Shown: in pieces, positions 1 through 36,256 of the stretch
Layout: each line of letters opens with the position of its first letter
How positions within the stretch are numbered: the first letter of the stretch is position 1
Translations under genes and position numbers: made by a program
The notes under the pieces: generated by a model
Told to the model about the DNA's origin: nothing
Database searches by the model: none
What the model saw: only the letters and a program-made list of their open reading frames with translations
Origin: Bdellovibrionota bacterium
GTDB lineage: Bacteria; Bdellovibrionota_G; JALEGL01; DATDPG01
DNA length: 36,256 nucleotides
Reading direction: 5' to 3'
Assembly: GCA_035292885.1 (NCBI GenBank)
Contig: DATDPG010000173.1
Span: 1 to 36,256, forward strand

Positions 1-131
1 AACGCTGACATTAACTTTGAACGGAAACGAAAAAACGCGAGAGGAACTCCTCGGATTTCTGAAGCCACTCCTCGCGGCATAACCTTAAATCGGTTCCAAA
101 ACCCGTTTTTTTATGCAACGTTGGGGTCTAT

Positions 132-1058
132 TTAACTTCTGATCAAATCTAGGGCCGATTGGCGGATCGAATCTCGACCCAAGCCATACTTCTCCTGCAG
201 ATATGTTTGACTGCCGACGATCGATGAAAACCCAGCCTTGAGTCCCATTCGTAGAAACTTTTGAGGGATAACATGGGTGTCCATGAGAATTTCGGCGACC
301 AGCCCCCCCAAGCCACCCTCCAACGTATGTTCTTCCACAGTAACAATACCACCTGTCTCTTGAGCGGCATTTAAGATGGCTTCCCGATCGAATGGTTTCA
401 TCGTCGGGCAACTCATCACCCGAACTTGAATGTCATCTTTTTTCCGAAGCTCCTCGGCGACTTCCAAAACGACTTTCAAAATTCCACCACACGTCACAAA
501 GGTGAGTGCGTTTCCTTCCGTCAAAATTCGCGCTTTGCCCAGGATAAATTGTTCGTCTTTCTTCGACGTATTACCCGCCGACATCTTATCCAATCGAACG
601 TAGCCTGTGCCAGGAGTGCGAACGAGCATTTCAACCGCTTGAACCACTTCCCAATCATCTCCCGGAGTAAACATTGTGATGTTGGGCATCGCACGTACGA
701 TGGCGAGATCTTCAGTGGCATGGTGGGACATTCCCAATGCTCCGTAACTGAATCCCCCTCCCATCGCTACAATCTTGAGGTTGGCATCATGGTAAGCGGC
801 GTCATTTCGAATCTGCTCAAGGCAACGGAGAACAGCGAAGTTCGCAATTGAATAGGCAAAAACAATTTTTCCTTCAAGGGCGAGTCCCGTGGCAATTCCG
901 ATCATGTCCTGCTCCGCGACTCCAGCATTCACGTATTGCTTCGGACATTTCGCAATGAATGATTCGATCATTCCGTAACCTAGATCACCTACGACCAGCA
1001 TGATCTTAGTGTTTGATTCAGCCAGATGAGTTAAGGTTTTTATGAACTGGTCCTTCAC
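132..1058 (-). CDS. Transketolase, C-terminal subunit (pyrimidine-binding and C-terminal domains)
   Basis: The 308-aa product is the second half of a split transketolase. It carries the pyrimidine-binding domain with the conserved GVAEQDM motif (catalytic glutamate) near residue 48, then the C-terminal transketolase domain (CPTMKPFD and VEEHTLEGGLGG motifs). Known members transfer two-carbon ketol units with thiamine diphosphate and need the N-terminal partner, encoded immediately upstream. The start is GTG at 1058, and the TGA stop of the partner lies inside GTGA, a translational-coupling overlap. I infer a role in making an unusual sugar precursor for the neighbouring glycan cluster rather than in central metabolism, because the pair sits beside a methyltransferase and opposite an aminotransferase gene. 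The alternative is a displaced housekeeping transketolase. Confidence 0.9.
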   Translation of the reverse strand: MKDQFIKTLTHLAESNTKIMLVVGDLGYGMIESFIAKCPKQYVNAGVAEQDMIGIATGLALEGKIVFAYSIANFAVLRCLEQIRNDAAYHDANLKIVAMGGGFSYGALGMSHHATEDLAIVRAMPNITMFTPGDDWEVVQAVEMLVRTPGTGYVRLDKMSAGNTSKKDEQFILGKARILTEGNALTFVTCGGILKVVLEVAEELRKKDDIQVRVMSCPTMKPFDREAILNAAQETGGIVTVEEHTLEGGLGGLVAEILMDTHVIPQKFLRMGLKAGFSSIVGSQTYLQEKYGLGRDSIRQSALDLIRS

Positions 1059-1873
1059 AAGCCCCGTTCTAGCTCTGTCAACGCCGCCTCAAGTTCATCG
1101 CCCTTAGCCGTTCGGTAATGCCAAAGCACTTTATTTTCCATGAAGGAGACTCCTTTTCCCTTCACTGTGTGAGCAATTACGCATGTAGGACGTCCAATTC
1201 TCTTTGGTAATTGAGACAAAACCTCATGCATATTAGAATGGTTGTGCCCGTCCACTTCAAAAACCTCCCAACCAAACGTTTTCCATTTGTCCGCAAAGGG
1301 TTCCAGAGCGATTGTATCTTTCACCCAAGTGAGACTTTGAATCTTGTTGTAATCGATAATTACGATCAAGTTGTCCAATCGGTGATGGGCCGCAAAAAGG
1401 GCTCCCTCCCAATTCGATCCCTCGTCACATTCACCGTCACTTAGGAGTACGAATACACGATGCGATTTTCCATCAAGCTGAGCTGCATAAGCCATTCCCA
1501 CGCCCACGGGCAGGCCATGTCCAAGAGACCCGGTCGAAAGCTCAACCCCTGGAACTCCCTTGTGGGAGACATGCCCACTTAAATCGGAACCATTCTGACA
1601 GTGCGATTCAAGTTTCTCGACCGGGAAAAAGCCGGATTCAGCCAGTGCCGCATAAACGCCTGCTCCCGCGTGTCCCTTGCTCAAAATGAATCTGTCTCGG
1701 TCCGGCCACTTCGGATTCTTGGAATCAACCTTCATTATTTTCCCATAGAGAACCGCAATGATGTCGGCCATCGACAGGCACGACCCCACGTGTGAGCTCC
1801 CGCCACGGCTCGTCATTTTCACGACATGGATTCGGATTTGCTTGGCAAGTTCTATCGTGTTTGAAACAGGCAT
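1055..1873 (-). CDS. Transketolase, N-terminal subunit (thiamine-diphosphate binding)
   Basis: This 272-aa protein is the thiamine-diphosphate-binding half of a split transketolase. Visible signatures are GGSSHVGSCLS near residue 24, LSKGHAGAGVYAAL near 64, STGSLGHGLPVGVGMA near 112, and the metal/ThDP motif SDGECDEGSNWE near 144, where the usual leading Gly of GDGE is Ser. The following IDYNKIQ is the conserved asparagine segment. The gene ends in a 4-nt overlap with the C-terminal subunit and lies 30 nt downstream of a methyltransferase gene on the same strand, so the three are probably one transcript. Split transketolases are common in archaea and in sugar-biosynthesis clusters. The exact substrate cannot be read from sequence. 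Confidence 0.9.
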   Translation of the reverse strand: MPVSNTIELAKQIRIHVVKMTSRGGSSHVGSCLSMADIIAVLYGKIMKVDSKNPKWPDRDRFILSKGHAGAGVYAALAESGFFPVEKLESHCQNGSDLSGHVSHKGVPGVELSTGSLGHGLPVGVGMAYAAQLDGKSHRVFVLLSDGECDEGSNWEGALFAAHHRLDNLIVIIDYNKIQSLTWVKDTIALEPFADKWKTFGWEVFEVDGHNHSNMHEVLSQLPKRIGRPTCVIAHTVKGKGVSFMENKVLWHYRTAKGDELEAALTELERGL

Positions 1874-1903
1874 AAATGTTCGGAGATATTATGGTTATCA
1901 ATA

Positions 1904-2677
1904 TTATAATTTTTGGGCTGCACAAAAAAGCACCTTATGAGACCGATCTGGTAATTCTGATGTCAGCGGACTGGGGGGGGCAGCTTGGAATTCAACTGAG
2001 TCCAAACGCTGAGGAAGAATTTCTAATTTTCCGAAGACGATTCGCTTCAAAGCTCTTTTGCCCACCATTGATTTCGGAATGAGATTGAACATCACGGCCA
2101 GCTTTTTAGCTGGTCTTAGTACCTTCTGCCAAATAGACGCTTCGTTCACTGGCGAATCACCGAAAAATTCCGCCTCGAATCCATGCTCATTCAATACCTG
2201 TGACAGCTCCCTAACACCCAAATAGCTTAGGCTCAACTGGCTCGGATTGAAATCGTACAGATCCTTGTTCGCGGTAACTATGAGGAGAAACCCACCTTTG
2301 CGCAATATGCGCTTCGCCTCGCCTAAAAACTTCGGAATCGATGGTATGTAATAAATGGCTTCACAGATAGCGATAATATCCTTTGATGCATTTTCGAAAG
2401 GGAGATTCTGGGCGTCCAAAACTTGGATTTGAATGGAGTTTCCATAAATTTCCTTCGCTCTTTGAACAAGTTTCGGAGAAATATCTCCGGCAACGAGGCT
2501 TCGTGCGGTCTTCTGAATCAACCCAAGCCCAAAACCGGTGCCACAAGCCACCTCAACGATATCCTTATCGTGACAATAGGACGCCACCCACGAATATCGA
2601 TTGAAAAGCCTTTGGATTTGTTCGTGTGTGGCTTCTTGGCCGTTCGCTTCAGAAACTTCAGAATAATCCGTTTGCAT
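1904..2677 (-). CDS. Class I SAM-dependent methyltransferase (Methyltransf_11 type)
   Basis: The 257-aa product has a Rossmann-type methyltransferase core. Motif I, VEVACGTGFGLGL, lies near residue 42; an acidic loop VAGDISPKLVQRA follows near 62; the LPFENASKDIIAICEAIYY segment matches motifs II and III. The C-terminal part past residue 165 is basic and matches nothing I recognise. It is the first gene of a three-gene minus-strand unit with the split transketolase and is divergent from the aminotransferase gene (98 nt between starts). I infer methylation of a sugar or lipid-linked glycan. The upstream AG-rich ribosome site (AAGTTAGGT before ATG) is weak but acceptable. Confidence 0.8.
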   Translation of the reverse strand: MQTDYSEVSEANGQEATHEQIQRLFNRYSWVASYCHDKDIVEVACGTGFGLGLIQKTARSLVAGDISPKLVQRAKEIYGNSIQIQVLDAQNLPFENASKDIIAICEAIYYIPSIPKFLGEAKRILRKGGFLLIVTANKDLYDFNPSQLSLSYLGVRELSQVLNEHGFEAEFFGDSPVNEASIWQKVLRPAKKLAVMFNLIPKSMVGKRALKRIVFGKLEILPQRLDSVEFQAAPPSPLTSELPDRSHKVLFCAAQKL

Positions 2678-2775
2678 ACCTAACTTTCTATTCCGAAAAG
2701 GACATTTGGTTACACAGGCTTGAAGCTCATGTAAAGGTCCGTTAGCATCCGACCAGCTCTAGAAAGGATTTACTG
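2678..2775. promoter_or_regulatory. Divergent intergenic region between methyltransferase and aminotransferase genes
   Basis: This 98-nt gap separates two divergent units and must hold both promoters. On the plus strand an AAAGGA ribosome-binding site sits seven bases before the ATG at 2776. I see no convincing -35/-10 pair on either strand, so only its role as a divergent control region is inferred. Confidence 0.4.
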
Positions 2776-3894
2776 ATGGCGCAACTCACTCGTACGGTTC
2801 CCTTTTTTCCATATCCGCAGGTTTTCAAAGCCTACGAAACTGAACTGACCCGAGCCTTTAAAGAAGTGGCGGGTAAGGGCGCTTTCATCATGCAACAAGA
2901 GGTGAATGATTTCGAAGATAGTCTTAGGAAATTGACCGGAGCAAAATATGCTCTCGGGGTCTCAAACGCTACAGACGGCCTCATCATTGCTCTGCGTGCG
3001 CTTCCTCTTGGTTCAGGTGATGAGGTCGTATTTGCTTCGCACACTTTTGTAGCGACTGCTGCGGCCGTTCACTTTGCGGGCGGTGTTCCCGTCCCCGCGG
3101 ACTGCGGTTCGGACCACCTAATCGATCCAGATTCAGTTGAGCGCGCCATTACTTCACGAACGCGAGTGATCATGCCCACCCAGCTGAACGGTCGTACCGC
3201 AGATATGGATCGCCTAAAAGCAATTGCCAGAGAGCATAATTTGGCCATAGTTGAAGATGCTGCACAAGGTCTCGGTTCGAAGTTCAAATCACAGTGCGCA
3301 GGGACGTTTGGTGTCGCAGGGGCGATTAGCTTCTATCCCGCCAAGAACCTGGGGGCCATGGGTGACGCCGGCGCGATCCTTACGAATGATGGAGCAATCT
3401 ATGAACGAATGTGCCTTCTCCGTGACCATGGTCGACACCAAACAGGGGAAGTTAAGATGTGGGGGATGAACGCCCGCCTCGATAATCTGCAGGCTGCATT
3501 TCTGAATCTCAAAATCCAGCGATATGCCGAAATCGTAGAAAAACGCCGACATGTCGCTTCCTTGTACCAAGAACTTCTTGGCGGGGTTCGCGAGTTGGCT
3601 CTACCCCCAGCTCCGGGAAGTCACCCGGATCATTTCGATGTGTTTCAGAATTATGAAATTGAAGCGGAACGAAGGGATGAACTGAAAAAGCATCTTCATG
3701 ACAATAGAGTTGGGACGCTCATCCAGTGGGGTGGAAAGGCCGTGCATCAATTCACTGCTCTTGGATTCAAGGTTTCGCTCCCCAATACAGAAAAAATGTT
3801 TACACGTTGTTTAATGCTCCCAATGAACGATTTTCTGTCAGACCAAGATGTACGTTACGTTTGTGAGCAAGTGCGCCATTTTTATCGCAGTTAG
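2776..3894 (+). CDS. DegT/DnrJ/EryC1/StrS-family sugar aminotransferase
   Basis: This 372-aa PLP-dependent aminotransferase is of the sugar aminotransferase type. Typical signatures are SNATDGL near residue 63, ASHTFVATAAAV near 88, EDAAQGLGSKF near 160 (Asp161 would contact the pyridine nitrogen and Gln164 the cofactor) and FYPAKNLGAMGDAGA, whose Lys190 should form the Schiff base. Family members transfer an amino group from glutamate to a keto-sugar nucleotide. A likely source of the keto sugar in this cluster is the 4,6-dehydratase encoded at 20219. The ATG is preceded by AAAGGA at good spacing. The stop codon directly abuts the ATG of the next glycosyltransferase gene, indicating tight co-transcription. 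Confidence 0.92.
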   Translation: MAQLTRTVPFFPYPQVFKAYETELTRAFKEVAGKGAFIMQQEVNDFEDSLRKLTGAKYALGVSNATDGLIIALRALPLGSGDEVVFASHTFVATAAAVHFAGGVPVPADCGSDHLIDPDSVERAITSRTRVIMPTQLNGRTADMDRLKAIAREHNLAIVEDAAQGLGSKFKSQCAGTFGVAGAISFYPAKNLGAMGDAGAILTNDGAIYERMCLLRDHGRHQTGEVKMWGMNARLDNLQAAFLNLKIQRYAEIVEKRRHVASLYQELLGGVRELALPPAPGSHPDHFDVFQNYEIEAERRDELKKHLHDNRVGTLIQWGGKAVHQFTALGFKVSLPNTEKMFTRCLMLPMNDFLSDQDVRYVCEQVRHFYRS

Positions 3895-5145
3895 ATGAAA
3901 ATCTGGTTTACGGAAATCGGAGAACCTCTCCCCCTGGAAGGCGACGTTAGACTGTTGCGATATGGTTTGTTGACACCGCTTTTGGCTGAAATGGGGCACG
4001 ACGTGACATGGTGGGCTTCGAATTTTTCGCATTCTACGAAAAGGTTCATCTGTGAAGGGGACCGTGTGGAAAATTGGAAAGGAGTTCGCCTGAGGATCCT
4101 CAAAGGCCTTAAATACAGACGGAGTGTTTCATTCCAGCGCTTTCGTTACCAGGCGCATTTCGCCCGGCGCTTTTATGCAGAGGCGTTGAAAGAATCTTCC
4201 CCTGATATCATTGTGAGCCCCATCCCGACGCTAGAGGCTGCAGAGATGGCGACACGATTTGCACTGGAAAGACATATTCCAATTGTTACCGATATCCGAG
4301 ATGAGTGGCCGGAAGATTTGGCACGACTCGCACCTAGACCATTCCGCGGCTTGGCCCGCTTCGTACTACGAGACTACTATCGAAAGGCTCGGTTTGTATG
4401 CTCTTCTGTAAACGCCATATTCGGAATATCGGAACGACAACTCAACTACGGTATTTCTCTTTCAAATCGCCCACGCAATGAATTCGACCATGTGATTCCT
4501 ATTGGGTATTCGGCGGAAACGTATTCTCCGGCTGTAATCGAAACAGAAATCAGGAAATGGCGCGAGTTAGGTGTGAGCGAGGGGTCATTCGTCTGCTGTT
4601 TCTTCGGAACCATCGGCCACTTTTTTGACCTTGAGACAGTGATTCAAGCTGCCAAGGTCCTCGAAAAGAAACATCCGATCCAGTTTGTTTTGTGCGGGGA
4701 TGGAAGCCGCCTTGAACACTATCGCAGAATGGCAAGTAACGTCAGATCAGTGCTTTTTCCTGGATGGGTTAAAGGGCCACAAATTTCAGCGTTGATGTCG
4801 ATTTCCCATTTAGGATTGGCCCCCTACGCCGCTGAAGCAGAAACGATGTCACTTCCCAATAAGCCCTTCGAGTATATGGCCGCGGGATTGCCGGTGGTGT
4901 CGTCCATAAGAGGCGAATTGGAGAGTCTGTTGGCAAAACATGGTTGTGGAGTTACCTATCAGGCTGACTCAGTTGAACAGCTTTGTGCTGTTCTTTCTTT
5001 GTTATTGCGATCTAGTCAGAAAAGAGGACAGATGGGTGTAAGCGCAAAGGCGACTTTCGAAGGAAATTTTTCTACTACATCGAATGCTGAGAAGTTCGCG
5101 AGAAACCTCATGAAAACGCTTGAGAAGGCAGATACAACACGGTAA
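3895..5145 (+). CDS. Glycosyltransferase family 4 (GT-B fold)
   Basis: This 416-aa protein has the two-domain GT-B layout. An N-terminal acceptor domain contains PDIIVSPIP near residue 103 and TDIRDEWPEDL near 132. The C-terminal donor domain contains CFFGTIGHFFDLETVI near 238, VLCGDGS near 264 and the family-4 nucleotide-sugar motif LPNKPFEYMAAGLPVV near 320. It would add a sugar from a nucleotide donor to a lipid-linked glycan on the cytoplasmic face of the inner membrane. The ATG at 3895 follows the preceding TAG with no spacer, so translation is probably coupled. The donor and linkage cannot be inferred. Confidence 0.9.
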   Translation: MKIWFTEIGEPLPLEGDVRLLRYGLLTPLLAEMGHDVTWWASNFSHSTKRFICEGDRVENWKGVRLRILKGLKYRRSVSFQRFRYQAHFARRFYAEALKESSPDIIVSPIPTLEAAEMATRFALERHIPIVTDIRDEWPEDLARLAPRPFRGLARFVLRDYYRKARFVCSSVNAIFGISERQLNYGISLSNRPRNEFDHVIPIGYSAETYSPAVIETEIRKWRELGVSEGSFVCCFFGTIGHFFDLETVIQAAKVLEKKHPIQFVLCGDGSRLEHYRRMASNVRSVLFPGWVKGPQISALMSISHLGLAPYAAEAETMSLPNKPFEYMAAGLPVVSSIRGELESLLAKHGCGVTYQADSVEQLCAVLSLLLRSSQKRGQMGVSAKATFEGNFSTTSNAEKFARNLMKTLEKADTTR

Positions 5146-5178
5146 GCAGCACGGCAAGTATGAGAACGCGAGGTTAGA

Positions 5179-6033
5179 GTGGAATTGCGACAGCTACGAG
5201 AGTCGCTCATGGCCGTTCAACAACGGTCTATTAATTTAGAATCGCTCGAGGAGCGCAAAAAGAAGGAGCTTGAGTTTCACAATCTCCACCGAGACCTGGC
5301 ATTTGCTGCTGGGGCTCCGAAAGATACGTACGAGCTTTTACATGGCAATAAGAAATATTATTCGGTGGTCGAAAAGTCCCATCGTTATATCGACGAATGG
5401 TTTCAAAAACACATTCCGGGAAAGGTTTTTTTCGATTACGCCTGCGGCAATGGTGAAATGGCGATCAAAGCCGCGTCCATGGGCTCCGCCCTAGCCATCG
5501 GTCTTGATATCAGTGACGTTTCGGTCGGGAACGCGAGAAAGGCCGCGGAAAAATTGGGTGTCGCCGACAGATGCATCTTTGTCCAGGGTGACTGCGAAAA
5601 CACCGGCCTGCCCAATGGATGTGCGGATGTGATCTTGTGTAGCGGAATGCTCCATCATCTTGATTTAAAGCATGCGTTTCCGGAGTTGGAAAGGGTCCTC
5701 GGGTCCGGAGGCCGCATTTTGTGTATTGAAGCTTTGGCTTATAACCCGATCATCAAGCTCTACAGGTTGTTAACGCCAAGTATGCGGACGGAGTGGGAAA
5801 AAAACCACATTTTGTCTATGAGGGATGTCCGGTTTGCTGGGCAGTTTTTCAATTTTGGAGAGGTACGATATTGGCATTTATTATCAATCATGGCCGTGCC
5901 ATTCAGAAACTTTATGGGCTTTAAACCGATGCTCTCGCTCCTAGGCCAATTGGATGACGTTGTCTTACGAGTTCCTGGCCTACGACTACTTGCTTGGCAG
6001 TTCACGTTCGAATTACTTAAGAAACCTGAGTGA
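5179..6033 (+). CDS. Class I SAM-dependent methyltransferase
   Basis: The 284-aa product has a basic, charged N-terminus and then a methyltransferase core: motif I FFDYACGNGEMAIKAA near residue 90, the acidic-end strand IGLDISDVSVGNARKAA near 107, VQGDCENTGLPNGCADVILCSGMLHHLD near 130-155, and LERVLGSGGRILCIE. The GTG start at 5179 is favoured because GAGG lies five bases upstream. An ATG at 5209 is an alternative lacking such a site. The gene follows the glycosyltransferase by 33 nt and ends a three-gene plus-strand unit. It converges with the flippase gene to the right. Methylation of a glycan residue or chain terminus is plausible but not shown. Confidence 0.85.
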   Translation: MELRQLRESLMAVQQRSINLESLEERKKKELEFHNLHRDLAFAAGAPKDTYELLHGNKKYYSVVEKSHRYIDEWFQKHIPGKVFFDYACGNGEMAIKAASMGSALAIGLDISDVSVGNARKAAEKLGVADRCIFVQGDCENTGLPNGCADVILCSGMLHHLDLKHAFPELERVLGSGGRILCIEALAYNPIIKLYRLLTPSMRTEWEKNHILSMRDVRFAGQFFNFGEVRYWHLLSIMAVPFRNFMGFKPMLSLLGQLDDVVLRVPGLRLLAWQFTFELLKKPE

Positions 6034-6072
6034 AACAACTGTTACCTAGCTAAAGTAAAAAGGCCTCTTGCT

Positions 6073-7371
6073 TTAAGTCTGCCGCGGCGTCGAGAGAGCA
6101 TTAGTCTTACGTAACTGTGCCAGCGTCCAAAAGAATCGGATGCACAAATAGGTTCGATTCGCTGTGAGGCCCCAAAATAGAGCGGCTAAATTGAGGTAAC
6201 GTACGAAGGCCAACACAAAAACAATGAAGAGCGCAAGCGACTCGAGGCGCCATCGGAGAAGTCTCAAGTTTTCACGCTTGGACATAAATGGAGCAGCTCC
6301 AACGGTGGAAAGGCATAGGGGGATAATGACTGTCGCAACAGCTTTGAAGACCCCCTCCTGTGAGGAGTAATCGCCCTTCACTAAGAGCGCCAAAGCTGAA
6401 TGCCCAAAAAAATACATCGCTATGCTAACCGGAAGTAGAAATGCTACGGCATAAAGACAAATGCGTTCAATCATCTTGAAAAGCAGGTGTGCCTCGTTAT
6501 CCCAATAGCGATGAACAATGGGAAGGAGCAAACGCATAACTAGGACGTAGGGGAAAAAATAAACCGCAAAGACAAGGAGCATGGCCAACGTAGCGGCCGA
6601 GATCTCATGCGCGCCGAAAAAGAAACCCGCCAACACCACTACGAGCTTGAGATCGAGGGAATCCAGAACCTCCGTAGCACCAAACCCCAATCCGGATTGC
6701 ACGACTCCGAATAGGCCTCCGTATTGTAAGGCGGACCGGACCTCTGTCTGGGCCAGGCTGTTTACTCGGCTATAAATCGGACGCCAGGCCATTCTTATAG
6801 CCCAACCAGCCAAAAGAAGGCTCGCAATGGTCCATAGGGCGACGGCAGAAGTGTAGCCTAAAGCGGCAACGGCAGCGGTTATTGCAACAAGCAGGCGGGC
6901 TAGGTTTTGAAGGAGAGGCCATAGAGCAACCTGCGCGATCCATCCCCGAATTTGAAAAACGGGGTAAATCAGGACAATGGGGATCTGCGCCAAAAAGACG
7001 ACTAATTCAAGAGGCATGCCTGTGAAAAGCGGCTTCTCCGTCAGTAAAATCCAAGCGTAGAGCCCGAAAAAACCGAAGAAAGCTAGAAACGAACTTAGTC
7101 CAAAGTAAGCCATCAAGCGTACAAGTCCTGTTTTTGTCTCCAACCGCCCACGGAAAAACTCAGAAAGGATTAAGTTGCTCGCGCCAAGACAGGCGACCCC
7201 GATCAAAATTGAACAGATCGAGTTTAGATAGGACCATTGCGCAAAACCTTGTACGCCTAAGCTGCGTTCAAATAATATTTGTGTGGGCAACGAGCAAGCG
7301 GCTGTTGCGGTCGCAGCAAACCCTAGGAATACTCCCTCTCGTGCTCCACTAAGGCTGCGTCGAGAATTCAT
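6073..7371 (-). CDS. Polytopic membrane protein, Wzx-like polysaccharide flippase
   Basis: The product (432 aa from ATG 7371) is almost wholly hydrophobic, with about twelve predicted membrane helices and short loops, as in the MOP/polysaccharide-transporter superfamily. Segments such as GVQGFAQWSYLNSICSIL near the N-terminus and GGLFGVVQSGLGFGATEVLDSLDLKLVV in the middle resemble O-antigen flippases. It would move an undecaprenyl-linked oligosaccharide to the periplasmic face. An upstream TTG at 7398 would add nine residues, but the internal ATG looks more natural. It is the last gene of the long minus-strand operon, 37 nt or more after the Wzy-like gene. A second, different flippase gene lies at 15158-16444, so one may serve another substrate. 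Confidence 0.75.
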   Translation of the reverse strand: MNSRRSLSGAREGVFLGFAATATAACSLPTQILFERSLGVQGFAQWSYLNSICSILIGVACLGASNLILSEFFRGRLETKTGLVRLMAYFGLSSFLAFFGFFGLYAWILLTEKPLFTGMPLELVVFLAQIPIVLIYPVFQIRGWIAQVALWPLLQNLARLLVAITAAVAALGYTSAVALWTIASLLLAGWAIRMAWRPIYSRVNSLAQTEVRSALQYGGLFGVVQSGLGFGATEVLDSLDLKLVVVLAGFFFGAHEISAATLAMLLVFAVYFFPYVLVMRLLLPIVHRYWDNEAHLLFKMIERICLYAVAFLLPVSIAMYFFGHSALALLVKGDYSSQEGVFKAVATVIIPLCLSTVGAAPFMSKRENLRLLRWRLESLALFIVFVLAFVRYLNLAALFWGLTANRTYLCIRFFWTLAQLRKTNALSTPRQT

Positions 7372-7435
7372 CTGGTCTTTTATGTTCCTTGAGAGCAAGT
7401 ATCATAGAGTGAAATCGTAACAATCTTTCCGTACC

Positions 7436-8686
7436 TCACGCAGACTGCCTCGGAATGGGGAGAAGATAGGGCTTGGTTCGAGTCAAACCGAAGCGCCAAG
7501 ATGCACGCAACATTTCCCCGATGGTCCACGCAACAAGGGTAGCTGTGAACATTTTTGATAAATAGAGAATGAAATTTCCGTTTATAAGGTCTGTCATCGT
7601 ATATGCGAGGTAAGCCTCAAAAGCGATCACAGCCAGTGCGGAATGGCACGTTCGGACAATCCTGACAGCGATTTTCAAACATGCCGCTACCACAACGCCG
7701 CCAAGGAAGCTTGCCAGATATCCTCCAATGACATAGGCGTACGCGAAAGCAAGGGCGTTCGCGCTCCCAGATTCTAGGCCTTCTCGATAGAAATATTCCC
7801 CAGCGATCAGACTCTCCACCGACGGCATACTCGGAAACAGCGGACCCAAAAGAGGCCTGATCACAGTGAACGGGCCGATGAGCCGAAGGTTATCCACTGC
7901 GTCAATGTATGCCGCTGCAACCTCCATCGGACCGACGAACAATCGGTAAACGACCCCTTCCCATATTAGTTCAAAAATAGAAAAAACTTGGCTAATGCCT
8001 AGAGCAGCGAGTTTCGCGCTCGTCACCGCAAAAATAACTAAGATTAGGCCTAACACGAACGGGAGGGCACGTACTGCGTATTTCAACAAGTGGCGCCCGC
8101 CTGACGGTAAAATAATTAGCGCGGCAATCAGATAATTTATGAGAGTAGCCTTCTGGGACGACCATAATGCCATGGACAATGAGAGCGCTAATCCGGTCAA
8201 TATCCACTTTCGCCCAATCAAAACCTTCTGCGCGCGCCACAGTCCGAGCGCCATAATAAATACGATCGGGGCCAATACATCGCGCGCGTCACAGTAGATT
8301 CGTACGAAAACTTGGTCCTCATTCAGTTTGAGAAAATCCTCCCTGAGCTGGAGGGCGATCATAGGATCGTCAGAAGTGGCAACTCCTAGAATTGGCGGAA
8401 TCGGACCCGCCAGAAATATATAAACCGTGGAAATAAAGAGGAGCGCGATCAGAATCTTCAGTCCTTTTGACATCGAGGCCCGTTTTGGGATTGACGAGAA
8501 GATTTGTCTAATAGGCACAATGGCGGAAGTTATGAGGAATCCCATCAGGAAGAGGGTGCAACTCGCCACTGCGGAATGAACAACGTTGGGTGGCACCGTC
8601 TCGAATTCCGCCGTCAATCCGGGAATTATCGCGACAACAAGGTAAAATGCGGTCAGGTAGATCGCGAGTTTACTTGAGCTCAACAT
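7436..8686 (-). CDS. Polytopic membrane protein, Wzy-like oligosaccharide repeat-unit polymerase
   Basis: This 416-aa protein has about ten to twelve predicted membrane helices and a larger periplasmic loop containing GPMEVAAAYIDAVDNLRLIGPFTVIRPLLG and GEYFYREGLESGSANALAFAYAYVIGG. This pattern is typical of the EpsG/oligosaccharide-repeat-unit polymerase class, in which identity is low but architecture is conserved. It would polymerise flipped repeat units in the periplasm under control of the Wzz-like protein (18830). The call rests on topology and genomic context between flippase and glycosyltransferase genes, not on a diagnostic catalytic motif. A WaaL-type ligase is the main alternative. 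Confidence 0.65.
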   Translation of the reverse strand: MLSSSKLAIYLTAFYLVVAIIPGLTAEFETVPPNVVHSAVASCTLFLMGFLITSAIVPIRQIFSSIPKRASMSKGLKILIALLFISTVYIFLAGPIPPILGVATSDDPMIALQLREDFLKLNEDQVFVRIYCDARDVLAPIVFIMALGLWRAQKVLIGRKWILTGLALSLSMALWSSQKATLINYLIAALIILPSGGRHLLKYAVRALPFVLGLILVIFAVTSAKLAALGISQVFSIFELIWEGVVYRLFVGPMEVAAAYIDAVDNLRLIGPFTVIRPLLGPLFPSMPSVESLIAGEYFYREGLESGSANALAFAYAYVIGGYLASFLGGVVVAACLKIAVRIVRTCHSALAVIAFEAYLAYTMTDLINGNFILYLSKMFTATLVAWTIGEMLRASWRFGLTRTKPYLLPIPRQSA

Positions 8687-8695
8687 TGCGGAAGA

Positions 8696-8833
8696 TTACT
8701 TGTGTTGTATCTGAAGCGCGCCAATGATGGTCCCACCTTGCCCAATTACCCTGTTCATACCGGCGTCGCCACCTGACACATCTACTAATGTTTTAGCGAC
8801 AATATCGACCACACGGCGTTCTGCAACTCCCAT
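8696..8833 (-). CDS. Possible small protein (45 aa) in the polysaccharide operon
   Basis: A 45-codon frame runs from ATG at 8833 to TAA at 8696-8698. It overlaps the last 49 nt of the upstream 639-aa gene and ends nine bases before the polymerase start. It begins MGVAERRVVDIVAKTL, which could form an amphipathic helix, followed by a glycine-rich stretch. AGGG lies upstream but at long spacing. Other junctions in this operon are only 3 to 23 nt apart, so a gene here would explain the otherwise large 98-nt gap. I do not recognise a family, and it could be chance. Confidence 0.3.
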   Translation of the reverse strand: MGVAERRVVDIVAKTLVDVSGGDAGMNRVIGQGGTIIGALQIQHK

Positions 8834-10704
8834 GGACTCTTGACCCTCGCATAAAGCGCCGCCAAATCGGCGGGAACTTCGGGGAAAATATTTTCTTTCG
8901 TCAACTCTTCCATCGCAAATGGATAAATCCCATTTTGTTCCACCGCCTTCTTAGCATAAAGGAGAAAGTCCTTAGGGAGTATTTCAGGATATATCCTTCC
9001 AACTGCCAAAGTCGCCATGACGTCGATTGTTCTGTAAGAAATATGAGCCATGTAACGGGCACCCGGGTAGTCCGGGGTATTTACGGAAACTCCTTCACTA
9101 CTTGTCCATCCTGTCCAAGCTTTTCCCCACCAGTATCGCCACTGGTAAATTTTTGGGGGCGATTTATAGAAACCCTCGTTGGTCAAGAAATTGGAGATAA
9201 TGTCTTTGGCGGCAAACAGATAGATCTGACCTCTTTCCTCCTCCCGTGTGTTATAGGCCACGCCCCCGGCCCAATCATCCTGATGATTGTACGGAATTGC
9301 GACACCGTCCGACCAGAACGCGGAGCCTTTGGGCCATTTCAAATAGTATTGTCCTGGAGTTATCTCCAAGTCACCTGAAATTGCCTGAGAAAGTACTTCT
9401 ATATGGCCCTCGAGTTTCTGAGTTCTCTCCAGAAACTTCTCATAGTTTGTCAGTGGCAGAGCATCTTCTACCTCAATGAGGTAGCGTTTAAAAAGGCGCA
9501 AAATTCGTCCCGTTTGGACTGCATGGATGACGGGCACGCGATCGACACTATAACGTCGGCTCAAAAAGCCCGGGTTCCCTTCGTCCAAAAGCCGATCAAG
9601 GAGATACATTTCCAAATCCAAACGCAATTTCATCTTTTCCCGAAGAGATCCCAAGAAGTCAAAATCAACTTCCGGTTTGTCCCATTTCTTCACAACGTCA
9701 AGAAGGCCATTCAAATAATACACTTGGGCCCAAGCGACTCGCCCTTCGAAGTTATTACCTCCCAAGTCATACATACTGGAGGAGCTTCTATGCCTGAGAT
9801 CAAACTCCAACATGGCTGTGAAGTCGCCGTTTTCGTTCACGCCGGACACCTTCCACCCGTTTTCGTATCTCAAACTGTACGGCAGCTTTGGCAGGTCTTC
9901 GAGGCCAACCTCCGAAAAGGTCTGGAGGTCAATAATTTTGAAGGATCCACGGCCGGCTGGCTTCACAAAGGGAGTTGTGTCAGCCTCTTCACTTTGAAAC
10001 AGGGCGGCAATGCCAAATGGTGATTCGATCATTTCAACGATCGAAAATTTTTCTCCTAGTTCATGGCGAGTTAGTACTGCGGCGCCGTCGTTCGTATATA
10101 CGTAACAAACACCTTCTCCAGAAAAATAAAGGCTACCTTGGAATTCCGCCATAAAGATATTAGCATCGACTTCGTACCGTCCGTTGAACCAGAGGCGGGA
10201 ATAATAATTTTCGTCGACAATCGGCACGCCATCATCGGAAATTTCCCATCGATACAACTTATTTTCCAACGCTTGGACATCATACAATATAATTAGCAGT
10301 TCTTTCTTGTGGATCGTAGCTTCCTTGAACAAACTGTAAGTTAATTTTGAAGGGAATCTAATCTTGGCGAAGCTCGATCCATTCGTTTCAACTCCAAAGA
10401 AGGTCAGTTCCCCGGAAAATAGGCTCTTGCATATGACCAATAAACGATGGGAAGAGGTCTCCAGCGCTTTAAGGGGCAACATGTTTTCTGGGAATTCGAC
10501 GAGAGTAGCTCCATCAATTCGGAATCTCGATCCAAGTTTGTCCGCCAAGAATTCAAGTTCGAGTTTGTGATTCGTCGTATTGAAATTCGTAAAGGGGATA
10601 TTTCTATATTCATGAATGGGCCACTGTACGGGTTGTGCCTGACAACCTAGATGAGCTAAAACGCCGACTATGCTTAATAGAGTACAGCGCGTCCGAATGG
10701 TCAT
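8785..10704 (-). CDS. Exported protein of unknown function in glycan cluster (639 aa)
   Basis: I do not recognise a family with confidence. The N-terminus (MTIRTRCTLLSIVGVLAHLGCQAQ) is a signal peptide. Cys21 after Leu-Gly hints at a lipoprotein, but the -3 residue is His, so signal peptidase I cleavage is also possible. Residues about 40 to 300 look like an all-beta repeat region with many Trp, Tyr and Phe. The C-terminal third is aromatic and helical, with WSDGVAIPYNHQDDWAGG near 480 and YMAHISYRTIDVMATL near 565, which recalls alpha/alpha-toroid carbohydrate-active domains (uronate epimerase or lyase-like). That link is impression only. It starts 5 nt after the GT-C gene and probably acts on, or binds, the periplasmic glycan. 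Confidence 0.7.
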   Translation of the reverse strand: MTIRTRCTLLSIVGVLAHLGCQAQPVQWPIHEYRNIPFTNFNTTNHKLELEFLADKLGSRFRIDGATLVEFPENMLPLKALETSSHRLLVICKSLFSGELTFFGVETNGSSFAKIRFPSKLTYSLFKEATIHKKELLIILYDVQALENKLYRWEISDDGVPIVDENYYSRLWFNGRYEVDANIFMAEFQGSLYFSGEGVCYVYTNDGAAVLTRHELGEKFSIVEMIESPFGIAALFQSEEADTTPFVKPAGRGSFKIIDLQTFSEVGLEDLPKLPYSLRYENGWKVSGVNENGDFTAMLEFDLRHRSSSSMYDLGGNNFEGRVAWAQVYYLNGLLDVVKKWDKPEVDFDFLGSLREKMKLRLDLEMYLLDRLLDEGNPGFLSRRYSVDRVPVIHAVQTGRILRLFKRYLIEVEDALPLTNYEKFLERTQKLEGHIEVLSQAISGDLEITPGQYYLKWPKGSAFWSDGVAIPYNHQDDWAGGVAYNTREEERGQIYLFAAKDIISNFLTNEGFYKSPPKIYQWRYWWGKAWTGWTSSEGVSVNTPDYPGARYMAHISYRTIDVMATLAVGRIYPEILPKDFLLYAKKAVEQNGIYPFAMEELTKENIFPEVPADLAALYARVKSPWELQNAVWSILSLKH

Positions 10705-10709
10705 GTGAT

Positions 10710-13082
10710 TCAGGAATCCAATGAATCGATCTCAGCGTGATCGATCCGAATTCTAGTACTACCTCGGTATTCGATAGTTACGCCAACCCCTGTTGTCTCA
10801 CTTCTGGTTTTGAATCGCCGTACAAATTTACTGCTTCCTGTTGTCTTACTTATGGCCATTTCGCCAATGAGATTCTGCTCAAGAAGGTGTCCGATGCCGT
10901 CATAGTACCATAGGCGAATCCGTACAAATGCTTCGCCATCTAAAGAGAGAACTAAACGATATTCTTTCCCTCCAATTGTTTGCGTGAGATTACCCTTTGG
11001 CACACTGACAGGAGCATTCCCGAATGAGGTTAGATAGGTCCAAAGCTCGCGCTGAAACAATGGAGATCCAACGGGTGAGATCTGGATGTCATCGGCACCG
11101 ATCTCGCTCTTGAAGAATGTCACGCTCGCCTGATTCACAGATCCAAGTGGTATCCCTGGCGTTGGGTTGCGCATCTCATAAATCTGGTTTCCGTGTTCCG
11201 AGAACGCGAGAGTGGTGAGGTCTTCCCGCGCCAGTATTTCCTGCAATTCAGAATTATAAATGCACGGAAGTGAGTAGTTCGGAATCTGGAAATACCTTAT
11301 TCCGAGCCCACGCAACTCCTTGATCGCTTTGTTGGTATCCTGTTCGCGATAAAAAGGGAGAAGTCGCGGGTCCAAGTAACTAATCATGCGGCGGTGTGTG
11401 TAATACATGACCGCTGGTTTTAACGAGAGCACCATGTCTTCTGCTCGCGAGTTGTCACGCAAGTATTCAACGGCACCGTATTCCGGCCACTTCTTCAATT
11501 TTTCCCCTTGAGTTCTTAAAACATCGCGAAAGCCGAGACCTAGTTTTCTCCATTTATGTGTGCCGACGAAAAGGAACTGGCCAGAAAGTGCAAGAAAGGC
11601 GACCGCAAGAACCAACGTCACTTTTTTTCGAACTCCAGTTTCATACAGCCAACTGGCGCCGAATAAAGCAACGGAGGGAATCAGAATGAGCCAATACCGC
11701 TCGTTGCGAATCATGAGGTCGATGCCCAAAAGCATCGATGTGGCTACACCTAACAAATAGCACGAAATTATGCCTAGGCCCGGAAGTTTCCAGGGCTCAG
11801 GTATGCTAATCAAATCACTTCGCTTCCATGCCCACCAACCGTCTTGACGCTGAAGTTGGACCAGATACGTCAACAGACCCAATGTCATGACCCAAAACGA
11901 AAAGGAGAATGCTGCAGGTTGGAACCATCCCTTGAACATGCCGTAAGTGATCATGTCCAACGAGGAGTCGAGGCCGCGCGCCATCAAAAAATATTCAGTC
12001 CATCCGAGTCCTTTCAACGCAAAAACGGCGGGAGTGTCACTGATAAAAGTTCCAAAGAGTTTCAAGTTGCGCCCGTAAGGCCAAGCGGCAATCAACCCCG
12101 CAACGCTGAGCATAACCGTAACCTGTTTGAGAGATTCCCCCTTCTTTTGCCAGCCATTAGATAGCGCTATCGCGATAACTGCTAGGGGGACGTAAAGCAG
12201 CGCCTGCGAGTGTGTCCATAGCGCTAGTCCCAGAATGAGGCCCTGTACGAGGCTTCGTCGGAAGATGCCCCCGTCCAGAGAAATGATGACGCAATAGAGG
12301 AGAGTCATTGCCGAAATCGGAAGTGCGTCAATTGCGCCGCCGCTCGCTCCCAAATAAAACGTTGGTGTAGAGAGAAATATTAGAGACGCTATCGTTCCAA
12401 CTGTAAGGCTGCTCAGGCGTCCAATAGTAAAGATCAGAGTGGCTGACGACAAAGCAAACCAGGGAGCGATCAAGCGCATCATACCGGGTACGTCGGCGTG
12501 TCCTTGTATTACGTTCATAAGATAGATCATGGACACGTACAACGGAGGATGCGTCCAGGGGCCAAAGAAACCGGAGCTGTTCAAAGCCGAATTCAACGCT
12601 GGGTAGGCCGAAAGATCGCGTTGCTCGAAAAGAAATCGACCCACCGTTGCATATTCCAAAGAGTCATTTTCCGTTAGTGGTGTCAAAAGAGTGTCTGCGG
12701 CTAATCCGATTATCCAGGCTGCAAGGAGAGCTCCAAAGAGCCAGTCCCATTTCTCGGGCGAGAATCTATTCATCTTTTCTGGCTTCTCTTTCGCAACACG
12801 ATCAGGGCAGATTAAAAGAAGTACGAGGCTCAAGATGAACAGCAACGTAAGCGCGCCCAGAAGGTGTGTTATATGCCGAGCGCCAGGAAATATGTACAAC
12901 AGGAGTACCGTCGACATACCCAAAAGAAACGGCGCAACCGCAACGCCAAAAGCCAGCGGAATGGCGCCTGCGCGAGCGGTAGATGACCAGGTCAACGATC
13001 TCGCCAGCATGAGCCCCGTTAACGTAGCGACAGAGGCTGTGCCGAGGATCAGAGCCCATGCGGCGAAGGAAGTTTCAATCAT
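10710..13082 (-). CDS. GT-C membrane glycosyltransferase, GT39/ArnT-like
   Basis: The 790-aa product has about a dozen membrane helices in residues 1-510. The first large periplasmic loop carries TPLTENDSLEYATVGRFL near residue 134, the acidic motif typical of GT-C enzymes that use polyprenyl-phosphate sugars. PWTHPPLYVSMIYL near 176 and GLALWTHSQALLYVPL near 285 fit the same family. Residues about 530 to 790 form a soluble, probably periplasmic, beta-rich domain. It likely adds a side sugar to lipid A, a protein or the repeat unit, using a lipid-linked donor. The GT2 enzyme encoded first in the operon (16448-17434) is the kind that makes such donors, a functional pairing I infer. The gene ends five bases before the next start. 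Confidence 0.85.
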   Translation of the reverse strand: MIETSFAAWALILGTASVATLTGLMLARSLTWSSTARAGAIPLAFGVAVAPFLLGMSTVLLLYIFPGARHITHLLGALTLLFILSLVLLLICPDRVAKEKPEKMNRFSPEKWDWLFGALLAAWIIGLAADTLLTPLTENDSLEYATVGRFLFEQRDLSAYPALNSALNSSGFFGPWTHPPLYVSMIYLMNVIQGHADVPGMMRLIAPWFALSSATLIFTIGRLSSLTVGTIASLIFLSTPTFYLGASGGAIDALPISAMTLLYCVIISLDGGIFRRSLVQGLILGLALWTHSQALLYVPLAVIAIALSNGWQKKGESLKQVTVMLSVAGLIAAWPYGRNLKLFGTFISDTPAVFALKGLGWTEYFLMARGLDSSLDMITYGMFKGWFQPAAFSFSFWVMTLGLLTYLVQLQRQDGWWAWKRSDLISIPEPWKLPGLGIISCYLLGVATSMLLGIDLMIRNERYWLILIPSVALFGASWLYETGVRKKVTLVLAVAFLALSGQFLFVGTHKWRKLGLGFRDVLRTQGEKLKKWPEYGAVEYLRDNSRAEDMVLSLKPAVMYYTHRRMISYLDPRLLPFYREQDTNKAIKELRGLGIRYFQIPNYSLPCIYNSELQEILAREDLTTLAFSEHGNQIYEMRNPTPGIPLGSVNQASVTFFKSEIGADDIQISPVGSPLFQRELWTYLTSFGNAPVSVPKGNLTQTIGGKEYRLVLSLDGEAFVRIRLWYYDGIGHLLEQNLIGEMAISKTTGSSKFVRRFKTRSETTGVGVTIEYRGSTRIRIDHAEIDSLDS

Positions 13083-13105
13083 CGAAAATCAGCTCAAGGC
13101 TCTTT

Positions 13106-15154
13106 TTAGCCTCTATGTAGTTCGAAGGTATCTAGCTCGTTGATTCTGCGGATGACGTCATTAAAATCCAGGCCGATGGTTTCCAAGTACCAAAGTAAAG
13201 ACTGAAGTCTGGGTCTGTTCTCGACAATGACCGCCTGAAGCGCTTCCTCGCGGCCAATCATTCCTTCGCGAATCTGATTGCTGCGAAAAGTATCGAATTC
13301 GGAAAAACCCCGCGCCGTCAGATAAATATAATTATAGAATGGGGCGGTGCCATCCCCGATACGCCAAGTACTAGAAGTGTCCGGAGCCAATTCCCAGTTG
13401 TATTTTGTCAGGAGCACATCATTCACTTCGCGCTCGTCCCAGACGAGATGATCGTATATAAAATGGAAGTCTCGCCTCGGCTCAACGTAATAGGAGAAAA
13501 AAGCTCTGACCGTATCGGGAATCGATTTGTTGAAGTACCCTGGATTCGCCAGACAATGATAAGCGTAATAAGCACTCATCCGCAGTTTTCGACCAAACGA
13601 GAGATAGTCCAAACGCTTCTTGCCGAAATCTGGCGGCACGCCACAAAAACCGGACTTGAAATCGGTATTTTCTAAAGGATTGGCACACCAAAGATCTAAT
13701 TTGATCCCTGTCTGACGCTTGAGTTGATTTGTTACGCTGAAAAAGTGCTTATCCCCAGCCATGAATAGGGGTACCAGCCCAAGTTCCGGCCGACGTAACC
13801 ATGCCGTGACGTTTTTTCGAATATTATCCCGCTTTCGTTTAATGTCCGCAGACACAAGGATGTTTTGTATTCCGAGCTGACCGCAAATCCTGGCTATATT
13901 TCGACGAGCTAGATCAGTCACCATCCCCCAGTCATACGTAAAGGTGACCGGTGTAAGGCCGAACTCCTTCTTGATAAGATGCAGGCCGTAACTGCTGTCG
14001 CGGCCGCCACTGAATGCTACTAGAACGTCAGGAACTCCTTTCGAATTCCTGTAACTTTTTAAGGAATCAATAAATTTTTCCTGCGCGGCGGTTGGATCAA
14101 CACCCTGGTAACGAGGGCGATAATTTTGGCAATAATTGCAGACGCCTTGTTCGTCAAAAGAGATGAAAGGAAATGTTTTAGGCAAGATGCATCGGGTACA
14201 TCGGTGCAGAGCGGCAACCTTCGCCTCCCCATACCTTAATAGGCCTTCATCCACCTGTCGCATAATCACGGCAGGGCAGCGCGAAGGCGAGATTTCCACA
14301 TCATGTTGCACGGTCGGCGTTTCCGAAGGCGATGGGAAAACCGGGAGCGGGCATGCGTTAGAACCCCGAAGTTCAAACGGGAACGCCCGCATCGCATCCA
14401 GTGTCAAAAGTACACCCTTGCCAGGGCGGAGCCACTCGATGTTATTCGGCGACCCATTGACGGCGCCATTAAGGCTTTTTAACGCGTGATCCAGGATGTA
14501 CCTCTCGGAGGCAAATATCGTAAAACCGGCATCGGTGTCAGTGTATCGATATAAGTCGCCGGTATTGGTCGCTAGTACAATCCAGATACCCCTCTCGTGT
14601 GTCCATGCCACAGACGCTGCGCCGCGAATCCTGGAAAAGACTTGAACCGTAGCTTCCGCTGGGTCGGACAGCGTAAGGGCGTCGGCAGCTAGGGCTGCCA
14701 TAACCTCGGTGTCCACCTGTGCATGGCGTTGGAGATGGGGTGCGGCAGCCCAAAGCTCGTCCACATTGACCACGATACCGTTGTGAATCATGGTGACGCC
14801 CCCCCAGCGAACAGGTTGGTTATTTTCGTTGAGCTCCGAAGTTCCGTTCGTCACAAGGCGGGAATGCCCCAACATCGCTAAAGGAACCGACGGACGGCCT
14901 TCTTGTCCAGAAAAGGCTATTCGCACGGGTCCGTCGGTCAACTTGCGGTATTCTCGCGATTTCAAAAGATCCGAGGCGCGTTGAGCAACCTTGAGTGTCC
15001 AGGCTTGGCTCTGGGATGGAAGATAAACATGCAATCCCGCCGACTCCTTACCACGGCTTTCCGAATAATGGTAAAGGCCCGCTAAGGTTGCTGCCACTTC
15101 CCGGTGCGAAATACTGGCGTCAGGCCTTAGGAATACACCGAAAATACCGCACAT
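13106..15154 (-). CDS. Fused class II glutaminase and WbpG-type N-acetyl-sugar amidotransferase
   Basis: This 682-aa protein joins two domains. Residues 1-265 are a class II (Ntn) glutamine amidotransferase: MCGIFGV places the nucleophile Cys2 after Met removal, with GHSRLVTNG near 96, HNGIVVN near 124 and an acidic Asp148. Residues about 317-682 are a PP-loop ATP pyrophosphatase of the N-acetyl-sugar amidotransferase family. They contain a zinc-ribbon-like signature with Cys319, Cys322, Cys339 and Cys342 (CTRCILPK to GVCNYC) and the PP-loop FSGGRDSS at 381. Known WbpG enzymes convert a sugar acid or N-acetyl group to an amide or acetamidino group with ammonia supplied by a separate HisH-type subunit. 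Here the glutaminase is built in. A GGAGG site lies seven bases before ATG. Confidence 0.85.
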   Translation of the reverse strand: MCGIFGVFLRPDASISHREVAATLAGLYHYSESRGKESAGLHVYLPSQSQAWTLKVAQRASDLLKSREYRKLTDGPVRIAFSGQEGRPSVPLAMLGHSRLVTNGTSELNENNQPVRWGGVTMIHNGIVVNVDELWAAAPHLQRHAQVDTEVMAALAADALTLSDPAEATVQVFSRIRGAASVAWTHERGIWIVLATNTGDLYRYTDTDAGFTIFASERYILDHALKSLNGAVNGSPNNIEWLRPGKGVLLTLDAMRAFPFELRGSNACPLPVFPSPSETPTVQHDVEISPSRCPAVIMRQVDEGLLRYGEAKVAALHRCTRCILPKTFPFISFDEQGVCNYCQNYRPRYQGVDPTAAQEKFIDSLKSYRNSKGVPDVLVAFSGGRDSSYGLHLIKKEFGLTPVTFTYDWGMVTDLARRNIARICGQLGIQNILVSADIKRKRDNIRKNVTAWLRRPELGLVPLFMAGDKHFFSVTNQLKRQTGIKLDLWCANPLENTDFKSGFCGVPPDFGKKRLDYLSFGRKLRMSAYYAYHCLANPGYFNKSIPDTVRAFFSYYVEPRRDFHFIYDHLVWDEREVNDVLLTKYNWELAPDTSSTWRIGDGTAPFYNYIYLTARGFSEFDTFRSNQIREGMIGREEALQAVIVENRPRLQSLLWYLETIGLDFNDVIRRINELDTFELHRG

Positions 15155-15157
15155 GAC

Positions 15158-16444
15158 TTACCTCCAAGCCGTATTTGTCAATAGGTTCCAAGCTAGTAAA
15201 CGGTGTACGAGAAATACAATCGTTGCTATACCCACAACATAGCTCATAGCCGTGGCGAGCGCAGCCCCCTCAATTCCCAGTAATGGGATCAACGCGGCAT
15301 TCAAGCCGAAATTCGTACATACGACGATGAGATTTTGTAGGGTCTGCAGTCCCGGACGCCCGCTCACAAGCATCAAGTTGTCGAACGGGACTAACCCCGA
15401 CACCAGCGTTAGGCTACTTAGCAGGATTACCAAGGAAATCAGCCCTTCCTCAAGGCCCTTCATCGGCATGATATACGCGCCTAACAGCCAAAACGCGATT
15501 GTCAACCCGGTGGCCAAAGCTATTGCACAAGGAAATGTGTATTTTTTCGCGCGACTTAGTAGCTGTTGAAGGCCGATCCAATTGCCGGTTCGTAAATCGG
15601 AAACAAGTACGGGATTAAACGTTGTTCGTAACACTCCTAACACCTGATACATGCCATCCCCCATCATCGCAGCAAAGCTATAGATCCCTACGGAGCGGTC
15701 CGGCAGGAACAAACCTATCATTATCACATCGATGCGGGAGTTCAGTTCTACGAACATTCCCGCCAGCAAGCTTTTCGCACCAAAGCTAAAATGCAGCTTC
15801 GTCCACTTTGAATCAAATTCGAGTGAGGGCACCAATCCTTGCGTCATCAGGTAGACAATGACTCCAATAAACATGAACAATTCACAAATAAGGAACCCGA
15901 ACATCGCACGTTCAAAGGGATAATTGGACGCCGCAATCACCCCGATCCAAAGCGTCAATATGATATAGCGAAGGGACTGAAGTATCGCAAAAGCCTTCAT
16001 GTGGCGTAAACCATTGAGAAATGCCAAGAGAACTTTATTGAGAGGAAAGAGAACAAGTCCTACCGCCGCCTTGGCCAGAGCCTTTGTTGTTGCCGGACTC
16101 TCGAGTGTTTCTCCTATGAGTGGCGCAATCGAGAACATCGTAAGGGCCATGCAAATGCCCAACAACAGCGCAAAAAAGGCAGCATTTATCAGAAGGCGAT
16201 CAAGTTCGGTTCGATCCCCACTATGAAGCGCTGTGTGGCGCATGACCGAGTAATGGAGGCCGAAAACTGCGATTTGCGAGGCCGTGATGTAGATTGCGTA
16301 GGCCTGGTTAAAAACCCCCAAGACTGTGGCGTCGCGTAATCCGGCGATCAGCACATTGATGATGATTCCGCAGACAGCGAGCACGCCAAGGCTACCCATG
16401 GACCAAACGATGTCCTGGCTTAGCTTGTGTTTAAGAAAATTCAT
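15158..16444 (-). CDS. Polytopic membrane protein, Wzx-like flippase (PST/MATE superfamily)
   Basis: This 428-aa protein has about twelve to fourteen predicted membrane helices. Its N-terminus (LSQDIVWSMGSLGVLAVCGIIINV) and the helix containing RDATVLGVFNQAYAIYITASQ match the classical O-antigen flippase pattern better than the second flippase at 6073. It is expected to translocate undecaprenyl-pyrophosphate-linked repeats. Its ATG is three bases after the GT2 stop, and its TAA is three bases before the start of the amidotransferase, so it sits inside a tightly packed operon. Substrate specificity cannot be deduced. Confidence 0.85.
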   Translation of the reverse strand: MNFLKHKLSQDIVWSMGSLGVLAVCGIIINVLIAGLRDATVLGVFNQAYAIYITASQIAVFGLHYSVMRHTALHSGDRTELDRLLINAAFFALLLGICMALTMFSIAPLIGETLESPATTKALAKAAVGLVLFPLNKVLLAFLNGLRHMKAFAILQSLRYIILTLWIGVIAASNYPFERAMFGFLICELFMFIGVIVYLMTQGLVPSLEFDSKWTKLHFSFGAKSLLAGMFVELNSRIDVIMIGLFLPDRSVGIYSFAAMMGDGMYQVLGVLRTTFNPVLVSDLRTGNWIGLQQLLSRAKKYTFPCAIALATGLTIAFWLLGAYIMPMKGLEEGLISLVILLSSLTLVSGLVPFDNLMLVSGRPGLQTLQNLIVVCTNFGLNAALIPLLGIEGAALATAMSYVVGIATIVFLVHRLLAWNLLTNTAWR

Positions 16445-16447
16445 TTG

Positions 16448-17434
16448 TCAGCGGCGTCGACGGACCTCCCTGTGTGTCAAAGGAGGATTAATGTCACGAT
16501 TCGTTTCGTAATCAAACCACATGGCAAAAAACAACGAATTGAACCCGATAGCGAAGGAAAAAAGCCAGCCCATGAGCGTGATTTCCGGGACGTGGCCCGT
16601 ATGGGTCCATAGCAAAACGAGGCGAGCAAAAAAGACAGCACTGATGAGCAAATTAAAGAATCCAAAGGCATAAAAGAAAATCAGCGGATGAAAATTGCGA
16701 ATGATATATTTCTCTTTCAAGCGCCAGAAGAAAAGTCGCACCAGTAACCAACCAATAGTGAAAAGGACTTTGTGGACTTTGATGTTGGATTTCTCGCCGA
16801 TGTCATAGACGGGTTCGATAGGTACATCGGCAACCCGCATATTCACCACATTTAGACGGACCAACAAATCGTTTGGCTGGCCGTAACGTCTATACATGTT
16901 GTCCCAATCGATCGCGCGCAACGCACGCGCATTGATCGCGGCATAGCCTGTCTGTGAGTCGGCCACGCTCCAATATCCAGAGGCGATCTTGGTGAGCAAT
17001 GAAAGTGCAGAATTACCAAAGAATCGTACCTTGGGGATTTTGAAAAACGCTTCGCCGGTTACTAAGCGATTGCCCTTGGAATAATCGACCACATCCTCCA
17101 CTATCGGATCGAGCAATGCGGGCAGATCTTCCGGATCCATTTGAGCGTCTCCGGCCATAACTACAGCGACATCGTACTCGTTGTCCCTGCTCCATTTGTA
17201 TCCCGTGGCGATGGCACCGCCCACGCCCTGGTTCTCAGAGTGTTCCAATAACTGTATTCGCCCACTCTTATAACCCGGATGGGATCGAACGACTTCGGAA
17301 GTACGGTCCCGACTGCAGTCGTTGACGATAACGATTTTGTCTATGAATAACGGCATCGTCTCAATGACACGTGCAATTTGGCTTTCTTCGTTATACGCAG
17401 GTACGACGACGGAAACTTTTTGGTCTTTATACAT
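16448..17434 (-). CDS. Glycosyltransferase family 2 with C-terminal membrane anchor (DPM1/GtrB-like)
   Basis: The 328-aa product opens with the GT-A domain signature VSVVVPAYNEESQIARVI, followed by IVIVNDCSRDRTSEVV and the metal-binding acidic motif GDAQMDPEDL (Asp96 to Asp100). After residue 235 come two membrane helices (PLIFFYAFGFFNLLISAVFF and MGWLFSFAIGFNSLFFAMW). Such enzymes move a sugar from a nucleotide to polyprenyl phosphate (dolichyl-phosphate-mannose or GtrB type). It heads the minus-strand operon. GGAG lies ten bases upstream of the ATG, and the region beyond contains palindromes that may be operators. It likely supplies the GT-C enzyme encoded downstream with lipid-linked donor, which is inference. 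Confidence 0.9.
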   Translation of the reverse strand: MYKDQKVSVVVPAYNEESQIARVIETMPLFIDKIVIVNDCSRDRTSEVVRSHPGYKSGRIQLLEHSENQGVGGAIATGYKWSRDNEYDVAVVMAGDAQMDPEDLPALLDPIVEDVVDYSKGNRLVTGEAFFKIPKVRFFGNSALSLLTKIASGYWSVADSQTGYAAINARALRAIDWDNMYRRYGQPNDLLVRLNVVNMRVADVPIEPVYDIGEKSNIKVHKVLFTIGWLLVRLFFWRLKEKYIIRNFHPLIFFYAFGFFNLLISAVFFARLVLLWTHTGHVPEITLMGWLFSFAIGFNSLFFAMWFDYETNRDINPPLTHREVRRRR

Positions 17435-17625
17435 TCCGGAGCTCCGATTTCATTGGCACGTTGCCAACGTACCTCACTTACATTATTAATTAAGAGATAT
17501 CTCGTCGAGGGCAGTTCTAAATTTTGATACCGGTCATAAAGGCCGAAGCCGCTGAAAGCTTTACGCTTTCTTTGACAAAACTGGATGACATTGCTACGGG
17601 CATAAGCCATTTTCAGTACGAAAAT
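17435..17625. promoter_or_regulatory. Divergent control region between glycosyltransferase operon and export genes
   Basis: This 191-nt region drives the two largest units of the cluster in opposite directions. It contains overlapping inverted repeats TTGGCA-cgt-TGCCAA (17454-17468) and ACGTTG-c-CAACGT (17458-17470), a perfect 10-bp palindrome GAGATATCTC (17494-17503), and a hairpin GAAAGC-tttac-GCTTTC (17554-17570). The hairpin is followed at once by a TTGACA -35 box (17572-17577). Seventeen bases later TACGGG is a poor -10. On the minus strand AATAAT near 17485 could be a -10. I saw no ops/JUMPstart element. Confidence 0.45.
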
Positions 17626-18738
17626 ATGGAGAGCTCAATAAAGAAGAAACTTTGCGGCTGCTTGGTCGCGATTCTATTAACGCAACCTGGCCTCTCAGCA
17701 TCAGCACAGGAGCCTGAACAGGCGCAGAGAATTCTGCAACCACGCAGAATAGAGGGATCGAGCTTTGGAACTAGGAAGGAAGAAGCGATTCTTCCTCAAG
17801 AAAAACTGCAACAGCAAGCTCCTGGTTTTATGATGCCAGGATCGACTCAGATGGGACTTACTTATCAGGTTCACGTCCTGGGTGAAGTTCATAAACCTGG
17901 GACCTATCGTGTACCTGCATCAAGCCGCCTGTCCGAGGCACTGGACAAGGCGGGTGGAATTCAAGGCCAAGGGTCCAGGCGTCGGATTGCGTTGAGGCGG
18001 GGGGGTAGGGAACGCGGGATTGATTACTTATCCTTTGAACTCTATGGAAACTTGGATGCGAATCCGTACCTTCTAGATAATGACGTGGTACGCGTGCCAT
18101 TACAACGCAACGTCGTTCTGATTGAAGGGACAATCAAGAGACCTGGAAATTATGAATTGAGAGACGAAAAAAATCTCGAGGATCTCTTGAAATTGGCCGG
18201 TGGTCCCACGCCCGGAATGGGGATTTCCGCCCCGATCAAAGTGATACGAATCAGTGATGAAGGGAAGGAGGTCGTTGAGGTCGAAAACAATAAAGTAAGG
18301 CGAGAACAGTTCTTGCTTAGGGACGCTGATACGGTCGTCTTTCCTCATATCCTGACCGCTAACCGGAAATTTGACTATAATCTAGCTAGTTTACCCGGAG
18401 ATAATGAACTCTTTTACCCCTCGTACGACGAAAGAATTTTTGTGCTGGGCGCAGTTGCGAAACCTGGACCGTATCCCTTTACTCCCTATTACGACATTCA
18501 GCAGTATCTTACTCTCGCTGGCGGAACGACACGGTTAGCCAAAGTGAAAAAAATCCAAGTGTTAGTACCGGGGGGAGGAAGCCAGCCATGGACAGCTGAA
18601 ACGCAAATTAACCCTGGCAATACGATCTTCGTTCCAGAGAAATATATGTCAGCCGAAAGCGTCCTTGCCCTTGTCTTGGCGCTGACAACAACGGTTTTGG
18701 GAATCACGACAACGATATTAACGATAAATAATAACTAG
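17626..18738 (+). CDS. SLBB-domain polysaccharide export protein (Wza-related)
   Basis: From ATG 17626 the product is 370 aa. It starts with a good signal peptide (basic MESSIKKK, hydrophobic CGCLVAILL, cleavage after SASA). An upstream in-frame TTG at 17524 would bury this signal and is rejected. Three SLBB-like ligand-binding beta domains follow: VHVLGEVHKPGTYRVP, VVLIEGTIKRPGNYEL and IFVLGAVAKPGPYPF, each followed by an L(x)LAGG-type segment. The protein ends in a hydrophobic helix (ESVLALVLALTTTVLGITTTIL). The usual N-terminal poly-export (PES) domain of Wza is absent. It would be periplasmic or outer-membrane associated and help export the glycan with the Wzz-like protein encoded next. 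Confidence 0.85.
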   Translation: MESSIKKKLCGCLVAILLTQPGLSASAQEPEQAQRILQPRRIEGSSFGTRKEEAILPQEKLQQQAPGFMMPGSTQMGLTYQVHVLGEVHKPGTYRVPASSRLSEALDKAGGIQGQGSRRRIALRRGGRERGIDYLSFELYGNLDANPYLLDNDVVRVPLQRNVVLIEGTIKRPGNYELRDEKNLEDLLKLAGGPTPGMGISAPIKVIRISDEGKEVVEVENNKVRREQFLLRDADTVVFPHILTANRKFDYNLASLPGDNELFYPSYDERIFVLGAVAKPGPYPFTPYYDIQQYLTLAGGTTRLAKVKKIQVLVPGGGSQPWTAETQINPGNTIFVPEKYMSAESVLALVLALTTTVLGITTTILTINNN

Positions 18739-18829
18739 TGAAGTCATTCCCTTGCCAATATGGTTTAGAATTGACACCTCTCGGTGTTAAAGGAGGGCGA
18801 GGGAAGTAGGGACGTAACCTGAAACCTTT

Positions 18830-20017
18830 ATGGATCGTGAATACATGGAAGATGAGATCAACCTCATACAATATTTCCGTATAATTGCCCGACGTTGGCG
18901 GATGATCACGGCCGTGGTGCTTGTTGTGACGGCGTGTTCTGTCTTGATTTCGTTGTTGCTCCCAAAGATTTACAAAGCCGAAGCGACCATCATGCCGATT
19001 GGTGGATCAAAAAGTGGAGGGCTCCAGGCAGCCGCACTTACACAAATGGGGCTTGGTGCATTGTTGGCGAATCTCGGAGCTACGTCCTCTTCTTCTGTTC
19101 AGATCATTGCCCTCCTAAACAGTCGAACATTGGCCGAAAGGATGATCGAGAAGTATGGGCTCATGGAGGTCCTGTACTCAAAACTTTGGGACCAAGAGCA
19201 TAAAAAGTGGAAGGTTAGCGGCGAAGACCAACCAACAATGGAAGACGCCGTGGCGAAACTCTTTCAGCACGTGACCTTCACCGACAACAAGAAGGCGCAG
19301 ACCATCAAAATCAAATTAGAGCTTGCGGATCCAGGTATTGCGGCAGAAATCGTAAACAATTACATTCGGGAACTAACGTATTTCATTAATGGGAACACAT
19401 TTACAGTGGCGAAGCGAAACCGGATATTTCTCGAGGACCAGCTGGAGAGAAACAAAGCGGAACTTTTGGAATCGGGAAAGGAACTGGCGGCATTTTATTC
19501 GACAAAAAAAATCTCAAACGTAATACCCACGTTAGATGTCGATGTATCGTTGACCAGTGGAATCCTTCAGAAAACTGTGGGCCAGACCATCGTTGGTCAG
19601 ACCTCCTCTCCCATCAACCCGAGCCCGATGGCCCAGACCCTGAAATCACTTCAGGAAACCCAAGAAAAGGCCCAAGATCTGCAGGAACAAGCACGCAGCG
19701 TTCAAGAGAAAATTCAAAAAGTGCGAATCGTTAAGAATGTTCCACAGCAAGTCTATCTGCAATACCTGACCCTTCGACGGGAACTGTTGGTTCAAGTCAA
19801 TTCGCTTTTAACCCAGCAATACGAACTCGCTAAGGCCGAAGAAGCCAAGGAAGATCTCAACTTTCAGGTCATCGATTGGGCAAAGGCTCCGATTCGAAAA
19901 TACAAACCAAACCGGCTCGTCATCGTGATCACATCTTTCATAACCTCTCTATTCCTGATTTTACTTTACACAATATTTCGAGATTACCTTGAACGCATGA
20001 AATCTGTTCGTGCCTAG
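18830..20017 (+). CDS. Wzz-like chain-length determinant / polysaccharide co-polymerase
   Basis: This 395-aa protein has the classic layout. A first membrane helix lies at about residues 24-44 (MITAVVLVVTACSVLISLLL), followed by a long periplasmic part with a coiled coil (residues about 195-225 and 268-300, rich in Glu, Lys and Gln). A second helix lies near 366-386, just after the APIRKYKPNR motif, which corresponds to the proline-rich segment of Wzz proteins. No tyrosine-kinase domain follows, so it is the Wzz/PCP type rather than a complete Wzc. It would set the length of polymer made by the Wzy-like enzyme. An in-frame ATG at 18845 is an alternative start, and neither has a clear ribosome site. 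A hairpin ACACC/GGTGT lies in the 91-nt gap upstream. Confidence 0.88.
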   Translation: MDREYMEDEINLIQYFRIIARRWRMITAVVLVVTACSVLISLLLPKIYKAEATIMPIGGSKSGGLQAAALTQMGLGALLANLGATSSSSVQIIALLNSRTLAERMIEKYGLMEVLYSKLWDQEHKKWKVSGEDQPTMEDAVAKLFQHVTFTDNKKAQTIKIKLELADPGIAAEIVNNYIRELTYFINGNTFTVAKRNRIFLEDQLERNKAELLESGKELAAFYSTKKISNVIPTLDVDVSLTSGILQKTVGQTIVGQTSSPINPSPMAQTLKSLQETQEKAQDLQEQARSVQEKIQKVRIVKNVPQQVYLQYLTLRRELLVQVNSLLTQQYELAKAEEAKEDLNFQVIDWAKAPIRKYKPNRLVIVITSFITSLFLILLYTIFRDYLERMKSVRA

Positions 20018-20165
20018 ACGGGCCCTGCAGATTCGTTCTGTTACGTGCAGTAAAATGGAATACCAAATTTCTGACGCCCGAAATATCTCATCGTCAAAAA
20101 ACTGGGACAATGCACGCAAATCTGTCTAATATCCTAAAATTACATGCGATTTTAATTGGGGTGCG

Positions 20166-20181
20166 TGGCACCGATCTTGCT
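20166..20181 (+). promoter_or_regulatory. Sigma-54 (-24/-12) promoter upstream of the 4,6-dehydratase gene
   Basis: The 16-base sequence TGGCACCGATCTTGCT matches the sigma-54 consensus TGGCAC-r-N4-TTGCW at all but the degenerate base. GG (20167-20168) and GC (20179-20180) are separated by exactly ten bases. Transcription would begin near 20192, 18 to 27 nt before the candidate start codons. Sigma-54 promoters need an enhancer-binding activator; I did not identify its site, though the 150 nt upstream are free of genes. Confidence 0.6.
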
Positions 20182-20218
20182 GGTTTCCATTTCATTCGTA
20201 TGAGATTCTGTGCAGACC

Positions 20219-22102
20219 ATGAGTAAGTTCACAAGTTACCGTCAGATAATTGACAGTATTGTCGTGCTCTTCATTGGAGCCGGGGCCTACGCGTTTGCGT
20301 TCTATCTGAGGTTTGAGTTCTCAATTCCTGTAACCGAATCGGAGACCCTACTTTACACACTGCCGATATTGCTGGTTGTAAGGTTGGTTGCCGCGCATGT
20401 TTTCGCGCTGCATCGTAGATCATGGCGGTACATGAGTCTTGTAGACGCGGTCGATATTTGCAAAGCGTCGCTCGCTGGGTCCGTGATCTTTGCCGTCATC
20501 GTGTTTTTGGTCGGAGGAACGGATCTCCCAAGGTCTGTATACCTGCTCGACGGCTTTTTATTCCCAGGATTCTTGATCGGTACGCACGTGTCCGCTCGGC
20601 TGCTTCTCGAACGACACGGTTGGAACGGAATCCGATATTGGAAACGAGTTCTAATCGTCGGTGCCGGCGATTCCGGACAAGCTCTAATTAAAGAACTTCA
20701 AGGTCGGATGAATCATTCCTACGATCCTGCGATCGCCGTCGACGATAATCGAAACAAACTGGGTTTGAAGATTCATGGGGTGCCGGTCGCAGGTACTCTT
20801 GCAGATGTCGAAGAGTTAGCCAGAATTCATCGGATCGACGAAGTGATCATTGCCTGCCACAAGCTTTCCAAGGAAAAATTGACGGATATCTATAATGCCT
20901 GTGAAAGATCGGGACTTCTGCTGAAGCGGGTTCCGCCTTTCGAAGACATTCTCGAAGGAAGATTCTCGCCACTCCAATTTCAGAATATTGAAATCGCCGA
21001 TCTCCTCCCGAGGTCGGGTGTGAAACTGGAAACTCCTGAGCTGGTGCAGTTCTACCACGGCAAGACCATTTTGGTGACCGGAGCGGGGGGATCTATTGGT
21101 TCGGAGCTTGTTCGGCAAATAGCCGGTTGGCATCCCAAACAAGTTCTTCTCTTGGAGCGCAGTGAATATCATCTGTACGAGATCGACTGTGAACTGAGAG
21201 AACGGTTTCCAGACACCGTTGCTATCTCCCTTATCGGAGATGTTGCGGACACTGCGCGAGTGGAACACATCATGAAGCAATATTCTCCTCAAATTGTGTT
21301 TCACGCGGCGGCATATAAGCATGTTCCCCTCATGGAATCCAACGCAAGCGAAGCTCTCAAGAACAACGTTCTTGGGACGGAGATCGTTACTAGTCTTGCA
21401 ATGAAATACGGCGTGGAGAAGTTTGTCCTGATTTCTACGGATAAGGCAGTTAGTCCATGCAATGTTATGGGATATACGAAACGGATCGCCGAGCTCGTGC
21501 TCTCGGAAAAGTTCGGTTGCTCACGAACGCAGTATATGGCCGTCAGATTCGGAAACGTTCTGGATAGTGCGGGAAGCGTGGTCCCGCTTTTTAGGCGGCA
21601 AATCGCCAGTGGTGGTCCTGTGACCGTTACCCATCCCGAGATCGAACGATATTTCATGACCATTCCAGAGGCTGTGCAACTGGTCCTCGCTGCCGGGAGG
21701 ATGGGAAAAGGAGGAGAGATATTTGTTTTGGACATGGGAAATCCGGTAAGAGTTCTTGATCTGGCAAAACGGATGATCGAATTGTCCGGCATGCATCACG
21801 TTCAGGTTCGATACATCGGGTTGCGTCCCGGCGAGAAATTAACTGAAGAGCTGGTGGACGACTCAGAGCGACTTTATTCCACAGACAATCGGAAGATCAG
21901 CGTCATCTACCCGGAACGACGATCCGAAGCGATCATCTCAGGCTGGATTTCAGCGCTTCTAAGAGAAGTCGACGATTTGTCGGATGAACAGGTGGTGGAA
22001 GCCCTTAAAAAAATTATCCGACAAGCGGACAAATTGAAGGGGCACTCGGAGACCGCTGAGGAGAATGTCGTTGCAATCTCTTCCGGCGCTGGTCGTTTGT
22101 AA
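20219..22102 (+). CDS. Membrane-anchored UDP-N-acetylhexosamine 4,6-dehydratase (FlaA1/PglF/WbpM type)
   Basis: This 627-aa protein (ATG 20219; a GTG at 20210 would add three residues) has four N-terminal membrane helices within about residues 10-125, and a first Rossmann region (LIVGAGDSGQALIKEL near 148). The catalytic short-chain dehydrogenase domain begins at ILVTGAGGSIGSELVRQI near 281. The motif STDKAVSPCNVMGYTKRIAEL has Met in place of the SDR catalytic Tyr (M-x3-K), as in WbpM and PglF. These enzymes convert UDP-GlcNAc to the 4-keto-6-deoxy sugar, the usual substrate for a DegT aminotransferase such as the one encoded at 2776. A sigma-54 promoter match lies just upstream. The gene converges with the lipoprotein gene. 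Confidence 0.93.
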   Translation: MSKFTSYRQIIDSIVVLFIGAGAYAFAFYLRFEFSIPVTESETLLYTLPILLVVRLVAAHVFALHRRSWRYMSLVDAVDICKASLAGSVIFAVIVFLVGGTDLPRSVYLLDGFLFPGFLIGTHVSARLLLERHGWNGIRYWKRVLIVGAGDSGQALIKELQGRMNHSYDPAIAVDDNRNKLGLKIHGVPVAGTLADVEELARIHRIDEVIIACHKLSKEKLTDIYNACERSGLLLKRVPPFEDILEGRFSPLQFQNIEIADLLPRSGVKLETPELVQFYHGKTILVTGAGGSIGSELVRQIAGWHPKQVLLLERSEYHLYEIDCELRERFPDTVAISLIGDVADTARVEHIMKQYSPQIVFHAAAYKHVPLMESNASEALKNNVLGTEIVTSLAMKYGVEKFVLISTDKAVSPCNVMGYTKRIAELVLSEKFGCSRTQYMAVRFGNVLDSAGSVVPLFRRQIASGGPVTVTHPEIERYFMTIPEAVQLVLAAGRMGKGGEIFVLDMGNPVRVLDLAKRMIELSGMHHVQVRYIGLRPGEKLTEELVDDSERLYSTDNRKISVIYPERRSEAIISGWISALLREVDDLSDEQVVEALKKIIRQADKLKGHSETAEENVVAISSGAGRL

Positions 22103-22304
22103 GAGTGCAAGGGTTCCGTGAAATACGGGAGAATTCACGTTTTGAATGGTCTTGTCTCCTTCTTCGAAATCGCTGCATTCTTATGGATTCGGAGATACTG
22201 TTGCGTATGGTTGTCGTCATTTTGGCGGGATTCGACACCCGTTAATTGTCCGGGACAAATCCTAATTACATTTTGGGTCGAGACGAGGAACTGATGGGAC
22301 CTGA
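22103..22304. other. Convergent intergenic spacer (202 nt)
   Basis: This spacer separates the 3' ends of the dehydratase and lipoprotein genes. I see no gene. It contains a short inverted repeat TTGTCC-g-GGACAA (22246-22258) without a T-run, and no clear factor-independent terminator. It also marks the visible change from the A+T-richer glycan cluster to the G+C-richer right half. Confidence 0.4.
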
Positions 22305-23171
22305 TTACGGATACTCAGCAGGGTTTTCAATCCAACCGAGAATTCTCAAAGAAGCGTTATCGGCGGCCTGAGTGACATAGCCGTATATTTTTTGTGGGTG
22401 TGTAATTGGCCATGAAAGATATTGGAAGATCGTGCCAGTCGCGGAAGTGGCTTTTAGCGCGGTTATGGATGAGTCACGGTGGGACGACAAAGACAGAGAA
22501 TCGTCAGGAGTCGGGCTCACCATATGCGCTCGTAGTCGAACGATCTTCGCTCCGATCGGAACTTTGAGCGTGTATTCCGTTATATTGGGTTCTATTGTCG
22601 TCTCCGTAATGTTGACATCAAACGCATAATTCCCTTGATTCATCTGAACGTTTCCACCCACCGACGTGAATGGGATGATTTCAGCCGCACCTCCCCCATC
22701 GGTGATGAACGCACCTAAATAAGTTGCCTGTCCTGCAAAACCGACTGGGCCGGAGTTCGGATCATTCAGGGAAGCAATAAGGTCAAAGCCGGTTCCTGAT
22801 TCGGCCGGGATGGCGTAGAGGTAATAAAGTGAATTAATGGCCACGGTGCCAGCGTCGATACCGTTTCGAACAGAGTTATCGACATTGAGAACCGCGTTGG
22901 CGCTATTTGAATAAATCGTTCCGTTGATGGCCACGCGGGAAGGTTGGGCGTTCGTTGCCGGGACAATCAGTTCTTTGACGTTTGCGTCGGCAGGCTTGGA
23001 ATAGAAGTCGGGTCGCCGCAACGATACAGCGATTGCTGCGCTAGCATCTTGACCGGCTGCCCCAGTGTCGCCCTTTTCCCCTTTTATGTCGTTTGCGCAG
23101 CCGAGAAGTAAAAGGAGGAAAGCTATTGAGAGCGCTCCGCGAGTTGCCAGGGTGGATTTAATTTCATGCAT
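22305..23171 (-). CDS. Lipoprotein with short collagen-like segment and beta-rich domain
   Basis: The product is 288 aa from ATG 23171, chosen because AAGGAG lies eight bases upstream and the next residues form a lipoprotein signal (IAFLLLLLGC, lipobox LLGC, lipidated Cys about residue 24). After the Cys comes a short collagen-type repeat (GEKGDTGAAGQD, four Gly-X-Y triplets). About 230 residues follow that look all-beta, with many Asn, Thr and Ser, and alternate hydrophobic residues. Collagen triplets followed by a beta domain often form trimeric surface stalks. Four triplets is very short for a stable triple helix. I do not recognise the C-terminal domain. An upstream in-frame start at 23285 would bury the signal peptide. 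Confidence 0.75.
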   Translation of the reverse strand: MHEIKSTLATRGALSIAFLLLLLGCANDIKGEKGDTGAAGQDASAAIAVSLRRPDFYSKPADANVKELIVPATNAQPSRVAINGTIYSNSANAVLNVDNSVRNGIDAGTVAINSLYYLYAIPAESGTGFDLIASLNDPNSGPVGFAGQATYLGAFITDGGGAAEIIPFTSVGGNVQMNQGNYAFDVNITETTIEPNITEYTLKVPIGAKIVRLRAHMVSPTPDDSLSLSSHRDSSITALKATSATGTIFQYLSWPITHPQKIYGYVTQAADNASLRILGWIENPAEYP

Positions 23172-23417
23172 TGTCTTGTCTCCTTTTGGATTCGGGCAGC
23201 CTAAAGCGTGGCGTCGGGTCTGCAAAGGACTTTTTGGTTCGTGATGGATCATCGGCGACGGACGGCTTATCAAGAGCAATGCCAAATTCGGCGCTGGTAA
23301 CTATTTGAAATATAACGACGATTCTGGCGTGAATTTGAGGTGGCTCCGTTCGGAATCTTGAGTTGAACCCCGTTGGTTTGGTTCTCGGTCGGTCTTGAGT
23401 CGTGCTAGCCTGCGCGC
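23172..23417. promoter_or_regulatory. Divergent intergenic region, lipoprotein and XPB operon
   Basis: This 246-nt region lies between divergent genes. The lipoprotein ribosome site (AAGGAG on the minus strand) is at its left end. No convincing sigma-70 pair, operator or small gene was seen. The helicase GTG at 23418 has no Shine-Dalgarno-like sequence, so leaderless or weak initiation is possible. Confidence 0.35.
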
Positions 23418-24818
23418 GTGCGGCTTCGCTTCGATCAGGGTTCTCTCGTCGTCGATCCGGAGGGGGTGGAAAAGCTCCCTTCGTGCGTCCGCTGGGATCC
23501 GCGTGTGGGGCTTTGGCGGGCGTTGGCGATGCACTTTTTCGATCTGAGGGCGTTTTGCCGGGCGGGAGGGGTTCCGTTCGCGGCGGAGTTTCTTCCATTC
23601 GCGACTCTCCAGAAAAAGATCGGGTCCAGTCGTGTGTCGCCTTTATTGCGGGCGTTTCAGGAGGAGGCGCTGGCGGCGTGGCGGGTGGAAAAAGGGAGGG
23701 GGGTGGTGATTCTTCCGACGGGCGCGGGGAAGACGCGGCTGGCGGTGGAGGCGATCGGGCGGACGAGCCGGTCGGCTCTGGTGGTCGTGCCGACGCTGGA
23801 GCTTTTGGCGCAGTGGTATTCGGTCCTCTCCGAGTCGTTTGGCGGCGAGGTCGGGAGACTGGGAGGGGGCGAGCACGAAATCCGACCGTTGACCGTGACG
23901 ACATACGACAGCGCGTATCGCTGGATCGATCGCTACGGAGACCGGTTCGCGCTTCTGGTCTTTGACGAAGTCCACCACCTGCCGGCGCCGAGTTACGTAC
24001 AGATCGCGCAGATGTCCGTGGCGCCGTTTCGACTCGGCCTCACGGCCACGTTCGAGCGGGGGGATTTCCGGCACGTGCCGCTGTCCGAGTGGGTCGGCCC
24101 CGTCGTCTACCGCCGGTCGATCGACGAACTTTCGGGCGAGGCTCTCGCTTCCTATCGAACCGAGATCCGAAAAGTGGAGATGACCGTCGTGGAAAAGGAG
24201 GAGTTCGAAACACAGGACCGGATCTATCGGACGTACCTCCGTCAGGCCGGGATTCGGGGGCGGAAGGCGTTCGATAGCTTGCTCGATTTGGCGGCGCGGG
24301 ACGGCCGGGCGTGGCGCGCGCTGGCGGCGCATCGTAGGGCCAGGCGAGTCGTGGCGGGAGCTTCGGCGAAAGTGGAGCTGGTCGGAGAGCTATTGGGGCA
24401 GTACGCGGACAGCAAGATATTGATCTTCACGGAGTATAACGACCTCGTTTACCGGCTTTCGAAAGAATATTTGATTCCCGCGATCACGCATCTGACGTCG
24501 CCGAAGGAGCGCCGGTGGATCTTATCGTCGTTTCGAGAGGGAAAAATCCGGGCGATCGTGACGTCGAAGGTCTTGAACGAGGGCGTGGATGTTCCGGAGG
24601 CGGACGTCGCGATTGTCTTGGGTGGAAGCGGGAGCCGTCGTGAGCATGTCCAGCGCTTGGGAAGGATTCTCCGTCCGCTTCCTGGGAAAGAAGCGCTCCT
24701 GATTGAAGTAATCACCAAAGCGGAGCGGGGTCTTTCCTACCGGCGGCGAAACGATTCGGCGTTCCGGCGGAAGCGTCCGGCGGCGCAACAGGAGCTACTT
24801 TTCAATGCTCACCAGTGA
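23418..24818 (+). CDS. Archaeal-type XPB (Rad25/Ssl2) superfamily 2 helicase
   Basis: The 466-aa protein follows archaeal XPB over its whole length. An N-terminal damage-recognition-like domain occupies about residues 1-75. Helicase domain 1 has Walker A TGAGKT (101-106), the DEVH box at 183-186 and LTAT at 208-211. A thumb-like insertion lies near 270-310. Helicase domain 2 has ILIFTEYNDLVYRLS, IPAITHLTS, LNEGVDVPEADV and QRLGRILRP. XPB enzymes are ATP-dependent 3'-5' DNA-opening motors. The RED motif after LTAT reads Arg-Gly-Asp here. The last 14 nt overlap the start of the Bax1-like gene, as expected for the known XPB-Bax1 helicase-nuclease complex. The GTG start matches the usual 'RLRF' beginning. 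Confidence 0.92.
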   Translation: MRLRFDQGSLVVDPEGVEKLPSCVRWDPRVGLWRALAMHFFDLRAFCRAGGVPFAAEFLPFATLQKKIGSSRVSPLLRAFQEEALAAWRVEKGRGVVILPTGAGKTRLAVEAIGRTSRSALVVVPTLELLAQWYSVLSESFGGEVGRLGGGEHEIRPLTVTTYDSAYRWIDRYGDRFALLVFDEVHHLPAPSYVQIAQMSVAPFRLGLTATFERGDFRHVPLSEWVGPVVYRRSIDELSGEALASYRTEIRKVEMTVVEKEEFETQDRIYRTYLRQAGIRGRKAFDSLLDLAARDGRAWRALAAHRRARRVVAGASAKVELVGELLGQYADSKILIFTEYNDLVYRLSKEYLIPAITHLTSPKERRWILSSFREGKIRAIVTSKVLNEGVDVPEADVAIVLGGSGSRREHVQRLGRILRPLPGKEALLIEVITKAERGLSYRRRNDSAFRRKRPAAQQELLFNAHQ

Positions 24819-26001
24819 GCTTCTCCGATATCGCGCGGAGGGGGGAGACATCCGTCCCTATCGACTGGATCGCCGGGCGCGAGTTTTGGCCTCGCGTCTG
24901 ATCGATGCCTATCGCTTGAGCCAAGGGAAGAAACGTTCTCTCCTCGACCGGTCGCTTTTGGAAGTGGAGGGGACGACATCGGACGTCGTCGTGGCGAGGG
25001 GACTCTCGAAGCTTTTGGAAGAGCGGGCGGTTTTTCTTTTGGATTCGCTGATCAATCCGGAGGAGGTTCGAAAGGAACTGTTTCGCCGGGCGGCGGAGCG
25101 AGGTGTTGTGCGTCGTGGATCGGAGGAGGCTCTGGGGGTCTTGCGAAGCGTAGCGGAGGAATTTTCGGTTTCGGTGCCGGACGTCGAGGCATCGCTCTTC
25201 GCCGATCTTCCCGAGGAGCGGCTGATGATCGAATTCACGCGGCCCGAGCCGGAGTGGTTGGTCGACCGGTACAATCTCGCCCAGGTGCAGGGACTGCTTT
25301 ATTCGGCCACCGCAATGAAATGCCGATTTGAAGGGGAGCTGCGGAAAATCTTCACGCACCTTCGATTGGGCCAGCTGATGTACACGATGACGTCGCTCGG
25401 AGTTGGAAAGTATGAGCTCGCCATCGACGGGCCCGTCTCGCTCCTGCGGCGAACAAGACGGTACGGAATTCGGATGGCGAAGTTCCTCCCCGCCGTATTG
25501 CTGGCCAAGGATTATCGGATCGAAGCGGCGCTGCAGATCCGCGGGTCCACTTACAAGCTCTCGATCGACCCGTCGTGGGGATTGAAGAGCCACTACAATC
25601 CGAACCCGGAGTTTGACAGCCGAATCGAACGCCAATTCTCCGAGCGGTTTCTGGCGCTGGAGTCTCCGTGGAAGCTCGAGCGGGAAGGAACGGTGATCGA
25701 TCTCGGCGGCCAGGTGATGATCCCGGACTTTACGTTCCGCCATCCGGACGGCCGCGTGGCTCATCTGGAAATCGTCGGGTTTTGGACGGAGAGCTATCTG
25801 GAGCGAAAACTAAAGAAACTGGCCGCCGTGAAAGGCGTGAGGTTGCTGGTGGCGGTATCCAAGACACTCGCGTGCCACGAAGCTCGTTTCTCGGACGCGG
25901 CGCGGATTCTCTGGTTCAAAGACAAACTGGATCCGAAGGACGTGTTGGCCCGACTCGATAGACCGTCTGACGACCGCGTGGTACTTTTCGAACGTGACTG
26001 A
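24805..26001 (+). CDS. Bax1-like nuclease (DUF790), partner of XPB
   Basis: The 398-aa product is recognisable as Bax1 (DUF790). It begins MLTSELLRYR, with ERLMIEFTRPEPEWLVDRYNLAQ-type middle motifs (LVDRYNLAQVQGLLY near 152) and GKYELAIDGPVSLLRRT near 201. The C-terminal part has PD-(D/E)XK-like nuclease features: acidic Glu269, Asp271 and Glu275, PDF at 307-309, and LEIVGFW at 321-327 with Glu322; the usual Lys is not at the canonical position. Bax1 is established as a structure-specific nuclease that binds archaeal XPB. The 14-nt overlap with the helicase gene fits a stoichiometric complex. It overlaps the HEPN gene by 8 nt. Repair is the likely role; defence is possible. Confidence 0.9.
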   Translation: MLTSELLRYRAEGGDIRPYRLDRRARVLASRLIDAYRLSQGKKRSLLDRSLLEVEGTTSDVVVARGLSKLLEERAVFLLDSLINPEEVRKELFRRAAERGVVRRGSEEALGVLRSVAEEFSVSVPDVEASLFADLPEERLMIEFTRPEPEWLVDRYNLAQVQGLLYSATAMKCRFEGELRKIFTHLRLGQLMYTMTSLGVGKYELAIDGPVSLLRRTRRYGIRMAKFLPAVLLAKDYRIEAALQIRGSTYKLSIDPSWGLKSHYNPNPEFDSRIERQFSERFLALESPWKLEREGTVIDLGGQVMIPDFTFRHPDGRVAHLEIVGFWTESYLERKLKKLAAVKGVRLLVAVSKTLACHEARFSDAARILWFKDKLDPKDVLARLDRPSDDRVVLFERD

Positions 26002-26380
26002 AGATCGATCACAGGACTGGCTTCGACAAGCCAAGAATGACCTGAAGTTTGCGCGTGTCGCGTTGGAGGGCGGGTTTTATTCGCAAACCTGCTTCATCTG
26101 TCAGCAAGCTGCGGAGAAAGCCATGAAGGCGACCTTGTATTCAAAAGGTGCGAAGGCTGTCATCACACATAGCCTGCGAAAATTGTGCGAAGAACTCGGT
26201 GTCAATTTGAAATTGATCGCGGCGGCCAAAGTCTTGGACCAATACTATCTTTCGGGGCGCTACCCCGATGCCTTGCCGGACGGCGCTCCATTTGAGACGT
26301 TTACCGAAACCCAGGCGCGCGACGCATTTCGAGACGCCAAGTTGTTCATCGCTCACGCGGTTCGTTGGATGAAATCATGA
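25994..26380 (+). CDS. HEPN-domain protein, first gene of a HEPN/MNT pair
   Basis: The 128-aa protein is a HEPN domain of the PF05168 type: WLRQAKNDLKFARVAL near residue 9, the cysteine-containing FICQQAAEKAMKATL near 34, THSLRKLCEEL near 58, and YYLSGRYPDALPDG near 84. No strict RX4-6H ribonuclease motif is present (the last helix has RDAKLFIAH with seven intervening residues), so RNase activity is doubtful. HEPN/MNT pairs act as toxin-antitoxin modules in some bacteria, in which the nucleotidyltransferase adenylylates the HEPN protein. The start is GTG, overlapping the end of bax1 by 8 nt, and its TGA overlaps the MNT start. Confidence 0.88.
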   Translation: MTEDRSQDWLRQAKNDLKFARVALEGGFYSQTCFICQQAAEKAMKATLYSKGAKAVITHSLRKLCEELGVNLKLIAAAKVLDQYYLSGRYPDALPDGAPFETFTETQARDAFRDAKLFIAHAVRWMKS

Positions 26381-26718
26381 GAAAATCAGCAAGTGTCATC
26401 TGGCCGAAGAGGTCTCGATGGACGCAGAAGGTCCTTTTGGCACGGCTGCAACGTGACCTTCGCGGACGGGTGGAAAAGGCCTATCTCTTTGGGAGCCATG
26501 CCCGCGAAACAGCGAGCGGGGAGAGCGACGTGGACCTGATCGTCGTGGCAAACACGCCGCGGGCATGGCCCGAACGCGGACGGGACTTCGGGGACCTATG
26601 GGATCGGTACGGCGCCGTGGATCTCCTGGTTTACACGCCGTCGGAGTGGAAAAGAATGAATGAGAGACATTCTCCTGTTCTTTGGCACGCGCGAAAACAC
26701 TGGAAGCGCGTCATCTGA
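26377..26718 (+). CDS. Minimal nucleotidyltransferase (MNT) of the HEPN/MNT pair
   Basis: This 113-aa protein has the polymerase-beta-type nucleotidyltransferase motif LFGSHARETASGESDVDLIVV, giving the GSH(A)R signature and the first two catalytic aspartates, and the third aspartate in GAVDLLVYT. Known MntA-type antitoxins transfer AMP to the partner HEPN toxin. I chose ATG 26377, whose ATGA overlaps the stop of the HEPN gene. A TTG at 26365 would add four residues. It is the last gene of the xpb-bax1-HEPN-MNT unit, and its stop lies three bases from the convergent TPR-like gene. Confidence 0.9.
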   Translation: MRKSASVIWPKRSRWTQKVLLARLQRDLRGRVEKAYLFGSHARETASGESDVDLIVVANTPRAWPERGRDFGDLWDRYGAVDLLVYTPSEWKRMNERHSPVLWHARKHWKRVI

Positions 26719-26721
26719 ACT

Positions 26722-27543
26722 TCAAAACCTTCGCGTGTAATAGACTCCGTCGGGGCGGACGGAAATCGAAGCGGCCTGCGTTTGGCGTTTGTGGACGATG
26801 ACGGCGTCGATGATCCCCCAGGCGGCGACGCCGATGCCGGCGCCGAGGGAGCTCCAGAACATCGCGCGGTAGACGGCCGCGGTTTCGGGGTCGCCGAACG
26901 TTCCTGAACTGTCTTTCTCTTCGTTAAATAGAATGATGCTCGCGATGGATAGGCTGAACGCGGCGATTTCGGTCGACATGAATGCGAGGCCTTTGACTTT
27001 TTGTTCATTCGCAAACTGGCCCACGCCGAAAGGGACGTAACGCTTCCACGCGTCATCCGTTTCTGTTGCGGCAGCTTCTTGGACCTGAAGGGATGCGGGC
27101 GCGGGCTCTGTCGGCGGTGCAGCGGTTACAGCGGCAGCCGGACCAGCCGGTGGAGCTGTTACCGTAGTCGCTGTGACGGCCGGGGGTTTTCCACCCTTGA
27201 TGGAGCCGAAGAGATTCGAACACGGTTTCGTTACGGCGATATCGTCGATCGTTTCCGTGGGGGAAAACGTCAGCAACGTCCGAAAATGCTCGGTGGCCTT
27301 CGTTTGGTCGCCCAGTTCGCACTGAGAAACTCCAAGGATGCGATGGGCCAGGATGATCTGCTCGACGGTGTCGAGAAGAAGATGATCCAGCAAGGGCTGA
27401 GCGACGTTGATCGCCTGCTTGTAGCGGCGCGCCTTGAGGTGATTCATCGCCCGATCGAGCTGTTCCAGGTTTGCGTCCGCGAGAACCGAGCCGCACGCAA
27501 AAAGCACTCCCAAGGCCGCAATTCGTGAAAGGCGCATTGGCAT
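26722..27543 (-). CDS. Exported TPR-like protein with proline-rich linker and membrane tail
   Basis: This 273-aa protein has a signal peptide (MPMRLSRIAALGVLFACGSVLA). A TPR-like helical region follows (residues about 24-95), with LKARRYKQAINVAQPLL and LGVSQCELGDQTKATEHF. A Pro/Ala/Thr-rich linker lies at about 117-158, and the C-terminal part has two hydrophobic helices beginning RYVPFGVGQFANEQKVKG. This architecture, especially the PFGVGQF segment, is one I associate with proteins of uncharacterised function in delta-proteobacterial genomes. The region 27544-27697 upstream should hold its promoter, but no clear boxes or ribosome site were seen. It converges with the MNT gene. Confidence 0.75.
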   Translation of the reverse strand: MPMRLSRIAALGVLFACGSVLADANLEQLDRAMNHLKARRYKQAINVAQPLLDHLLLDTVEQIILAHRILGVSQCELGDQTKATEHFRTLLTFSPTETIDDIAVTKPCSNLFGSIKGGKPPAVTATTVTAPPAGPAAAVTAAPPTEPAPASLQVQEAAATETDDAWKRYVPFGVGQFANEQKVKGLAFMSTEIAAFSLSIASIILFNEEKDSSGTFGDPETAAVYRAMFWSSLGAGIGVAAWGIIDAVIVHKRQTQAASISVRPDGVYYTRRF

Positions 27544-27697
27544 CGAAATTCAGAGAAAAGAGTGGAGCCAATATCGGGCGGGTGGAAACAGAAGTAAACA
27601 TTTTTCTCGGGTCCGAATCGGCCCCACTCCTTGGTTCAAGCAGGAAGGTGTCCCTGGACGCTGCCAGCCCGGACCGAGCCGTAGTCGCCCGCTTTTT

Positions 27698-28189
27698 CTA
27701 GTCCGACGTAACGTCGATCTTTCGCGTCTGCCTTTTCGCTTCCACCGTTTTGGGCAGGCGGATCGTCAGCAACCCCTTCTTGAACGAAGCTTCCACCTTG
27801 TCGTCCGCAACGGCGCAGGGGAGCTCAATGATCCGCCCAAACGAGCCAAACGTTCGCTCCACGCGGAAATGGGTTTCCCCTTTTTCCTCCTGCTCCGCTT
27901 TCTTTTCCCCGCGAATCGTCAGTTGATTTTCGAACAGGGAAACGTCGATCTCTTTTTCCTCCATCCCCGGTAGTTCCGCGGTCACTTTAACGTCGCTCTC
28001 CGACTCGACCACGTCCACGCGTGGGATGTATCCCGAAAGCCGGGTTTCGGTCGTGGCCAGCGGTGTCAGAGCAAACGGCCGGTCAAAGTCTTCCAGAAGC
28101 CGCTCCATGTCCAACCACAAAGATCCGAAAGGATCCCAATCATTGCGACGGGTCAATACGTCATTTCGTCGAATTACTAATGAGTTCAT
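27698..28189 (-). CDS. hsp20: Small heat-shock protein, Hsp20/alpha-crystallin family
   Basis: The 163-aa chaperone has a short N-terminal region (WDPFGSLWLDMERLLEDF), an alpha-crystallin domain from about residue 50 (PRVDVVESESDVKVTAELPGMEEKEID, LTIRGEKKAEQEEK, FGRIIELPCAVADDKVEASFKKGLLTIRLPK) and a C-terminal I-x-V type motif (KIDV). It would hold unfolding proteins in the cytoplasm. The odd feature is its start. The ATG at 28189 has no ribosome-binding site and lies inside the terminal repeat of a roughly 160-bp palindromic element. A strong GGAGGAG site lies 170 nt upstream, in front of an 8-codon mini-frame on the other side of the element. Expression may therefore be impaired or newly regulated. 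Confidence 0.93.
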   Translation of the reverse strand: MNSLVIRRNDVLTRRNDWDPFGSLWLDMERLLEDFDRPFALTPLATTETRLSGYIPRVDVVESESDVKVTAELPGMEEKEIDVSLFENQLTIRGEKKAEQEEKGETHFRVERTFGSFGRIIELPCAVADDKVEASFKKGLLTIRLPKTVEAKRQTRKIDVTSD

Positions 28190-28346
28190 AAGTATGTCTA
28201 CAGATTGCGAGCGGATTTTGAGCCGAGACTAGGAAGACAAGCGGGAAAACCGGAGGCGTATCCGCTGCGATACGTTGAGGCTTTTCCCGCGAAGTCTGAC
28301 GACGTCGCAGGCCAAAAGACGCCGCAAGATGTGGGTATACTTATGA
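28186..28346 (-). repeat. Palindromic element copy A (about 161 bp) at hsp20 start
   Basis: The two ends are inverted copies (tcataagtat on the left, its complement on the right), and similarity continues inward in both arms, including gcgggaaaa. At the centre is a hairpin: stem CGTATC (28257-28262) and GATACG (28269-28274) with a six-base loop. Read on the minus strand the core is CTCAA, the stem, then GCAGCG as loop. A second copy at 32499-32658 has the same length, ends and core. With outer flanks the inverted repeat extends to 28174-28358. Confidence 0.75.
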
Positions 28347-28364
28347 ATTCATTAGTAAGTTCAT
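28341..28364 (-). other. Eight-codon mini-frame with strong ribosome site, orphaned hsp20 leader
   Basis: On the minus strand GGAGGAG-ACAA precedes ATG at 28364. The frame encodes MNLLMNS and stops at TAA 28341-28343, inside the palindromic element. Its first 12 bases resemble the true hsp20 start at 28189 (ten of twelve identical). This looks like the original hsp20 translation-initiation site, cut off by the element. A leader peptide is the alternative. Confidence 0.45.
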
Positions 28365-28428
28365 TTGTCTCCTCCCATGAAAATGTTCTAAGGAGAAGAA
28401 AGTCACCGATGCCGGTTTGTCAAGGCCT

Positions 28429-29130
28429 CTAAGAGCGTCTTTGGCAGGCGCGAATAAATGCCCGAAATAATTTGCGGGATTCGGATCGGTGGGGAATTTC
28501 CTCGGGATGCCATTGAATTCCCAAGGCAAATGTACGGTTCGTCGTTTCAATCGCTTCCACGACGTCGTCCGGGGAAAGGGCGACCGTTTTCAACCGGCGC
28601 CCCGGCCGGCCGATCGCTTGGTGATGCCGGCTATTCACACGTACTCTTGTTCTCCCGAGGATTTTTCGGAGCCGGGAACCCGCCGCAAGATGAATCCAAT
28701 GTTCCCCCTTTCGATGTTCCCGTGTCCCCGGTTTTTCGCTCGGTAGGTCCTGAATCAGATTGCCACCAAGGGCCACGTTGAGAGTTTGGCATCCCAAGCA
28801 GACACCGAGGAACGGTTTTCGGTTCCGGACGAATGCCCGGGTTATCGCAAGCTCGAAGCGCGTTCGTTCATCCGGGGAGAGATCGAGTTTAACCTTCGGC
28901 ATTCTTGCGCGAAAGAACTTCGGATGGATGTCCCCGCCCCCCGTGAGCATAAGTCCATCGAGTAACGTGAGATAATTTGAAATATGCCGCCGGTTCGGCG
29001 TGAGGACGATGCAATCGCCTCCCGCGGCTTCCACGGCTCGCACGTAGCTTCGATACGTCCCGATCAACTCCCGGTGGGTTTTGGTTCGAATCATGTGGGG
29101 CGAAATTCCGATGAGCGGCCTGCGCGGCAT
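28429..29130 (-). CDS. Class I glutamine amidotransferase-like hydrolase (PuuD / peptidase C26)
   Basis: This 233-aa protein is a gamma-glutamyl hydrolase of the C26 family. LMLTGGGDIHPKFF lies near residue 60; the nucleophile elbow GVCLGCQ has Cys111 as nucleophile; and GIQWHPEE near 204 supplies His208 and Glu210 of the triad. PuuD-type enzymes cleave gamma-glutamyl-GABA in putrescine breakdown, but related members hydrolyse other gamma-glutamyl amides. No other puu genes are present here, so the substrate is open. The gene is divergent from the Nudix gene by 50 nt. No ribosome site is seen before its ATG. Confidence 0.9.
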   Translation of the reverse strand: MPRRPLIGISPHMIRTKTHRELIGTYRSYVRAVEAAGGDCIVLTPNRRHISNYLTLLDGLMLTGGGDIHPKFFRARMPKVKLDLSPDERTRFELAITRAFVRNRKPFLGVCLGCQTLNVALGGNLIQDLPSEKPGTREHRKGEHWIHLAAGSRLRKILGRTRVRVNSRHHQAIGRPGRRLKTVALSPDDVVEAIETTNRTFALGIQWHPEEIPHRSESRKLFRAFIRACQRRS

Positions 29131-29180
29131 ATCGAGGGTAATTGTAACTTCATTCCAGCTGACATAGAAGGTGAAGCTTG

Positions 29181-29585
29181 ATGACCCGAAGCCAACGAGT
29201 GCGTGTCGTGGCGGCCTTGATCGAGCGCGAGGGAGAAATCCTCATCGCCCAACGACCCTTCCAAGGCGTCTTCCCCGGCAAATGGGAATTTCCCGGGGGC
29301 AAAGTCCGTCCGGATGAAAGGGACGAAGCGGCGCTCGCTCGCGAGTTGGAGGAGGAACTAAACGTGCGGCCGAGAATCGGCGCCCGCGTGGCCGAAATCG
29401 ACCACGATTATTCCCATCTCTCGGTCAAAATTCTTTTCTATCGCTGCTTTCTAGATGGGCGCGAGTTATTGCATCCGCGCGAGCATGCGGAGTTGCGGTG
29501 GGTCAGGCCTTCCGAATTGACGTCGTTCGACTTTTTGGAAGCGGACCTCGACCTGGTGGAACAGTTGAAGGACGGCAAACTATAA
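29181..29585 (+). CDS. Nudix hydrolase, MutT-like
   Basis: This 134-aa protein contains a complete Nudix box: G-x5-E-x7-REL-x-EEL in GKVRPDERDEAALARELEEEL, preceded by FPGKWEFPGG. That arrangement is typical of MutT, which hydrolyses 8-oxo-dGTP to keep oxidised guanine out of DNA; related enzymes use other nucleotides. The C-terminal WVRPSELTSFDFLEADLDLV also fits MutT-like proteins. The ATG at 29181 has GAAGGTGA upstream. A TTG directly before it is an alternative start. The gene ends tail to tail with the PilZ gene, with a 6-nt overlap of stop regions. Confidence 0.93.
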   Translation: MTRSQRVRVVAALIEREGEILIAQRPFQGVFPGKWEFPGGKVRPDERDEAALARELEEELNVRPRIGARVAEIDHDYSHLSVKILFYRCFLDGRELLHPREHAELRWVRPSELTSFDFLEADLDLVEQLKDGKL

Positions 29586-29933
29586 ACTTCGAGTCTCGTG
29601 TTCCACGAATTTGGCGATACGTTCTCGATCCGTTTCTTCGATTCCGGTGAATTTGATTCCCATGCCGCTCGAGTTCGGTTCATTTTGCCCCGTCTGCCGG
29701 TAGGTCCAGACCACCTGCCCATCGGCTTCAATCGGCGCCCCGTCTCCGGGCAATCGGAAGCGCATCTTCACCGCCGTACCTATCGGATGCAATTGCTTCG
29801 TCCGGACGAACGCGCCCCCGATCGACACGTTTTCCAGTTTGGTTAGGTAGTACTTCCCGTACGTCGAAAGATCGATGTCCAGCTCGACTTTTGCGCGCGG
29901 CCCGGCTTGCCGTTTATCGAGGTTTTTCGGCAT
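29580..29933 (-). CDS. PilZ-domain cyclic-di-GMP-binding protein
   Basis: This 117-aa single-domain protein shows the PilZ pattern. Two arginines lie near the N-terminus (Arg8 and Arg13), then NVSIGGAFV near residue 35, matching the (D/N)xSxxG c-di-GMP-binding motif, and the barrel end GMGIKFTGI. The arginines are separated by four residues rather than the usual three, so binding may be weakened. Such proteins link c-di-GMP levels to motility, exopolysaccharide output or development. An EAL phosphodiesterase encoded at 32667 could act on the same messenger. The gene is divergent from trxB. Confidence 0.88.
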   Translation of the reverse strand: MPKNLDKRQAGPRAKVELDIDLSTYGKYYLTKLENVSIGGAFVRTKQLHPIGTAVKMRFRLPGDGAPIEADGQVVWTYRQTGQNEPNSSGMGIKFTGIEETDRERIAKFVEHETRSL

Positions 29934-29959
29934 ATTTCTACGATATCACGATCTAAATC

Positions 29960-30008
29960 GCCGACAAACAGGGCGTGTTATCCGCCCGGGGCGGAAGATC
30001 TTGTCGGC
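29960..30008 (+). promoter_or_regulatory. Nested inverted repeat overlapping the trxB promoter
   Basis: An outer 8-bp inverted repeat (GCCGACAA at 29960-29967, TTGTCGGC at 30001-30008) encloses an inner hairpin (TCCGCC-cgg-GGCGGA, 29981-29995). The right outer arm begins with TTGTCG, which forms a candidate -35 box. Seventeen bases later TAGAGT (30024-30029) is a plausible -10. A regulator bound to the repeat would occlude the promoter. Transcription would start only a few bases before the trxB ATG. Confidence 0.4.
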
Positions 30009-30040
30009 TACGGCCCGGCTGAGTAGAGTGCCCCTGCCAT

Positions 30041-30955
30041 ATGGAGAATGTCATCATTATAGGGTCCGGTCCCGCAGGGTTGACGGCCGCCATCTATGCG
30101 TCACGCGCCCTGCTCAAACCGCTGATGTTCGAGGGTTACCAGGCCGGTGGGCAGTTGATGATTACCACCGATGTGGAGAACTATCCCGGCTTTCCCGAAG
30201 CGGTGATGGGCCCGGAGCTGATGAAGCTTTTTCGAAGACAAGCGGAACGGTTCGGGACGCGAATTGAAACCAAGGATGTCACACGCGTTGAATTCAAGCG
30301 GCGGCCGTTTGTTGTGGAAGTGGGTGACGAGAAATACGAGACCAAAGCCGTCATCATCGCGACCGGAGCCACGGCAAAGTTGATCGGCTTGGAATCCGAG
30401 CGGCGCCTCATGGGACACGGGGTGTCCGCGTGCGCAACGTGCGACGGCGCCTTCTTCCGAAATCAAAAAGTTCTGGTCGTCGGGGGAGGGGACACGGCGA
30501 TGGAGGAAGCCCAGTTCCTGACGCGATTTGCGTCGAAGGTGACCGTCGTGCATCGGCGGAACCAGCTGCGAGCGTCAAAAATCATGCAGGAAAAAGCGAT
30601 GAAGAACCCGAAAATCGATTTTGTCTGGGATTCCGTCATCGAGGAAATTCTAGGCGGCAACGAAGTCCGGGGGGCCCGTCTCAAGAGCGTCAAGACCGGC
30701 CAGACGTTCGAAGTGGAATGCCAGGGCGTATTCGTGGCCATCGGCCACCAGCCGAACACGAAACTCTTCGAAGGACAGGTCAAAATGAACGACGTCGGCT
30801 ACATCGTCCCGCACGATGGGACCAAAACCAGTGTCGAAGGCGTGTTTGCCAGCGGCGATGTGCAGGATCCTACGTACCGGCAGGCGGTGACGGCGGCCGG
30901 CACCGGCTGCATGGCCGCCATCGATTGCGAACGCTACTTGGAGCACCACGGTTAA
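30041..30955 (+). CDS. trxB: Thioredoxin reductase
   Basis: This 304-aa flavoprotein has the bacterial thioredoxin-reductase layout: an FAD-binding GSGPAG at residues 8-13, the redox-active CATC pair (Cys131 and Cys134) in [11 protein letters not shown], the NADPH-binding GGGDTA at 148-153 followed by HRRNQLRAS, and the FAD-closing [10 protein letters not shown] near 271. It passes electrons from NADPH to thioredoxin in the cytoplasm. The ATG has no Shine-Dalgarno sequence, and the best promoter match would give a nearly leaderless transcript. It heads an operon with the rhodanese remnant, a membrane protein and a phosphodiesterase. Confidence 0.97.
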
Positions 30956-30990
30956 CGCGTCGGCCGGAATTTCCATCGGAGGCAAAAACC

Positions 30991-31194
30991 ATGAAAGAGA
31001 TCACAGCGACGGAACTGAAACAGCGTTTGGATAAAGGAGAACCGCTTGTGCTTCTCGACGTGCGGGAACAGAACGAATACGACCACTGCCGAATTCCGGG
31101 CGCGAAGCTGATCCCGTTGCGCCAAATCCCCGGCCGGACCGGCGGAATCGACGCCTGGTCGGCCGACGTCGACCCGGCAATACCGCGGTATTAA
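30991..31194 (+). pseudogene. Rhodanese-like protein lacking the catalytic middle (67 aa)
   Basis: The frame starts at ATG 30991 with GGAGG eight bases upstream. It begins as a normal rhodanese domain (ITATELKQRL, VLLDVREQNEYDHCRIPGA) and ends as one (GGIDAWSADVDPAIPRY). The roughly 35 to 40 residues usually found between them, including the active-site Cys loop (VVHCxxGxRS) and the NLxGG strand, are missing. The join IPLRQIPGR-TGGIDAW is in frame, so this looks like a clean internal deletion that removes sulfur-transfer activity. The next gene starts immediately after its stop, so translation through the frame may still matter for coupling. An assembly error is possible. Confidence 0.75.
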
Positions 31195-31704
31195 ATGCCC
31201 TATGCGCTGTTGAGTTTTCTCTGGACCTCGTTAGTCGGTGTTTTCCTGCTGGTCGGCTCGGGCCTTCGCCTGTGGCAGACGGCCAACCCGCTTCAGACGC
31301 ATGTCATCTTTGCTTTGAGCGCCGTGACGTTGGCGCTCTTCGCCCACACGATGACGATGTTTTATTTCATCGGCACCGGGAAAAAAATCAAGGACTTCAT
31401 GGCCGAATGGGAACCGGAGATTCGGGACGAGTTCCGCCGCAGAACGATTGAAACCAAACGAAAACTCTTTCCCTGGATGCTTCTTTCCTCCGGGGCGTTG
31501 ATGGCTGCGTTCATTTTAGGCGGAGCCGCCGACGCCCGCGTCGTGCAGAAGACCATTCACGTGGCCAGCGCTTATTTCGCGCTGATCGCCCATGTGCACG
31601 GCGTCGGCCTCGAAACGATTCATATCTTCCGAAATATTTCGCTGATTCACGAGATCAACGATCTGGCCCGGCGCCGCCACATCTCGGCTGCGGCCTCTTC
31701 ATGA
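31195..31704 (+). CDS. Four-helix membrane protein with conserved-looking histidines, unknown function
   Basis: I do not recognise a named family. The 169-aa protein has four predicted membrane helices (about residues 3-23, 34-58, 95-112 and 119-140) and a charged cytoplasmic loop between helices 2 and 3 (KKIKDFMAEWEPEIRDEFRRR). Histidines occur within or at the ends of helices (His36, His51, His122, His133, His135), an arrangement compatible with haem-b ligation as in small cytochrome-b-like subunits, though nothing proves it. Its ATG follows the rhodanese TAA with no spacer, and its TGA overlaps the next ATG. Being co-transcribed with trxB suggests a redox-related role. Confidence 0.65.
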   Translation: MPYALLSFLWTSLVGVFLLVGSGLRLWQTANPLQTHVIFALSAVTLALFAHTMTMFYFIGTGKKIKDFMAEWEPEIRDEFRRRTIETKRKLFPWMLLSSGALMAAFILGGAADARVVQKTIHVASAYFALIAHVHGVGLETIHIFRNISLIHEINDLARRRHISAAASS

Positions 31705-32504
31705 GCTCTGAATCGAGTCACCGGTTTCAACCGAAGCCGCATCGGCCTTTATCAAACGGTGTCTGGGCGATCGGACATCGCGGTTTCCCGACAGCGGCCC
31801 CGGAGAATACGCTGGCGTCCTTCCGCCGTGCCATCGATGCCGGAGCGGACATGATCGAGTTCGACGTTGCGTTAAGCAAAGACGGCTGCCCCGTCGTGAT
31901 TCACGATCCGACGGTTCGCAGAACGACGAACGGCCATGGCTCGGTGAAACGGCTGACGCTGGAAGACCTCCGAAAACTGGATGCCGGCAGCTGGTTTTCG
32001 CGGGAGTTTGCCGGTGAGAAAGTGCCTACGCTCGAAGAGGTCATGGACCTTGCGGCGGAGAGGGTCTGTCTCAACATCGAAATCAAGAAAGAAGCGGTTT
32101 CCCGGACCGGTACGGACGGCATCGAGGCGAAAATCGTTTCTCTGCTGCGCCAAAGGGGCCTCGTCGAACACACGGTGATCTCGTCGTTTTCTCCCAAGGC
32201 CGTTCGGCGGGTGAAGGCGCTCGATCCAACTCAATCCGCGGCGCTGCTTTTGGGGCGTGCCCCGGTTCGAGTCCCTCTGAAACAAGTCCATGCCGTGGAC
32301 GCCGACGCCGTACATCTTTCGTACCGCCGGCTCAAGAAGAAATGGATCGAACAGCTTGTGCAAGCCGGAATACCTGTTCGTGCATACACCGTGAACGAAG
32401 TCTCCGACATGCGCCGTATGATCGAATGGGGCGTAGACGGCCTCTTCACCGACCGCATCGATCGTCTCCGGGCCGTGATCGACGAATTGGAACCGGTCTC
32501 ATAA
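31701..32504 (+). CDS. Glycerophosphodiester phosphodiesterase
   Basis: This 267-aa protein has the GDPD TIM-barrel signatures: AIGHRG (His26, Arg27), PENTLASFRRAIDAGADMIEFDV (Glu53, Asp55 for metal) and VVIHDPTVRRTTNG (His68 acid/base), later INIEIKKE-type strand (CLNIEIKKE) and the final GVDGLFTDR. It hydrolyses glycerophosphodiesters to glycerol-3-phosphate and an alcohol. No signal peptide is visible, so it is probably cytoplasmic, like UgpQ. It starts in a 4-nt ATGA overlap with the membrane-protein gene. Its TAA stop lies within the end of palindromic element copy B. Confidence 0.93.
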   Translation: MSSESSHRFQPKPHRPLSNGVWAIGHRGFPTAAPENTLASFRRAIDAGADMIEFDVALSKDGCPVVIHDPTVRRTTNGHGSVKRLTLEDLRKLDAGSWFSREFAGEKVPTLEEVMDLAAERVCLNIEIKKEAVSRTGTDGIEAKIVSLLRQRGLVEHTVISSFSPKAVRRVKALDPTQSAALLLGRAPVRVPLKQVHAVDADAVHLSYRRLKKKWIEQLVQAGIPVRAYTVNEVSDMRRMIEWGVDGLFTDRIDRLRAVIDELEPVS

Positions 32505-32658
32505 ATAGCTTCTGCTCCGCCCGGCTGCAAAGGCTGCCAGCTGCGTTCTCGGGGCCAAACGCCCTCAACGTACTGCAGAGAGTACGCTTCCGGGCATTTG
32601 GCCCCTGCGGCCTTGCTGACAGCCTTTTCGCTCGGGCTCGCGACGAACCCATTTATGA
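32499..32658 (+). repeat. Palindromic element copy B (about 160 bp) between convergent genes
   Basis: The ends are inverted copies (ctcataaat at 32498-32506, atttatgag at 32651-32659). Inside are arms aaggctg-cagc and ggggccaaa-gccc (32551-32564 against 32592-32605, one mismatch in that block). The centre is a hairpin, CGTACT (32569-32574) and AGTACG (32581-32586), with a six-base loop GCAGAG. It lies between the phosphodiesterase and EAL genes and could act as a bidirectional terminator. Length, termini and the CCTCAACGTA core match copy A at 28186. Confidence 0.75.
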
Positions 32659-32666
32659 GGCCGGTT

Positions 32667-34004
32667 CTAAGCCTTCGGTAGGTTTTTCAGATTCAGTTCC
32701 GGGAAAGGCGGTCCCGGTTTCGCGAAGAAATATCCCTGGGCGTAATCGATCTCGAATTCCCGGAGGACGTCAAAATCCTCCGCGGTTTCTACGCCCTCGG
32801 CGACCGTGTCCGCGTCGATCGATTTGGCCAGGGCGTGCAGCGCTTTGAGCATCGCTTTTTTCCCCTGGTTTTCATGGACGCCGCGAACGATGGAAGCGTC
32901 GATTTTCACGTATCTCGGCTTGATTTCCATGATCGCTTCCAGGCTGGAATAGCCGGCGCCGACATCGTCGATCGCAATCGTGATCCCGGCTTCGGTGTAA
33001 TAACTGATCGCCTGTTTGAAATGCGAGTACTGCTCGATCGCATTTCGCTCCGTGATTTCGAACACGATATCTTCAATCGGCATTTCGTTGGCTTCGAGAA
33101 ATTTGAGAAAGGAACTCATTTCAAAATCGGGGTCGTAGATCAGGTTGGGCAGCGTATTGACGAAAAGCTTGCGGCCCCTCGGCTTTCCTTTCGCGTTGAT
33201 GATCGCGCGTTTTCGGCAGAGGCGATCCAGTTCGAAGACGAGGCCGGTCTCCTCCGCCAGCGTGAACAGTATGATGGGCGCCTCGATCTCCGAGTTGCGG
33301 GGACCCCGGCTGAGCGCTTCGTAGCCCATGATTGACATGTCCTTGAGGCGGACGATCGGCTGGTAGAGTGTATAAATCTTTTCTTCAAGGACGATTTTCT
33401 GGAGCCGGCCGCGATTCTTGAGCTCCAGCTGCGACATATGCAGCTTGGCGATCTCCCGTGCTTCGTCGATCAGGTTGTAAATCGTCCGCCGGGAACGGAT
33501 CATCGGATTGTGGACGACGAACGAATAACCGACGTTGATTTTCGGAAGGCCCTTCAGATAGTTGTAAAGCTCAAAAAAGAGCGTCGAGTGGAGATAGTTT
33601 TGGACCCGCTCGCAAACCATCTCGACATCGTCCTTGGAGAGGACATGTCCGGTCTGCTCCTTCCGCGTCTCCGACAAGAAGATGATGTAGGAATACCCCT
33701 GCACCTCAGTGACGGTGACCAGATCCTTGTTTCGAATCGTGACCCCTCGCATCGCCATGAGAACCGTGGCGATTTTCTGCATGATCTGTTCGAAGAGCTT
33801 GCTTCCGAATTTTTCCTCGATCTTGCCCAAGCGCCGGCCGTCCACGTAAAGCAGTCCCAGGGCGTTGTCTTTCTGAAGGAGCGTCTCCAGCTCGGTCAAG
33901 AGCACCAGGTAGCTCGGCAAGCCGCGAAACTCGTCGAACAGTCGTTCCTTAAATGACTTGGTCACAGGTCCCCTAGAAGTGTTTAGAATCGTAGGGAAAT
34001 CCAT
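32667..34004 (-). CDS. EAL-domain cyclic-di-GMP phosphodiesterase with degenerate GGDEF-like domain
   Basis: The 445-aa protein has an N-terminal region (about 30-190) folded like a GGDEF domain (LLYVDGRRLGKIEEKFG) but with no GG(D/E)EF active site. The C-terminal EAL domain (about 205-435) keeps the catalytic residues: Glu229 in EAL, Asn283, Glu316, Asp346-Asp347 in IDDVGAGYSS, Lys367, Glu403 and Gln423. It should hydrolyse c-di-GMP, perhaps with the GGDEF remnant as sensor or dimer module. No membrane helix is seen. The ATG at 34004 lacks a ribosome site. A GTG at 33965 has AGGGG just upstream and would leave more room for the divergent promoter, so it is a serious alternative. Confidence 0.92.
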   Translation of the reverse strand: MDFPTILNTSRGPVTKSFKERLFDEFRGLPSYLVLLTELETLLQKDNALGLLYVDGRRLGKIEEKFGSKLFEQIMQKIATVLMAMRGVTIRNKDLVTVTEVQGYSYIIFLSETRKEQTGHVLSKDDVEMVCERVQNYLHSTLFFELYNYLKGLPKINVGYSFVVHNPMIRSRRTIYNLIDEAREIAKLHMSQLELKNRGRLQKIVLEEKIYTLYQPIVRLKDMSIMGYEALSRGPRNSEIEAPIILFTLAEETGLVFELDRLCRKRAIINAKGKPRGRKLFVNTLPNLIYDPDFEMSSFLKFLEANEMPIEDIVFEITERNAIEQYSHFKQAISYYTEAGITIAIDDVGAGYSSLEAIMEIKPRYVKIDASIVRGVHENQGKKAMLKALHALAKSIDADTVAEGVETAEDFDVLREFEIDYAQGYFFAKPGPPFPELNLKNLPKA

Positions 34005-34033
34005 GTTAGATGTCGACTTTTTAAAGGGTTTAA

Positions 34034-34363
34034 ATGTCCGAAGAAGACAAAATCGTCTGTTCCAAGTGTGAAAAGATCATTCGCTACGAACGACCGCTCT
34101 TTTGTCCGTATTGCGGTGCAAAGCTCGAACCGGTCGAGGACCTGCTCAATTCGGACGACCGGAGGGAAGTGTATCGATGGTCTCACGCAGCGCCGCTTCT
34201 CATGAATCTATTCTTCGGATGGTTGTTACTTCTTCTGCCCGCCAGCTGGATCTGGGGAAAAGCGGGGATTTTCTGGCTCTCAATCCTGTTCACGGGGATC
34301 CTTATCGTCGCATTCGTGGGATTTCTGGTGTTCAGCGGAATGGGCGCAAAGAAGCGGTCTTGA
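34034..34363 (+). CDS. Small zinc-ribbon protein with two membrane helices
   Basis: This 109-aa protein has four cysteines in two CxxC knuckles (Cys9, Cys12, Cys24, Cys27), typical of a small zinc ribbon, followed by an acidic linker. Two hydrophobic helices follow (about 55-74 and 80-103) and a basic end GAKKRS. Zinc-ribbon membrane proteins of this kind are widespread and uncharacterised. It is divergent from the EAL gene with 29 nt between listed starts. Its last 32 nt overlap the 3' end of the convergent exported-protein gene. Confidence 0.75.
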   Translation: MSEEDKIVCSKCEKIIRYERPLFCPYCGAKLEPVEDLLNSDDRREVYRWSHAAPLLMNLFFGWLLLLLPASWIWGKAGIFWLSILFTGILIVAFVGFLVFSGMGAKKRS

Positions 34364-35054
34364 AAGGGTCGGGAGCGGACCGGAGAAGATTCGACCGGAA
34401 GAGTCCGGCGAAGACATCGAAAGCAATGTCGCGTGAGGTGTCCCAACGATCACGGAACGCCCCCTTCTCTCGTAAACGATCAAACGAGACCGGTACGGAA
34501 TTCACCGATTCCTCCGCGTTGTTGTCGAAGACGGTAAACTGAATTCCATATCTGAGAGTGTCGTGTTTACCATTGCAAAGTTCCCGCAGTGCTTCATCCA
34601 CTTGCCGCCTCTGATCATCCGTCATCCGACCGGGGTATACGGCCCGATCCTTTTGTCGAAAGAATCGATAGACGACCCCATCCACGATAGTTGAAAAGTC
34701 ATAGAGATTCTCAGCGTACGCCTGACCTGTGGCGATGGGAACCGATCGAAAGAATATGCCCAAGTCCTTTGTGTTGTATTCCAAAATACCCGGCGTAGAT
34801 CCAATAAGGTCTGTGGACCGCTTTACATCGGAATGAAAGCAGATCGCCGTGGGATAGGTTCTCAGTTGATACCCCTCCGTGTCAGCGTTCGGGCCGGCAA
34901 TCATTTTGGCGGTCAGCCGAAGTTTATCGTTCTTAAATAACTGCATCATTGTCTGCAGCGTGAGGTTCGGCCGAGACGTGCCCGACCGTGTCTTGGCAAA
35001 CGAGATACCCATCGTCGTCGCGATGAGGATTAAAAGTAAAAGAAACTTCTTCAT
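34332..35054 (-). CDS. Exported protein of unknown function (240 aa)
   Basis: I do not recognise the family. From ATG 35054 the product begins with a clear signal peptide (MKKFLLLLILIATTMGISFA), and GGAG lies six bases before the start. An in-frame start at 35099 would bury the signal. The mature part is alpha/beta with charged segments, including YRFFRQKDRAVYPGRMTDDQRRQVDEALREL near residue 130. A single Cys lies in AICFHSDVKRS, and another in ELCNGKHD. It is probably periplasmic. The 3' end overlaps the zinc-ribbon gene on the other strand by 32 nt, which is unusual but both frames look coding. Confidence 0.65.
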   Translation of the reverse strand: MKKFLLLLILIATTMGISFAKTRSGTSRPNLTLQTMMQLFKNDKLRLTAKMIAGPNADTEGYQLRTYPTAICFHSDVKRSTDLIGSTPGILEYNTKDLGIFFRSVPIATGQAYAENLYDFSTIVDGVVYRFFRQKDRAVYPGRMTDDQRRQVDEALRELCNGKHDTLRYGIQFTVFDNNAEESVNSVPVSFDRLREKGAFRDRWDTSRDIAFDVFAGLFRSNLLRSAPDPFKTASLRPFR

Positions 35055-35287
35055 TCGAGTCTCCGACGGTCTAAGAGCAAATCCAGGGCCAGAATGCAAG
35101 CAATGATTTCAATAGCTTGTATGGCATGTTCGCGGGGCATTAGAGGGTGCATGAGGTAAGCGTGGGACACGAAGCAAGGGCATGTGTAAGAACGACTGAC
35201 GAATATTTCGTTGCAACCGCCCCGCGTCGCCAATTCATCGCCGTTATCTTGGGAATTGTCCTCGACCTGCGATAGGATCTCCGCCCG
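35055..35287. promoter_or_regulatory. Divergent intergenic region upstream of the histone-fold gene
   Basis: This 233-nt region lies between the exported-protein start and the zinc-finger/histone gene. It contains a small inverted repeat ACGAA-tat-TTCGT (35199-35211), possibly an operator, and AGGATC about ten bases before the ATG at 35288. A frame on the minus strand crosses it into the histone gene, but it has no ribosome site and overlaps coding DNA, so I do not count it. No clear promoter boxes were found. Confidence 0.35.
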
Positions 35288-35767
35288 ATGAGTACCCTTG
35301 AGCCGGCATGGCGGCGATGCGCTTCGTGCAAGAAACGGATTGGCTTCGACCAGCGCTACTGGGCATGCAGCGTATCGACTTGCAATCGATCCCGCACCGG
35401 CGTTGTTTTCTGCAGTGTAACGTGCTGGGATCAGCATGTGCCGATTCTCCGGCATCGAGACGCGTATGCGGAAGAGGCACGATCACCGACGAAGAAAGAA
35501 TGGGAGAATATGTTGAACGAACAAAAAACGACCGATGAAACCACCGACGGCGAGACAAGCGTGGAATCAGGAACCCCACAACAGGAGCAGGAAGTTCTCG
35601 TCGTCGCGTCCAAAGTGAAGGCGTACATTCGCCGGCAAGCGGACATGAACACTTCCGCGGATGTCATGAAATCGCTTTCCGGAAAGATCCGAAAGCTTTG
35701 CGACGATGCGATAGGCCGCGCGAAAGAATCCGGCCGAAAAACGGTCCTCGACCGGGACATTTTGTAG
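35288..35767 (+). CDS. Zinc-finger/histone-fold fusion protein (Bd0055-like histone domain)
   Basis: This 159-aa protein has two parts joined by an acidic, disordered linker (about 68-100). Residues 8-60 carry Cys11, Cys14, Cys27, Cys32, Cys42, Cys46, His50 and His56, spaced like a HIT/MYND-type cross-brace zinc finger. Residues 102-159 (VLVVASKVKAYI, MNTSADVMKSL, AKESGRKTVLDRDIL) match the bacterial histone fold of Bdellovibrio Bd0055 closely as I recall it, including the GRKTV(x)xRDI loop-helix shared with archaeal histones. The third helix is cut short compared with Bd0055. DNA binding or chromatin organisation is likely; the zinc finger may bring a partner. It is a single-gene unit, convergent with the helicase fragment. 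Confidence 0.8.
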   Translation: MSTLEPAWRRCASCKKRIGFDQRYWACSVSTCNRSRTGVVFCSVTCWDQHVPILRHRDAYAEEARSPTKKEWENMLNEQKTTDETTDGETSVESGTPQQEQEVLVVASKVKAYIRRQADMNTSADVMKSLSGKIRKLCDDAIGRAKESGRKTVLDRDIL

Positions 35768-35786
35768 TCTTGTACGCGATCTCGCT

Positions 35787-35805
35787 GCCTCTGGTTCCGA
35801 GAGGC
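35787..35805. terminator. Hairpin between convergent genes, possible weak terminator
   Basis: GCCTCT-ggttccg-AGAGGC forms a perfect 6-bp stem with a seven-base loop between the histone-fold and helicase genes. No proper T-run follows on either strand, so factor-independent termination would be weak. Confidence 0.3.
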
Positions 35806-35837
35806 CAATGGTTTAATGAAAGCACCCTGCTCGGGAT

Positions 35838-36245
35838 TTATTGGGGCGGGGGCTGAAGGTACCCGAGCGATTCGCCGGAACGTGAAGAATCTTCGAGACG
35901 ACGATGGAATTCGACGACGGAAGGGTCGACGCGGATCGACGATTCATCCCAACCGGTAAGTGTCAGGCCGTCTCCGCTTCGTAGCCGGCTTAACGCCACA
36001 TAAGCCTGGCCCGGCTCCCAAAGGCGGCGGAGATCGCAGACCATGCTGTCGAGTGTCGCTCCCTGGGCTTTGTGAATCGTCGTAGCGTAAGCCAGTGTGA
36101 GAGGAAAGTTAGTGGCACTCTTGTCCAAAACAGCTTGAAGATTTTTGAATCGGAAGGCCGATAAAACCTCGCGCCGGCGAAGAAACTCATTGCATACACC
36201 AACTCCTCGTCGCCGTTGCGTCCTTCTTTTCGTCTGGAGAATTTC
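35838..36245 (-). CDS. C-terminal fragment of a Pif1/RecD-like superfamily 1B helicase
   Basis: The frame carries the last helicase motifs of this family: [20 protein letters not shown] (motif V-like), [18 protein letters not shown] (motif VI) and the closing [16 protein letters not shown]. Residues before it ([21 protein letters not shown]) also read as protein. The frame is closed by a stop at 36246-36248, only eight bases from the window edge, although the Walker A and other motifs must lie further upstream. So either a frameshift lies near 36180-36245 or the gene is a broken remnant. A start at TTG 36128 would give a useless 96-aa piece. I treat it as a partial gene. Confidence 0.7.
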
Positions 36246-36256
36246 TTAAGATCTCA

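Follow-up and report, generated by a model that had tools for sequence, protein, structure and literature searches.

Overlapping XPB-Bax1 and HEPN-MNT genes in a Bdellovibrionota genome: probably two mobile modules side by side

Arrangement and base composition of the locus

Four overlapping genes in a 36,256-nucleotide stretch of DNA from a Bdellovibrionota bacterium, here termed the window, encode an XPB helicase, a Bax1 nuclease, a HEPN protein and a minimal nucleotidyltransferase (MNT). Do they constitute one dedicated machine, or have two modules come to lie next to each other? All four reside on the forward strand. The gene for XPB (23418-24818, 466 amino acids, GTG start) overlaps that for the Bax1/DUF790 nuclease (24805-26001, 398 amino acids) by 14 nt (ATGCTCACCAGTGA, 24805-24818). 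The Bax1 gene shares 8 nt (GTGACTGA, 25994-26001) with the gene for the HEPN protein of family PF05168 (HEPN-T; 25994-26380, 128 amino acids, GTG start), which in turn overlaps the MNT gene (26377-26718, 113 amino acids, ATG start) by the 4 nt ATGA. A mechanical list of open reading frames places the MNT start at an upstream TTG (26365). Our inspection of the reading frames reproduced the coordinates and the overlaps of 14, 8 and 4 nt given in a preliminary description of this DNA, and family matches bore out the four gene identities proposed there. Further 4-nt overlaps between genes on the same strand occur within the window, e.g., at 31701-31704 and 1055-1058. A search among the four genes for a terminator-like site revealed none, and they probably form a single transcription unit. 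By eye, no obvious Shine-Dalgarno sequence precedes the GTG start of the HEPN gene. The start fits, because the residues R5, D8 and W9 that follow it are common to 19, 18 and 27 of 29 aligned rows, respectively.

The G+C content amounts to 62.5% for the XPB gene, 59.1% for Bax1, 52.7% for HEPN and 58.8% for MNT, and ranges from 46 to 51% in the 11 genes to the left and from 54 to 59% in the nine genes to the right. Near 23 kb it rises in a step, from roughly 49% to some 59-61%. Six unmasked stretches of the same genome have values of 52.5-55.9% (54.6% combined). The block had previously been described as higher in G+C than the glycan cluster on its left. This contrast is real, and it is mainly due to the low G+C content of the genes on the left, which are the actual outlier. 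Third-position G+C is 0.60 for HEPN compared with 0.75 for XPB and 0.71 for Bax1, a weak indication given the shortness of the HEPN gene. Ten flanking proteins of the window were scanned; none belongs to an integrase or transposase family, and PADLOC assigned none of them to a named defence system. Only a NUDIX protein matched a PADLOC model, and that model is a candidate one.

Sequence features of the four proteins

XPB matches the Pfam models XPB_DRD (43 bits) and ERCC3_RAD25_C (49 bits) and carries a Walker A motif PTGAGKT (residue 100), DEVHH (183) and FERGD (212). It thus exhibits R-G-D at the position of the RED motif, the middle residue of which is variable across the 28 XPB rows compared. 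Its best solved relatives are two chains labelled 'DNA repair protein RAD25' (6p66 and 2fwr, E 5e-112), the former of which we take to be the A. fulgidus XPB-Bax1 complex. With a DRD, SF2 helicase motifs and an XPB/RAD25 protein as best solved relative, the protein qualifies as the helicase of an XPB-Bax1 pair. It also resembles PbeA, a defence helicase model of PADLOC (E 4.5e-49), yet the match to archaeal XPB is the better one, with 378 bits compared with 166 bits for PbeA. The score with the Dnd restriction model TIGR04095 (120.7 bits) falls far below the cut-off of 600.

Bax1 matches PF05626 with 396 bits. The best solved relative is 8gy8, a chain labelled as a putative IF-2 homologue (E 2e-40), and four chains labelled Bax1 also match (E 4e-36 to 1e-29). 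Residues D308 and E322 line up with D305 and E318 of the A. fulgidus protein, while the third acid, A. fulgidus E275, aligns beside the invariant E275 of the window protein when the alignment is read by eye. The protein is therefore a DUF790 protein with the acidic residues of the nuclease domain. At a second, N-terminal site, A. fulgidus D133/E135 align with D134/P136, and E137 is adjacent.

HEPN and MNT match PF05168 (93 bits) and PF01909 (36.5 bits), respectively, and thus represent a 'Class II' (PF05168/PF01909) pair. The GSX10DXD motif of MNT is intact. HEPN contains neither RX4HXY nor RX4-6H; an alternative histidine (H59), the conserved tyrosine (Y85) and R89-YPD are present. Among 29 near HEPN homologues, RX4-6H was encountered in 17 and RX4HXY in a single one, with the patterns counted anywhere in the sequence.

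Occurrence of the two pairs in other genomes

XPB-Bax1 is a horizontally scattered pair. The 14-nt overlap of its genes is also seen in Deinococcus, in haloarchaea and in several further bacterial groups; the same length was found at 11 other distinct loci plus locus L166, and at four of 28 loci in a separate comparison. In trees of 28 chosen rows, the window joins the same eight rows for XPB (100/98) and for Bax1 (90/95), which is consistent with the pair moving together. Note that the window branches are long and that the nearest rows share 49% (XPB) and 40% (Bax1) identity; the sample is broad rather than exhaustive and contains no close relative of the operon. The pair is present on plasmids of Deinococcus and haloarchaea, and 40 plasmid records match Bax1. 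Neither viral contigs, scanned with the window Bax1 and with alignment A1, nor a phage collection yielded a Bax1 relative. No new Bax1 locus came from the phylum of G341 (nine genomes) or from those of three near relatives (4, 1 and 1 genomes). DUF790 is present in one of five genomes of the window's own phylum, which is poorly sampled. The host genome carries UvrB (1059 bits), so XPB-Bax1 would supplement ordinary bacterial excision repair.

HEPN-MNT is likewise found on its own. HEPN homologues detectable at BLAST level occur in 110 of 385 bacterial genomes, the host included, and MNT adjoins HEPN at every one of the 29 nearest loci retrieved, with HEPN in first position at 21 of them. HEPN-MNT has been described as a mobile module (PMC2701414), and PMC3710099 speaks of rampant lateral mobility of HEPN domains. 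For 15 HEPN-first pairs with a callable HEPN start (six further pairs were left out), none overlaps the upstream gene, although this gene ends 2-30 nt before HEPN in five cases.

The conserved adjacency of all four genes that the preliminary description suggested searching for did not emerge. HEPN-MNT lies beside Bax1 at none of 141 other distinct Bax1 loci, and neither XPB nor Bax1 came into view at any of the 29 nearest HEPN loci, such that the same gene set did not recur in unrelated genomes. Within this sample, HEPN-MNT adjoins XPB-Bax1 in the window's genome alone, the very outcome that the preliminary description had named as its refutation. The scan of the genome collection took in 80 of 589 confirmed DUF790 loci. 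A HEPN gene following Bax1 was not seen at any other Bax1 locus examined, and HEPN or MNT was neither annotated nor detected near Bax1 at the six plasmid loci opened out of the 40 records. Seven genomes (G015, G071, G111, G125, G150, G262 and G378) combine DUF790 above the cut-off with a HEPN homologue, and there the HEPN genes among the matches listed reside on another contig or at a distance of at least about 78 kb. At one Bax1 locus, from Poribacteria, a different PF05168 protein is encoded upstream, and its partner is not an MNT. MNT-like matches at three Bax1 loci, one lying some 0.5 kb upstream (L071, E 2e-4) and two at distances above 5 kb (L073 and L087), were judged to be chance neighbours because no HEPN accompanies them. 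With the models, of which the final one for HEPN was built from 55 sequences, HEPN was detected at all 61 known loci and MNT at 51 of them; these rates are not independent because the training sequences stem from the same loci. Very divergent HEPN proteins at Bax1 loci may escape detection. Pfam was applied to 26 neighbour proteins, and HEPN at locus L011 reached E 0.0016 with the final model versus 27.7 bits with Pfam. Some loci, L034, L082 and L164 among them, end soon after Bax1, so that a downstream gene may fall out of view. Among the literature titles listed, none dealt with the combination XPB-Bax1-HEPN-MNT.

Interpretation and comparison with known systems

The arrangement can be explained in several ways. 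The four genes could be a dedicated system, in which damaged or foreign DNA at XPB-Bax1 frees HEPN from MNT and thereby ties dormancy or suicide to repair or defence. Three successive overlaps on a single strand point in this direction, as do the similarity of XPB to PbeA and the repeated fusion of HEPN domains to restriction-system helicases and nucleases, a known theme according to PMC3710099. We consider it unlikely nonetheless: the gene set is missing from the 141 Bax1 and 29 HEPN loci, XPB is nearer to its archaeal counterparts than to PbeA, no named defence system is encoded by the ten flanking proteins and HEPN is devoid of RX4-6H. Neither the locus counts nor PADLOC thus support the earlier proposal that the four genes are fused into one machine or make up a defence module not yet described. 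About equally unlikely is the possibility that HEPN-MNT is an addiction module stabilising a mobile XPB-Bax1 cargo without any biochemical interaction. Plasmid-borne XPB-Bax1 and the mobility of HEPN-MNT would suit this idea, which conflicts with the six opened plasmid loci, where neither HEPN nor MNT is nearby, and with the lack of integrase and transposase families among the ten flanking proteins. There is similarly little likelihood that the XPB-Bax1 operon has taken up a HEPN-MNT nucleotidylation switch as its regulator, gated by damage or invasion, with MNT modifying HEPN (or Bax1 or XPB) and failed DNA processing releasing the HEPN effector. A chimeric contig joining unrelated segments could account for the step in G+C content near 23 kb. 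This appears very improbable indeed, as the step lies at or upstream of XPB and not between Bax1 and HEPN, and misassembly would hardly leave two conserved genes with intact ends that overlap.

Most probably, two independent, horizontally mobile modules, XPB-Bax1 and HEPN-MNT, stand side by side in one probable transcription unit. Counted against this reading were the tight 8-nt overlap of Bax1 and HEPN, the shared strand, the lack of a terminator-like site, the upstream PF05168 protein in Poribacteria, the matches of XPB to PbeA and TIGR04095, the HEPN-restriction fusions and the composition of the sample, with no close relative of the operon. The locus is most likely not one dedicated system but the result of an event in this particular lineage, in which a mobile HEPN-MNT module docked behind a repair operon that is itself mobile, and we infer that the four genes lack a dedicated joint function. 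Judging from homology, motifs and archaeal biochemistry, XPB would open the DNA where there is a lesion or a fork, and Bax1 would cut close to the junction. By analogy with Class I HepT/MntA, MNT may nucleotidylate its HEPN partner, probably at a conserved tyrosine, and keep it inactive. HEPN-MNT would have docked behind Bax1 in this lineage, with the HEPN start now overlapping the Bax1 stop. Both modules are of kinds already known, the helicase-nuclease pair from archaea and HEPN-MNT as a common module of toxin-antitoxin type, and they look like two ordinary modules that landed next to each other. Two unrelated mobile modules can yield a tight four-gene overlap, and overlap alone is therefore no proof of one machine.

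Among known systems, PbeA/Dnd-type restriction helicases share helicase similarity with the window XPB, and no other Pbe or Dnd protein was found among the neighbours scanned. The archaeal XPB-Bax1 complex (A. fulgidus, PDB 6p66), as presented in PMC7293015, is likewise encoded by adjacent XPB and DUF790 genes and likewise combines a DRD with helicase motifs, and the Bax1 acids D308/E322 correspond to its D305/E318. In contrast, the window host possesses UvrB, its XPB has R-G-D in place of R-E-D, and the second Bax1 site reads D134/P136, followed by E137, instead of D133/E135. The scores with the NCBIfam equivalogs NF045503, NF053694 and NF053695 stay below the cut-offs (185.6 versus 610, 196.1 versus 500 and 175.9 versus 500), and XPB and Bax1 are consequently not filed under these narrower models. 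The type VII toxin-antitoxin system HepT/MntA (Class I) also pairs a GSX10DXD MNT with a HEPN protein. The window HEPN differs in belonging to PF05168, not PF01934 or PF08780, and in lacking RX4HXY, and the window MNT scores 28.4 bits with the curated MntA model (cut-off 60). While MNT almost always precedes HEPN according to PMC3710099, HEPN comes first in the window. With the Class II HEPN/MNT pairs (PMC7641770), the window pair shares a PF05168 HEPN without RX4HXY, the conserved tyrosine and a neighbouring GSX10DXD MNT; it differs from them in its position directly behind XPB-Bax1, overlapping the Bax1 gene.

The overlapping genes and their products

Four overlapping genes lie on the forward strand, as the preliminary description had it: XPB (23418-24818), Bax1 (24805-26001), HEPN (25994-26380) and MNT (26377-26718), with overlaps of 14, 8 and 4 nt. 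In Pfam, they encode a protein with XPB_DRD, ResIII, Helicase_C, DEAD and ERCC3_RAD25_C domains, a DUF790 protein (396 bits), a PF05168 protein (93 bits) and a PF01909 protein (36.5 bits), respectively. The top solved relatives of XPB are RAD25/XPB chains (E 5e-112), and the motifs PTGAGKT, DEVHH and R-x-D at the RED position are retained. The top defence-library match of XPB in PADLOC is to models for PbeA (best E 4.5e-49); restriction-type helicases match more weakly, and the NCBIfam Dnd restriction model scores 120.7 bits (cut-off 600). PbeA is a phosphorothioation-type restriction helicase, and the match is a sign of common ancestry of XPB with such enzymes.

Among solved structures, Bax1 has its strongest match (E 2e-40) to a chain labelled as a putative IF-2 homologue, and four chains named Bax1 follow with E values of 4e-36 to 1e-29. 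The narrower NCBIfam cut-offs were not reached by XPB (185.6 versus 610) or Bax1 (196.1 and 175.9 versus 500). In the alignment, Bax1 D308 and E322 pair with D305 and E318 of Archaeoglobus fulgidus Bax1, described as active-site residues in PMC7293015. The N-terminal A. fulgidus site, D133/E135, is represented by D134/P136 with E137 adjoining, and may therefore differ in the window protein.

Gene order in other genomes

Bax1 loci were drawn from four sources. Plasmids supplied six, out of 40 matching records, and a genome collection supplied the best 80 of its 589 confirmed loci. A set of 385 bacterial genomes contributed the 27 above the cut-off (the window's own left out), and one large bacterial phylum added 30 loci. 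Flanks were viewed over up to 8 kb, ~6 kb or ~1.5 kb depending on the source, and less at contig ends. The Bax1 model recovered its target at 143/143 loci, 141 of them distinct. The HEPN model was built from 55 sequences and the MNT model from 38; they recovered 61/61 and 51/61, respectively, of the loci that supplied these sequences, which is not an independent check. With these models, no HEPN-MNT pair was detected in the viewed flanks of any of the 141 distinct loci, which include the best 80 of 589, and neither XPB nor Bax1 was in view at any of 29 fetched HEPN loci. Within this sample, conserved adjacency of all four genes was not found. Nearest to an exception is a Poribacteria contig (L011) on which a protein upstream of Bax1 scores 27.7 bits for PF05168 (cut-off 22). 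At L011:2478-3250, this divergent HEPN protein is followed by a 115-aa protein just upstream of Bax1. The MNT model did not match the latter, XPB was absent from view, and the genome contains 20 PF05168 matches.

The 14-nt XPB/Bax1 overlap (24805-24818, ATGCTnACnnnTGA) recurs, with variants, in three Deinococcus and two haloarchaeal plasmids, in Salinibaculum, one Gemmatimonadota genome, bacterium BMS3Bbin03 and the sampled genomes G150, G197, G268 and, by sequence, G260 (loci L004, L005, L006, L008, L009, L025, L036, L043, L153, L163, L164 and L166). A conserved Bax1 start may account for part of this constancy. In the large phylum, 14 nt was seen at 4/28 scorable loci and 7 nt was commonest (17/28). 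At cyanobacterial loci (among L012-L089), XPB is often kilobases from Bax1 or out of view, in contrast to the coupled pairs elsewhere. In trees of 28 chosen rows each, the same eight rows group with window XPB (100/98) and window Bax1 (90/95); the window's end branches are long (1.1 and 1.04), so its exact position is unsure. DUF790 exceeds the cut-off in 28/385 sampled bacterial genomes, the window's own included, and occurs in 81 of the large phylum's 195 genomes. The range found here is broader than the archaea and cyanobacteria given in the 2005 description (PMC1189080).

BLAST-level homologues of HEPN occur in 110 of the 385 genomes, again including the window's own; the best one outside the window shares 47% identity. 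An MNT-like ORF adjoins HEPN at all 29 fetched loci, the window's left out (28 by phmmer and one by motif; 29/29 by the MNT model), in the order HEPN-MNT at 21 and MNT-HEPN at eight. Of the 21 HEPN-first pairs, 15 allowed the HEPN start to be called. In five of these another gene ends 2-30 nt before HEPN, and in none does one overlap it, so the window's 8-nt Bax1/HEPN overlap is unusual. Seven genomes combine a DUF790 hit above the cut-off with a HEPN homologue; among the HEPN matches listed, the two genes are on separate contigs or at least ~78 kb apart.

Surroundings and composition

Wzz-type and polysaccharide-synthesis proteins are encoded to the left of the block, and Hsp20, peptidase C26, NUDIX, thioredoxin-reductase-like and GDPD genes lie to the right. 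G+C is 46-51% in 11 left-hand and 54-59% in nine right-hand genes; six unmasked stretches of the same genome have a mean of 54.6%. Along the window, G+C steps near 23000 from ~49% (1-23000) to 52-61% (23000-36256). The low-G+C outlier is the left-hand, glycan-bearing side. GC3 of XPB (0.75) and Bax1 (0.71) resembles that of right-flank genes such as 30041-30955 (0.73). The lower values are those of HEPN (0.60) and MNT (0.66); because HEPN is short, its value hints only weakly at a separate origin. Within 22100-27800, promoter-like sites were not above chance (2 versus 1.9 expected) and no terminator-like sites were found (8.0 expected). Among ten flanking proteins, PADLOC matched the NUDIX protein alone (candidate model PDC-S07). 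The genome encodes full UvrB.

The HEPN-MNT pair and known systems

MNT carries GSX10DXD and matches candidate (PDC) families in PADLOC. A motif search found neither RX4HXY nor RX4-6H in the window HEPN. In its alignment with near homologues, R89 and Y85 are invariant across 30 rows and H59 is common to 27, a pattern in keeping with the HEPN-T variant of PMC3710099, which has an alternative histidine. Among 29 near homologues, RX4-6H occurs in 17 and RX4HXY in one, so by this crude motif-anywhere test the family is not uniform. Elsewhere in the window's genome, on a different contig, a second PF05168 protein is encoded behind an MNT-like ORF.

While the observation of the overlapping block stands, its interpretation as one DNA-processing machine with an abortive or regulatory switch, or as an undescribed defence module, is without support in the comparative data. 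The arrangement would best be explained by a HEPN/MNT module of Class II that has docked behind XPB-Bax1, itself a mobile pair. A lineage-specific joint function may nevertheless exist; DUF790 was found in only 1/5 genomes of the window's phylum, which leaves no close operon to compare. Class II modules are defined in PMC7641770; its authors were aware of no biochemistry on this class in 2020, and a toxin action of the window HEPN is therefore something we infer. According to PMC3710099, MNT nearly always comes first in such pairs, whereas at the 29 loci compared here HEPN mostly does.

What the first reader, a model, noticed from the sequence alone, without database searches (positions are those of the whole stretch)
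35288..35767. Zinc finger fused to a bacterial histone fold
The C-terminal 58 residues match Bd0055-type bacterial histones (MNTSAD and GRKTVxxRDI segments) while the N-terminal half is a cysteine-rich HIT/MYND-like finger, separated by an acidic linker. A chromatin protein with its own recruitment domain would be notable in bacteria, and the shortened third helix may change dimerisation.
Basis: partly seen in the sequence, partly recalled or inferred. Interest (0 to 1): 0.65.

Follow-up and report, generated by a model that had tools for sequence, protein, structure and literature searches.

The report
A ZZ-finger bacterial histone, already described
This gene encodes a small bacterial histone with a zinc finger on its front end. 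It belongs to a published family (ZZ histones) common in Bdellovibrio-like bacteria, so it is a new member of a known kind, and the role of its finger is still untested.

Summary
Window 35288-35767 (+) encodes 159 aa: an eight-ligand zinc finger (C11 C14 C27 C32 C42 C46 H50 H56), an acidic linker, and a Bd0055/HBb-type histone fold (residues 102-158; PDB sequence match E 4e-10; AlphaFold model over HBb at 0.6 Å). Eight of the ten main DNA-contacting residues of HBb are identical and one is conservative.

The fusion is not new. Schwab et al. 2024 named this architecture 'ZZ histone', and Hocher et al. 2023 reported the B. bacteriovorus copy (Bd3044). I found about 140 full-length copies in 369 genomes of one phylum. 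The zinc-ligand spacing equals the published one at seven of eight positions. The short third helix is a family trait; HBb still dimerises with it.

Three smaller points look new. (1) The window genome lies outside the phylum that holds the ~140 copies. (2) Some relatives have lost the histone fold and keep the finger with a conserved ILRR-like tail. (3) In the subgroup nearest the window protein, the linker holds an in-frame ATG behind a Shine-Dalgarno-like stretch, so one gene might also make a free histone; controls for this were negative or underpowered.

The parts
35288..35767 (+). Gene for the 159-aa ZZ histone (stop codon included)
   Evidence: ORF list; full-length relatives
35309..35455 (+). 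Zinc finger, residues 8-56; ligands C11 C14 C27 C32 C42 C46 H50 H56
   Evidence: All eight ligands invariant in 60 sequences; same spacing as the published ZZ histone D0LYE7 at 7 of 8 positions; model pLDDT about 88-97 in residues 11-60
35486..35590 (+). Acidic linker, residues 67-101 (pI 4.1, charge -6); lacks the RRI[IV]-type motif of most family members
   Evidence: residues 81-100 low confidence in the model
35591..35761 (+). Histone fold, residues 102-158, bacterial-dimer (HBb) type
   Evidence: PDB sequence match E 4e-10; Foldseek to HBb TM 0.91 by target, rmsd 0.6
35502..35515 (+). Possible internal start: GGGAG at 35502-35506, then ATG 35510-35512 (3-nt spacer) or TTG 35513-35515 (6-nt spacer); would make a free histone
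   Evidence: Sequence; Shine-Dalgarno strength no better than synonymous shuffles, p 0.69

Best explanation
This is a ZZ histone, a member of the alpha3 histone family. Its C-terminal fold should pair with a second copy and bind the DNA backbone in the minor groove without sequence specificity, bending DNA as HBb does. Each dimer would then hold out two zinc fingers on flexible linkers. Most likely the fingers bind a protein partner, as eukaryotic ZZ domains do, making this a low-abundance adaptor on DNA and not a bulk packaging histone. Shown by computation: both domains, the zinc ligands, conserved DNA-contact and dimer-interface residues. Inferred: dimerisation, DNA bending, zinc binding, partner binding, low abundance.
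For: Sequence and structure match to HBb. HBb DNA-contact residues map to S108, K109, K111, N121, S123, K151, T152 and R156 (identical), K16 to R115 (conservative) and T8 to A107 (changed); the RD clamp R150/D157 and interface residues V110, L130, I134, L137, I158 are kept. Eight invariant zinc ligands at the published ZZ-histone positions. The best finger match among solved structures is the p62 ZZ domain, although weak (5yph, rank 41, E 0.29). Low expression and protein level of the B. bacteriovorus ZZ histone are reported in PMC11390915.
Against: No partner is known, and Schwab et al. report that the histone-tail pocket of eukaryotic ZZ domains is not conserved in the bacterial ones. No gene neighbour is conserved across the sampled loci. 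The finger is basic (pI 9.15), so it could touch DNA itself. No dimer was modelled here.
Confidence: 0.72

Rival explanations
1. Two products from one gene: the full-length protein, plus a free bacterial-dimer histone started at the internal ATG/TTG in the linker. The gene would replace a separate Bd0055-like histone gene.
For: In 10 relatives (G402, G407, G410, G411, G413, G442, G443, G449, G454, G370) the linker has an in-frame ATG 9-21 aa before the histone, behind GGAG/AGGG-like or at least purine-rich bases; most fused genes outside this subgroup lack both. The peptide after that ATG (MTEGNTEKE, MDNQEKTEGTGGE) resembles N-termini of stand-alone histones in the same phylum (MENENQQTEGGGE, MENTTTEEPKE). 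All 13 fused genes with such a site (window included) are in genomes without a stand-alone Bd0055-like hit, against 19 of 49 others (Fisher p 6e-5). The window protein is nearest to this subgroup.
Against: Shine-Dalgarno strength is no better than in synonymous-codon shuffles for any single gene. Only one independent contrast exists on supported branches, so the Fisher value is inflated by kinship. The window spacers are 3 nt (ATG) or 6 nt to a TTG, weaker than in the relatives. Drafts may be missing genes. The cut-offs were set after seeing the data.
Confidence: 0.3
2. The finger is a DNA-binding or dimer-stabilising element, not a partner reader: a basic zinc module that adds DNA contacts.
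For: The finger has pI 9.15 and net charge +4.6. Some relatives pair the finger with a basic tail and no histone fold.
Against: ZZ-type domains with known ligands bind proteins (PMC11390915). Finger-only proteins keep the finger without the histone, which fits an independent partner.
Confidence: 0.2
3. Mis-binned contig: the gene belongs to a Bdellovibrionota contaminant and not to the window's own lineage.
For: Full-length copies abound in the G096 phylum, and no other of the five held genomes of the window's phylum has one. The genome is a draft in 214 contigs.
Against: The EAL-domain gene 1.3 kb upstream on the same contig is closest to genomes of the window's own phylum (58% in G002, 51% in G004, against 38% in G098).
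Confidence: 0.1

Closest known systems
ZZ histones (Schwab et al. 2024, PMC11390915; D0LYE7 of Haliangium ochraceum; the ZZ histone of B. bacteriovorus, which I take to be Bd3044)
   Same: N-terminal finger with C4 and C2H2 sites, flexible linker, C-terminal bacterial-dimer-type histone fold with short alpha3; ligand positions coincide with offset 9 except the paper's C53 (C55 would be expected from this alignment).
   Different: The linker lacks the RRI[IV]-type motif seen in most members sampled here and has a possible internal start; the genome lies outside the phylum holding the ~140 copies.
Bacterial dimer histone HBb / Bd0055
   Same: 30 of 58 residues identical; DNA-contact and dimer-interface residues nearly all kept.
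   Different: HBb has no finger and no linker and is highly abundant (PMC11390915).
Eukaryotic ZZ domains (p62, HERC2, p300, ZZZ3)
   Same: Two-zinc ZZ-type fold by weak structural match.
   Different: No Pfam ZZ match at sequence level among the families listed; ligand-pocket residues reported not conserved (PMC11390915); not fused to a histone fold in those proteins (own knowledge).

Membership tests
ZZ histone (alpha3 family) | N-terminal zinc finger with eight ligands (C4 plus C2H2) | tested here: met
   C11 C14 C27 C32 C42 C46 H50 H56, invariant in 60 sequences; positions agree with the published ones apart from one cysteine
ZZ histone (alpha3 family) | C-terminal bacterial-dimer-like histone fold | tested here: met
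ZZ histone (alpha3 family) | Truncated alpha3 of 3-4 residues | tested here: met
   Model alpha3 is residues 155-157
ZZ histone (alpha3 family) | Finger structurally similar to eukaryotic ZZ domains | tested here: inconclusive
   The p62 ZZ domain is the only clear finger match in the top 50, but E 0.29; no Pfam ZZ match among the families listed
Bacterial dimer histone (HBb type) | RKTxxxD motif and conserved alpha1 lysines | tested here: met
   R150 K151 T152 / D157; K109, K111
Bacterial dimer histone (HBb type) | Forms a dimer that bends DNA | not testable with these tools
   Only a monomer was modelled
HIT or MYND zinc finger | Match to Pfam zf-HIT or zf-MYND | tested here: not met
   Window protein: no such match at E up to 10; zf-MYND in 2 of 60 relatives at E 0.018, zf-HIT not among the 25 families listed

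The most novel reading that the evidence does not exclude
A two-in-one histone gene: a subgroup of ZZ histones, probably including this one, uses an internal start in the linker to make both a finger-bearing histone and a free histone from one mRNA, while sister lineages have the same parts as a finger-only gene (ILRR tail) and a separate histone gene.
Probability: 0.27. Interest if true: 0.5.

Novelty: new member of a known kind. Interest (0 to 1): 0.2.

Why it matters
As found, it adds one member, outside the main phylum, to a family already catalogued. What the finger does is open. Finger-only relatives allow finger and histone to be tested apart, and the internal-start subgroup gives a cheap test of whether bacteria tune free against finger-bearing histone from one gene.

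Tried and rejected
Synonymous-shuffle test for the internal Shine-Dalgarno: not significant for any gene. Separate origin of the subgroup's histone domain: the quick tree suggested kinship with stand-alone histones, but a tree holding all fused histones together was better (p-AU 0.79 and 0.87), so rejected. Conserved gene neighbours: none. The first fold, with four sequences, was poor (pLDDT 43) and was replaced by one with 60 (87.8). Plasmid and phage collections: no match. Viral structure library: best matches were to histone folds, none at E below 0.001. Two window genes used as binning controls had no homologues in the panel, and the transketolase fragment was ambiguous.

Full report
WHAT IS THERE. 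The ORF is at 35288-35767 on the + strand, 159 aa. By sequence, residues 101-158 match the crystal structures of the Bdellovibrio histone HBb/Bd0055 (8cmp E 4.2e-10, 8fvx E 5.5e-10) and, more weakly, the Leptospira histone HLp (9qt0) and the archaeal HTkC (9f2c). Pfam and NCBIfam see the histone only below their cut-offs. The N-terminal half has eight potential zinc ligands, C11 C14 C27 C32 C42 C46 H50 H56.

RELATIVES. A scan of genome contigs gave three full-length relatives in named Bdellovibrionales/Bacteriovoracaceae drafts, 46-52% identical over both domains. A profile search of 369 genomes of their phylum matched 332, about 140 of them with full-length copies. In 60 aligned sequences all eight ligands are invariant, together with W8, Y24, R150, T152 and D157. 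No plasmid or phage record matched.

STRUCTURE. With 60 sequences AlphaFold2 gave mean pLDDT 87.8: a finger (residues 1-65), a helix 69-83, a disordered stretch about 84-100, then alpha1 107-118, alpha2 124-147 and alpha3 155-157. Foldseek put HBb-DNA complexes first (9ezz, TM 0.91 by target, rmsd 0.6 over 58 columns); the best finger match was the p62 ZZ domain (5yph), weak at E 0.29.

DNA BINDING. Hu et al. list the HBb residues with most DNA contacts (PMC11317129). Mapped with an offset of 99, eight of ten are identical in the window protein, one is K to R (R115) and one is changed (T8 to A107); the RD clamp R150/D157 and the dimer-interface residues V110, L130, I134, L137, I158 are kept. 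The short third helix is the normal state of alpha3 histones; HBb dimerises with it.

ALREADY KNOWN. Schwab et al. 2024 (PMC11390915) define ZZ histones by exactly this architecture. Their ligands in D0LYE7 (C20 C23 C36 C41 C51 C53 H59 H65) minus nine give the window's ligands except C53, where the alignment predicts C55. Hocher et al. 2023 (PMC10627809) report the longer histone Bd3044 in 37% of Bdellovibrionota; that Bd3044 is the ZZ histone of B. bacteriovorus is my inference from the two papers together. The finding is therefore a new member of a known kind.

WHERE IT SITS. The window genome's own phylum has five held genomes; only this one has a full-length copy, and two others (G001, G004) have stand-alone bacterial-dimer-like histones. 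The window genome's second histone (contig C155) is only distantly related (39% identity, 24 bits). The EAL-domain gene just upstream is closest to genomes of the window's phylum, which argues against a mis-binned contig. No neighbour is conserved across the sampled loci.

INTERNAL START. A subgroup of fused genes has an in-frame ATG in the linker behind purine-rich, mostly Shine-Dalgarno-like bases, and the peptide from that ATG resembles the N-termini of stand-alone histones. All 13 fused genes with such a site (window included) come from genomes with no stand-alone Bd0055-like hit, against 19 of 49 others (presence taken by me as a hit of at least about 35 bits). Controls weaken this: synonymous shuffles explain the Shine-Dalgarno strength, only one independent contrast exists, trees do not separate the histone domains, and in the window the spacer is poor. 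It is a hypothesis, not a result.

FINGER-ONLY RELATIVES. Nine genomes (G423, G424, G430, G433, G434, G436, G446, G447, G450) carry the finger without a histone fold, ending in a conserved [IL][LI]R[RK]-type tail; each has a stand-alone histone elsewhere. The finger therefore has a use apart from the fused histone.

VERDICT. Real, ordinary for its family, mechanism plausible but unproven. The most interesting leads are the finger-only proteins and the possible internal start.

Noticed in passing
L056-L064 and L109-L114 (G423, G424, G430, G433, G434, G436, G446, G447, G450): Finger-only relatives without a histone fold, with a basic linker and a conserved C-terminal tail of the type VILRR; the stand-alone histone lies elsewhere in each genome.
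   Followed up: partly
Linkers of most ZZ histones, e.g. L126, L115, L087: A short [KR]RI[IV] motif recurs in otherwise unconserved linkers; it is absent from the window protein and most of the internal-start subgroup.
   Followed up: no
L108 / L206 (G454): The fused gene has a TAA stop inside the histone part; pseudogene or assembly error.
   Followed up: no
window 34034-34363 (+): Small protein with a zinc-ribbon-like N-terminus and a hydrophobic C-terminal half, near the histone gene; Pfam zinc-ribbon matches are all below cut-off.
   Followed up: no
window 35838-36128 (-): Piece of a helicase-like protein (UvrD_C_2, E 0.005, below cut-off) at the contig end.
   Followed up: no
literature: PMC11318664: This review says deletion of Bd3044 is lethal; the passages I read in the primary paper (PMC10627809) report deletion attempts for bd0055 only.
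   Followed up: partly
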